From Pseudonocardia pini (lineage in GTDB: Bacteria > Actinomycetota > Actinomycetes > Mycobacteriales > Pseudonocardiaceae), in NCBI RefSeq assembly GCF_013870575.1, contig NZ_JACBXB010000003.1, forward strand, positions 1 to 39,454: DNA of 39,454 bases. The letters run 5' to 3'. Position numbers and translations under genes: made by a program. Below the pieces are notes generated by a model. It was not told the DNA's origin and made no database searches. It saw only the letters and a program-made list of their open reading frames with translations. The stretch's first letter is position 1, and every line of letters begins with the position of its first letter. This document shows, in pieces, positions 1 to 39,454 of the stretch.

Positions 1-2
1 AC

Positions 3-557
3 CAGGCCGCCTCCCCGACCTCGCTCTTCGCCGCCCAGCCCACACACGCCGCGACCGAGGAACACCTGGCGGGCCTCGGCGTCCCGTTCACGGCCCTGCG
101 CAACGGCTTCTACGCGAGCACGATCGGCTACTACGTCGACGCCGCGCTCGACACCGGACGGCTCGCCCTCCCCGAGGACGGCCCGGTGTCCTGGACCGCA
201 CACGACGACCTGGCCGAGGCCGCCGTCGTCGCCCTCACCGAGGAGGGCGTGCTCGACGGCGTCACCGCGCCCCTGACCGCCCCCGAGATGCTGACCTTCG
301 CGGATGTCGCGGTGCTGCTCGGCGAGCTCACAGGCCGGCCTGTGGAGCGCGTGGTGGTGCCCGACGAGGAGTGGAAGGCCGCGGTGGTCGCGGCGGGTAT
401 GCCCGCCCCGGCCGCGGACTTCACGCTGGGCATCTTCCGCGCCGCCCGAGCGGGCGAGTTCGCCGTCACCGACCCTCTGCTCGAGAAGGTGGTGGGGCAC
501 CGGCCGATCGGGGTGCGCGCCATGCTGGAGGGACTCGTCGAACCCCGGGTCCGCTAA
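3..557 (+). CDS. NmrA-like NAD(P)-binding oxidoreductase, C-terminal part
   Basis: The reading frame is already open at the window edge and runs to a TAA, so the N-terminal Rossmann nucleotide-binding part lies outside the window. About 184 residues are visible. The segment LRNGFYAST, followed by WTAHDDLAEAAV and APEMLTFADVA, is typical of the second half of NmrA/QorB-type atypical short-chain dehydrogenases, which bind NAD(P)H and act as quinone reductases or redox sensors in the cytoplasm. The substrate cannot be told. The gene is chromosomal, G+C-rich like the right-hand flank, and is the last host gene before the integrated elements. Confidence 0.85.
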   Translation, partial: QAASPTSLFAAQPTHAATEEHLAGLGVPFTALRNGFYASTIGYYVDAALDTGRLALPEDGPVSWTAHDDLAEAAVVALTEEGVLDGVTAPLTAPEMLTFADVAVLLGELTGRPVERVVVPDEEWKAAVVAAGMPAPAADFTLGIFRAARAGEFAVTDPLLEKVVGHRPIGVRAMLEGLVEPRVR

Positions 558-750
558 CGGAGGGCGCCAGGCAGGGCCCGGGCTCAGGCACCCTCGGGAG
601 CCCCACTCCGCATCGGGGGGGTCGACACGGGCGGGTCTCTCCGCAGCCGGGGAGCGGTTCAGGGCACATGCTCCCCGTCGACGGACGCCCAGCATGACAG
701 AAGAAGAAGGTCAAGAGGGGCGGTGGGGCATTGTGGTCCCGACCATGCCG

Positions 751-813
751 CTGACCTGGCGGAAGCGGAGGGATTCGAACCCCCGGACCCTTTCGGGACT
801 CTCGCTTTCAAGG
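751..813 (-). repeat. Outer left attachment site (tRNA-Ser 3' half)
   Basis: These 63 bases are identical to 22705-22767, the 3' half of the intact tRNA-Ser gene, from the encoded CCA back to the anticodon loop. Similarity to the tRNA stops at the anticodon loop, and from there on the sequence resembles the left end of element A. This is the arrangement left when a tyrosine integrase inserts DNA into a tRNA gene and rebuilds its 3' end. The crossover lies somewhere inside the identity block and cannot be placed exactly. Confidence 0.9.
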
Positions 814-907
814 TGTGCTGCGCCGCTGGTCAGGCGGCATTCTGGCAGCTCAGCCGTTCATCGGGGTACAGGCTCGGACGGGCTGAGCGGACTGGGTTGC
901 GACACGC

Positions 908-927
908 GTTGCTGTCAGGTTGCTGTC
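908..927 (+). promoter_or_regulatory. Candidate integrase/excisionase arm-type sites, left end of B
   Basis: Two adjacent copies of GTTGCTGTC(A) start at 908 and 919. The same 10-mer, GTTGCTGTCA, recurs at 5173, 5381, 22641 and 22654, always within about 110 bases of an attachment core. That distribution fits arm-type binding sites of a tyrosine integrase or sites for its excisionase. Binding is inferred. Confidence 0.5.
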
Positions 928-965
928 CCCCGGCGTGGCCCCGCCACGCCCTCACACTGCCCTCC

Positions 966-1143
966 GAGCGCCGTCCCGTCGACCTGGCGCAGCCCGACCG
1001 CCCGTCCGCTCGTGGGCGGCCCTCGACGCAGCCGCCGGCCGACCTACGCCAGCTCCGCCCACGAGTGGACGGGTGGTAGCCCTCGGGGAGGTCGTCGGGA
1101 CGGCGCGGGCCACCGTCCTGTTGATCTGCCCGCCGGCGAGGGC
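966..1143 (+). repeat. 178-bp structured repeat, copy 1
   Basis: Outer stem: GCGCCGTCCCGTCGACCT (968-985) pairs with 1089-1106 with one mismatch. Inner stem: 998-1019 pairs with 1055-1076 over 22 positions with no mismatch and two G-T wobbles. The tail holds GCGGGC and GCCCGC around a conserved loop containing CTGTTGATCT. Copy 2 at 6687-6864 has the same length, the same stem positions and a diverged but still paired inner stem. It lies about 165 bases before the NACHT start. It could be a structured RNA, a single-strand origin or DNA hairpin for rolling-circle replication or transfer, or a cargo boundary. Confidence 0.85.
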
Positions 1144-1308
1144 TCGTGCACTACCAAGTTGGAAACGGCGCACAACTAGCGGAACCTCGAAATGTCCGCG
1201 CACACCCATATACCAGTACGGCACCGCCTGGAGACCTAGTCGATCCCCGATCAATACGATAGCTTAGTTGCTGATACCAGGTCGCCCTCCTGACTGTGAG
1301 GCACGCAC
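1144..1308 (+). promoter_or_regulatory. Upstream region of the NACHT gene
   Basis: This stretch is A+T-richer than its surroundings and unlike the matching interval behind repeat copy 2. TACGAT at 1255-1260 is the best -10 candidate; no convincing -35 is visible. No strong Shine-Dalgarno sequence precedes the GTG at 1309. If this promoter is right, the structured repeat upstream is outside the NACHT transcript. Confidence 0.3.
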
Positions 1309-4300
1309 GTGGCAACTCCAGTTGAGACTGCCCTCTTGAGGATCGCTACAGCGATCGCCACTCAGGTTGGCAAGAATTTGCTCGCTGGACGTCTATCGAG
1401 AGCAGAACGCTCGATGACACTTTTTGAGCTTGCAACGAAGCGCGAGCTTGGCTTGAAAGCATGGCGAAGACTCGATGGGCAGCTATTCCAGTTGACCAAC
1501 GTAATAATGGAGCGTCTTGAGCCATTCGTCGAAGTAGAGTTCGCAAGGTTGCCCGAGAATGAAAGACTCGCCGCGCTCGACGGTGTTGCCGATGTCCTTG
1601 AGTCAAGACATTTTTCGGACGATGCCGTCCTTACTGCGAACCTCGACGAGAACGCCATAATTGCGTCTCTGTCCAAAATTGTATTCGAAACGAAAGCCAA
1701 CCACCTGTTGTCAGTCGACGCTCAGGAGTACTTCGACTTAATCCTCCGCGAGACAGTTGCACACCTTGCTGAGATCGCCATCACTCTACCGAGCTTTCAA
1801 GGGCGAACACTTAAAGAGCTGCTCGCGCGAGACTCTGAAATAATCTCGCTCCTTCGTGAAGTCCTGGAGAGGATGCCACGACGCGAGTCCCGCCGAGCAC
1901 TAACTCGAAGTCAGGAATTCAAGCTTACGTTCGACCGCGAGATGACTCGGTTCCTGGATCGAGTCGAGATCTTTGGAGTCACACAGTTCGGACCCAGTAG
2001 GAAGTATTCACTGAATATTGCATATATCGGCCTCACTCTCGACGCAAAAGTTGAGAGTGAGACCGATACAGCAGCGAAAGCACCTGGCCAAGTTGTCGAG
2101 TTGGGCCACGAGACCAATATCGAGAACGCGGTGGCATCGTGTCAGTATCTATACATTCGCGGGGAGGCAGGGTCCGGAAAGACTACGCTTCTAAGATGGC
2201 TAGCGCTTCAGAGCGTTACGAAGTCTCATACGAGGCAACTATACCATTGGAACAAGGTTACGCCTTTCTTGGTCGAGCTCCGAAGGTTCGCAAAGTCAGA
2301 CCTTCCAGGGCCACAAGAACTCCTCAAGAGCCTTCCTCGACATGTATCAGATCGATCGCCGGACGGCTGGGTTCACGACGTCCTCGAGTCGGGGAGTGGA
2401 GCGATATTACTTGACGGGGTCGACGAATTTCCTGCCGACCGTCGGCCAAGTCTAAGGAGGTGGATCGAATCAGTAGCTGAGTCCTACCCAGGCATTCCAA
2501 TCGTAGTGACATCTCGCCCGTCGGCCACTCCAAGTGATTGGCTAAACAGCTTAAGTTTCGTCTCAGCCGACCTTCTACCAATGTCCCGTGCGCACGTCGC
2601 ATCCTTTGTCTCGCATTGGCACTCCGCCATTTCTCGGGAGGATCCTGACGAGCATGCAATAGAGAAAGCAGACGCATTCCGTCGTTCCATGCTGGCCGCT
2701 TTGACGAGAAGCCATCCCCTACGCCAATTGGCCTCGAACCCGCTGCTGTGCGCCTTACTTTGCGCGCTCAATTGGGAGCGTCGGCAGCAGCTTCCAAAAA
2801 GTCGAATCTCCATATATAGAACCGCGCTTGAGATGCTCCTCTATCGACGCGACCACGAGAGGACAGTCGCGTACGATGCGCCTCCAATGGCTGAAGTCGG
2901 CATGCAGTACGAAGACATGATTACTGTTCTTGGCGCACTAGCCTATTGGTTTACCTTGACCGGCCAAGCCGACGCTGACGAGCGTCGAGTTGTAGCCAAG
3001 GTTGGCAAGACAATCAAAGAGATGCCTGGCCTTGATCTGACCGGAGAGGAAGCGTATAGAGCGCTGCTTGCGCGCTCAGGTGTCCTAAGAGAACCAACGC
3101 CCGGCAGGGTGGACTTTATTCATAAGAGCTTTCAGGAATATCTTGCGGCGATACGCTGTCTAGAAGAGGACTCCATCGAGGAGCTGCTCAAGAATTCGAC
3201 GCGTGACTCATACCGCGAGGTTATTGTCATGGCTTGCGGATGCGCCCGACCCAAGGAAGCGGAGGCTATAATAGGACAGCTTCTGACTCAATCTTCGAAA
3301 GCACGAATCTCGAAGGCACGGAAGTCTTACCTGCATCTCTTGGCAGTCAGCTGTCTCGAAGTGACGAAGGAGTACAGTATTGAGCTAAAGGCTCGCGTAT
3401 ACGACAACGTTGCTTCATTGACCCCGCCATCATCCCTTCAGAGTGCGCGTGTTCTCGCCACTTTGGGTGACGATGTATTCAAAATATTGCCGACCGACGT
3501 CCGGTCGTTAAGCGAGCGGACGGCCATAGCGACGCTCAATTGTGCCGCGATCGCTGGTTCTCCTCCCAGCAACGCCATCTTTCAAAACGCGGCACTTGAT
3601 ACTCGGGCGTCGATACGCAAAGCTCTCCTTAGCCTCTGGGGTCTATTTGATCCGACAGATTATGCATGCACTGTCCTAAATCGAGCCGAAGGCCACGAGT
3701 GGCGTCTACAGGTGTCCGACCCTTACGTGTTAGGCGGACTGTCGTCAGTGAAGAAGATCAAGAGCCTGGAGTGCTCGTTCAGTGGACCAATTGGAGGAGA
3801 AGAGCTCGAGCCTCTAGACGCGTCACGCGCGCTCGTTTCTTTAGCCATACGAGATAACCCTAGGATCGTGAGCCTTCAGCTAATTCCCCACATGAGCCGA
3901 CTGCGAGGTCTCCGTCTAGTCAACTGCCCCAATCTTCAATTGATCGAGGGTCTAGCACAGGCGCGCTACCTCTCCGTCCTTGAGATCGACGGTATACCAG
4001 TTGAGCTATCTTCAGACAGTATCGAGAACTTCGTCAATCTACGAAGTCTTCGCATCCATGATTCACTTGCTCTGGCTAGTCCGAGAATATTACGGAACTT
4101 TGGGCGGCTCCAGCGGCTAGACCTAGGCGGCAGGTGCGGGGTGGGTTCAACAGGTTCGCTCGGCTATAGTTCTTCCTTGGGCACGCTAATCCTGTCGCGA
4201 TGCCTCGAGTTACGCCAGGTTAACGGACTTGGGTCGCTAACAAAGCTGCAGCGTCTCGTGGTTCGAGACTGCCCGGAGCTTGAGAGTCTATGGGGGATCG

Positions 4301-4689
4301 CAGACGCGGCTGATTCTCTCAGCGAGCTCACAATTTCCGACGTAGAACACCTTCCCGACTTCCGCTTCATCGGGACACTACGGAACCTTCGTTCACTTCG
4401 GCTTGAGCGCTGCACTATTGATCGGCTTGACTCCCTGCTCAATCTTAATCAACTCGAGGTATTGCATATTGAAGAATGCACGGTCGAGAATGTTGTTGAT
4501 TTGAGCCCATTAACTCGCAGAGGTGTTGAGATCCGGGGATTGTCACCCGACGGACAGCCCATTTCAGCGCATTCTGTGCTGCACGATCTGGGCGATACAG
4601 CTGACCATCTCGACATCGAGGGATACCTATTTGAGGACCAGAATTTGGAGATTGATATCCTTCTAGAGGAGTTCGGGATCGATGACTGA
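1309..4689 (+). CDS. NACHT-domain STAND NTPase with C-terminal leucine-rich repeats (bNACHT-type defence protein)
   Basis: The protein has 1126 residues, GTG start. Residues 1-270 are a mostly helical region without an obvious enzyme motif, resembling helical N-terminal domains of bacterial NACHT proteins. The NTPase follows: Walker A GEAGSGKTT with K291, then Walker B AILLDGVDEF with D369, D372 and E373. A winged-helix/helical part contains FIHKSFQEYLAA near residue 605. Residues about 838-1075 are leucine-rich repeats (for example LRGLRLVNCPNL, LQRLVVRDCPEL, LRSLRLERCTI), giving a sensor-like C terminus. Bacterial NACHT proteins of this architecture act as anti-phage NLR-like sensors; what this one detects and how it kills are unknown. 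Base composition is near half G+C by eye, far below the flanks, so it is recently acquired. It is the only gene of element B. Confidence 0.85.
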   Translation: MATPVETALLRIATAIATQVGKNLLAGRLSRAERSMTLFELATKRELGLKAWRRLDGQLFQLTNVIMERLEPFVEVEFARLPENERLAALDGVADVLESRHFSDDAVLTANLDENAIIASLSKIVFETKANHLLSVDAQEYFDLILRETVAHLAEIAITLPSFQGRTLKELLARDSEIISLLREVLERMPRRESRRALTRSQEFKLTFDREMTRFLDRVEIFGVTQFGPSRKYSLNIAYIGLTLDAKVESETDTAAKAPGQVVELGHETNIENAVASCQYLYIRGEAGSGKTTLLRWLALQSVTKSHTRQLYHWNKVTPFLVELRRFAKSDLPGPQELLKSLPRHVSDRSPDGWVHDVLESGSGAILLDGVDEFPADRRPSLRRWIESVAESYPGIPIVVTSRPSATPSDWLNSLSFVSADLLPMSRAHVASFVSHWHSAISREDPDEHAIEKADAFRRSMLAALTRSHPLRQLASNPLLCALLCALNWERRQQLPKSRISIYRTALEMLLYRRDHERTVAYDAPPMAEVGMQYEDMITVLGALAYWFTLTGQADADERRVVAKVGKTIKEMPGLDLTGEEAYRALLARSGVLREPTPGRVDFIHKSFQEYLAAIRCLEEDSIEELLKNSTRDSYREVIVMACGCARPKEAEAIIGQLLTQSSKARISKARKSYLHLLAVSCLEVTKEYSIELKARVYDNVASLTPPSSLQSARVLATLGDDVFKILPTDVRSLSERTAIATLNCAAIAGSPPSNAIFQNAALDTRASIRKALLSLWGLFDPTDYACTVLNRAEGHEWRLQVSDPYVLGGLSSVKKIKSLECSFSGPIGGEELEPLDASRALVSLAIRDNPRIVSLQLIPHMSRLRGLRLVNCPNLQLIEGLAQARYLSVLEIDGIPVELSSDSIENFVNLRSLRIHDSLALASPRILRNFGRLQRLDLGGRCGVGSTGSLGYSSSLGTLILSRCLELRQVNGLGSLTKLQRLVVRDCPELESLWGIADAADSLSELTISDVEHLPDFRFIGTLRNLRSLRLERCTIDRLDSLLNLNQLEVLHIEECTVENVVDLSPLTRRGVEIRGLSPDGQPISAHSVLHDLGDTADHLDIEGYLFEDQNLEIDILLEEFGIDD

Positions 4690-4716
4690 GCTTAAACTGG
4701 CCATCACCTGAGGTGC

Positions 4717-4784
4717 GTGGGGCCGGAGGGGACCGGCCGAAGGCCGCAGCCCCGCCGGACGCGCCGAAGGCGCTCTTGATCAGG
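4717..4784 (+). repeat. Hairpin repeat, copy 1 (right side of cargo)
   Basis: Outer stem GGGGC (4719-4723) pairs with GCCCC (4749-4753) around hairpin CGGCC-GAA-GGCCG (4734-4746). A second hairpin GCGCC-GAA-GGCGC (4761-4773) follows, then CTTGATCAGG. Copy 2 at 10467-10526 shares GGGGACCGGCCG, AGGCCGCA and the CTTGATCAGG tail. There is no T-tract, so it is not a standard terminator, although it could end the NACHT transcript 28 bases after its stop. Confidence 0.7.
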
Positions 4785-5223
4785 CCTGAGTCAGGACAAC
4801 TCGTCGGTAACTTGTCGACGGCAACGTTCTGACCTGCACTTCGTTCCCGCGGCCAGTCGCGAGATGGACACTAAGAATTCGCCCGGCAGGCGTCCGTGCA
4901 AGCGGTTCGAGGCCGGTCAGCGAGCATCCTCCTGGGCTGGCCGTCGGGTGAGCCATCTCGGTATCCGCAGGTCACAAGCTCGCATCGCTCCACATAGGAT
5001 CGATTGCGGTCGTGTCTGTGGTCAAGGAGAGGGGTAAGGGCGCAGGGCGGGTTACTAATCGGCGTCCCGACTCAGGTCTGAGCCGCTCATCGACCTACCC
5101 TCGCCTGCCGGTGTCCTCCCGCAACGTTGATCAGCAGAGATCACTGGACGTGACGAGTGCTGTCGAAGACGGGTTGCTGTCAACAACTCGGCGCGAGAGA
5201 CGTGAAGACTAGTGATCATGCCT
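4785..5223. other. Right end of element B, no gene seen
   Basis: No reading frame here has plausible coding character. The last 55 bases, with GTTGCTGTCA at 5173 and AGTGATCATGCCTCTGACC next to the att core, match the right end of element A just before its tRNA copy. Confidence 0.6.
5173..5182 (+). promoter_or_regulatory. Candidate arm-type site, right end of B
   Basis: One copy of GTTGCTGTCA, about 40 bases from the inner att core. In the homologous right end of element A the motif is doubled (22641 and 22654). Confidence 0.45.
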
Positions 5224-5285
5224 CTGACCTGGCGGAAGCGGAGGGATTCGAGCCCCCGGTCACTTTCGTGACGCTCCTTTCAAGG
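5224..5285 (-). repeat. Inner attachment site between elements B and A
   Basis: This is a diverged copy of the tRNA-Ser 3' half. The acceptor and T-arm part is kept (GGCGGAAGCGGAGGGATTCG), but the variable arm and anticodon stem differ from the outer copies by several bases and one deletion. The tRNA 5' half is absent, so it is not a tRNA gene. It marks the junction of the two elements. Confidence 0.85.
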
Positions 5286-5380
5286 TGCGCTGGGCCGCTG
5301 GTCAAGGCGGCGTTCTGGCTGCTCAGCCGTTCATCGGCGTTCGGCTCGGGACGGGCTGAGTGGACCGGGTTGCGGCACGG

Positions 5381-5390
5381 GTTGCTGTCA
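5381..5390 (+). promoter_or_regulatory. Candidate arm-type site, left end of A
   Basis: One copy of GTTGCTGTCA, at the position that corresponds to 908 in element B. The preceding bases also match, including the inverted pair CTCAGCC and GGCTGAG. Confidence 0.45.
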
Positions 5391-5444
5391 GTTGCCACGG
5401 GCCGGTCGAACGGGGCACCCATCGTTCGGCGCAGAGATCAAGAC

Positions 5445-5990
5445 TCAGCAGCTCTCCCGCGAGCCTTCCGCGCGGAGCCGATCAGCGGTGACCTCTGCGT
5501 CGACGGTGACAGGCTCCGACATGCTGACACTTTTGATCTCGCCGTGGAGCGCCTCGATGTGCCGAACAAACTCCTCGGCGTACATGAATCGAATTTCCGG
5601 CCAAATCTGGCGCGCCTCGGGGTTGCACGCGTCCTGCTTGACAACGTCAATCCAGCCATGCCAGCTTTCGTCGCTGATAAAGCCGCGAAGATTGCCTATA
5701 AAAAGGGCCTCGTCTGAGATCAGTTTCTGAATTATGAAGTACCTCCGCCGATTATCCTGCTCGTCACGGCCTTCGCAGCCACGAGTGCGAAGGTGCCACG
5801 CCATCAAATCTGGGTTGGCGTAGAGGATCTGATGGCGTGCCTCAGCCTGCCCAGCCGTGAGGGCAGCCTCTGTGGTTTGCTGTAGCGACTTGGTCTGGCG
5901 GCGTGCGAGTAAGACTTGGTACGTGCTGACAAGTAGCGCGAGCAGAACGACCACAAGCGAGGCGATCTGCACCCAGACGGGCGAGTCCAC
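5445..5990 (-). CDS. Membrane-anchored hypothetical protein (DUF4760/DUF6082-like)
   Basis: It has 181 residues and a GTG start. One N-terminal membrane helix (residues 5-29, WVQIASLVVVLLALLVSTYQ) is followed by a basic stretch and a helical cytoplasmic domain with YANPDLMAWH, LISDEALFIGN and RFMYAEEFVRHI. The layout matches single-helix DUF4760 or DUF6082 proteins, families of unknown function common in actinobacteria. It is divergent from the next gene, whose product has the same layout, so the two may work together. G+C is lower than in the host genes. The catalytic role, if any, is unknown. Confidence 0.6.
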   Translation of the reverse strand: MDSPVWVQIASLVVVLLALLVSTYQVLLARRQTKSLQQTTEAALTAGQAEARHQILYANPDLMAWHLRTRGCEGRDEQDNRRRYFIIQKLISDEALFIGNLRGFISDESWHGWIDVVKQDACNPEARQIWPEIRFMYAEEFVRHIEALHGEIKSVSMSEPVTVDAEVTADRLRAEGSRESC

Positions 5991-6164
5991 GGTTTACCCT
6001 TCCAACGAGCGGGGAGCGTCATCCGCTACTCGGAACAACGTCACGCATCGTTAGCAGCCTCGATTGCGCGCGTGGCGGAACTTGCCTCCTCAAGGCGACC
6101 CACCGGTGGTCCTCGATCGCCAGGAGGCGCGCACACTTCGAGACAACCTCAAGGAGGAGCTTGA

Positions 6165-6770
6165 ATGCAGGAGACAGTTGCCCTGCCAGCCCTTATCGTT
6201 GCCTTCTTGGCCCTAGCAGTCTCAGGCTACCTAGCATACCGACAAGCATCCTTGATGCGGTTATCGAATCAATTGCCACTCCTCATCGACTTGATTCGCG
6301 AGCTTCGCTCAACTGAATTCCTAGAGCGCGAGAGGTTCGTCAATTCTGAACTTAAAGGCTACGACCCAGGACTTGGCTACGCTGACTTACCTGAGGAAGC
6401 AGCAGACAATCTTCAGCACGTGAAGTCTCTCTTCGACTCGATTGGCGCATTGGTCGCCTTCAAAGTCATCGACGAGAGAGCTGCGATCTCCATCTTTGGC
6501 TTCCGTGCCAAGCGTGCTTGGGCTTCAATGCAGCCTTTTGTCGAAGTTGAGCGCGGCAAGCGAGCAGGCAATTATGGACCATACTTTGAGCACTTTGTGT
6601 GCCTCATCGAGGAGACGCCACCAGAGAAGATCACCAAGGACCTCCGGCTTAGGAGACTCCCCGCCAGCGTGAGCAAGCCACGCGAAGAGCGCCGTCCCGT
6701 CGACCTGGCGCAGCCCAACCACGCGGCCGCCCGTGGGCGGCCCGACACGCCACCTCCGGCCGACTTCTGA
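6165..6770 (+). CDS. Membrane-anchored DUF4760-like protein whose 3' end reads into a repeat
   Basis: It has 201 residues and an ATG start behind the strong ribosome site AAGGAGG. The N-terminal membrane helix (residues 7-25, LPALIVAFLALAVSGYLAY) is followed by a helical domain with LIDLIRELRSTEF, LFDSIGALVAFKVIDERA and YGPYFEHFVCLIEE, as in DUF4760. From residue 175 the frame is encoded by structured repeat copy 2, so the last 27 residues (starting EERRPVDLAQP) are unlikely to be the original tail. The gene may have been cut when the repeat and its cargo arrived. Function unknown; it may form a pair with the divergent membrane protein upstream. Confidence 0.6.
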   Translation: MQETVALPALIVAFLALAVSGYLAYRQASLMRLSNQLPLLIDLIRELRSTEFLERERFVNSELKGYDPGLGYADLPEEAADNLQHVKSLFDSIGALVAFKVIDERAAISIFGFRAKRAWASMQPFVEVERGKRAGNYGPYFEHFVCLIEETPPEKITKDLRLRRLPASVSKPREERRPVDLAQPNHAAARGRPDTPPPADF

Positions 6771-6864
6771 CGCGCCGCCCGCGGGTGGCCGTGTGGTAGC
6801 CCTCGTGGAGGTCGTCGGGACGGCGCGGGCCACCATCCTGTTGATCTGCCCGCCCGGCGAGGGC
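6687..6864 (+). repeat. 178-bp structured repeat, copy 2
   Basis: Outer stem 6689-6706 with 6809-6826 is identical to copy 1. Inner stem 6719-6741 with 6774-6796 forms 23 pairs, three of them wobbles. Against copy 1, stem positions 8 (T-A to G-C) and 13 (T-A to C-G) change on both strands, and position 5 changes from C-G to G-T; single-strand changes at positions 3 and 16 also keep pairing. The loop between the inner arms is poorly conserved. It lies 158 bases before the methyltransferase start. Confidence 0.85.
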
Positions 6865-6867
6865 ACG

Positions 6868-6936
6868 TCTGTGGACAACTGCCCGCAGCAGTCCAGAACT
6901 GTCGGTGCTCTCAAGCATGGTGATCATGTCCACAGA
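6868..6936. promoter_or_regulatory. 10-bp inverted repeat before the methyltransferase gene
   Basis: TCTGTGGACA (6868-6877) is repeated inverted as TGTCCACAGA (6927-6936), a perfect match 49 bases apart. It lies upstream of the likely promoter and could bind a dimeric regulator. No controller protein gene is seen near the restriction-modification genes, so a role is only suggested. Confidence 0.35.
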
Positions 6937-6987
6937 CCCACAGCTCAGCAGCAGCGCGGCGCCGGCCGCGGCCCCAGCCCCGACTTG

Positions 6988-7014
6988 TAGGCTGGCTGAG
7001 CACGCCGAAAGGAG
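6988..7014 (+). promoter_or_regulatory. Promoter -10 and ribosome site of the methyltransferase
   Basis: TAGGCT at 6988-6993 is a plausible -10 hexamer, followed by AAAGGAG at 7008-7014, eight bases before the ATG. The promoter lies downstream of the structured repeat. Confidence 0.45.
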
Positions 7015-7022
7015 ATCTGAGC

Positions 7023-8237
7023 ATGTCGACGTCCTTCCGGGTTGCCGGCCTCTTCGCTGGCATTGGCGGCATCGAGCTCGGTTTTCACAACGTGCTGGGA
7101 AGCGCTCTCGACACCACGCTGCTGTGCGAGGTTTGGGAGCCCGCGCAGAAGGTCCTCAAGGCCAACTTCCCCGACGCCGACCTCTACGACGACGTGGCAA
7201 CGCTTCGAGATCTACCTGAGAACCTCGACCTCGTCGCAGCAGGATTCCCCTGCACCGACCTCTCCCAAGCAGGGAGAACCGCGGGCATCCGCGGCAAACA
7301 ATCGGGCCTGGTCTCGCACCTGTTCGAGATGCTCGAGCTCGCCGAATCGCGACAGCACAAGCTCCCGTGGCTGCTCATCGAGAACGTGCCCAACATGCTC
7401 ATGCTCGACCGCGGCGAGGCGATGGCCTACCTCGTCAAGGAGCTCGAGAAGCTCGGCTACTCCTGGGCCTACCGAGTCGTCGACTCCCGGTTCACCGGAG
7501 TACCTCAGCGCCGCAGGCGCGTCATCCTGCTCGCTTCCCGCAGCGAGGACCCGCGGGCCGTGCTGTTCCCGGACACCGGCGTCGAGCTCGACGTCGCAGC
7601 GCTTCGCTCCGACGCGTTCGGCTTCTACTGGACAGAGGGCCGCGGCGGCCTCGGATGGGCGCAGGACGCCACCCCGACCTTCAAGGGCGGCTCCACCATC
7701 GGCATCCCCTCGACGCCTGCCGTCTGGCTGCCTGAGCGCACAGATGGGCCGCAGGTCGTCGTCCCCAGCATCGAGGACGGTGAGGCGCTGCAAGGCTTCA
7801 CTCGGGGCTGGACGGCTCCCGCCGACCTCGGCAGGCGCAACGGCCCCCGATGGAAGCTCGTCGGCAATGCGGTCACCGTCCGCGTGGCCGAGTGGATCGC
7901 GCGCCGGCTGCAGAACCCCGGCACGTTCGACATGGAGTCGCGGGAGTGGCATCGCTACCGCGCCTGGCCCTCGGCTGCGTGGGGCCGCGACGGCGCCGTG
8001 TGGACCGTCAACGTCACCGAGTTCCCCGAGCTCCAGCCCTACTCCCACCTCGGAGACCTGCTGACGCTCGACGACGCCACGAGCCTCTCCCATCGGGCGA
8101 CGGCCGGCTTCCAGAAACGACTGCACTCCGGGAACCTCGGCCAGTACCCCGGATTCCGGGACGCGATCGCCCAACACGTGGCCTTCATGGACCCGCTCAA
8201 AGGGCAGCAGGAGCTCACACCCGTCCCCCTGAGCTGA
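7023..8237 (+). CDS. DNA (cytosine-5-)-methyltransferase
   Basis: It has 404 residues. It transfers a methyl group from S-adenosylmethionine to cytosine C5 in DNA. Motif I is VAGLFAGIGGIELGF at the N terminus. Motif IV is GFPCTDLSQAG with the catalytic Cys at residue 77. Motif VI is LIENVPN, motif VIII QRRRRVILLAS, and motif X GNAVTVRVAEWIARRL. About 90 residues follow motif X, more than in minimal enzymes. The variable region between motifs VIII and IX, which sets specificity, is of normal size; the target cannot be read from sequence. A PD-(D/E)XK nuclease gene begins 60 bases downstream, so this is the modification half of a probable type II restriction-modification system protecting element and host DNA. 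Confidence 0.95.
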   Translation: MSTSFRVAGLFAGIGGIELGFHNVLGSALDTTLLCEVWEPAQKVLKANFPDADLYDDVATLRDLPENLDLVAAGFPCTDLSQAGRTAGIRGKQSGLVSHLFEMLELAESRQHKLPWLLIENVPNMLMLDRGEAMAYLVKELEKLGYSWAYRVVDSRFTGVPQRRRRVILLASRSEDPRAVLFPDTGVELDVAALRSDAFGFYWTEGRGGLGWAQDATPTFKGGSTIGIPSTPAVWLPERTDGPQVVVPSIEDGEALQGFTRGWTAPADLGRRNGPRWKLVGNAVTVRVAEWIARRLQNPGTFDMESREWHRYRAWPSAAWGRDGAVWTVNVTEFPELQPYSHLGDLLTLDDATSLSHRATAGFQKRLHSGNLGQYPGFRDAIAQHVAFMDPLKGQQELTPVPLS

Positions 8238-8282
8238 ACACGAACGTGGCGTGGCGAGCCTGGCCCTGGTGATCCTTGGGGC

Positions 8283-8297
8283 TAGGCTCGTCACACT
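8283..8297 (+). promoter_or_regulatory. Possible leaderless promoter of the nuclease gene
   Basis: TAGGCT at 8283-8288, the same hexamer as before the methyltransferase, ends nine bases before the ATG at 8298. No Shine-Dalgarno sequence is present. Transcription would start at or near the ATG, giving a leaderless message separate from the methyltransferase transcript. Confidence 0.4.
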
Positions 8298-9146
8298 ATG
8301 TACGGGCCTGACCTGTTGGTGCGCTTCCTTGAGACCCCTGCCGCGCCCGACAAGTGGGGCGTCCGCTGGCAGTACAACTCCCGCTCGGACCGACACTCCA
8401 AGGTCGGCTGCTGGGGCATCGCGCTCGACCTCCTCATGACGTCCTCGCTGCTTCGCTCGCATGCGGCGGACGGGAAGGTTGTTCTGGGCGTTAACCACAC
8501 GATGCGCGACTTCTCGACGTCCAGGAAGAAGGACCTCGACCTCGTCATCGCCCGGCCCGCAAGCCCGGCCGAGGAGGGTGGCCCAACCTTCGCCAGCCTT
8601 GTCGACCGCTTCGGCATCCAACTCAACCCCGAGGAGCAGGCCGTCCTCGCGGCGCTTCCCGAGCTCCGCATCGCACCCGTAGGAGCCGTCCTCATCGCGC
8701 TCGAGGCGAAGGCGTGTATGACCGCCCACGTGAAGGCGCTTCCCCGGATCTACGACGAGCTCAACTCGTCGCACCTGTGCATCCATGGCGCCTCGAAGCA
8801 GGCCCTCGCCATCGCCTACGTCCAGGTTAACGCCGCCAAAGAGTTCCTATCTTCCGTTAAGAACCCCAAGGACGATGCCCGCGTCCGCCCAGAGTTCACC
8901 AAGCACCGTCAGCCGACCGACACCGAGCGACTCCTGACCAAGGTCAGCGAGATCCCCCGCCGCTCCGCCTCCTCCGAGGTCGGCTTCGACGGCATCGGCG
9001 TCACTGTGCTGGACTTCCGCAATGATGGCGGCCCGGTCCAAGTGGTCAGCAAGACCCCTGCACCCCAACCGGATGACCCGTTCTTCTACGCCAGCATGAT
9101 CGTCCGGATGGCCAGCGAGTATGACACAACCTTTTCTAAGATCTGA
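8298..9146 (+). CDS. Probable type II restriction endonuclease, PD-(D/E)XK type
   Basis: It has 282 residues. DLDLVIARP (D79, D81) and, 50 residues later, ALEAKACMT (E136, A137, K138) form the metal-binding core of PD-(D/E)XK nucleases. The stretch EAKACMTAHVKALPRIYDEL looks like a family signature of restriction enzymes linked to C5 methyltransferases. The N-terminal part (WGVRWQYNSRSDRHSKVGCW) is polar and may contact DNA. The position directly behind a cytosine methyltransferase gene supports the cognate restriction role. Not recognised as any named enzyme; specificity unknown. Codon use is G+C-rich like the methyltransferase and unlike the next two genes, so this pair has a separate origin. 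Confidence 0.75.
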   Translation: MYGPDLLVRFLETPAAPDKWGVRWQYNSRSDRHSKVGCWGIALDLLMTSSLLRSHAADGKVVLGVNHTMRDFSTSRKKDLDLVIARPASPAEEGGPTFASLVDRFGIQLNPEEQAVLAALPELRIAPVGAVLIALEAKACMTAHVKALPRIYDELNSSHLCIHGASKQALAIAYVQVNAAKEFLSSVKNPKDDARVRPEFTKHRQPTDTERLLTKVSEIPRRSASSEVGFDGIGVTVLDFRNDGGPVQVVSKTPAPQPDDPFFYASMIVRMASEYDTTFSKI

Positions 9147-9161
9147 CCCGCGTAAGATCAA

Positions 9162-9974
9162 CTACGCCCCAGAACTCGCCGCGCGCGCAACAGCTTCCGC
9201 GAGAACCGATCTGTCCTGACCAACTGACCAGGCCACAAGGACAAATCCCTCAATACCTTCGAACTCTCGTCTGACAGCTCCGCTGAAGTCACTCATCGAA
9301 ACGAGCACCAGCGAGACTGGCTGACCACCACCTAATTCATGGCGAAAGTAAGTCAGCTGCCCCAGTGCGGATAGAACCCTTTCACTCAAGAGCGGCTTGC
9401 GCGAAGCTTTTGCTTCAACGAGAACAATCGCACCGTCCGTCACGGCAACGTAGTCAACTTCGATGACTCGTCGGGGTCGACGGACCATCATATCGGCGTC
9501 GGATACTGGCGGAAGAAATTCGTAGCCACGCTGAAGTCTAAATCCGCTAGGCAGGACGCTTCGAAGGGCCTGCCCCACTGCTTCCTCAAATTGGAGCGGA
9601 CTGACGCGAACGACTTGTGGACTACTGAACTGTCTCCCAGCAATCTCTACCGACGGAGTCGAGCTCTCCCAGCTTGCTCGGCGAACGCTACCAGCGAGCT
9701 CCCTCAGCTCCTTGATACCGGGATCTGAGTCCTTGACCAGAACGATGTGATCCAACTCAAGTCGTAGCCCTAGCGTTTGAATTGCATTCTGCGCCTGCTC
9801 GTAAATCTGGCGCCGGGACAATCGGGCCGAGAAGCCAAACAGCAGAGCCCATCGTCCCGCATCCAGATCGTAGGCGACGATGGGCGCCTCAAGCATGATC
9901 CCACGGCGATTAAGCTCGACGTCGAGGCGGGCGCCGTCTTCAAGAGCACTCTCTACCAATGCCTCTTGATCCAT
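9162..9974 (-). CDS. Putative nuclease with N-terminal accessory domain, partner of HEPN protein
   Basis: It has 270 residues. Residues 1-95 form an alpha/beta region (ELNRRGIMLEAPIVAYDLD, LELDHIVLVKDSD) of unknown role. Residues 125-250 look like a PD-(D/E)XK fold: a helix with FEEAVGQALRSVLP, then EVDYVAVTDGAIVLVEAKAS with D174, E187 and K189 as the likely metal-binding set. The gene starts 22 bases inside the upstream HEPN gene, so the two are probably co-translated. Lower G+C than the restriction pair and opposite strand; its stop lies 15 bases past the restriction gene, tail to tail. It is probably the effector of a two-gene defence or toxin-antitoxin module, but no named system is recognised. 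Confidence 0.65.
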   Translation of the reverse strand: MDQEALVESALEDGARLDVELNRRGIMLEAPIVAYDLDAGRWALLFGFSARLSRRQIYEQAQNAIQTLGLRLELDHIVLVKDSDPGIKELRELAGSVRRASWESSTPSVEIAGRQFSSPQVVRVSPLQFEEAVGQALRSVLPSGFRLQRGYEFLPPVSDADMMVRRPRRVIEVDYVAVTDGAIVLVEAKASRKPLLSERVLSALGQLTYFRHELGGGQPVSLVLVSMSDFSGAVRREFEGIEGFVLVAWSVGQDRSVLAEAVARAASSGA

Positions 9975-10363
9975 CCCAGCACCCCGCTTCCGCGTTCCTT
10001 GATCGCAGCGAGCAGATCTTCCGCATCCTGAGCTGTCCAGGTCTCGTACCGGCTGGACTCATTCCAGTCCTTCACGGTCGCCCAGTTTGCTGCGAACGCC
10101 GGGCGACTGGCAGCGAAGGAGCCTCGGGCGGATTCAAGGCCTGCGATCTTTACCAGTTTCTGCAGATCGTGCGTGTACATTTCATTGACTAACGCCTTAT
10201 CCGGCATGTGATAGCGCTTGATCGACTTGAGCACGCATGCCTTGAGGGCACACTCCACCGAGTAGCCTGCCAGGTAGTACGAACCAGACCACATGCCCAC
10301 ATCGTAGAGAGCCTGCGCCTCATCAAGGCGGCGTCGAGCCAGCGCCCGGAAGTCCTCGGTCAC
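9953..10363 (-). CDS. HEPN-domain protein
   Basis: It has 136 residues, with a GTG start behind AGGAGG. RRRLDEAQALYDVGMWSGSYYLAGYSVECALKACVLK is the usual first half of a HEPN domain (paired helices, then a helix with E37, C38 and K41), and THDLQKLVKIAGL is the third-helix motif. HEPN proteins are RNases or nucleotide-modified toxins, or their non-catalytic partners. No clear R-x4-6-H motif is present, so RNase activity is doubtful. It is the first gene of the overlapping pair with the putative nuclease. The usual partner, a MNT-type nucleotidyltransferase, is absent. Confidence 0.75.
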   Translation of the reverse strand: MTEDFRALARRRLDEAQALYDVGMWSGSYYLAGYSVECALKACVLKSIKRYHMPDKALVNEMYTHDLQKLVKIAGLESARGSFAASRPAFAANWATVKDWNESSRYETWTAQDAEDLLAAIKERGSGVLGWIKRHW

Positions 10364-10466
10364 CCCGCGGGCCTCCTGGATTCGAGCTTCAAGCAGACGC
10401 CGCCAACTCTACCGGTCGCCCCTGCGTCAGCTAGCCGCGGACCATGCGCGCTTAGTGGGCGTCGTC

Positions 10467-10526
10467 GTGGGCCGGGGACCGGCCGGAGGCCGCATGCCCC
10501 GGCCCGGCGCCAGCCGCTTGATCAGG
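10467..10526 (+). repeat. Hairpin repeat, copy 2
   Basis: Outer stem GGGCCGGGG (10469-10477) pairs with CCCCGGCCC (10497-10505) around hairpin CGGCC-GGA-GGCCG (10480-10492), followed by GCTTGATCAGG. Orientation is the same as copy 1. Here no plus-strand gene ends nearby: both neighbours run leftward, which argues against a simple terminator role. Confidence 0.7.
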
Positions 10527-10842
10527 TAGAGAAACTCTGAACCCCTGAGCGTTTACGCCGCTGTCGGGCCCCGCCTGATCGGTGACACCCCGGCTTCAGC
10601 TGATGGGTGACGCATCGACGCCACGCAGCCGAACTGCTCCGCAATCTTGTCACCATGTCCGCACACGGAAGACCAGGCTCGACTGGTACCTCCGTCGGTC
10701 GGCAGGGCCAAGGGATCGCCAGGAGGGCCGCCCCGACGACCATGGATCCAGCCGCGCGTGTCCTACCAAAGTTCAACCCACGCCCGTAATGACCGCTTCG
10801 CGAGCTCAAGCAGGCCTACCGAACCCGATCCGAGCTACCGGC
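10527..10842. other. Intergenic stretch, no gene seen
   Basis: It lies between the hairpin repeat and the stop of the PHP-SMC-like gene. Short frames exist on both strands but show no ribosome site or recognisable protein. Confidence 0.5.
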
Positions 10843-13656
10843 TCAAAAGCCATACTTATCTCGACGCAGTTTGAACGCTCTTTCGCCACCTTCCATCACA
10901 TGCGTGATCTCGTCACGCAGTTCAGCGACGTCAATTGCGCCTGTTAGCTTAATTCGCCCACCTGACTGATCCCCTGCTCGTCGATAGTCACAGACTGCGA
11001 CCAACTCGGCATCACCGTTCACCACAAGATTCGCGTTGTGACTTGCGACGATAACCTGCCGCCGAGACTTCGACTCCCAGAGCCATGTCACAACGTCCTC
11101 GATAATCTGACTGTCCAAGTCCTCCTCAGGTTGGTCAATCAGTAGAGGCATACCAGTCTGCGCAAGAAGCACCCGAAGCAAGGCGGTCGCCTGCTGGCCG
11201 GCTGAAGCCGCTGCAAATTCTATGTACTCCTGCTCCTTCGTTCGATAGGAAAAGACTGGCTTGTCCTCAATTGGCGTGAGAGCCAGATCGAGCCACGAAT
11301 CAACTGTCACCCGACCTCGTAGTCTCTGCTGGTCCGCTACGGGCAAGCCGAGCCTTGACAGAGTTGGAGTCAACTCTGTCGTCAGCTCAACGCTCTCATC
11401 GAGCATAGTCAGTTGCTCAAGTTCGCCCAGAACCGTTTCCCAAGTGTCGAGCGGCGACGATTCCGCCGCTAATGCAGCAAATAGACCCTCGAAGCGAGCG
11501 GCTCGGATACCCGATCCAGATGCGAGTGCACGGAAACGCACTTCCACCTGCTCTAGTCCTTGCCCGCGAATGACCTCAGCCTTTAAGAGACCTTCAGACT
11601 GCTCAGTCATTATGCGACATTGCTCAAGAAGCAGCCCGGATCGCTCCGCGTAAAGATCCACTAGATGCTGTCGCAACTCTCGGTGAATTGATTCCGGATT
11701 CCCGAGCACCTCAGATTCCTGACGGAGCGCGACAAGCTGTTCTGCAGCAGTCATGCGGCGAGTCTCGATCTCCGCCAGCTGTGTGAGCTGTTGCTCCTGC
11801 GAGGCCGACCGACTCTTTACATCCTCGTAGTGTGAATCAAGCTCCGCAAGGATGGCCTCCGCGCCCACGAGCGCCTCACCAACATTCCCGCCACCACTAA
11901 CCGCGGCAGCGACCGACGCTTGTGCAGGCTGCAGAACGCTTCTGATCTGATTGGCGGTGTCGATAAGGCTTTCCCGCGCTCTCTCCATCGCGACCAGAAG
12001 TTCACCTGGAGCGTCGTGCGTCGGTGCGGGTAGCTGCTCCATGAGCCTGTCAACTTCGCCGAGAGTGGCAGTCACGCGATCAGCCAGACCCGTTGCAGAA
12101 CGACGCCAATACGCAATTACCTCTCGGCTACCGTCCACGATCGGTCGGTCGCTGAGAATCTTCTGATCCTGTTCAGAGAGCCCGGCAAGTGATCGGCGGA
12201 GGTATGCTGCCTGATCTAGCAGAGACTGCTCATTCGCTACTGCTCGACGTATATCACCCGCCACCGCACGAGATCGTCGGAGTGCGGCATAGTTCTGACG
12301 AAGACGATTCGCCGTATCACTGGTGGCGTCGTCCTTGTCCTGAAGCTTTTGCCGGATGGGTGCTGTAATGAAACGGGTGAGCTCCTCGGGGAGAACTGCG
12401 ACGCTACTTAGCTGCTTTTGGCTGTAGGCATGAATAGGAAGCAGTGCCTGGACGGCGATCTCATTGACTCTCGCGAACTCACCAGCGCCAATTTTGAGGA
12501 GCATCTCCCCGGATTTCGCCGATCGCCGCACGATATGCTCGATCCCATTAAGGACGAAAGTTACCTCGACTTGGCCATCCACGCTGGCCAGCGTGGCACT
12601 GATCAAGCGCTGACGCCTGGCATCTGCCGACGGGGCGCCCTCATCTGTAAAAGTTCCTGTCGGGACGTCTCCAATACACCATCGGATGTAGTCGAGTATC
12701 GTTGACTTCCCTGTTCCACGTCCCCCGATAAGGGCATTATATTGGCGATTGAACGCGAGATCGAAAGGCCCAAGAAACGAGCTATTACTGACGTGCACGC
12801 CCGATATGAAGATATTCGGCAACGCAGGTTCGACGTGCGAGATGCGGGACTCTTGCGCTAGACAAGCTTGCCGAAGAGCCTCAGCGGTCGGCTCAGCCCA
12901 TTTCACCCACGAAGAATTCTTTCCGAGGTCCTTGAAATCCCTAGATCGGGAATCAGATGTCTGAAACAATCCGATCCGCTTCGCACCCCAGTTGGTATCG
13001 AGCCCATCAAAGATTCTACGATTACCGCTTGTGGGCTTGGCCTTCGAATCTACGGTGCCGTCCAGGTAGCCGCCGACACATGGCATACTCTTATATTTGG
13101 CGTGCATCCCGGAACGCATCAGAGTCTTGTAACCGCCATCAGTTACGTTTGGGAATACGGTGTAGCGTCCTCGTAACCAAGGACGCGTATCGAGGGTGGA
13201 ATACAGGTCCTCAAACGATTGAATGTGGTCCAGTCGCGTTACCGGAGGTAGGCGCTCAGCAGTCGGATCGGTCTCGGCGATTGCGAGCGCCTCAAGCACG
13301 GAGCTTAGCTTCTCTTCAGGGAAGTCAGCATCGAGAATCAGAATTGCTTGACAAGGAACAGCCAGAGTCAGTTCTAGCCCAGGGAATACAACTAGTCGAT
13401 CGACAACGGGAAACGGGACACCATTCGCGTCAACTTCGGACGCCGCCGCCTCTCGGATAAACGGGAATATGGCGAAATCGTGATGGTCCGTTATGGCTAC
13501 TGCCTGAAGGCCCCTCGTTCGGCATGCCGATACAAACTCTTCCGCGTAAGCACGCCGGTCCTCCTCGGTAATAGCACGCGCGCCTGCCCAATTCGTGTCA
13601 CGAGGGGTGTGAACCTGAAAGTCTGCGCGATAGTAGTGCGCGCCTGTGTCAAGCAT
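10843..13656 (-). CDS. PHP-domain / SMC-like AAA ATPase (TrlF-type defence ATPase)
   Basis: It has 937 residues. The N-terminal PHP phosphoesterase domain has the metal ligands DFQVHTP (H16) and AITDHHDF. An ABC/SMC-like ATPase begins around residue 290: Walker A GGRGTGKST (K317), a long coiled coil (about 430-680), a signature-like AAASAGQQATALL, Walker B MPLLIDQPEEDLD (near 833) and H-loop ASHNANLVVNG. Proteins with this domain order are found in defence islands and are annotated as TrlF-family ATPases; the PHP part would hydrolyse nucleic acid or nucleotide phosphates under ATPase control. The ATG at 13656 follows TGAGGAT with good spacing and begins just before the PHP fold, so it is preferred to a GTG at 13719. 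Base composition is lower in G+C than the AICE core. Confidence 0.8.
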   Translation of the reverse strand: MLDTGAHYYRADFQVHTPRDTNWAGARAITEEDRRAYAEEFVSACRTRGLQAVAITDHHDFAIFPFIREAAASEVDANGVPFPVVDRLVVFPGLELTLAVPCQAILILDADFPEEKLSSVLEALAIAETDPTAERLPPVTRLDHIQSFEDLYSTLDTRPWLRGRYTVFPNVTDGGYKTLMRSGMHAKYKSMPCVGGYLDGTVDSKAKPTSGNRRIFDGLDTNWGAKRIGLFQTSDSRSRDFKDLGKNSSWVKWAEPTAEALRQACLAQESRISHVEPALPNIFISGVHVSNSSFLGPFDLAFNRQYNALIGGRGTGKSTILDYIRWCIGDVPTGTFTDEGAPSADARRQRLISATLASVDGQVEVTFVLNGIEHIVRRSAKSGEMLLKIGAGEFARVNEIAVQALLPIHAYSQKQLSSVAVLPEELTRFITAPIRQKLQDKDDATSDTANRLRQNYAALRRSRAVAGDIRRAVANEQSLLDQAAYLRRSLAGLSEQDQKILSDRPIVDGSREVIAYWRRSATGLADRVTATLGEVDRLMEQLPAPTHDAPGELLVAMERARESLIDTANQIRSVLQPAQASVAAAVSGGGNVGEALVGAEAILAELDSHYEDVKSRSASQEQQLTQLAEIETRRMTAAEQLVALRQESEVLGNPESIHRELRQHLVDLYAERSGLLLEQCRIMTEQSEGLLKAEVIRGQGLEQVEVRFRALASGSGIRAARFEGLFAALAAESSPLDTWETVLGELEQLTMLDESVELTTELTPTLSRLGLPVADQQRLRGRVTVDSWLDLALTPIEDKPVFSYRTKEQEYIEFAAASAGQQATALLRVLLAQTGMPLLIDQPEEDLDSQIIEDVVTWLWESKSRRQVIVASHNANLVVNGDAELVAVCDYRRAGDQSGGRIKLTGAIDVAELRDEITHVMEGGERAFKLRRDKYGF

Positions 13657-13795
13657 TGATATCCTCAGAGAACTAGTCGCCAGCTTAGTTGGTGCGTCGC
13701 CAGATCGTGAAATTAACACGCAAGAAGATCGATTTACTCAGTCACTGGCAGTACCTTCACTGTATCGCGAGATAGGGCTGCTAAAGCTCCCCTCC

Positions 13796-14500
13796 TTACC
13801 CTAAATCCTCGGCCCCCGGGCGGGTGCTCTCGTTTCTCGACCTAACGAGCTCTTCCATGAGCTTGATCAGTATGTCGGGCTCGTAGGACCTCAGGGTGGG
13901 TTCCTTCTCCGGTCTGTTGGCGAACGCGATTACAGCGGTTCCGGCGGCTCGGGCTGCTTGGATGTCGGTCACGGAGTCGCCGATGAGGACAGCTTCGGTA
14001 GGCGCGGCGGCCCGCTTATCGAGCGCTCGACGGAGCAGATAGGGCTTCGGCTTGAGGTCCTCCGTGCGCGACCGAGTCCGGCCGACGATGCCCTCGATCT
14101 GGTCGCCCAGCCTGTGCAGCTCGACGAACGCCAGGATCGCCGACTCGGAGTTGTTGCTGACGATGGTGATCGTGTGACCACTCCCCCGTAGCGCCTTGAT
14201 CGCGTCGAGCACCCCGGGTGTCGGGGTGGCAGTCAGGACCGTCCTGCCCTCCTCCGCCGCGAACGCCTGCTCCGCCTTCTCGGCGAGCTCGGGCTCGTGC
14301 TGGTCGAAGTAGCGCAGGACGACGAAGGCGTCGTCGGCCTGGGATACCTCCGGGGGGAGATGCGCCATACGGTCGCCCAACAGTCGGCGCATCGCGTCGC
14401 CGGACTCCCGTCCTCGGTCGCCGGGAAAGACCGCGCAGACCGGGCCGTCGAAGTCGAGCAGGACATGGCAGCGCTCCGCGAGGAGCTGGGCGAGCGTCAT
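13796..14500 (-). CDS. HAD-superfamily hydrolase
   Basis: It has 234 residues. Motif I is LLDFDGPVCAVF (D16, D18), motif II TIVSNNS, motif III KPKPYLL and motif IV VLIGDSVTDIQAA, the standard order for a phosphoglycolate-phosphatase-like HAD enzyme with a helical cap at about residues 20-90. The start codon overlaps the stop of the GntR gene (ATGA), so the two are coupled. In actinomycete integrative elements a GntR gene followed by a small-molecule-acting enzyme is a recurring pair, as pSAM2 pairs KorSA with the Nudix protein Pif. A role in control of transfer is inferred; the substrate is unknown. Confidence 0.85.
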   Translation of the reverse strand: MTLAQLLAERCHVLLDFDGPVCAVFPGDRGRESGDAMRRLLGDRMAHLPPEVSQADDAFVVLRYFDQHEPELAEKAEQAFAAEEGRTVLTATPTPGVLDAIKALRGSGHTITIVSNNSESAILAFVELHRLGDQIEGIVGRTRSRTEDLKPKPYLLRRALDKRAAAPTEAVLIGDSVTDIQAARAAGTAVIAFANRPEKEPTLRSYEPDILIKLMEELVRSRNESTRPGAEDLG

Positions 14501-15351
14501 CGGGCGAACGGGCGCGCGACGCTGCCCCACACGCTGTCGAACCACATCTTCGACTGGGCGACGTACTGGGAGGCGAGGGTGTCTGGGTCGCTGTCGGCGC
14601 TGTGGTGGAACAGCGTGGCGTCCTTGCCCATCAGGTCCCACATGGGGATCTGGTCGCCGTCGAGCTTCACCGTGTGTTCCTGGACCGGGTAGTAGCCGAA
14701 GAACACCTCGGCATCGTTGATCACGTAGAGCTTGAACAGCGGCACCGCGGGCGCGACCCGCACCTCCGCGGCGGCATCGGCGACAAGACCGAGCTCGCCG
14801 AGCTCGTTGACTGCCTCGACGACGGCCTCGGTGTGGCGCTGCATGATTCCGGTCGCCCGTGCCCGGAACGCCGGGCTGTCCGCGAGCCCGTCGACCGTCG
14901 CCGGGAGAGTCCACGGCTGCGCGGGGTCCGGGACCAGGATCCGAACCCTGATCGACTCGGGGCGCACCTGGCCGGCGCGGATCTTGTCGAGTGGCTCGGA
15001 CATCGCGCCATGCAGGGTCTCGCCGGAGAACCCGGCGAAGTCGACGGTGACCTTCTCAGCCTCGAACGCGCGCTCGATGTGTGGCCGGAGCCCGACCGGA
15101 CGCTCGGTGCGCTCGCGCACGAACACCCCGCTCCCCTGCCGAGAGACGACGAGCCCCTCCTCACGCAGCACGCGGATGGCCTGCTGCGCGGTCATGCGGG
15201 CGACGCCGTAGCGCTTGGCCAGCTCGGGGCCAGACGGCAGCTTTTCACCAGGCTTGAGCGAACGTGTCAGGATCGCTGCACGTAGAGCGCTCGCCACCTG
15301 CCGGTACGGCGGGCGCGGGTCGTCGGGATCCAAGTCCTGCATGCCGTTCAC
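14497..15351 (-). CDS. GntR-family regulator (KorSA-like)
   Basis: It has 284 residues. Residues 12-78 are the GntR winged helix: PPYRQVASALRAAILT, LPSGPELAKRYGVARMTAQQ and LVVSRQGSGVFV. The rest is a long C-terminal effector domain rich in VRVRILVPDP and FHHSADSDPDTLASQ segments, unlike classical FadR or UTRA domains. It probably represses the rightward element operon and itself, as KorSA does in pSAM2; the intergenic region holds a near-palindrome. The start is GTG at 15351, or ATG at 15342, which has AGGG seven bases upstream. Confidence 0.85.
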   Translation of the reverse strand: MNGMQDLDPDDPRPPYRQVASALRAAILTRSLKPGEKLPSGPELAKRYGVARMTAQQAIRVLREEGLVVSRQGSGVFVRERTERPVGLRPHIERAFEAEKVTVDFAGFSGETLHGAMSEPLDKIRAGQVRPESIRVRILVPDPAQPWTLPATVDGLADSPAFRARATGIMQRHTEAVVEAVNELGELGLVADAAAEVRVAPAVPLFKLYVINDAEVFFGYYPVQEHTVKLDGDQIPMWDLMGKDATLFHHSADSDPDTLASQYVAQSKMWFDSVWGSVARPFAR

Positions 15352-15374
15352 CCTACGTGCCCCCGCATAGCCTG

Positions 15375-15397
15375 ACTAGGCCACCTGGGTGGACTAT
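15375..15397. promoter_or_regulatory. Candidate GntR operator
   Basis: ACTAGGCCACC-TG-GGTGGACTAT is an imperfect palindrome in which 9 of 11 positions of each arm match. It lies 24 bases upstream of the GntR start and 97 bases upstream of the first rightward gene, where a shared repressor would bind. Confidence 0.45.
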
Positions 15398-15493
15398 GTC
15401 AATACCTGCCCAACATGACTAAGTCGCACAGGCGGCCCATGCTACGGTCGAAGCACCCCGGAAGAGCCGGGAGCCACCGATCAAGGAGCACTC

Positions 15494-15880
15494 GTGCGAG
15501 ACATCCCCGTCAACCTCAACGGCTACAAGCTCGTTGTCGTGGAGCCCCCGGCCCCGAAGATGCGCGACGACGGCAAGGGCGGCCTCATGCCCGTCACCGA
15601 CCAGCAGGGCGTCACACAATTCGTGGTGGCGCTCTTCGCGAAGCTGCGCGTCGGGCCCGGTGAGCGGGCCCCGAAGGGCGAGGAGATCAAGGTGACCCTC
15701 GCGACCGACCCCGGCGACGGGTTCGGCGAGGACGTCCGCGTCGAGCTGCTCGACGCCAAGCTGAACCCGTACCAGATCGACAACGGCCAGGGCCGGGTCA
15801 GCTCCGGGATCGCGTTCAAGGCGATGGGCCTCAAGCCGGTTGGCGGACCGGTCCAGCGCGGCGGGGGTGGCGACAAGTGA
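15494..15880 (+). CDS. Conserved AICE hypothetical protein
   Basis: It has 128 residues, with a GTG start behind AAGGAG. The sequence is beta-rich (YKLVVVEPPAPKM, TQFVVALFAKL, GFGEDVRVELLDAKLNPYQI) with a glycine-rich tail and no membrane helix. It is the first gene of the rightward operon leading to traB, rep, xis and int. Proteins of this sort open the transfer operon in many actinomycete elements; the function is not known. Confidence 0.75.
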   Translation: MRDIPVNLNGYKLVVVEPPAPKMRDDGKGGLMPVTDQQGVTQFVVALFAKLRVGPGERAPKGEEIKVTLATDPGDGFGEDVRVELLDAKLNPYQIDNGQGRVSSGIAFKAMGLKPVGGPVQRGGGGDK

Positions 15881-16221
15881 GCCGCCCCGACTACCTGCCC
15901 TCGACCCGCGTCGAGACCCACGCCCACGTCTACGAGACCACCCGCTACAGCCACCGCCTCTACCCCACCGACGACCGCGCCACGGTCCGCATCGACGGCG
16001 AGGGTGGCGAGATCACCGTCTACGGCCACCTCGCCGACCTGACCCGCCTGCGGGATGCGCTCGTCGACGTCGTCGCCGAGCTGGCCGCCGCCCGCCAGAA
16101 CATCGCTGAGCAGGGCACCGCCGCCGAATCTGCGGCCTCAACCACCCCCTTTCCACAATCGCCGGGAATGCCGGCCTGGCTACCCCTGTGCCCGAAACCG
16201 GGCAGAAAGGCACCCCCATGA
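15877..16221 (+). CDS. Small conserved AICE protein
   Basis: It has 114 residues. The GTG start overlaps the previous stop (GTGA). Residues 1-75 look folded (TVRIDGEGGEITVYGHLADLTRLRDALVDVVAEL); the tail is proline-rich and probably disordered. No known domain. It is probably co-translated with its neighbours. Confidence 0.7.
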   Translation: MSRPDYLPSTRVETHAHVYETTRYSHRLYPTDDRATVRIDGEGGEITVYGHLADLTRLRDALVDVVAELAAARQNIAEQGTAAESAASTTPFPQSPGMPAWLPLCPKPGRKAPP

Positions 16222-16385
16222 GCTGCACGGAATGCTCCGGATCAGGCGCGTGCGACGCCTGCGATGGATACGGAACCAAGGCCGTCAACCACTGCTCCGC
16301 CATCGAGGCCCCCGAATGTGTCGTCTGCTCCGGCGACGGGATCTGCGTTGCCTGCCGCGATGCCCGGACGCAGGTGGGTGCGTGA
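16218..16385 (+). CDS. Small cysteine-rich zinc-finger-like protein
   Basis: It has 55 residues. CTECSGSGACDACDGYG and CVVCSGDGICVACRD are CxxCxGxG-type motifs as in the DnaJ zinc-finger domain, enough to bind two metal ions. The ATG at 16218 overlaps the previous stop (ATGA) and is preferred to one 30 bases upstream. It may assist protein-protein or nucleic-acid binding in transfer or replication; the role is unknown. Confidence 0.7.
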   Translation: MSCTECSGSGACDACDGYGTKAVNHCSAIEAPECVVCSGDGICVACRDARTQVGA

Positions 16386-16573
16386 TGAGCCGAGTCGTCA
16401 ACGGTCGGGTTCGCCAGACCTCCGGCGCAGGTCGGCTGGTCCGGCGACTCGATCGCGAGCGTCGCAAGTGGACCCGGATCGAGGCCGTCGAGATCCCGAC
16501 CGAGCAGGCGTGGCGGGCCGGGGTCGCCGAGGGGCTCCGTCTCGCTCAGGCCGCGATCCGCAAGGGCGTCTGA
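16385..16573 (+). CDS. Small basic protein
   Basis: It has 62 residues and starts on the last base of the previous stop (TGATG). It is rich in Arg in the first half (RLVRRLDRERRKWTRIE), with a short helix AWRAGVAEGLRLAQAAIRKG at the end. No domain is recognised. The tight packing and basic charge suggest a nucleic-acid-binding accessory protein of the element. Confidence 0.6.
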   Translation: MSRVVNGRVRQTSGAGRLVRRLDRERRKWTRIEAVEIPTEQAWRAGVAEGLRLAQAAIRKGV

Positions 16574-16574
16574 C

Positions 16575-16865
16575 GTGGCCGCCACGCTCAAGCCGGTCAA
16601 CCGGCGCGCGCTGCGCCGCTACGGCGAGTTCTGGCGGGCCCTGCAGATGGTCGGCAACGCCCTCGTCGAGGCCGAACGCCTCGCCGCCAAGGCCGGCGAC
16701 GCCACACCTGCGAAAGCGAGCCAGGGCGCCGTCGCCCACTGGTCCACCCCGACTCCGGAGGAGCTGCGGGCCGCTGCCAAGAAGGCCGGCCAGTCGATGC
16801 AGGTCATGGCCTCCGGCGCCAAGAAGTGGGAGGCCGAACTGATCTCCCGCGAATGGAGACGCTGA
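16575..16865 (+). CDS. Small helical AICE protein
   Basis: It has 96 residues and a GTG start one base after the previous stop. It is helical throughout (RRYGEFWRALQMVGNALVEA, TPEELRAAAKKAGQSMQVMA) with basic ends. No recognised domain. The same operon as the transfer genes. Confidence 0.6.
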   Translation: MAATLKPVNRRALRRYGEFWRALQMVGNALVEAERLAAKAGDATPAKASQGAVAHWSTPTPEELRAAAKKAGQSMQVMASGAKKWEAELISREWRR

Positions 16866-16878
16866 CAAGGAGAACCCG

Positions 16879-17061
16879 TTGAGCCTCAACGTCGACCGCA
16901 CCATCGAAGACCTCGACCAGTCCATGCGGGAACTGCGCAGCGCCTTGCGCGGCATCCCCTTCCGAGCAGGTGGGTTCAAGAACACCCACGACAAGCTCAC
17001 CCGCGCCGTGGCCCATCTCGTCGTCCTCCTCGACGCCTCCCGCGCCACGTTCCGCGAGTAG
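16879..17061 (+). CDS. Small helical AICE protein, TTG start
   Basis: It has 60 residues. The TTG start sits behind AAGGAG. Helical, with heptad-like spacing (IEDLDQSMRELRSALRG, KLTRAVAHLVVLLDAS). Function unknown. It is the last small gene before a strong hairpin and the DNA-pump gene. Confidence 0.6.
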   Translation: MSLNVDRTIEDLDQSMRELRSALRGIPFRAGGFKNTHDKLTRAVAHLVVLLDASRATFRE

Positions 17062-17079
17062 ACGCACCACCCCGTCACG

Positions 17080-17123
17080 CCCCGCAGGCCGACAGCCGGA
17101 TCCGCGCCAACCGGCCTGCGGGG
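17080..17123 (+). terminator. 12-bp stem-loop ahead of the transfer gene
   Basis: CCCCGCAGGCCG (17080-17091) and CGGCCTGCGGGG (17112-17123) pair perfectly around a 20-base loop, 32 bases before the traB start. Without a T-tract it may be a terminator of the small-gene operon, an attenuator setting pump expression, or a processing site. Confidence 0.55.
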
Positions 17124-17155
17124 CACCCATCCCCCACACCGTGAGGCCCATCCCC

Positions 17156-18574
17156 ATGCGCTCCGTCACCTTCCACAACCTGACCCCCGTGCACCCCGTC
17201 GGCACCCGTCCCGGCCGCGGCTCGCACCGGTCCACCGGCCGCGAATGGCGCGTGTTGGCGTGGCTGTGCCGTCACCCGCTGTTCCTGCTCGTCCCCGCGG
17301 CGATCGTCACGGGCTTCGTCCTGCTCGGGCCGATCGTCACCGGCTCGATCGTCGGCGGCCTGATCCTCGCCGTCGTGAGCTGGCGGCGTGGTCACCCGCC
17401 CTCGTTCGACCGGTTCCTCGCCCCACGTCTGCGCTCGACCCGGCGCCGCTGGACCGCCTACGCCGGTGGCCGCTGGGCGGGCGTGCTCGCCGAGTGCGAC
17501 CTCGCCCGGGAGAACCGCCGCACCGGACAGGTCACCGTCCCCCGCGTGCTGCGGGTCCGCTCGTCCACGCCCTCGATCGACACCGTGTACGTCCGCATGG
17601 CCCGCGGTCAGGACCTGCGCACCTGGACCGAACGCGCCGAGGCCCTCGCCGACGCGCTGCTCACACATCGGGTCGCCATTACGCGAATCAGGCCCGCCGT
17701 CCTCGCGGTGGTCGTCGAGCGGGTCATGCCGTTCGACCGCGTCATCCCTGCCCCGGAGATCCCCGCCGACACGGCCGACGTCGACCTCCACGCCCTGGAC
17801 GTCGGGGAGAACGAGTACGGCGACCCGTTCACGATCAGGCTGCCGGGCAAGCACTTCCTGACCGCCGGCGCGTCCGGCTCGGGCAAGGGCTCGCTGATCT
17901 GGAGCCCACTGTGCGCGCTCGGGCCCGCCATCCGCGACGGCCTCGTGCGCGTCCACATGATCGACCTCAAGGGCGGCGTCGAGACCCGACGTGGGGCGCG
18001 GCTGTTCCACCGCTACGCCACCACCGCCCGCGAGGCCATCGACCTCCTCACCGACGCCCGCGACGAGATGAAGGCTCGCCAGGCCGCTATGGACGGCGAC
18101 CGGGCCCTCACGGTCAGCCGGGAGACCCCGCTCAACGTGATCATGATCGACGAGATGGCGATGCTCACCGCCTACGGCGAACGCGGCGACGTCCGCGAGG
18201 CCCTTCGCCTGCTCGCCGAGATCCTCACCCAGGCACGGGCCACCCTGACCACAGTCATGGGCTACGTCCAGGAGCCGACCAAGGACGTCGTCGACGTCCG
18301 CGAGCTGTTCACCACCCGCATCTGCCTCGGCGTCACCTCCGCCGCCCATGTCGACATGGTGCTCGGCGATGGTGCCCGCGAGCGAGGAGCACTCGCCGAC
18401 CAGATCCCCGGCGACCCCGCACACGCGGGAATCGGGTTCGTCATCGACACCGGGTCGCGACTGCCCGTCCGCTTCCGCGCCGCGTACGTCGACGACCACG
18501 AGATCGACGAGCTCGTCGAGCGCTGCGCCATCCACCCGCCCGTCCGCGCACTGCCCGAGAACGGGGCGGCGTGA
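17156..18574 (+). CDS. FtsK/SpoIIIE-type DNA translocase (TraB/TraSA-like conjugation protein)
   Basis: It has 472 residues. Two membrane helices lie near residues 35-75 (LFLLVPAAIVTGFVLLGPIV, then GGLILAVVSW). The motor domain has Walker A GASGSGKGS with K244 and Walker B VIMIDEMAML with D332 and E333, followed by QARATLTTVMGYVQEPTKDVV and TRICLGVTS as in FtsK family motors. Such proteins form a hexameric pore and move double-stranded element DNA between mycelia in actinomycetes. The length is shorter than chromosomal FtsK and normal for AICE pumps. The start was set at the ATG after the hairpin; the membrane segments follow directly. Confidence 0.9.
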   Translation: MRSVTFHNLTPVHPVGTRPGRGSHRSTGREWRVLAWLCRHPLFLLVPAAIVTGFVLLGPIVTGSIVGGLILAVVSWRRGHPPSFDRFLAPRLRSTRRRWTAYAGGRWAGVLAECDLARENRRTGQVTVPRVLRVRSSTPSIDTVYVRMARGQDLRTWTERAEALADALLTHRVAITRIRPAVLAVVVERVMPFDRVIPAPEIPADTADVDLHALDVGENEYGDPFTIRLPGKHFLTAGASGSGKGSLIWSPLCALGPAIRDGLVRVHMIDLKGGVETRRGARLFHRYATTAREAIDLLTDARDEMKARQAAMDGDRALTVSRETPLNVIMIDEMAMLTAYGERGDVREALRLLAEILTQARATLTTVMGYVQEPTKDVVDVRELFTTRICLGVTSAAHVDMVLGDGARERGALADQIPGDPAHAGIGFVIDTGSRLPVRFRAAYVDDHEIDELVERCAIHPPVRALPENGAA

Positions 18575-18789
18575 TGTGGGCCGTCACAGGGTGGGCAGTC
18601 GCTACCTGGCTCAAGCTCACCGCACTGCTCGCCGTCGCAGTCGGCGTCGTCTGGCTGGTCTACGGCACCGGCTCCGGCTGGTTCTGGACCGCCTGCGCCG
18701 CCGCCGTCCTCGCCGAGGTCTGGATCGTCCGCGGCCTGAGCGGTGAGTGGGCGTACGAAGCCCGCGCGAGCTGGTGGTGGGCCAAGTGA
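18574..18789 (+). CDS. Small two-helix membrane protein (Spd-like position)
   Basis: It has 71 residues and starts on the last base of the traB stop (TGATG). Two membrane helices (TWLKLTALLAVAVGVVWLVY and FWTACAAAVLAEVWIV) make up nearly the whole protein. In this position actinomycete elements often encode small membrane proteins tied to intramycelial spread; that role is by position only. Confidence 0.7.
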   Translation: MWAVTGWAVATWLKLTALLAVAVGVVWLVYGTGSGWFWTACAAAVLAEVWIVRGLSGEWAYEARASWWWAK

Positions 18790-20111
18790 GCGCCACCGTC
18801 AGTCAGCGGCTCCGCTCCTTCGACTACTCCACCTGGCGCGCTCGGGTCGAGGCCACCGGTGGCTGCGCGCACCCGGTCCGGCTGCGCGGTTCGTCCACCG
18901 TCGCCACTCCCGACGGGACCGTCCTCGCGCAGCGCACCGGGGAGGTCTGGGCGCCGTGCGGGAACCGCCGCGACACCGTCTGCCCCGCCTGCTCGGACCG
19001 CTATGCCGCCGACGCCTTCCACCTCATCCGCGCCGGACTCGCTGGCAACGAGCACCACGTGCCCGACACCGTCACCGATCGGCCCCGACTGTTCCTCACG
19101 CTCACGGCGCCCTCGTTCGGGCACGTCCACACTCGACGACTGTCCGCCCGCGGCCGTGTCATCCCCTGCTCCTGCGGGGCTCACCACCAGGCCAACGACC
19201 CGAACATCGGCGGCGCGATCGACCAGGACACGTACGACTACGAAGCCGCCGTGCTCTGGCAGGCCCACGCCGGAAAGCTCTGGCACCGCTTCGCCATCGC
19301 GCTCCGGCGCGCCCTGGCCGCTCGCCTCGGCGTCTCCGGCCGCCGCTTCGGCACCGTCGCGCGTCTGTCCTACGCCAAGGTCGCCGAGTACCAACGCCGC
19401 GGCCTCGTGCACTTCCACGCCGCCCTCCGCCTCGACGGACCCGACGGGCCGACCGACCCACCACCAGCCGGGATCACCGCCGAGGGTCTACGCGACGCCA
19501 TCCATGAAGCCGCCACCGCGACCGCCCTCGATGTCGAGCGGCCCGATGGCACGACGCTGAACCTGCGCTGGGGTGCGCAACTCGACCTCCGCGAGATCAC
19601 TCCCATCGCTCACGACGCCGTCACCGACGAGGCCGGCGAGATCACCGACACCCGGTTGGCCGGCTACATCGCCAAGTACGCCACCAAGGGCACCGGCAAG
19701 AGCGACGGTCATCCCGACCGCCCGATCCGCTCGCTGGCCCACCTCGAGCGCATGGCCCTGGCGGACCACCACCGACGGCTGATCGAGACCGCTTGGCACC
19801 TCGGCGGCCTGTCCCAGTACGCGGAGCTGAACCTGCGCAAATGGGCGCACATGCTCGGGTTCCGTGGCCACTTCCTCACCAAGAGCCGCGCCTACTCGAC
19901 GACCTTCCGGGTCATCCGCGGCGACCGTCGCGCCTGGCGCCTCGCCGAGCAGCTCGACCAGCTCGGCCACCCCGCCGACGAGCCCGTGATCGTCGTCAAC
20001 GACTGGCACCTGGTCGGCATCGGCCATCGCAACGAAGCCGACCGCGAACTCGCCATCGCCCACGCCGAACGCATCCGAGAGCAGCGCAGGACCACGAGGG
20101 GGACGTCATGA
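18786..20111 (+). CDS. RepSA-type replication initiator
   Basis: It has 441 residues; the GTG start overlaps the previous stop (GTGA). An N-terminal cysteine cluster (CGNRRDTVCPACSDRY) precedes RLFLTLTAPSFGHVH and the HUH motif GLVHFHAALR, with YIAKYATKG as the likely catalytic tyrosine region (TRLAGYIAKYATKG). This matches RepSA of pSAM2, a rolling-circle initiator that nicks the double-strand origin of the excised circle; the length is close to RepSA. The C-terminal segment has LRKWAHMLGFRGHFLTKSRAYSTTF, a family hallmark. It probably enables autonomous replication before transfer. Confidence 0.9.
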   Translation: MSATVSQRLRSFDYSTWRARVEATGGCAHPVRLRGSSTVATPDGTVLAQRTGEVWAPCGNRRDTVCPACSDRYAADAFHLIRAGLAGNEHHVPDTVTDRPRLFLTLTAPSFGHVHTRRLSARGRVIPCSCGAHHQANDPNIGGAIDQDTYDYEAAVLWQAHAGKLWHRFAIALRRALAARLGVSGRRFGTVARLSYAKVAEYQRRGLVHFHAALRLDGPDGPTDPPPAGITAEGLRDAIHEAATATALDVERPDGTTLNLRWGAQLDLREITPIAHDAVTDEAGEITDTRLAGYIAKYATKGTGKSDGHPDRPIRSLAHLERMALADHHRRLIETAWHLGGLSQYAELNLRKWAHMLGFRGHFLTKSRAYSTTFRVIRGDRRAWRLAEQLDQLGHPADEPVIVVNDWHLVGIGHRNEADRELAIAHAERIREQRRTTRGTS

Positions 20112-20320
20112 GTCAGCAGAGCAGCCCGGCCATCGCGCGTGTCTTCCTCACCGTCGAGGAGGTCGCTGAAGCGTTGCAGATCGGCCGGACCCGCGTGTTC
20201 ACGCTGCTCGCGGCCCGGGAGATCACCTCTGTGAAGATCGGCAACCTGCGCCGCATCCCGGTCGACGCCGTGCACGAGTACGCCATGCGCCTCGTCCAGC
20301 TCGAACGAGAGGCGAGCTGA
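20108..20320 (+). CDS. xis: Excisionase (HTH, MerR-like)
   Basis: It has 70 residues, starting within the rep stop (ATGA). FLTVEEVAEALQIGRTRVFTLLAAREITSVKIGNLRRIPVDAVHEYAM is the winged helix-turn-helix of the excisionase family that bends DNA at att sites and directs integrase toward excision. It overlaps the integrase start by one base (TGATG), as in pSAM2 and relatives. Confidence 0.9.
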   Translation: MSQQSSPAIARVFLTVEEVAEALQIGRTRVFTLLAAREITSVKIGNLRRIPVDAVHEYAMRLVQLEREAS

Positions 20321-21537
20321 TGCCCGCGGGGAAGAAGCGCGCGAATGGTGAGGGGTCGATCTACAAGCGCGCCGACGGTCGCTTCGTCGGGTCGGCCGTC
20401 GTGCCGGTCGCAGGTGGTGGGCGCCGCCGTCGCTACGTCTACCGCGACACCCGCGCGGACGCCCGCGAAGCGCTCGACGACCTGCTCCGCGATGCGAAGG
20501 CAGGCGTACGACGTCCGCTCAAGCGGCAGACGCTTGGCGACTACCTCGACTACTGGCTCGAGGAGGTCGTGAAGCCCGAGCGGCGGCCCACCACCTACGC
20601 GGGCTACGAGACGATGGTCCGCGTACATATCAAGCCCGTGCTCGGCAAGGAGAAGCTCGACGAGGTGGGGCCTGCCGAGGTTCGGAAGCTGCTGGCCGTG
20701 CTGCGCGACAAGGAGACCACCGGGCGCGGCGGCGGGCCTCGGAGGCTCTCGCACCGCATGGTCCAGTTCGCCCACGCGGTGCTGCGCAACGCGCTCTCGA
20801 ACGCCGTCCGCGAGGAGCTGGTCAGCCGCAACGCCGCGAAGCTGGTGAAGATGTCGAACCCCGAGTACGACGTCGGCGCCGGCCTCGACCCGATCGCCGC
20901 CCGCGCGCTGCTCAAGCACATCGCCGACGACCGCCTATTCGCGCTCTACCTCTGCGCGATCGTGCTCGGGATGCGGCGCGGCGAGCTGCTCGGGCTGACC
21001 TGGGACGCGGTTGACCTCGACGGGCACCGGCTCGTGGTTCGCCAGTCGCTGAGCTGGGTAAAGGGCCGCGCCGTCCTGCTGCCGCCGAAGACTCGCGCCT
21101 CGCGCCGGGTGATCCCGCTGCCTGAGGTTGTCGTGACCGCTCTGCGCGATCACGCCAAGACGCAGGAGGACGAGAAGCTCGCAGCTGGGGAGGTCTGGGA
21201 GGACACTGGGTTCGTCTTCACCACTCGCCGCGGCGCCGCCATGTCGCCCTACACGCTGGGGAAGTACTGGCGGGATCTCCGAGACGCCGCAGGTCTCGGA
21301 ACCCTGCGCTTCCACGACCTCCGCCACACCGCCGTGTCGCTACTCCTGGCTCTCGGCGTGCCTCCGCACGTTGTCCGGGAGATCGCGGGACACAGCGATA
21401 TCAAGGTCACGATGACCGTCTACGCACATGGCAATATCGGAGAGAAATCGGCAGCATTGAACCGCCTCGGGGAGGCACTGACCAGCGCCACTACAGTTCG
21501 CCCCTTGCGCAATATCCATTCATCGCGAGACAACTAG
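20320..21537 (+). CDS. int: Tyrosine site-specific integrase
   Basis: It has 405 residues. An N-terminal AP2-like arm-binding segment (ANGEGSIYKRADGRFVGSAVV) and a SAM-like core-binding domain (TLGDYLDYWLEEVVKPERRPTT) precede the catalytic domain. Visible active-site residues are R219 (LGMRRGELLGLTW), H332 and R335 (HDLRHTAVS), H358 (AGHSD) and Y368 (MTVYAHG). It recombines the element circle with the 3' end of tRNA-Ser(UGA), 1.2 kb away. Because element B has matching ends, this enzyme is the obvious candidate to move B as well. All catalytic residues are intact. Confidence 0.95.
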   Translation: MPAGKKRANGEGSIYKRADGRFVGSAVVPVAGGGRRRRYVYRDTRADAREALDDLLRDAKAGVRRPLKRQTLGDYLDYWLEEVVKPERRPTTYAGYETMVRVHIKPVLGKEKLDEVGPAEVRKLLAVLRDKETTGRGGGPRRLSHRMVQFAHAVLRNALSNAVREELVSRNAAKLVKMSNPEYDVGAGLDPIAARALLKHIADDRLFALYLCAIVLGMRRGELLGLTWDAVDLDGHRLVVRQSLSWVKGRAVLLPPKTRASRRVIPLPEVVVTALRDHAKTQEDEKLAAGEVWEDTGFVFTTRRGAAMSPYTLGKYWRDLRDAAGLGTLRFHDLRHTAVSLLLALGVPPHVVREIAGHSDIKVTMTVYAHGNIGEKSAALNRLGEALTSATTVRPLRNIHSSRDN

Positions 21538-21615
21538 CATCAGCGACACACAAGGAGAACGTCGCGACAGATGGGCGTATACGCAAGTGGAGCCCGGTCG
21601 CCGGCTTGACATTGC

Positions 21616-22314
21616 CTATGAGACAAAGATATTGGTGAGAACGCCGGACACGATTCCGAGGACGTAGAAGATCGAGCTAAGAACGATACTCCCTCTCAAC
21701 GATCTCTTCTCCAGTTGCGCAAGCTGGCCGTTGAGAGCCTGGGTCACCGCATCGACCTCTGCTGAATCCATTCCTGTCAACGCACGAACTCTTCTAGCAT
21801 CTTCCTCGAGTTTCGCGAGCAACTCCTGCCTGCTTGCAACCTCACGCTCAATTTCTGCAACGACCCCAGCGGCATCAGTCAGGCTGCCCTGAAGGCGCGC
21901 GACCCGCGCCTCAAGTGTTTCCTCCTCGCTCCGAGACTTCCGCCTTTGCAATCCAAGAAGCGCGAGGGAACCCACCCCCACAAGAACCGCCCCAACGACG
22001 ATGTAAACACCAAGCTGGGAAGGCGACGGAACTCCGCTCTCGCACGGAACGCCATCCCCGTCGCGATCGAGTAGAGGCAACAGGCTTGGATCGACCGATA
22101 CGGCCTGCTCCGCAGCCTCTTGACTCCCGAGGCTTGCGCAACTGACGCGAGGTTCCTGCGCCGAGGCTGCTGCTGGCACCCAAGCCAGCAACACGAACGG
22201 AACTGCAAGAGCGATAAGAATGAGCCTCGCGGTGAGACCCCCACTTGCGTGACGGTGGAGGCCGACCTGCCATAGCCAACTCTTATGCTGACGCTTTCGT
22301 CCATCTGCGGCCAT
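21616..22314 (-). CDS. Excalibur-motif membrane protein with coiled coil
   Basis: It has 232 residues. The signal/anchor helix is at about 30-52 (RLILIALAVPFVLLAWVPAA). A short outer domain has the excalibur calcium-binding motif DRDGDGVPCES, followed by a second membrane helix (GVYIVVGAVLVGVGSLALLG), a coiled coil (about 130-195) and a final hydrophobic segment (IVLSSIFYVLGIVSGVLTN). Lower G+C than the host genes. It lies between integrase and att, convergent with int, so it is accessory cargo. Function unknown. Confidence 0.65.
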   Translation of the reverse strand: MAADGRKRQHKSWLWQVGLHRHASGGLTARLILIALAVPFVLLAWVPAAASAQEPRVSCASLGSQEAAEQAVSVDPSLLPLLDRDGDGVPCESGVPSPSQLGVYIVVGAVLVGVGSLALLGLQRRKSRSEEETLEARVARLQGSLTDAAGVVAEIEREVASRQELLAKLEEDARRVRALTGMDSAEVDAVTQALNGQLAQLEKRSLRGSIVLSSIFYVLGIVSGVLTNIFVS

Positions 22315-22640
22315 GACTCGATGACGCCTTCCGTCGAGCTTCGGAACTCCCCTGCACGCCCCCAGCTTGGGGACTAAGCGATCATGTCAAAGCCACTGAT
22401 ATGCAGGGTCCGCCCCCTGGCACCGCGGCCCCGTACCGAAGCCTCCTTCAGCGCGGCTTCACAGGCTCTCAGGATGACTGGCGATGGTCCGAACACGGGG
22501 TACGCCCTCCCGGGCGGAGCATCGTGGCGCCTGATCTGCGGCATCCCGACGTCTTCTTCAGCCGGTCGTCGTGTCAGATCGGAAGGTCCGGGTGCATGAG
22601 CACCCGAGCAACGCCGCCCTTCGCCGGTGCGTGCCGGCGG
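22315..22640. other. Right end of element A, no gene seen
   Basis: Only short frames without ribosome sites occur. The stretch carries the upstream region of the excalibur gene and leads into the doubled GTTGCTGTCA motifs. Confidence 0.5.
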
Positions 22641-22663
22641 GTTGCTGTCACCGGTTGCTGTCA
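22641..22663 (+). promoter_or_regulatory. Candidate arm-type sites, right end of A
   Basis: Two copies of GTTGCTGTCA start at 22641 and 22654, 13 bases apart and about 42-64 bases from the att core. They mirror the doubled sites at the left end of element B. Confidence 0.5.
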
Positions 22664-22704
22664 ACGCTCCGATGCGGGCCGGACAAAGATCAGTGATCTT
22701 GCCT

Positions 22705-22767
22705 CTGACCTGGCGGAAGCGGAGGGATTCGAACCCCCGGACCCTTTCGGGACTCTCGCTTTCAAGG
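22705..22767 (-). repeat. Outer right attachment site inside the intact tRNA-Ser
   Basis: The 63 bases are identical to 751-813. Here they form the functional 3' half of the tRNA gene, with the 5' half continuing to 22798. Confidence 0.9.
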
Positions 22768-22798
22768 CGAGTGCATTCGGCCGCTCTGCCACGCTTCC
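22711..22798 (-). tRNA. tRNA-Ser(UGA)
   Basis: On the minus strand the acceptor stem GGAAGCG pairs with CGCTTCC. The D-arm is GCAGAGCGGCCGAATGC, the anticodon arm CTCGC-CTTGAAA-GCGAG gives anticodon TGA, a long variable arm (GTCCCGAAAGGGTCC region) is typical of serine tRNAs, and the T-loop is GGTTCGAATCC. CCA is encoded. It is the integration target of both elements and remains intact. Confidence 0.95.
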
Positions 22799-22808
22799 GT
22801 GGGGCAGC

Positions 22809-23303
22809 CTACTGGGTCGAGGGTGGCGGGGAGATCGTCCGGAGGCCTTCGGCGACGCGCTCGAGGAAGCGGGCGGCCTCGGCGCGTTCCTGGGAGTCCA
22901 GCAGGTCGACGACGTAGCGGCGGACGCCGTCGACGTGGGTCGGCGCCGCCTGGGTGAGGCGCTCGTGCCCCTCCGGGGTCAGGCAGGCGAAGATGCCGCG
23001 GCCGTCGGACACGTCGCCGTCCCGGCGGACGAGGCCCGCCTTCTCCATCCGGGAGATCTGGTGGGACAGACGGGACTTCGACATCGCCAGGGTGTCCGCC
23101 AGCACGCTCATGCGCATGCGGTGGTCCTCCTGCTCGGAGAGCACCACGAGGATCCCGTAGTCGGCGTGCGAGAGGCCGTGCCCGTCCTGAAGATCCCTGT
23201 TGAGGCGGTTGTCCAGCAGGGTGGACGAGATGATCCAGGCGCGCCAGAAGCGCATCTCGCCCTCGTCGAGCCACTGCGGCGGCGACGCCGCTCCGTCCGA
23301 CAC
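22809..23303 (-). CDS. MarR-family transcriptional regulator
   Basis: It has 164 residues. The N-terminal dimerisation helix is WLDEGEMRFWRAWIISSTLLDNRLN. The winged helix-turn-helix runs from GLSHADYGILVVLSEQEDHRMRMSVLADTLAMSKSRLSHQISRMEKAGLVRR to the wing DGRGIFACLTPEGH. The GTG at 23303 has no normal ribosome site, and ATTACT lies about ten bases upstream, so the message may be leaderless. It is divergent from the metallopeptidase gene across about 100 bases and may regulate it; the ligand is unknown. First chromosomal gene past the tRNA. Confidence 0.9.
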   Translation of the reverse strand: MSDGAASPPQWLDEGEMRFWRAWIISSTLLDNRLNRDLQDGHGLSHADYGILVVLSEQEDHRMRMSVLADTLAMSKSRLSHQISRMEKAGLVRRDGDVSDGRGIFACLTPEGHERLTQAAPTHVDGVRRYVVDLLDSQERAEAARFLERVAEGLRTISPPPSTQ

Positions 23304-23405
23304 GCCCTGCAGAGTAATGAAAGCCGTGTCGACCTGATCGACCCGGTGTGGTGGGATCTCGTCGTCGGCCCACCGGTGACCGGTCGGGCGCCGGAGGAGG
23401 GCACG

Positions 23406-24359
23406 ATGCGGTTCGACGAGAACGCGGACCTGGATACGTCGAACATCGACGACCTGCGCAGGGGCGGGGGCGGCGGCGGGGGCGGCGGCGTCGGGGGACG
23501 CGTGGCGATGGGCGGGGGCGGCCTCGGGATCGTCGGGCTCCTGATCTTCCTGCTGATCTCCTTCCTCGGCGGCGGGGGCAGCGACCCCAGCGGCGGCGGG
23601 TTCGCGCTGCCGAACGGTCTCTCGGGGCTGCAGAGCGGCCAGTCGGCGGACAACACCGAGATCGCGACGGCCTGCCGCACCGGCGCCGACGCGAACAGCA
23701 ACCTCGACTGCGAGGTCACCGCGGTGGTGAACTCGCTCGACGGCTACTGGTCGGACGCCTTCGCCCGGGCAGGCCAGACCTACCAGCCGCCGCGCACCAA
23801 CTTCTTCTCCGGCTCGGTCAGCACCGGCGGCTGCGGCGGCGCGACCTCGGACGTGGGGCCCTTCTACTGCCCCGGCGACTCCGAGGTCTACATCGACCTC
23901 ACCTTCTTCAAGGAGCTCGAGACCCGCTTCGGCGCGCAGGGCGGCCCGTTCGCGCGCGCCTACGTCGTCGCGCACGAGTACGGCCACCACATCCAGAACC
24001 TGCTCGGCACGAACCGGCAGGTCAGGGCGGGTGACAGCGGGCCGACCTCGGGTTCGGTCCGGCTCGAGCTGCAGGCGGACTGCTACGCCGGTGTGTGGGG
24101 CAACCACGCCACCACCACGCCGACGGCCTCGGGTCGCCCGCTGATCCTCGACGTGAACCAGGCCGACGTCGACGCCGCCCTGGACACCGCCGCCCGCATC
24201 GGCGACGACTACATCCAGAGCAACCTCGGCGGCGGACGGGTCGACGAGAGCCAGTTCACGCACGGCAGCTCCGAGCAGCGCGAGAAGTGGTTCATGACGG
24301 GCTTCCAGACCGGCGACCCCGCCCGCTGCGACACCTTCAGCACGAACAACCTCGGCTGA
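23406..24359 (+). CDS. Neutral zinc metallopeptidase (YpfJ family)
   Basis: It has 317 residues, with an ATG start behind GGAGGA. A charged N terminus and glycine run (residues 21-29) precede one membrane helix (LGIVGLLIFLLISFLGGGG). The extracytoplasmic domain has VVAHEYGHHIQNLLG with H190, E191 and H194, and the family pattern LELQADCYAGVWGNHA giving the third zinc ligand. Residues FTHGSSEQREKWFMTGFQTGDPARCDTF are the family's C-terminal hallmark. Substrate unknown; it is probably anchored at the cell surface. The glycine run is encoded by GGC/GGG repeats and may vary in length. Confidence 0.9.
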   Translation: MRFDENADLDTSNIDDLRRGGGGGGGGGVGGRVAMGGGGLGIVGLLIFLLISFLGGGGSDPSGGGFALPNGLSGLQSGQSADNTEIATACRTGADANSNLDCEVTAVVNSLDGYWSDAFARAGQTYQPPRTNFFSGSVSTGGCGGATSDVGPFYCPGDSEVYIDLTFFKELETRFGAQGGPFARAYVVAHEYGHHIQNLLGTNRQVRAGDSGPTSGSVRLELQADCYAGVWGNHATTTPTASGRPLILDVNQADVDAALDTAARIGDDYIQSNLGGGRVDESQFTHGSSEQREKWFMTGFQTGDPARCDTFSTNNLG

Positions 24360-24615
24360 CCACCTCCAACGCCTCGCAGTCGCACCGCGCGCCGAGGGAC
24401 CGCAGGCCGCGGACGAGCGGGTCCCACGGCACGCGGTGCGGTCTCGCCCAGCGCGCGAGCTCGCGGAACGTCCCGCTGCACGCCCGGGCGGACAACGCAC
24501 CGCGCAGGACGCTGCGCAGCGCTCCGACCTGAGTGGGGCTGATCCCCAGGGCCACGGGCAGCAGGTCCGGCCAGCCCGTGATCGGCGGGCGGTCGGGATC
24601 GGGATCTGTGGTCAT
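24337..24615 (-). CDS. DUF2695-like protein
   Basis: It has 92 residues. The C-terminal pattern LRSLGARCDCEALE resembles the conserved end of DUF2695 (a CDCEV-type signature after a short helix), and PLVRGLRSLGA also fits. Its 3' end overlaps the end of the convergent metallopeptidase gene by 23 bases. Function unknown. The family match is by memory of the motif, so moderate confidence. Confidence 0.6.
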   Translation of the reverse strand: MTTDPDPDRPPITGWPDLLPVALGISPTQVGALRSVLRGALSARACSGTFRELARWARPHRVPWDPLVRGLRSLGARCDCEALEVVSRGCSC

Positions 24616-24845
24616 GCCCCGACGGTGCGGTCGACCCCCGACGGTTCCGTGGCCGCGAGCCGGAGGACGGTCGAGTTGTCCACAGCCCGACCGAGAGCAG
24701 CCCGCTCGCCTCGCAGCCCGGACGGCGAGACCCGGCCCTGATCACCGCTTCTGCACCATCGAAGCCGTATGCGGCGCCGGACCCCCCGAAACGGCGATCA
24801 CAGCTCCGACCGAGGACGGCTCCGCTCCCCCTGCGACGCCGAGTC

Positions 24846-25478
24846 TCAGGCCCCGAGAAGACCCGCGAGGTCGGGAGTGTGCCCCTCCACCTGCACCGTC
24901 CAGTCCGGACGGCGGAAGGTCTCGGGAGTGAGGCGCAGCCGGATGTTGCGCACCGGCTTCCCGCGGGGCGAGAGGATCTCGAAGCCGTCCTCCGCATAGC
25001 CGAGGCGGGCGGAGACGGCGAGCGAGGCCGCGTTGTCCGAGAACGCCTCCGACCGGGCGTGCTCCGCGCCCAGCACGTCGAACGCGTAGGACAGGATCGC
25101 CGCCCGCATCTCCGTGCCGAACCCCCGCCCCTGCGCCGAGAGCCCGAGCCACGACCCGGACCCGGTCTCGCGACGCACCGCGAACTCGTCCGCCCGCAGG
25201 GTCTGCACGCCGATCACCCGCCCCTCGGAGCGGACGAGGAAGTTCAGCGCCCACGACTCCGGCGCGAACCTCGCCCGCTCCCGCCAGAAGTGCTGCAGCG
25301 CACCGCGTCCGAGGTACCGCGGGTCCGCATCCGTCCACGGGATCATGAAGGGCATCCGCTCCGGCGGATGGACACCCCGGTACGCGACCTCGACGAGCTC
25401 GGCCAGGCCGCCGTCGTCGTCCGGGCGCAGCTCGAGGCGCGGGGTGCGCAGGACCAGCGCCGACTGTGGCCAGTGCAT
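24846..25478 (-). CDS. GNAT-family N-acetyltransferase (RimJ/RimL type)
   Basis: It has 210 residues. LRTPRLELRPDDDGGLAEL is the usual opening of RimJ/RimL-type acetyltransferases. GSGSWLGLSAQGRGFGTEMRAAILSYAF contains the acetyl-CoA-binding Q/R-x-x-G-x-G/A loop, and SEAFSDNAASLAVSARLGYAEDG is the typical motif B. ATG at 25478 with AGGG seven bases upstream is preferred to a GTG at 25496. The substrate is a protein N terminus or small amine, not determinable here. Confidence 0.9.
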   Translation of the reverse strand: MHWPQSALVLRTPRLELRPDDDGGLAELVEVAYRGVHPPERMPFMIPWTDADPRYLGRGALQHFWRERARFAPESWALNFLVRSEGRVIGVQTLRADEFAVRRETGSGSWLGLSAQGRGFGTEMRAAILSYAFDVLGAEHARSEAFSDNAASLAVSARLGYAEDGFEILSPRGKPVRNIRLRLTPETFRRPDWTVQVEGHTPDLAGLLGA

Positions 25479-25531
25479 GCCGTCACCCTGCCCCACTGCG
25501 CGCGGGCCGACGACCGAATAGCGTCCGGGGC

Positions 25532-26515
25532 ATGCGCGCGATCACGGTGGGCGAGCCCGGTGGGCCCGAGAATCTGCGGTGGACCGAGGTCGAGGACCCG
25601 AAGGCGGGTCCCGGCGAGGTGGTGCTGGACGTGGCGGCCACCGCCGTCAACCGCGCCGACCTGTTGCAGCGGCAGGGCAACTACCCGCCGCCGCCCGGGG
25701 CGTCGGACGTCATCGGCCTGGAGTGCTCCGGGCGGATCGCCGAGGTCGGCCCCGAGGTCACGGGCTGGTCGGCCGGCGACGAGGTCTGCGCCCTGCTCGC
25801 AGGCGGCGGCTATGCGCAGAAGGTGGCCGTGCCCGCGGCGCAGCTGCTGCCGGTGCCGCAGGGCGTCGACCTCGTCGTCGCCGGGTCGCTGCCCGAGGTC
25901 GCGTGCACCGTGTACTCCAACGTCGTGCAGTTCGCGCAGCTGCGCGGGGGCCAGACCTTCCTGGTGCACGGCGGCAGCAGCGGCATCGGCACCCACGCCA
26001 TCCAGGTCGCCAAGGCGCTCGGCGCCCGCGTGGCGGTCACCGCCAACCCCGCGCGGTTCGACGTCTGCCGCGAGCTCGGCGCGGACATCGTGATCGACTA
26101 CGACGGCGACGTCCCCGAGGAGCTGAAGAAGGCCACCGACGGCCACGGCGCCGACGTCATCCTGGACAACATGGGGGCCAAGGGGCTCAAGGCGAACGTC
26201 GCCGCGCTGGCGACCGACGGCCGGCTCATGGTCATCGGGATGCAGGGCGGGGTGAAGGCCGAGCTGAACCTCGGTGCGCTGCTGACCAAGCGCGCGAGCG
26301 TGACCGCGATGAGCCTGCGCGGACGGCCGGTGGACGGGCCGCAGGGCAAGGCCGCCGTCGTCGAGGGGGTGCGGGACCGGATCTGGCCGCTCGTGGCCGA
26401 CGGCCGGGTGAAGCCCGTCGTGCACGCCCGGTTCCCGTTGGCCGAGGCCGCCGAGGCCCACCGCACGCTGGACGCGGGCGGCGTCGTCGGGAAGCTCCTG
26501 TTGGTGAACGAGTAG
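25532..26515 (+). CDS. NAD(P)H quinone oxidoreductase, PIG3 family
   Basis: It has 327 residues. It is a zinc-independent medium-chain dehydrogenase: N-terminal GroES-like domain (VNRADLLQRQGNYPPPPGAS, DVIGLECSGRIAEVG), then the Rossmann domain with FLVHGGSSGIGTHAIQVAKALGA binding NADPH. GADVILDNMGAKGLKANVAAL and GRLMVIGMQGG are typical of TP53I3/PIG3-like quinone reductases. No zinc ligands are visible. A similar oxidoreductase gene lies near bpa in mycobacteria (Rv3777), supporting conserved order. Confidence 0.9.
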   Translation: MRAITVGEPGGPENLRWTEVEDPKAGPGEVVLDVAATAVNRADLLQRQGNYPPPPGASDVIGLECSGRIAEVGPEVTGWSAGDEVCALLAGGGYAQKVAVPAAQLLPVPQGVDLVVAGSLPEVACTVYSNVVQFAQLRGGQTFLVHGGSSGIGTHAIQVAKALGARVAVTANPARFDVCRELGADIVIDYDGDVPEELKKATDGHGADVILDNMGAKGLKANVAALATDGRLMVIGMQGGVKAELNLGALLTKRASVTAMSLRGRPVDGPQGKAAVVEGVRDRIWPLVADGRVKPVVHARFPLAEAAEAHRTLDAGGVVGKLLLVNE

Positions 26516-26556
26516 GCGCACGGGCGGCCGTCGGTGCGGCGGGCCATGATGGGGGC

Positions 26557-27111
26557 ATGACCGCACCAGAGGACAACGACGGGCAGCAGCAGGTCATGGT
26601 CGTCGGGCCGGACGGGCGCCCGGTCGGCATGACCACCGTGCCCCAGGGGGACGACGCCGAGGACGCAGGCGGCGGCATCGGCGGGATGGTCGAGCAGCCC
26701 GCGAAGGTCATGCGGATCGGCACCATGATCAAGCAGCTGCTGGAGGAGGTCCGGGCCGCCCCGCTCGACGAGGCCTCCCGCGCCCGCCTGCGCGAGATCC
26801 ACGAGAACTCCATCAAAGAGCTCGAGGAGGGCCTGGCCCCGGAGCTGCGCGAGGAGCTGAACCGGCTCTCGCTGCCGTTCACGGACGACTCGGTCCCCAG
26901 CGAGGGCGAGCTGCGCATCGCGCAAGCCCAGCTGGTGGGCTGGTTGGAGGGCCTGTTCCACGGCATCCAGACGGCGTTGTTCGCCCAGCAGATGGCCGCC
27001 CGCGCGCAGTTGGAGCAGATGCGCCGCGGCCTCCCGCCGGGCATCGGCGGGGCCCAGGTGCCGGGGCAGATGCCGGAGGGTGGCGGCCGGGGCACCGGTC
27101 AGTACCTCTAG
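26557..27111 (+). CDS. bpa: Bacterial proteasome activator Bpa (PafE)
   Basis: It has 184 residues. The central helical bundle (IGTMIKQLLEEVRAAPLDEASRARLREIHENSIKELEEGL ... LRIAQAQLVGWLEGLFHGIQ) and the last four residues GQYL identify Bpa, the ATP-independent activator that docks this C-terminal motif into the 20S proteasome and forms a dodecameric ring. The acidic N terminus is disordered. It implies that the host has a proteasome. The M. tuberculosis homologue is Rv3780, directly before the galactan export genes, as here. Confidence 0.93.
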   Translation: MTAPEDNDGQQQVMVVGPDGRPVGMTTVPQGDDAEDAGGGIGGMVEQPAKVMRIGTMIKQLLEEVRAAPLDEASRARLREIHENSIKELEEGLAPELREELNRLSLPFTDDSVPSEGELRIAQAQLVGWLEGLFHGIQTALFAQQMAARAQLEQMRRGLPPGIGGAQVPGQMPEGGGRGTGQYL

Positions 27112-27186
27112 CCGGGTGTCTTCCCAGGTCGCGGGCGGTGTGCCACCGCTCGCGAGGGGCCGTCGGGGCGTCGGTACCCTCGTCGA

Positions 27187-28059
27187 GTGGCCGTGACCGT
27201 GGACGACAGCACCGCCGGGCGTGAGCGCCCGGTGATCGCCGACGCGCCCGGGTCGCGCAGCTGGTCCCGGGCGTTCGGCGACCTGTCGGCGGGCTGGCGG
27301 CAGCGCGCGCTGTGGGGCCACCTCGGCTGGCAGGACATCAAGCAGCGCTACCGCCGGTCGGTGCTCGGTCCGCTGTGGATCAGCATCAGCATGGGCGTGA
27401 TCGCGCTCGGGCTGGGCATCCTCTACTCGCTGCTGTTCCAGGTCGACATCAAGGAGTTCCTGCCGCACGTCGCGGTCGGGCTGTTGATCTGGAACTTCAT
27501 CTCCGGATGCATCCTCGAGGGCAGCGAGGTCTTCATCGCCAACGAGGGACTGATCAAGTTCCTCCCGGCGCCGCTGTCCCTGCACGTCTACCGCCTCGTC
27601 TGGCGGCAGACACTGTTCTTCCTACACAACCTGGTGATCTGGGCGATCCTCATGGTCGTCTTCCCGCACCCGCTGGGCTGGTCGCTGCTGCTCGCGCTCC
27701 CCGCGTTCGCGCTGCTGGCCGTCAACGGCGGCTGGATCGCCATCCTCTCCGGCATCCTGGCGACCCGGTTCCGGGACATCCCCCCGATCATCGCCAGCGT
27801 CGTCCAGCTGCTCTTCTACATGACGCCGATCGTCTGGTCGGTGGACATCCTGGGTGACAACCCGGCGGTGCGGGAGCGCGCTTCGCTGGTGGAGATCAAC
27901 CCGCTGTACCACTTCCTGGAGATCGTGCGCGCTCCCCTGCTCGGCCAGGGGATCGAGCCGCGGTCCTGGCTCGTGGTCGGCGTGATCACGGTCGTCGGCT
28001 GGGGCGTCGGGTTGCTCTGCATGCGCAACTACCGGGCCCGCGTGGCCTACTGGGTGTGA
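27187..28059 (+). CDS. wzm: ABC transporter permease for galactan export (Wzm)
   Basis: It has 290 residues and a GTG start. It is an ABC-2 polysaccharide exporter permease with about six membrane helices (for example LWISISMGVIALGLGILYSLLF and FALLAVNGGWIAILSGILAT) and the motif DIKQRYRRSVLGPLWI at the cytoplasmic amphipathic helix. RFRDIPPIIASVVQLLFYMTPIVW is the conserved C-terminal motif. With the next gene it would move lipid-linked galactan across the membrane for cell-wall arabinogalactan, as Rv3783 does in M. tuberculosis. The ATPase gene overlaps it by four bases. Confidence 0.92.
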   Translation: MAVTVDDSTAGRERPVIADAPGSRSWSRAFGDLSAGWRQRALWGHLGWQDIKQRYRRSVLGPLWISISMGVIALGLGILYSLLFQVDIKEFLPHVAVGLLIWNFISGCILEGSEVFIANEGLIKFLPAPLSLHVYRLVWRQTLFFLHNLVIWAILMVVFPHPLGWSLLLALPAFALLAVNGGWIAILSGILATRFRDIPPIIASVVQLLFYMTPIVWSVDILGDNPAVRERASLVEINPLYHFLEIVRAPLLGQGIEPRSWLVVGVITVVGWGVGLLCMRNYRARVAYWV

Positions 28060-28838
28060 GTATGGAACCGAGCATCGACCTCGACCGCGCCTGCGTGGAC
28101 TTCCCGATCTTCGACGCCAAGTCGCGCTCGCTCAAGAAGTCCGTGCTGGGCAAGGCGGGGGGCCGGATCGGCACCGAGTCCAAGGTGCCGATCATCGAGG
28201 CGCTGCGGGAGATCACCATCGCGCTGCGCAAGGGCGACCGGGTCGCGCTCGTCGGGCACAACGGAGCGGGCAAGACCACCCTCCTGCGGCTCATGGCGGG
28301 CATCTACGAGCCCACCCGCGGGCGGGCCGCCGTCCGCGGCAAGGTCGCGCCGATCTTCGATCTCGCCGTGGGCATGGACCCGGAGATCTCGGGGCTGGAC
28401 AACATCATCATCCGTGGGCTGTTCCTGGGTATGACGCGCAAGGAGATGGAGGCGCGGATCGACGACATCGCCGCCTTCACCGAGCTCGGCGACTACCTCG
28501 AGATGCCGCTGCGCACCTACTCCACCGGCATGCGGGTGCGGCTGGCGCTCGGCGTCGTGACCAGCATCGACCCGGAGATCCTGCTGCTCGACGAGGGCAT
28601 CGGGGCCGTCGACGCCGAGTTCCTCGCCAAGGCCCGCGGGCGGCTCAACGAGCTGGTCGAGCGCTCCGGCGTCCTCGTGTTCGCCTCCCACTCGGACGAG
28701 TTCCTCGCCGACCTCTGCGACACGGCGATCTGGATGGAGCACGGCACGATCAAGGAGTTCGGCCCGCTGCGCGAGGTGCTGCACCACTACAAGGGGCGGG
28801 ACGTGCTGGCCGACCACTACGCGCGCCGCGACTCGTGA
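28056..28838 (+). CDS. wzt: ABC transporter ATPase for galactan export (Wzt)
   Basis: It has 260 residues from GTG at 28056; ATG at 28062 is an alternative. Walker A GHNGAGKTT, signature YSTGMRVRLALGVV, Walker B EILLLDEGIGAVD and H-loop ASHS are all present. It ends soon after the ATPase core, so it lacks the C-terminal carbohydrate-binding domain of O-antigen Wzt proteins, as in mycobacterial Rv3781. The start overlaps the permease stop and the stop overlaps the glycosyltransferase start, so the three are one translational unit. Confidence 0.93.
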   Translation: MSMEPSIDLDRACVDFPIFDAKSRSLKKSVLGKAGGRIGTESKVPIIEALREITIALRKGDRVALVGHNGAGKTTLLRLMAGIYEPTRGRAAVRGKVAPIFDLAVGMDPEISGLDNIIIRGLFLGMTRKEMEARIDDIAAFTELGDYLEMPLRTYSTGMRVRLALGVVTSIDPEILLLDEGIGAVDAEFLAKARGRLNELVERSGVLVFASHSDEFLADLCDTAIWMEHGTIKEFGPLREVLHHYKGRDVLADHYARRDS

Positions 28839-29755
28839 GCGCGCTGCCCCCGGGGTCGGTCGTCGCCGTCGTCGTCACGCGGCACCGCACGGAGCTGCTG
28901 GTCGACTCGCTCGCCGCGATCGCGAAGCAGACCCACCCGGTCGCGCACCTGATCGTCGTCGACAACGGGCCGGACCAGCCCGCGCGCGAGGTCGTCGAGG
29001 CCTGCGGGGTCCCCGCGACCTGGCTGCCCTCCTGGCACAACCTCGGGGGCGCGGGCGGGTTCGCGCTCGGCATGCTCCAGGCCCTCGCGCTCGGCGCGGA
29101 CTGGGTCTGGCTGGGCGACGACGACGGGCACGCCGGATCCGAGACCGCGCTGGAGACCCTGCTCGAGGTCGCCGAGCGGCGGGGGCTCGCGGCCGTCTCC
29201 CCGGTCGTCGCGGACAAGGCGGACCCGGACCGGCTGGCCTTCCCGCTCCGCCGGGGCCTGACCTGGCACCGCACCCGCACGGCCCTGCTGGAGGCGGACG
29301 GCGAGGGTGACGCCGAGCTGCTGCCCGGCATCGCCTCGTTCTTCAACGGGGCGCTGCTGCGCGCCTCGACCCTCGACGTGATCGGCGTGCCGGACCTGCG
29401 GCTCTTCGTACGGGGGGACGAGGTGGAGTTCCACCGTCGGCTCGTGCGCTCGGGGCTGCCCTTCGGGACGGCGCTCGCGCCGACCTACCTCCACCCGCAG
29501 GGCGGGGAGGAGTTCAAGCCGATGCTCGGAGGCAGGCTGCACGCCCAGGATCCCGAGGACGCGACCAAGCGGTACTACACCTACCGCAACCGCGGGTACC
29601 TGATGAGCCAGCCGGGGATGCGGCGGATCGGGCTGCTGGAGGTGCCGCGGTTCGCCTGGTACTTCCTGGTCACGAAGAAGAGCCCGCGGGAGTTCCTGGC
29701 GTGGCTGCGGCTGCTCAACCGGGGGCGTGCCGAGCGGTTCCACCGCGCCCCGTGA
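28835..29755 (+). CDS. glfT1: Galactofuranosyltransferase GlfT1
   Basis: It has 306 residues, GTG start overlapping the previous stop (GTGA). A GT-A fold family 2 enzyme: VVAVVVTRHRTELL, IVVDNGPD, the metal-binding WLGDDDGHAG, LLPGIASFFNGALLR and VRGDEVEFHRRLVRSGLPFG are characteristic of GlfT1 (Rv3782), which adds the first galactofuranose residues to the rhamnosyl linker of arabinogalactan. Position between the exporter genes and GtrA matches that pathway. It is probably at the inner membrane face with the exporter. Confidence 0.92.
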   Translation: MSALPPGSVVAVVVTRHRTELLVDSLAAIAKQTHPVAHLIVVDNGPDQPAREVVEACGVPATWLPSWHNLGGAGGFALGMLQALALGADWVWLGDDDGHAGSETALETLLEVAERRGLAAVSPVVADKADPDRLAFPLRRGLTWHRTRTALLEADGEGDAELLPGIASFFNGALLRASTLDVIGVPDLRLFVRGDEVEFHRRLVRSGLPFGTALAPTYLHPQGGEEFKPMLGGRLHAQDPEDATKRYYTYRNRGYLMSQPGMRRIGLLEVPRFAWYFLVTKKSPREFLAWLRLLNRGRAERFHRAP

Positions 29756-29789
29756 GCCGGTCGTCTCACGCCCTCGCTACCCTCGTCCC

Positions 29790-30212
29790 GTGACCGCGAC
29801 CCCGGCCGAGCAGGCACCGCCGCAGCACGGGCTCGTGGCACAGCTGCTGCGGTTCGCCGCGGTCGGCGGCGTCTCCGCCCTGGTGGACTTCGGGATCTAC
29901 CACCTGATCCTCGCGCTCGACGCCCCGACGTGGCTCGCCCGCGCGATCTCGTTCATCTGCGGCACCACCACGGCGTACTTCCTCAACAAGCGGTTCACCT
30001 TCGGCGAGGCCGCCGGGGGCCGGGGGCGCCTGGCCGGGTTCGTCCTCCTCTACGCCACGACCTTCGGGATCGCGGTCGGGGTGAACGCGCTGGCGCTGTA
30101 CCTGCTGCCGGACATCGCCTTCAAGGCCTCCATCGCCTGGGTGATCTCGCAGGGCACCGCCACCGCCATCAACTTCGTCATGCTCCGCACGGTGGTCTTC
30201 CGCTCCCGCTGA
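29790..30212 (+). CDS. GtrA-family membrane protein
   Basis: It has 140 residues, GTG start. Four membrane helices with the family pattern QLLRFAAVGGVSALVDFGIYHLIL, FICGTTTAYFLNKRFTFGE and INFVMLRTVVFR. GtrA proteins flip or anchor lipid-linked sugar intermediates; in mycobacteria Rv3789 serves arabinogalactan synthesis. The neighbouring galactan genes support the same role. Confidence 0.88.
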   Translation: MTATPAEQAPPQHGLVAQLLRFAAVGGVSALVDFGIYHLILALDAPTWLARAISFICGTTTAYFLNKRFTFGEAAGGRGRLAGFVLLYATTFGIAVGVNALALYLLPDIAFKASIAWVISQGTATAINFVMLRTVVFRSR

Positions 30213-30235
30213 CCGTCACCTGACAGCTGAGCCGC

Positions 30236-30990
30236 CCGCGAGTCCCCCACTTTCGACGCGCGAGTCGGACGGCGCGAGAGCCGGGGTGTCCGACTCGCGG
30301 GCGGTGGTCTCGGATCCGCAGGCCGTGGTGTCCAACTCGCACCCGCGAGTCCCCCACTTTCGACGCGCGAGTCGGACGGCGCGAGAGCCGAGATGTCCAA
30401 CTCGCGGGCCGTGCCGTCCAACTCACGGGCCGTGACGTCCAACTCGCGGGCCGTGGCGTCGGACTCGCGCCCGCGAGTCCCCCACCTTCGACGCGCGAGT
30501 CGGACGGCGTGGGAGCTGGGATGTCCGACTCGCGGGCGGTCGTGTCGGATCCGCAGGCCGTGGCGTCGGACTTGCGCGCCGTTGTGTACGACTCGCGCCC
30601 GCGAGTCCCCCACTCTCGACGCGCGAGTCGGACGGCGCGAAAGCCGGGATGTCCGACTCGCGGGCGGTCGTGTCGGACTCGCACGTGGTCGTGTCCGACT
30701 CGCCGGCCGTCGTGTCCGACTCGCGGGTTCTGGTGTCCGGCTTGCGGGCCGTGGCGTCGGACTCGCGGGCCGTGGTGTCCGACTCGCGGGCCCTCGTGTC
30801 CGACTCGCGCGTCGAGGGTGGGGGACTCGCGGGCTGTGGTGTCCGACTCGCGGGCCCTCGTGTCCGACTCGCGCGTCGAGGGTGGGGGACTCGCGGGTTC
30901 TGGTGTCGGACTCGCGGGCTGTGGTGTCCGACTCGCGGGGTCTGGGTGTCCGGCTCGCGGGCCCTGGTGACTGACTTGCGGGTGGTCGGT
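30236..30990. repeat. 21-bp-periodic intergenic repeat array with a change of polarity
   Basis: About 750 bases are made of degenerate units built on GTCCGACTCGCGGG, repeating every 21 bases for long runs (for example 30649-30815). A longer motif, GCGAGTCCCCCAC followed by TTCGACGCGCGAGTCGGAC, starts at 30238, 30345, 30474 and 30601, and reappears inverted at 30818 and 30882. Frames stay open on both strands because 21 is a multiple of three, but they encode only low-complexity V-S-D-S-R-A-type strings, so this is treated as non-coding. It lies between gtrA and the next operon. Confidence 0.85.
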
Positions 30991-31061
30991 CGGGGCGGGG
31001 TTTCCTCTCCATCCACTTTGCGGTACAAAGTAGCTGTCATCGCAGACTGGTTGGGGGAGCA

Positions 31062-31673
31062 ATGCACGAGCTCGAGGATCGGGAGCCCAGTGGGCCCGCG
31101 GACGCGTTGGAGATCATCCGGGCCCAGCAGGCCGAGACCGCAGCGCGGATCGGGCCGCGGGTCGGGTACTTCTTCCTGATCTGGGGCGGGGCGTGGCTGG
31201 TCATCGGCGTCCTCTACTTCCTCGCCGGGATCGGGACCGTGCCGGGCGGTGTCGCGAGCTGGGGGACGTTCGCGCTCGTCGTCGTCGGGATCGCGAGCAG
31301 CGCGCTGGTGGGGATCCGCAGCGGCCGCGGGATCGCGGGCGGCTCGGCGAAGCAGGGCATGCTCTACGGGCTCACCTGGCCCGTCGTGATGATCGGCCTC
31401 GGGGTGCTGGTCGGGGCGATGGCCGGGCCCCTCGGGCTGACCGGCACCCAGCTCGGCCTGCTGGTCCCCGCGTTGTTCGCGTTCGTCGTCGGGGCGCTGT
31501 ACGCGCTGAGCGGGGCGGTCTGGACGTACGTGCCGAACTTCGTCACCGGGTTGTGGGTGATGGCCGTCGGGGCGGGGTCGGTGTTCGTGGGGCTGCCTGC
31601 GAACTCGCTGGTCCTGGGGGTGGGCGTCGGAGGGGCGCTGCTGGTCGTGGGGGCCTGGGAGCTGCGCCGGTGA
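31062..31673 (+). CDS. Multi-pass membrane protein
   Basis: It has 203 residues with an N-terminal acidic stretch and about five to six membrane helices (FFLIWGGAWLVIGVLYFLAG, FALVVVGIASSALVGI, LVPALFAFVVGALYALSGAV, LVLGVGVGGALLVVGAWEL). It is the first gene of an operon with a winged-helix regulator and an ABC-2 transporter; the stop overlaps the next start (GTGA). Such proteins often accompany PadR-like or HTH_34-type regulators as putative sensors. No known family is recognised with certainty. Confidence 0.75.
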   Translation: MHELEDREPSGPADALEIIRAQQAETAARIGPRVGYFFLIWGGAWLVIGVLYFLAGIGTVPGGVASWGTFALVVVGIASSALVGIRSGRGIAGGSAKQGMLYGLTWPVVMIGLGVLVGAMAGPLGLTGTQLGLLVPALFAFVVGALYALSGAVWTYVPNFVTGLWVMAVGAGSVFVGLPANSLVLGVGVGGALLVVGAWELRR

Positions 31674-31975
31674 CCGGGATCCCCCAGCTCGATCCCGTCA
31701 TCCACGCCCAGGCCCGGCTGCGGGTGACCGCCACCCTCGCCACGCTCGCCGAGGGCGACCGGATCACCTTCCCGCGCCTGCAGGAGCTGCTGGACATGAC
31801 CGCGGGAAACCTCTCCACCCATCTGCGCAAGCTCGAGGAGGCGGAGTACGTGCTGATCACCAAGGCCCACGAACGCCGGACGCCGGTGACCTACGTCGAG
31901 CTGACCCGCCGCGGCCGCCGCGCGTTCGAGGAGTACACCGAGGCGCTCCGCTCGCTGCTCGGCGGCCCGTCGTGA
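31670..31975 (+). CDS. Winged-helix transcriptional regulator
   Basis: It has 101 residues, GTG start overlapping the upstream stop. ITFPRLQELLDMTAGNLSTHLRKLEEAEYVLITKAHERRTPVTYVELTRRGRRAFEEY is a compact ArsR/MarR-like winged helix, of the kind (HTH_34/DUF) that binds DNA as a dimer. It lacks the extra ligand domain. Located between the membrane protein and transporter genes, it probably controls this operon. Confidence 0.85.
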   Translation: MTGIPQLDPVIHAQARLRVTATLATLAEGDRITFPRLQELLDMTAGNLSTHLRKLEEAEYVLITKAHERRTPVTYVELTRRGRRAFEEYTEALRSLLGGPS

Positions 31976-32850
31976 CCCCGGACGCGATCGCCGCGGCACA
32001 CGCCGTCGTCAAGGACTTCGGCGACACCCGCGCGCTCGACGGGCTGGACCTCGCCGTCGCCCCCGGCGAGCTGGTGGGCCTGCTCGGCCCGAACGGGGCG
32101 GGCAAGTCCACCCTGATCAGCCTGCTGGTCGGGCTCCGCAGACCGGACGCGGGCCGGGTCACGCTCTTCGGCGGCGACCCGCGAGACGCCGCGCACCGCC
32201 GCCTGCTGGGCATGACCCCCCAGGAGACCGGCCTGCCGCACACCCTGCGCGTCGGCGAGGTGCTGGACTTCGTCTCGCGGCACTACGCCGACCCGCTGTC
32301 CGCGGGCGAGGTCCTGGAGCGGTTCGGGCTCACCGGGCTCGAGCGCCGTCAGACCGGCGGGCTGTCCGGCGGGCAGAAGCGGCGGCTCGCGGTGGCGCTG
32401 GCCTTCGCGGGGCGGCCGCGGCTGGTGGTGCTCGACGAGCCCACCACCGGCCTGGACGTCGACGGCCGCCGGACCCTCTGGGACGGCGTGCGCGAGTTTC
32501 ACGCCGAAGGCGGCACCGTGCTCCTGACCAGCCACTACCTGGAGGAGATCGAGGCGCTGGCGGGACGCGTGGTGGTCGTCGACCGCGGCCGGGTGCTGGC
32601 CGACGGGCCGATGGACGAGATCCGCGGCCGGGTCGCCGTCAGCCGGGTCAGCCTGCGCTCACCGGTGGCACCGCCGCTCGCGGGCACGCTGCACAGCGTC
32701 CGCGACGGCGACCGCTGGGAGCTCCACACCCCGGACGCCGACGCCCTGGTCCGCGCCCTCGTGCACGCGGACCTCCCCTTCACCGACCTGCAGGTCCGGC
32801 CCGCCTCGCTCGAAGAGGCCTTCGTCTCGCTCACCGGGAGCCCCGCATGA
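31972..32850 (+). CDS. ABC transporter ATP-binding protein
   Basis: It has 292 residues, GTG start overlapping the regulator stop. Walker A GPNGAGKST, Q-loop MTPQETG, signature LSGGQKRRLA, Walker B LVVLDEPTTGLD and H-loop TSHY are complete. The C-terminal segment (about 210-292) is the extension found in drug or lipid exporters of the DrrA/CcmA group. It works with the following permease; the substrate is unknown. Confidence 0.92.
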   Translation: MTPDAIAAAHAVVKDFGDTRALDGLDLAVAPGELVGLLGPNGAGKSTLISLLVGLRRPDAGRVTLFGGDPRDAAHRRLLGMTPQETGLPHTLRVGEVLDFVSRHYADPLSAGEVLERFGLTGLERRQTGGLSGGQKRRLAVALAFAGRPRLVVLDEPTTGLDVDGRRTLWDGVREFHAEGGTVLLTSHYLEEIEALAGRVVVVDRGRVLADGPMDEIRGRVAVSRVSLRSPVAPPLAGTLHSVRDGDRWELHTPDADALVRALVHADLPFTDLQVRPASLEEAFVSLTGSPA

Positions 32851-33593
32851 CCACGAGCGCGTCGTTGACCAGGCTCCACTGGCGCTACCTGCTGCTGGAG
32901 AACGTCCGCATCCCGATCGGGATCGTGTCGGCGGCGGCGTTCCCGGCCCTGTCCCTGCTGTTCTTCGTGGTCCCGTTCGACTACGGGGCCGAGCAGGAGA
33001 CGGCGGCGGTCGTGGGGTTGACCGTGTTCGCGGTGATGTCCAGCTTCCTGTTCACCTTCGGCGTCGGCGTGGCGGACGACCGGGAGAAGTCCTGGGATCC
33101 CTACCTGCGGACGCTGCCTGCCCCGGCCTGGCCGCGGATCGCGGGCCGGATCCTGTCCGGGGCCACGTTCGCGCTGGTCGCGATCGTGCCGGTGATCGTG
33201 GTCGGGGCCCTGTTCACGGCGGCGACCACGACCGTCCCACGGCTCGCGCTCGGGATCGTCGCGCTGCTCGTCGCGGGGCTGCCGTTCCTGCTCGGCGGGC
33301 TCGCGATCGGGTACTCGCTGCCGGTGAAGGCGGCCCTGCCCGTCACGCAGCTGATCTTCTTCCCGGTGGCCTTCGCCGGCGGCCTGCTGCTGCCCCCGAT
33401 GCTGTTCCCCGGCTGGCTGGAGGCGGTCTCGGTGGTCACGCCCGCCCGCGGCGCCCGGGATCTGGTGGTCTGGGCGGTCCTGGGCACCCCGCCGAGCACG
33501 GTGGCGCTGGTCGTGCTCGCGGCGTGGATCGTGCTGACCGCCGGGCTCGCGGTGTGGGGGTACCGACGCGACGAGGGGCGCCGGTTCCGGTGA
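32847..33593 (+). CDS. ABC-2 type transporter permease
   Basis: It has 248 residues, start overlapping the ATPase stop (ATGA). Six membrane helices; segments RIPIGIVSAAAFPALSLLFFVVPF, SSFLFTFGVGVADDREKSWDPYLRTLPAP and QLIFFPVAFAGGLLLPPMLFPGWLEAV are typical of ABC-2 permeases partnered with DrrA-like ATPases. It probably exports a small hydrophobic compound or drug. Confidence 0.9.
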   Translation: MTTSASLTRLHWRYLLLENVRIPIGIVSAAAFPALSLLFFVVPFDYGAEQETAAVVGLTVFAVMSSFLFTFGVGVADDREKSWDPYLRTLPAPAWPRIAGRILSGATFALVAIVPVIVVGALFTAATTTVPRLALGIVALLVAGLPFLLGGLAIGYSLPVKAALPVTQLIFFPVAFAGGLLLPPMLFPGWLEAVSVVTPARGARDLVVWAVLGTPPSTVALVVLAAWIVLTAGLAVWGYRRDEGRRFR

Positions 33594-33636
33594 AAACGCG
33601 GCGGGTGGTGCTCGCTCCAGCACCACCCACCGCAGG

Positions 33637-34992
33637 TCAGGGGGCTGTCACCAGCGGGGGCTCGGCCGCTTCCGCCCGCTTGGCGGCCGCCTGGGCCCGC
33701 CGGGCCGCGACGGCCCGGAACACGACGTCGAGCACGAGGAACCCGACGAGGCTGGCCCCGAGCACCGGCGCGACGAGCCCCAGAACGATCGCCACGGCGG
33801 CGACGAGCGCGAGTCGCTTCACGCCGAGCTCGCGCCAGACGGGCTTCGGGGCGGACGTCAGCGGGTTGCCGTAGGGGCTGCGCCGCCACCAGATCCGGTA
33901 CCCGGTCAGGATGATCGCCAGCAGGCCGACGACCAGCACCGCCAGCAGGATCTGGTTGGCGAGGCCGAAGAGCTGTCCGGTGTGGAACTGGCCCGCCAGC
34001 CAGGCGACCTTCGCCCCGAGCGGGTAGTCCGCCCAGGTCACCTGGCCCAGCAGCTGTCCGGACGAGGGGTCCACGGCGACGACGCCGCGGTGCACGGGCA
34101 GTCCCTCCGCCTTCTCCGACACCCGGATGGGCTCCCTCGGGTCGGTGGACGGGCGGACCTCCAGCAGGCCCTGCAGCCCGGCCTCGCGGCCGGCGTCGAG
34201 CGCGGTGTCCAGGCTGACGACGGGCGCACCGTCCACCGCGGCCGCCGACGGGGTCGTGACGAGCCGCGGCGGGCTCGTGTCGAACAGCGGCGTGGTGTAC
34301 CCGCTCATCAGCGTGCCGGTGAGGCCGACCGCCAGCAGGCCGAGGACCAGGTACAGGCCCATCCCGCCGTGCAACGCCCGCAGCCGGGCCGCGGGAGGCC
34401 CCTTGCGCACGGACGGGGCGAGCAGGTCCTTGGCCTTCCGCGGGCGCCTGCCCTGCTTGGCGAACCACAGCACCAGCCCGGCGGCCACGATCACCACCAG
34501 CCAGTTCGCCGCGAGCGCCGTGTACAGCGAGCCCACCGGACCGAGATGCAGGTCGGAGTGGAAGTGCCGCAGCCACGCGTTGGCCGGGAGCCTGCCGCCG
34601 ATCGTCGTCAGCTCGCCGTTGATGTAGTTGGTGTACGGGTCGACGAAGACGGTCCGCATCTCCCCGGGCGCCTGCCCCGGGGTCACGAGGTTGACCCACG
34701 TGGCCCGGCCGTTCGCCTCGGGGCGCACCACGGAGTCGAGGCTCGCCTCGGGGTGGCCGGCCAGCGCGGCCGCGACCTGCTCGTCGATCGGGCGCACCGG
34801 CCAGGTGGCCCGCTCCGCGGTCAGCTGGCCCTCGTACAGGTCCTCGTGGATCTGCGGGCTGATCACGTACAGCAGCCCGGTCAGGCACGCGAGCACCAGG
34901 AAGGGTGCCACGAACATGCCTGCCAGGAAGTGCACCCGTCGGGCGAGGGGGCGCAGCACGGGCGTGCGCCGGGCCCGCGGGGTCGTCGTCAC
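33637..34992 (-). CDS. PepSY-associated transmembrane protein
   Basis: It has 451 residues, GTG start behind GGAGGAGAT. The first helix (FLAGMFVAPFLVLACLTGLLYVIS), a large outer loop with a PepSY domain (RPIDEQVAAALAGHPEASLDSVV), WLRHFHSDLHLG, then further helices (WLVVIVAAGLVLWF, GGMGLYLVLGLLAVGLTGTL, LLAVLVVGLLAIILTGYRIWWRR) give the PiuB/PepSY_TM layout. Conserved histidines in HFHSDLHLG, LRALHGGMG and GQFHTGQ are potential heme or metal ligands. Such proteins are linked to siderophore or ferric reduction or to peptidase control. A small membrane protein gene precedes it by 14 bases. Confidence 0.88.
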   Translation of the reverse strand: MTTTPRARRTPVLRPLARRVHFLAGMFVAPFLVLACLTGLLYVISPQIHEDLYEGQLTAERATWPVRPIDEQVAAALAGHPEASLDSVVRPEANGRATWVNLVTPGQAPGEMRTVFVDPYTNYINGELTTIGGRLPANAWLRHFHSDLHLGPVGSLYTALAANWLVVIVAAGLVLWFAKQGRRPRKAKDLLAPSVRKGPPAARLRALHGGMGLYLVLGLLAVGLTGTLMSGYTTPLFDTSPPRLVTTPSAAAVDGAPVVSLDTALDAGREAGLQGLLEVRPSTDPREPIRVSEKAEGLPVHRGVVAVDPSSGQLLGQVTWADYPLGAKVAWLAGQFHTGQLFGLANQILLAVLVVGLLAIILTGYRIWWRRSPYGNPLTSAPKPVWRELGVKRLALVAAVAIVLGLVAPVLGASLVGFLVLDVVFRAVAARRAQAAAKRAEAAEPPLVTAP

Positions 34993-35006
34993 GAGATCTC
35001 CTCCGA

Positions 35007-35462
35007 TCAGGGAAGCGCCGGCACGAACGGCGCACTGGAACCGAGCAGGGCCACCCCGCCCACCACGGCGGCGGCCGAGACCCGACGCGGCCACCGCGCC
35101 CGTCGGGCGAGCAGCGCGCCCACGACCAGGCCCGCCGCGAGGAGCACGGCGACGGTCACGGGGTTCGGCCCGGCCCAGGTGACGGCGAGGGCTGCCGCCC
35201 CGGCGAGGACGGCCGCACCCCGCACGCTGCGGCCGGTCCGGTCGGTGGGCTCCGCCTCGACCAGCAGCGTGCCGGCGACCGCGGCCACCACCAGGCCGGA
35301 CAGCCGAGCGCGCAGGACCGCCCCGAGATCGGAGTCCGCGGTGGCGGGCAGCAGCGCGGGGTCGAGCGCGGCGGGCAGCGACGCGCCGGAGGTGTACCCG
35401 CCGAGGACGAACAGGGTGAGGACCGTGCCCGCGGCCGTCGCCCACCAGGCCCGGTTGAGCAT
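35007..35462 (-). CDS. Small membrane protein upstream of PepSY gene
   Basis: It has 151 residues from ATG at 35462. About four hydrophobic segments (WWATAAGTVLTLFVLGGYTS, LSGLVVAAVAGTLLVE, AVLAGAAALAVTWAG, VTVAVLLAAGLVVGALLA) with SGASLPAALDPALLP between the first two. Its layout and position beside the PepSY gene suggest a joint role in metal or redox handling at the membrane. No named family recognised. Its 5' end is 20 bases from a long inverted repeat that marks a possible rearrangement. Confidence 0.7.
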   Translation of the reverse strand: MLNRAWWATAAGTVLTLFVLGGYTSGASLPAALDPALLPATADSDLGAVLRARLSGLVVAAVAGTLLVEAEPTDRTGRSVRGAAVLAGAAALAVTWAGPNPVTVAVLLAAGLVVGALLARRARWPRRVSAAAVVGGVALLGSSAPFVPALP

Positions 35463-35481
35463 CCGACGGGTGCGCCCGGGG

Positions 35482-35531
35482 TCGCCCTGGCCCTCCGCGC
35501 GGCCGAGGACCCGGGCGGAGGGCCAGGGCGA
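35482..35531. repeat. 17-bp perfect inverted repeat at the edge of a truncated gene
   Basis: TCGCCCTGGCCCTCCGC (35482-35498) and GCGGAGGGCCAGGGCGA (35515-35531) pair perfectly around 16 bases. It lies exactly between the leftward membrane protein gene and the headless acyl-CoA ligase frame. It could be a bidirectional terminator-like hairpin or a scar of a fold-back rearrangement. Confidence 0.75.
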
Positions 35532-36159
35532 GGAGGCCGACGAACCCGACGAGGTCCTCGCCACCACGGACGGCAGGCTGCTCGACCACCTGGAGGCCAG
35601 GGTCGTCGGGCCGGACGGCGGGGTGAGAGACGGCGGGATGAGAGACGGCGGGATGAGAGACGGTGCGGTCCGGGAGGTTGAGGGCGAGCTGCAGGTCCGC
35701 GGCGTCTCGGTCACCTCCGGCTACACCGACCCCGCCCAGGACGCCGCCGCCTTCACCGCGGACGGCTGGTTCCGCACCGGGGACCTCGTGCGGCTGGCCC
35801 CGTCCGGGCACGTCACGGTCACCGGCAGGCTCAAGGACGTCATCCTCCGCAAGGGCGAGACCATCTCGGCGATCGAGGTCGAGGAGCTGCTGGCCTCCTG
35901 CCCCGGCGTCGCCGAGGCCGCGGTGGTCGGCGTGCCCGACCCCGACCGCGGCGAGCTGGTGTGCGCGGTGGTCCGGCCCGCCGACCCCGCCAGCCCACCG
36001 ACGCTCACCGACGTCGTGGCGTGGCTGCGGGGTGCCGGGCTGATGGTGCAGAAGCTGCCGGAGCGGCTCGAGCTCGTCGAGCGCATGCCGTTGACCGGCC
36101 TCGGCAAGGTCGCCAAGGCCGAGCTCCGCGTCGGCCTGGCCGCGGGGAGCCCCGCATGA
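35515..36159 (+). pseudogene. Truncated AMP-dependent acyl-CoA ligase, C-terminal third only
   Basis: About 210 residues remain in frame. Present are DEVLATTDGRLLDHLEARVVG, GELQVRGVSVTSGY, the A7-A8 region GWFRTGDLVRLAPSGHVTVTGRLKDVILRKGE, and the A10 lysine motif GKVAKAEL. The N-terminal adenylation core with the P-loop and the YGxTE motif is missing, replaced upstream by a gene on the other strand. A 15-bp tandem (GACGGCGGGATGAGA, three copies at 35614-35658) adds repeated R-D-G-G-M units to the sequence. There is no start codon with a ribosome site at the 5' edge. It overlaps the next gene by four bases, so it once headed this operon. A complete ligase begins at 39412. Confidence 0.8.
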
Positions 36160-37274
36160 CGGGGCGGCACGGGCCCTACGGCCGCCGCGACCCGCTGCCG
36201 GAACACTGCGCGGACCTGACCGCGCAGTGGCTGGGTCCGATGCTCGCCCGGCGCCATCCCGGCACCGTCGTGGAGCACCTGGAGACGGTCGAGACGCGCA
36301 ACACCCACACGTCCAAGGTCCGGGTGGCCGTGGAGTACAACGCCGCGGGACGGGCGGCGGGACTGCCGCGCCACCTGTGCCTCAAGGGGAACTTCACCGG
36401 GCGGCCGAACCCCTTCGACATCTGCCGGACCGAGGCCCGCTTCTACCACGAGCTCGCCGCGGGCTCGGCGGCTCCGGTCCCGGTCTCGTACCTCGCCGAC
36501 TGGGACGCCGACAGCACCCGCGGGCTCGTCGTGCTCGAGGACCTGGTGGAGCTCGGCGGCGAGTTCGGCAGCACGTACCACCGGATCGGGGTCGACGGCG
36601 TCGCCCGCGGGCTCGAGGACCTCGCCGTCCTGCACGCCCGCTTCTGGGAGGCGCCCGCCCTCCACGCCGCGACCTGGCTGCCGACCTCCATGGACACCCC
36701 CGGCGACTGCGACCAGCCGCGCACGATCTGGTGGCTGGTCGAGGAGAACCTCGGCCGGGAGGTCTACCGCGAGCGGCTGCCGGCGTGGATGGTGGCCGAC
36801 CCGCAGCGGTTCCTGCGCGCCTACGACCTGCTCAACGAGTGGGCACGCGGCAGACCGGGGCCGACTACCGTCGTGCACGGCGACTCGCACCTGGGCAACA
36901 CCTACCTCCGGCCGGACGGGCACCGGATCTGGCTGGACTGGCAGATGGCCCGCAAGGGCAGCGGGCTGCGGGACGTCAGCTACTTCGTGGTGAGCGCCCT
37001 GACGGTCGAGGAGCGCCGGGCGGCGGAGCACGACCTCCTCGCGCACTACCGGGACGCGCTGGTCGGGGCGGGCGCGGTGGACGTGCCGGACCTCGCCACG
37101 TACTGGGAGGACTACCGCCGGTGGGCGATGTACGGGCTGATGGCCTTCATGGGTACCCGGGACCACTGGGGCCACGACAACCACGCCGCGATCGCGTACT
37201 TCGCCACGGCGACCGAGGACCTGGACACCCTGGCGCTGCTGGAGGCCCGGCGGCGGGGAGTCGCCGCACGGTGA
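36156..37274 (+). CDS. Aminoglycoside phosphotransferase-like kinase
   Basis: It has 372 residues. The catalytic loop VVHGDSHLGNTYL (HGDxxxxN) and metal motif IWLDWQMARKGSGLRDVSYF define the APH/choline-kinase fold; LCLKGNFTGRP carries the ATP-binding lysine. The length and the YFATATEDLDTLALLEARR tail fit the ecdysteroid-kinase-like and acyl-metabolism-linked phosphotransferases often found beside acyl-CoA genes in actinobacteria. It is not likely to be an antibiotic resistance gene. The start overlaps the ligase stop (ATGA). Confidence 0.85.
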   Translation: MTGRHGPYGRRDPLPEHCADLTAQWLGPMLARRHPGTVVEHLETVETRNTHTSKVRVAVEYNAAGRAAGLPRHLCLKGNFTGRPNPFDICRTEARFYHELAAGSAAPVPVSYLADWDADSTRGLVVLEDLVELGGEFGSTYHRIGVDGVARGLEDLAVLHARFWEAPALHAATWLPTSMDTPGDCDQPRTIWWLVEENLGREVYRERLPAWMVADPQRFLRAYDLLNEWARGRPGPTTVVHGDSHLGNTYLRPDGHRIWLDWQMARKGSGLRDVSYFVVSALTVEERRAAEHDLLAHYRDALVGAGAVDVPDLATYWEDYRRWAMYGLMAFMGTRDHWGHDNHAAIAYFATATEDLDTLALLEARRRGVAAR

Positions 37275-37295
37275 AGACTCTCAGTCAGATCAGTG

Positions 37296-37320
37296 CTCGT
37301 CTCACCGGCGATGAGACGAG
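37296..37320. promoter_or_regulatory. Palindrome before the thiolase gene
   Basis: CTCGTCTCA (37296-37304) and TGAGACGAG (37312-37320) are a perfect 9-bp inverted repeat 7 bases apart, 120 bases before the thiolase start. It could be a TetR-type operator or a weak terminator of the kinase gene; no T-tract follows. Confidence 0.4.
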
Positions 37321-37440
37321 GTCCTATCGGCGCATATCAATGTGAACGCAGTTGTCAGAAGATGCGGAGTCGACCTAGACTCGCGGCATCGGTGGACCGG
37401 GCTCGACCCGGCCCCGCCCCGGACCCCGCGAGGAGCCCCC

Positions 37441-38622
37441 ATGCCCGACGCCGTCGTCGTCTCCGCGTGCCGCACCGCCATCGGCACCTACCGCAAGGGC
37501 ACGCTGGCCGACACCAGTGCCTTCGACCTGGCCCACACCGTGGTCGGCGCGTCGGTCGAGCGCAGCGGGCTGGCCCCCGAGGCCGTCGACGACCTGGTGC
37601 TCGGCGAGGTGATGTACGGCGGCGGGGACATCGCGCGGCACGCCGCCGTGACCGCGGGCCTGCAGGAGGTCCCCGGCGTCGCCCTCAACCGGCACTGCGC
37701 GTCGGGGCTGACCGCCGTCGCGATGGCGGCGGGCAGCATCCGGGCCGGGATGGACGACGTCGTCATCGCGGGCGGAGTCGAGTCCCGCTCCACGGCGCCG
37801 CTCTCCCGCTACCGGGTGCCGGGCACCCAGGACTGGGACGAGGCGTGGATGTCCCCGTCGCACCCGGACCGTCCCGACGCGCCCAACCAGGACATGTCGA
37901 TCACGGTCGGCTGGAACGCCGCGCGGATCGGCGGGGTGACCCGCGAGGAGATGGACGCCTGGGCGCTCCGGTCGCACCAGCGTGCCGTGGCGGCGATCGA
38001 CGCGGGCCGCTTCGTCGACGAGATCGTGCCGATCACCGTGCGCCGCGCGGACGGCACCGAGACCGTCTTCGAGGTCGACGAGCACCCCCGCCGGGGCACG
38101 ACCCTGGAGAAGCTCGCCGCGCTCAAGCCATTGCACCCCGAGATCGAGGGCTTCAGCGTGACCGCGGGCAACAGTTCCGGGATCAACGACGCCGCGGCGG
38201 CCGTCACCCTCGCGTCCGACGACGCCGTGGCCCGGCACGGCCTCACCCCGCTGGCGGTCGTGCGGTCCTGGGCGTCGGTGGGCGTGGACCCCGCCGAGAC
38301 CGGGCTCGCCCCGGTCCGCGCGATCCCGAAGGCGCTGCGCCGCGCCGGGCTGGAGGTCGGGGACGTGGACCTGTTCGAGATCAACGAGGCCTTCGCCGCG
38401 ATGTGCGTGGCCACCACCCGGCTGCTGGACATCGACGAGGAGATCGTCAACGTCAGCGGCAGCGGGTGCAGCCTCGGCCACCCGGTGGCCGCGACGGGGG
38501 CGCGGATGGTCACCACGCTGGTGCACGAGCTGCGCAGGCGCGGCGGCGGGATCGCCGTCGCCGCGATGTGCGCGGGCGGCGGCATGGGCTCGGCGATGGT
38601 GCTGGAGGTGGCGGCCCCGTGA
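37441..38622 (+). CDS. Acetyl-CoA acyltransferase (thiolase)
   Basis: It has 393 residues. VVVSACRTAIGTYRKGTLA is the N-terminal thiolase motif. LNRHCASGLTAVAMAA holds the acylated Cys86, DLFEINEAFAAM the asparagine/histidine region, GSGCSLGHPVAATGARM the active-site His, and CAGGGMGSAMVLE the second Cys. It carries out thiolytic cleavage of 3-ketoacyl-CoA in fatty acid or steroid side-chain degradation. The enoyl-CoA hydratase gene overlaps its stop. Confidence 0.93.
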   Translation: MPDAVVVSACRTAIGTYRKGTLADTSAFDLAHTVVGASVERSGLAPEAVDDLVLGEVMYGGGDIARHAAVTAGLQEVPGVALNRHCASGLTAVAMAAGSIRAGMDDVVIAGGVESRSTAPLSRYRVPGTQDWDEAWMSPSHPDRPDAPNQDMSITVGWNAARIGGVTREEMDAWALRSHQRAVAAIDAGRFVDEIVPITVRRADGTETVFEVDEHPRRGTTLEKLAALKPLHPEIEGFSVTAGNSSGINDAAAAVTLASDDAVARHGLTPLAVVRSWASVGVDPAETGLAPVRAIPKALRRAGLEVGDVDLFEINEAFAAMCVATTRLLDIDEEIVNVSGSGCSLGHPVAATGARMVTTLVHELRRRGGGIAVAAMCAGGGMGSAMVLEVAAP

Positions 38623-39401
38623 GCGGCCCCGTGAGCGGCCCCGTGAGCACGGAGCAGCCCGTCCTGGTCGAGCGCCGCGGCGCCGTCACCGTCGTCACGC
38701 TGAACCGGCCGCACGCGGCGAACTCGCTCGACGGGCCGACCATGACCGGCCTCGGCCGCGCCTTCGCCGAGGCCGAGGCGGACCCGGAGGTGCGGGCCCT
38801 GGTGCTCACCGCGGCCGGGGGGAAGATCTTCTGCGCCGGGATGGACCTCAAGGCGTTCGCGTCGGGTGGGCTCGAGGTCGAGGGCCCCGGGCTGGGCGTC
38901 CTCACCTCGCGGGTCTTCCCGAAGCCGGTGGTCGCGGCCGTCACCGGTACCGCCGTGGGCGGCGGCCTGGAGCTGGCGCTCGCCTGCGATCTCGTGGTCG
39001 CCTCGGACGCGGCCCGGTTCGGCCTGCCCGAGGTGTCGCGGGGGCTGGTCGCGGCGGGCGGGGGCACCCGCCTCCCCCGCCGCATCCCGCTCGCGTACGC
39101 CTTGGAGCTCGGGCTCACCGGCGAGCTCGTCGACGCGGCCCGCATCCAGGAGATGGGCCTGGTCAACCGGGTGGTCCCGGCCGCCGACGTGCTGCCCACC
39201 GCGCTGGCGCTCGCGGAACGGATCGCCGCCAACGGACCGCTGGCGCTGCGCGTGACCAAGGAGCTGATGTACGCCGAGATCGGCGACCCGGACCGCGAGG
39301 CGCTCGCCGCCGCCGTCAAGCCGGTGTTCGACGGCCAGGACGCCGTGGAGGGCGCGCGCGCCTTCGCCGAGAAGCGCGCCCCGCGCTGGACCGGGCGCTG
39401 A
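38619..39401 (+). CDS. Enoyl-CoA hydratase/isomerase
   Basis: It has up to 260 residues. VTLNRPHAANSLDGPTM, KIFCAGMDLKAF (oxyanion hole), VTGTAVGGGLELALACDLVVAS and GLPEVSRGLVAAGGGTRLPRRI define the crotonase fold. The glutamate of the second catalytic position is present in GLPEVSRG. Three in-frame GTG codons (38619, 38631, 38643) arise from a 12-bp tandem, GTGAGCGGCCCC, so the start is uncertain; the third begins VSTEQPVLVERRG, closest to the family's usual start. Confidence 0.92.
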   Translation: MSGPVSGPVSTEQPVLVERRGAVTVVTLNRPHAANSLDGPTMTGLGRAFAEAEADPEVRALVLTAAGGKIFCAGMDLKAFASGGLEVEGPGLGVLTSRVFPKPVVAAVTGTAVGGGLELALACDLVVASDAARFGLPEVSRGLVAAGGGTRLPRRIPLAYALELGLTGELVDAARIQEMGLVNRVVPAADVLPTALALAERIAANGPLALRVTKELMYAEIGDPDREALAAAVKPVFDGQDAVEGARAFAEKRAPRWTGR

Positions 39402-39411
39402 GAGGACCGCG

Positions 39412-39454
39412 ATGCACCTCGGGATGCTGCTGGAGATGGCGTGCGACGGGCTCG
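39412..39454 (+). CDS. Acyl-CoA synthetase, N-terminal start (partial)
   Basis: Only 14 residues are visible (MHLGMLLEMACDGL) behind AGAGGA. This opening resembles the N terminus of AMP-dependent acyl-CoA ligases of actinobacteria. It would supply the activating step for the upstream thiolase and hydratase. The rest lies outside the window. Confidence 0.6.
   Translation, partial: MHLGMLLEMACDGL

Follow-up and report, generated by a model that had tools for sequence, protein, structure and literature searches.

The window, by which we mean the whole stretch of 39,454 nucleotides from Pseudonocardia pini analyzed here, carries two copies of a non-coding module whose single-strand fold is under selection and whose 3' tail can form a second helix in competition with the first. 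In the copies that are linked to a RepSA gene, the module keeps a fixed strand and a fixed order relative to that gene, and these copies belong to one class of actinomycete integrative element (AICE). Based on its position, its strand, a second conserved box and an analogy with ICEBs1, the best reading appears to be that the module is a single-strand-origin-like cis element of this RepSA-type class; its activity is putative, and we give the proposal a chance that falls somewhat short of even. A covarying module with a fixed strand and order, present in 31 of 46 sampled genera, is a directly testable candidate.

Two tandem elements at one tRNA gene

The window holds two elements in tandem at a single tRNA-Ser gene (table 1), and duplicates of the 3' end of this gene (family D5) lie at 741, 5214 and 22695. 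Element 2 is a pSAM2-type AICE, with RepSA, an FtsK-type Tra protein, a tyrosine integrase and a tRNA att duplicate; a small reading frame between rep and int is excisionase-like by position. Element 1, which is also flanked by att sequences, carries copy 1 of the module and an NNH1-NACHT-LRR gene. Neither a rep nor an int gene was found in element 1, and the second conserved box is absent from it, the best match having 9 mismatches. Element 1 looks like a relic or a mobilizable satellite. The sequence-only reading had proposed RepSA-type replication for both elements, which fits element 2 but not element 1, where no replicon was found. A direct repeat between the left att-like copy and copy 1 could possibly provide integrase arm sites. 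The same reading had described two equally long module copies, at 966-1143 and 6687-6864; both are there, and they are 87% identical. A DUF4760 reading frame (6165-6770) enters copy 2, as if the module had cut or replaced the end of the frame.

Table 1. Features of the window, with positions in other loci marked by locus
Feature	Position	Strand	Remark
att-like copy of tRNA-Ser 3' end	741..813	-	left end of element 1
Direct repeat TTGCTGTC	909..927	+	between att and copy 1
Module, copy 1	961..1143	+	model R1 match, 158 bits
H1 outer stem, 5' strand, copy 1	968..985	+	pairs with 1089-1106
H2 mini-hairpin, copy 1	986..994	+	3 bp, loop GCA
H3 inner hairpin, copy 1	997..1077	+	arms 997-1019 and 1055-1077; sequence drifts, pairing kept
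H4 mini-hairpin, copy 1	1080..1088	+	3 bp
Conserved tail, copy 1	1107..1143	+	abrupt end at GGCGAGGGC
NNH1-NACHT-LRR protein (NLR-like)	1309..4689	+	element 1 cargo
att-like copy of tRNA-Ser 3' end	5214..5286	-	junction of elements 1 and 2
Module, copy 2	6682..6864	+	model R1 match, 156 bits
C5 DNA methyltransferase (type II)	7023..8237	+	element 2 cargo
Second conserved box, GC-rich stretch first	10487..10544	+	box proper 10517-10544
958-aa ATPase, AAA/SMC domains	10843-13719		cargo 3' of box; best PADLOC match Ppl
GntR-family regulator	14497..15351	-	element 2, AICE backbone
FtsK/SpoIIIE-type transfer protein	16970..18574	+	element 2
RepSA replication initiator	18747..20111	+	element 2, ~1245-nt domain-match class
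Tyrosine integrase	20320..21537	+	element 2
tRNA-Ser (TGA)	22711..22798	-	target gene, right end of element 2
Tandem arrays 3' of module	L083:8437-8595, L105:6457-6623, L117:6292-6615		periods 22, 59 and 55 bp

The fold of the module

The outer stem is the same in both window copies, as had been claimed from the sequence, and the inner stem shows two-sided changes at positions 5 (C-G to G-U), 8 (T-A to G-C) and 13 (T-A to C-G), together with a wobble-compatible single change at position 3 (G-U to A-U). An iterated profile search of the fetched loci yielded 55 module copies, 41 of which (near full length, score above 75, with one of two identical plasmid copies) were aligned by sequence only. 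In this alignment of copies from the genus, the module folds as a four-way junction with helices of 17, 3, 22 and 3 bp, and the inner stem keeps its pairing in the further homologs while its letters drift. The main fold is paired in 95.8% of 1843 cells compared with 86.4% in column shuffles, and pairing is only 37-51% when the partners are slid by 1-3 columns. Two-sided changes occur in 25 of the 45 pairs, and none of 500 shuffles was as high for pairing or for two-sided changes. Single copies are also unusually stable, both with RNA parameters (z = -3.9 for copy 1 and -5.6 for copy 2; 0/200 shuffles equal) and with DNA parameters (z = -3.0 and -4.1; 1/200 and 0/200 shuffles equal). Thus, by RNA and DNA folding and by covariation, the module has two properties looked for in a single-strand origin: it is non-coding and it is able to fold single-stranded. 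The earlier claim of a selected single-strand fold is strongly supported by the covariation of the main fold and of the tail helix described below.

Because the module is near-palindromic, the opposite strand of copy 1 also folds (z = -4.4). On the given strand, G-U cells outnumber A-C cells in the main fold by 111 to 23, or by 57 to 23 without the two pairs whose consensus is G-U, but when the count is made by base pairs, some G-U is found in 18 and some A-C in 18; the given strand is therefore favored as the folding one rather than proven. A search of Rfam 15 returned nothing at the gathering score and only weaker matches below the curated scores, in keeping with the earlier statement that the module was not recognized as a described RNA family.

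A competing tail helix

The tail, about 37 nt at the 3' end of the module, partly repeats the 5' strand of H1, and in copy 1 its segment 1114-1127 can replace that strand in pairing with the 3' strand of H1. The H1 helix and the tail helix are mutually exclusive. The tail helix is paired in 97.1% of 490 cells, with two-sided changes in 6 of 12 pairs, and slid partners give 27-50% pairing. No shuffle among 500 was as high for pairing, two-sided pairs or covariation score, and 28 of 500 were as high for further pair types. Given that the tail repeats the H1 5' strand, a protein site shared by the three segments could also make them covary; the excess of G-U over A-C (37 and 5 cells, in 8 and 4 of the 12 pairs) speaks for pairing over such a site. 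This competing helix is new, it is shown by covariation, and it makes a specific prediction that is open to probing.

Association with one RepSA class

We divided RepSA genes by the length of their domain match into classes of ~1190-1280 nt, ~1320-1430 nt and more than ~1440 nt, and compared their positions with those of the hairpins among the matches listed: 120 hairpins and 115 full-length RepSA matches in the genus, leaving out incomplete RepSA matches and the shadow matches that the palindrome gives on the opposite strand, and 128 hairpins and 132 RepSA matches in other genera, leaving out the own genus. Counts of absence are upper bounds, because they are based on the matches listed. In the genus, a listed hairpin lies within 25 kb of 36 of the 48 RepSA genes of the ~1190-1280-nt class, always on the same strand, and it lies 5' on that strand for 35 of the 48. 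In other genera, the class comprises 52 genes: the hairpin is 5' and on the same strand for 31, on the opposite strand for 2 and not among the matches listed for 19. Strand agreement within 25 kb, among the matches listed, thus amounts to 36/36 in the genus and 31/33 elsewhere, and genes of the class with no listed hairpin amount to 12/48 and 19/52. For the two longer classes, the genes with a hairpin listed no farther than 25 kb away number 0/19 and 2/48 in the genus and 5/26 and 2/54 in other genera.

Counted from the hairpins listed, a RepSA of the ~1190-1280-nt class lies 3' within 25 kb for 39 of 103 in the genus (G080 aside) and for 32 of 128 in other genera, which leaves 64 and 96 without one; contig ends, relics and matches beyond those listed account for part of these. 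In two elements (G114:C1:1921384 and G161:C49:5083) the module and RepSA are convergent and ~210-260 bp apart, an arrangement that differs from that of the other elements listed.

A second box shared with rolling-circle plasmids

At eight loci of other genera, a GC-rich hairpin followed by the box CTTGANNAAGTAGAGAAAGTYTGAAC, or a near-identical sequence, is found 142-206 bp past the module, and at four further loci of other genera the module and the box are separated by 51, 374, 874 and 991 bp. A looser form of the box (up to 3 mismatches), whose pattern was refined on loci included in the counts, has 57 matches in 35 of the 62 genomes of the genus; the reversed pattern has none. Among the matches listed, the nearest hairpin is 5' on the same strand for 36 of these boxes, 3' for 2 and missing for 19, and a RepSA of the class is 3' on the same strand for 30 and missing for 27. 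All 26 elements of the genus in which all three are listed have the order hairpin-box-RepSA. The gap between hairpin and box ranges from ~0.2 to 5.5 kb in the genus and that between box and RepSA is steady (4.8-6.5 kb in 26 of 30), which suggests that cargo is mainly inserted between hairpin and box. Since the two may be as much as ~5.5 kb apart in Pseudonocardia, they need not act jointly.

The box is also present in pIJ101, with 4 mismatches, and blastn from pIJ101 finds it in pSN22, pJV1 and pTSC2. It lies on the rep strand in all four plasmids, the rep gene of pIJ101 being on the minus strand by tblastn. By tblastn, the Rep of pSN22 has no match in the RepSA plasmids compared, and none of the four plasmids is among the listed matches of the RepSA search. 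A box common to two initiator families is what would be expected of a site read by the host, such as a single-strand origin, and we regard it as a candidate part of either a single-strand origin or clt. We considered the box as a double-strand origin, as its CTTGA presumably resembles the pC194-type nick, and set this aside as the less probable reading, since pIJ101-type plasmids, whose Rep finds no RepSA, carry the box too.

Searched with model R1, neither pIJ101 (up to E = 1) nor any of three RepSA plasmids from beyond the family sample has a match; two of the three are from Streptomyces, and the third, though recorded as Kutzneria, has a Streptomyces title. Nonetheless, in three of five RepSA records outside the range of R1 the 420 nt 5' of the box contain a giant hairpin (z = -8.4, -6.4 and -7.0, from shuffles that preserve single-base composition only; 0/40, 2/40 and 0/40 random stretches as low, the null for L201 including its own second hairpin). 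In two of three whole plasmids, no other 180-nt window of the scanned strand is as stable as the giant hairpin. The fourth record has a strong fold made of short repeats (z = -4.0; 2/40 random stretches as low), and the fifth has no standout fold 5' of the box (z = -1.6; 11/40). Among the other plasmids, pTSC2 has a strong fold 5' of the box (z = -5.5), and no standout fold was found there in pIJ101 (z = -0.4), pSN22 (-1.5), pJV1 (-3.0) or the S. silaceus plasmid (0.4). These observations hint that some of these elements share an origin layout in which a giant hairpin precedes the box and the sequence itself is free to vary. In the S. formicae plasmid record (L201), which contains one AICE-like unit in tandem copies, two boxes were seen, and a strong hairpin precedes either one on its 5' side.

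Flanks and neighboring genes

The 5' flank of the module is weakly conserved beyond ~20 nt, averaging 0.17 bits between -100 and -30. A -10-like TANNNT within 45 nt 5' of the hairpin was found in none of 40 genus copies (40 of the 41 aligned; control windows 0-2) and in 3 of 22 copies outside the genus (controls 1-5). No consistent T-run follows the tail among the 41 genus flanks listed. We therefore rejected a function as a terminator for Pseudonocardia; in several copies from other genera (L127, L133, L134, L138, L142 and more) a T-rich stretch comes after the tail, and GC-rich hairpins lie between it and the box. Nine of 51 copies have a tRNA T-loop pattern 170-215 nt upstream of the module, against a background of 0.13 per 1500 nt.

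By a crude gene call, genes next to the module are on either strand and in all orientations, and no same-strand gene at a steady distance was found, as there would be for a leader RNA or riboswitch. A leader of defense genes had been suggested by the first three cases, in which a gene starts 159-166 bp 3' of the module, and was rejected when later loci showed genes on both strands. The genes near the module encode NACHT, TIR-TPR, AAA/AbiEii-like, Mrr with PIN, SLATT and C5 methyltransferase proteins and, by annotation, AIPR. Of 29 neighbor genes tested, 14 have no Pfam family and several others are not defense-like. In Pseudonocardia, the cargo between hairpin and box is often defense-like. 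The NNH1-NACHT-LRR gene of element 1 (1309-4689) is unmatched by any PADLOC model of the 2023 set. As the module flanks a place where defense genes are loaded, it may help to find new anti-phage systems.

Copies outside AICEs and taxonomic range

Some copies are dispersed. One genome (G080) has at least 17 copies and no RepSA match; there, DUF222-HNH genes accompany the module at four tested loci (L083, L089, L092 and L094) and, by alignment, at L081 and L088, with starts on the opposite strand ~360-570 bp upstream of it. Among the matches listed, G147 has at least 18 copies, one of them with a class RepSA 3', and G096 has at least 14 copies, none of them so placed. In each of these two genomes, 9 of 10 fetched loci have in common 350-612-bp stretches that include the module and lie at unrelated places, with neighbor genes in all orientations. 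One unit in each of G080, G147 and G096 has a tandem array of short repeats after the module. The dispersed copies could be carried along by amplified repeats, or the module could itself be mobile. At another locus (L123, in G087), three module copies lie in the same direction within ~6 kb, and an RNase P RNA gene is 1.5 kb 5' of the first.

A search with model R1 detects the module in 47 of the 62 genus genomes, in 55 of 100 genomes drawn from the family (own genus included; 31 of 46 genera) and, with three weak matches, in 1 of 37 genomes from the order's other families. Whenever a search covered more than 40 genomes, its filters were strict, and weak matches are lost by them. The genome of another family at locus L197 (G188) has weak R1 matches of 57-63 bits. 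An exact pattern searched in named genomes matched 32 stretches, 31 of them in Pseudonocardiales/Pseudonocardiaceae-genus records, most named contigs being Pseudonocardia; some of the genera concerned we take to belong to Pseudonocardiaceae. The remaining match is labeled as a Planctomycetota MAG and is perhaps a misbinned contig. With the repeat as query, blastn found strong copies in genomes of the same genus and, against plasmids, only two matches, both in Pseudonocardia plasmids. Two exact patterns had no match in viral contigs, and blastn with copy 1 had none in phages.

A proposed mechanism

If the module is a single-strand origin, the AICE would excise and replicate by rolling circle, and the displaced strand, which we take to be the rep-coding one, would become single-stranded. 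This strand would fold as DNA into the four-way junction, host factors may then read the junction, and second-strand synthesis would start there, priming the lagging strand. The tail could displace the H1 5' strand, so that two states of the module are possible and the tail may act as a switch. A broader proposal, which we find rather unlikely, is that the module is a putative portable single-strand switch, a junction whose outer stem is contested by the tail, that controls the single- to double-strand conversion of RepSA elements and multiplies itself, which would account for the many copies at unrelated places in some genomes. Such a switch, if true, would amount to a novel type of signal for replication or mobility, or to a novel structured RNA, and would flank the slot that holds much of the anti-phage cargo of Pseudonocardia AICEs.

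Alternative explanations

The single-strand origin was suggested by the sequence-only reading and is made more plausible by the position and strand of the module relative to one RepSA class and by a box common with rolling-circle plasmids; it does not extend to element 1, which has no replicon. More generally, a place in a rolling-circle element is seen for the RepSA-linked copies and not for element 1 and the dispersed copies. Also counting against a single-strand origin are the 64/103 and 96/128 listed hairpins with no class RepSA 3' within 25 kb, the two listed hairpins of other genera that are opposite in strand to a nearby RepSA, the equal folding of the opposite strand of copy 1, the blank R1 search of pIJ101 and the plain folds 5' of the box in pIJ101, pSN22, pJV1 and the S. 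silaceus plasmid. Moreover, the G-U excess could equally mean RNA. RNA switches typically have mutually exclusive helices, G-U pairs are common in the module and form the consensus at two positions, and the changes in the tail are mostly G-U compatible (the 37 to 5 cells given above). These features would suit a structured non-coding RNA on the same strand, with a cloverleaf and an alternative tail helix, that acts in trans on copy control, excision or cargo. We consider such an RNA unlikely in view of the weakly conserved 5' flank, the TANNNT counts (no higher than controls in the genus, and covering promoters of the TANNNT type only), the lack of a consistent T-run past the tail in the listed genus flanks and the lack of an Rfam match at the gathering score. 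A double-strand origin cut by RepSA would, as a Rep-specific site, explain why the module is mainly tied to one RepSA class, but the loop is poorly conserved, the 41-copy alignment contains no conserved CTTG (which we take to be the type of nick sequence to seek), and many copies are far from any listed RepSA; this makes it very improbable.

The dispersed copies bear on another explanation, namely that the module is a folded single-stranded end or recombination site of mobile units, of an HUH- or tyrosine-recombinase-like kind, with AICEs as one of several users. The abrupt 3' boundary of the module, the G080 copies, four of which were tested and have DUF222-HNH neighbors, and the shared module stretches at unrelated places in G147 and G096 all point in this direction. 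The tie in strand and order to RepSA and the box does not, and the direct pair of copies in the window consists of two tandem elements at one tRNA gene, so that we hold this explanation to be distinctly unlikely. For the same reason we rejected, for the pair in the window, a cassette or attC array, which the direct copy pairs had suggested. The module might instead be a transfer or maintenance locus (clt-like, partition or incompatibility) that is bound in its folded or its double-stranded form. According to the available sections of PMC4170104, Streptomyces plasmids whose TraB is of the FtsK type move double-stranded DNA from the clt locus; the AICE Tra is of the same FtsK type as Streptomyces TraB, and the box is near the GntR-tra block. 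Double-stranded recognition would have no need of an inner stem whose letters drift while pairing is kept, and we judge such a locus quite improbable. We thus retain the single-strand origin as the preferred reading.

Comparison with known systems

Our search of the literature, which lay mostly outside subscription papers, found none that joins single-strand origin, Streptomyces and AICE. In the available portions of the AICE survey (PMC3218068), the word sso is absent from the main text and the conversion of AICEs from single- to double-stranded form is not described. By sequence and structure, no relation was found between the module and pIJ101, whose sti locus presumably lies near korB; the hairpin has no match in pIJ101, and the box alone is in common. 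The strand logic is nevertheless the same, as the box of pIJ101, pSN22 and pJV1 is on the rep strand. The sti locus is the single-strand origin of pIJ101, and pIJ702 lacks a single-strand origin, as stated in the accessible part of PMC4170104. Like pSAM2-type AICEs as described in the consulted part of the survey (PMC3218068), element 2 has RepSA, an FtsK-type Tra and an integrase in a tRNA gene; a difference is its module, which is mainly tied to one RepSA class in Pseudonocardiaceae.

The nearest systems appear to be sso1 of ICEBs1, an established single-strand origin in another ICE, and the plasmid origins of pBAA1 and pTA1060 with which it is grouped in the available part of PMC4595007. 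The module differs from these three in its four-way junction, its competing tail helix and its dispersed copies, and the likeness is one of description. As far as that part of the source describes it, sso1 resembles the module in being non-coding, in having several predicted stem-loops and, as far as the RepSA-linked copies go, in lying within an integrating rolling-circle element in an orientation that is fixed relative to RepSA in nearly all listed cases of the module.
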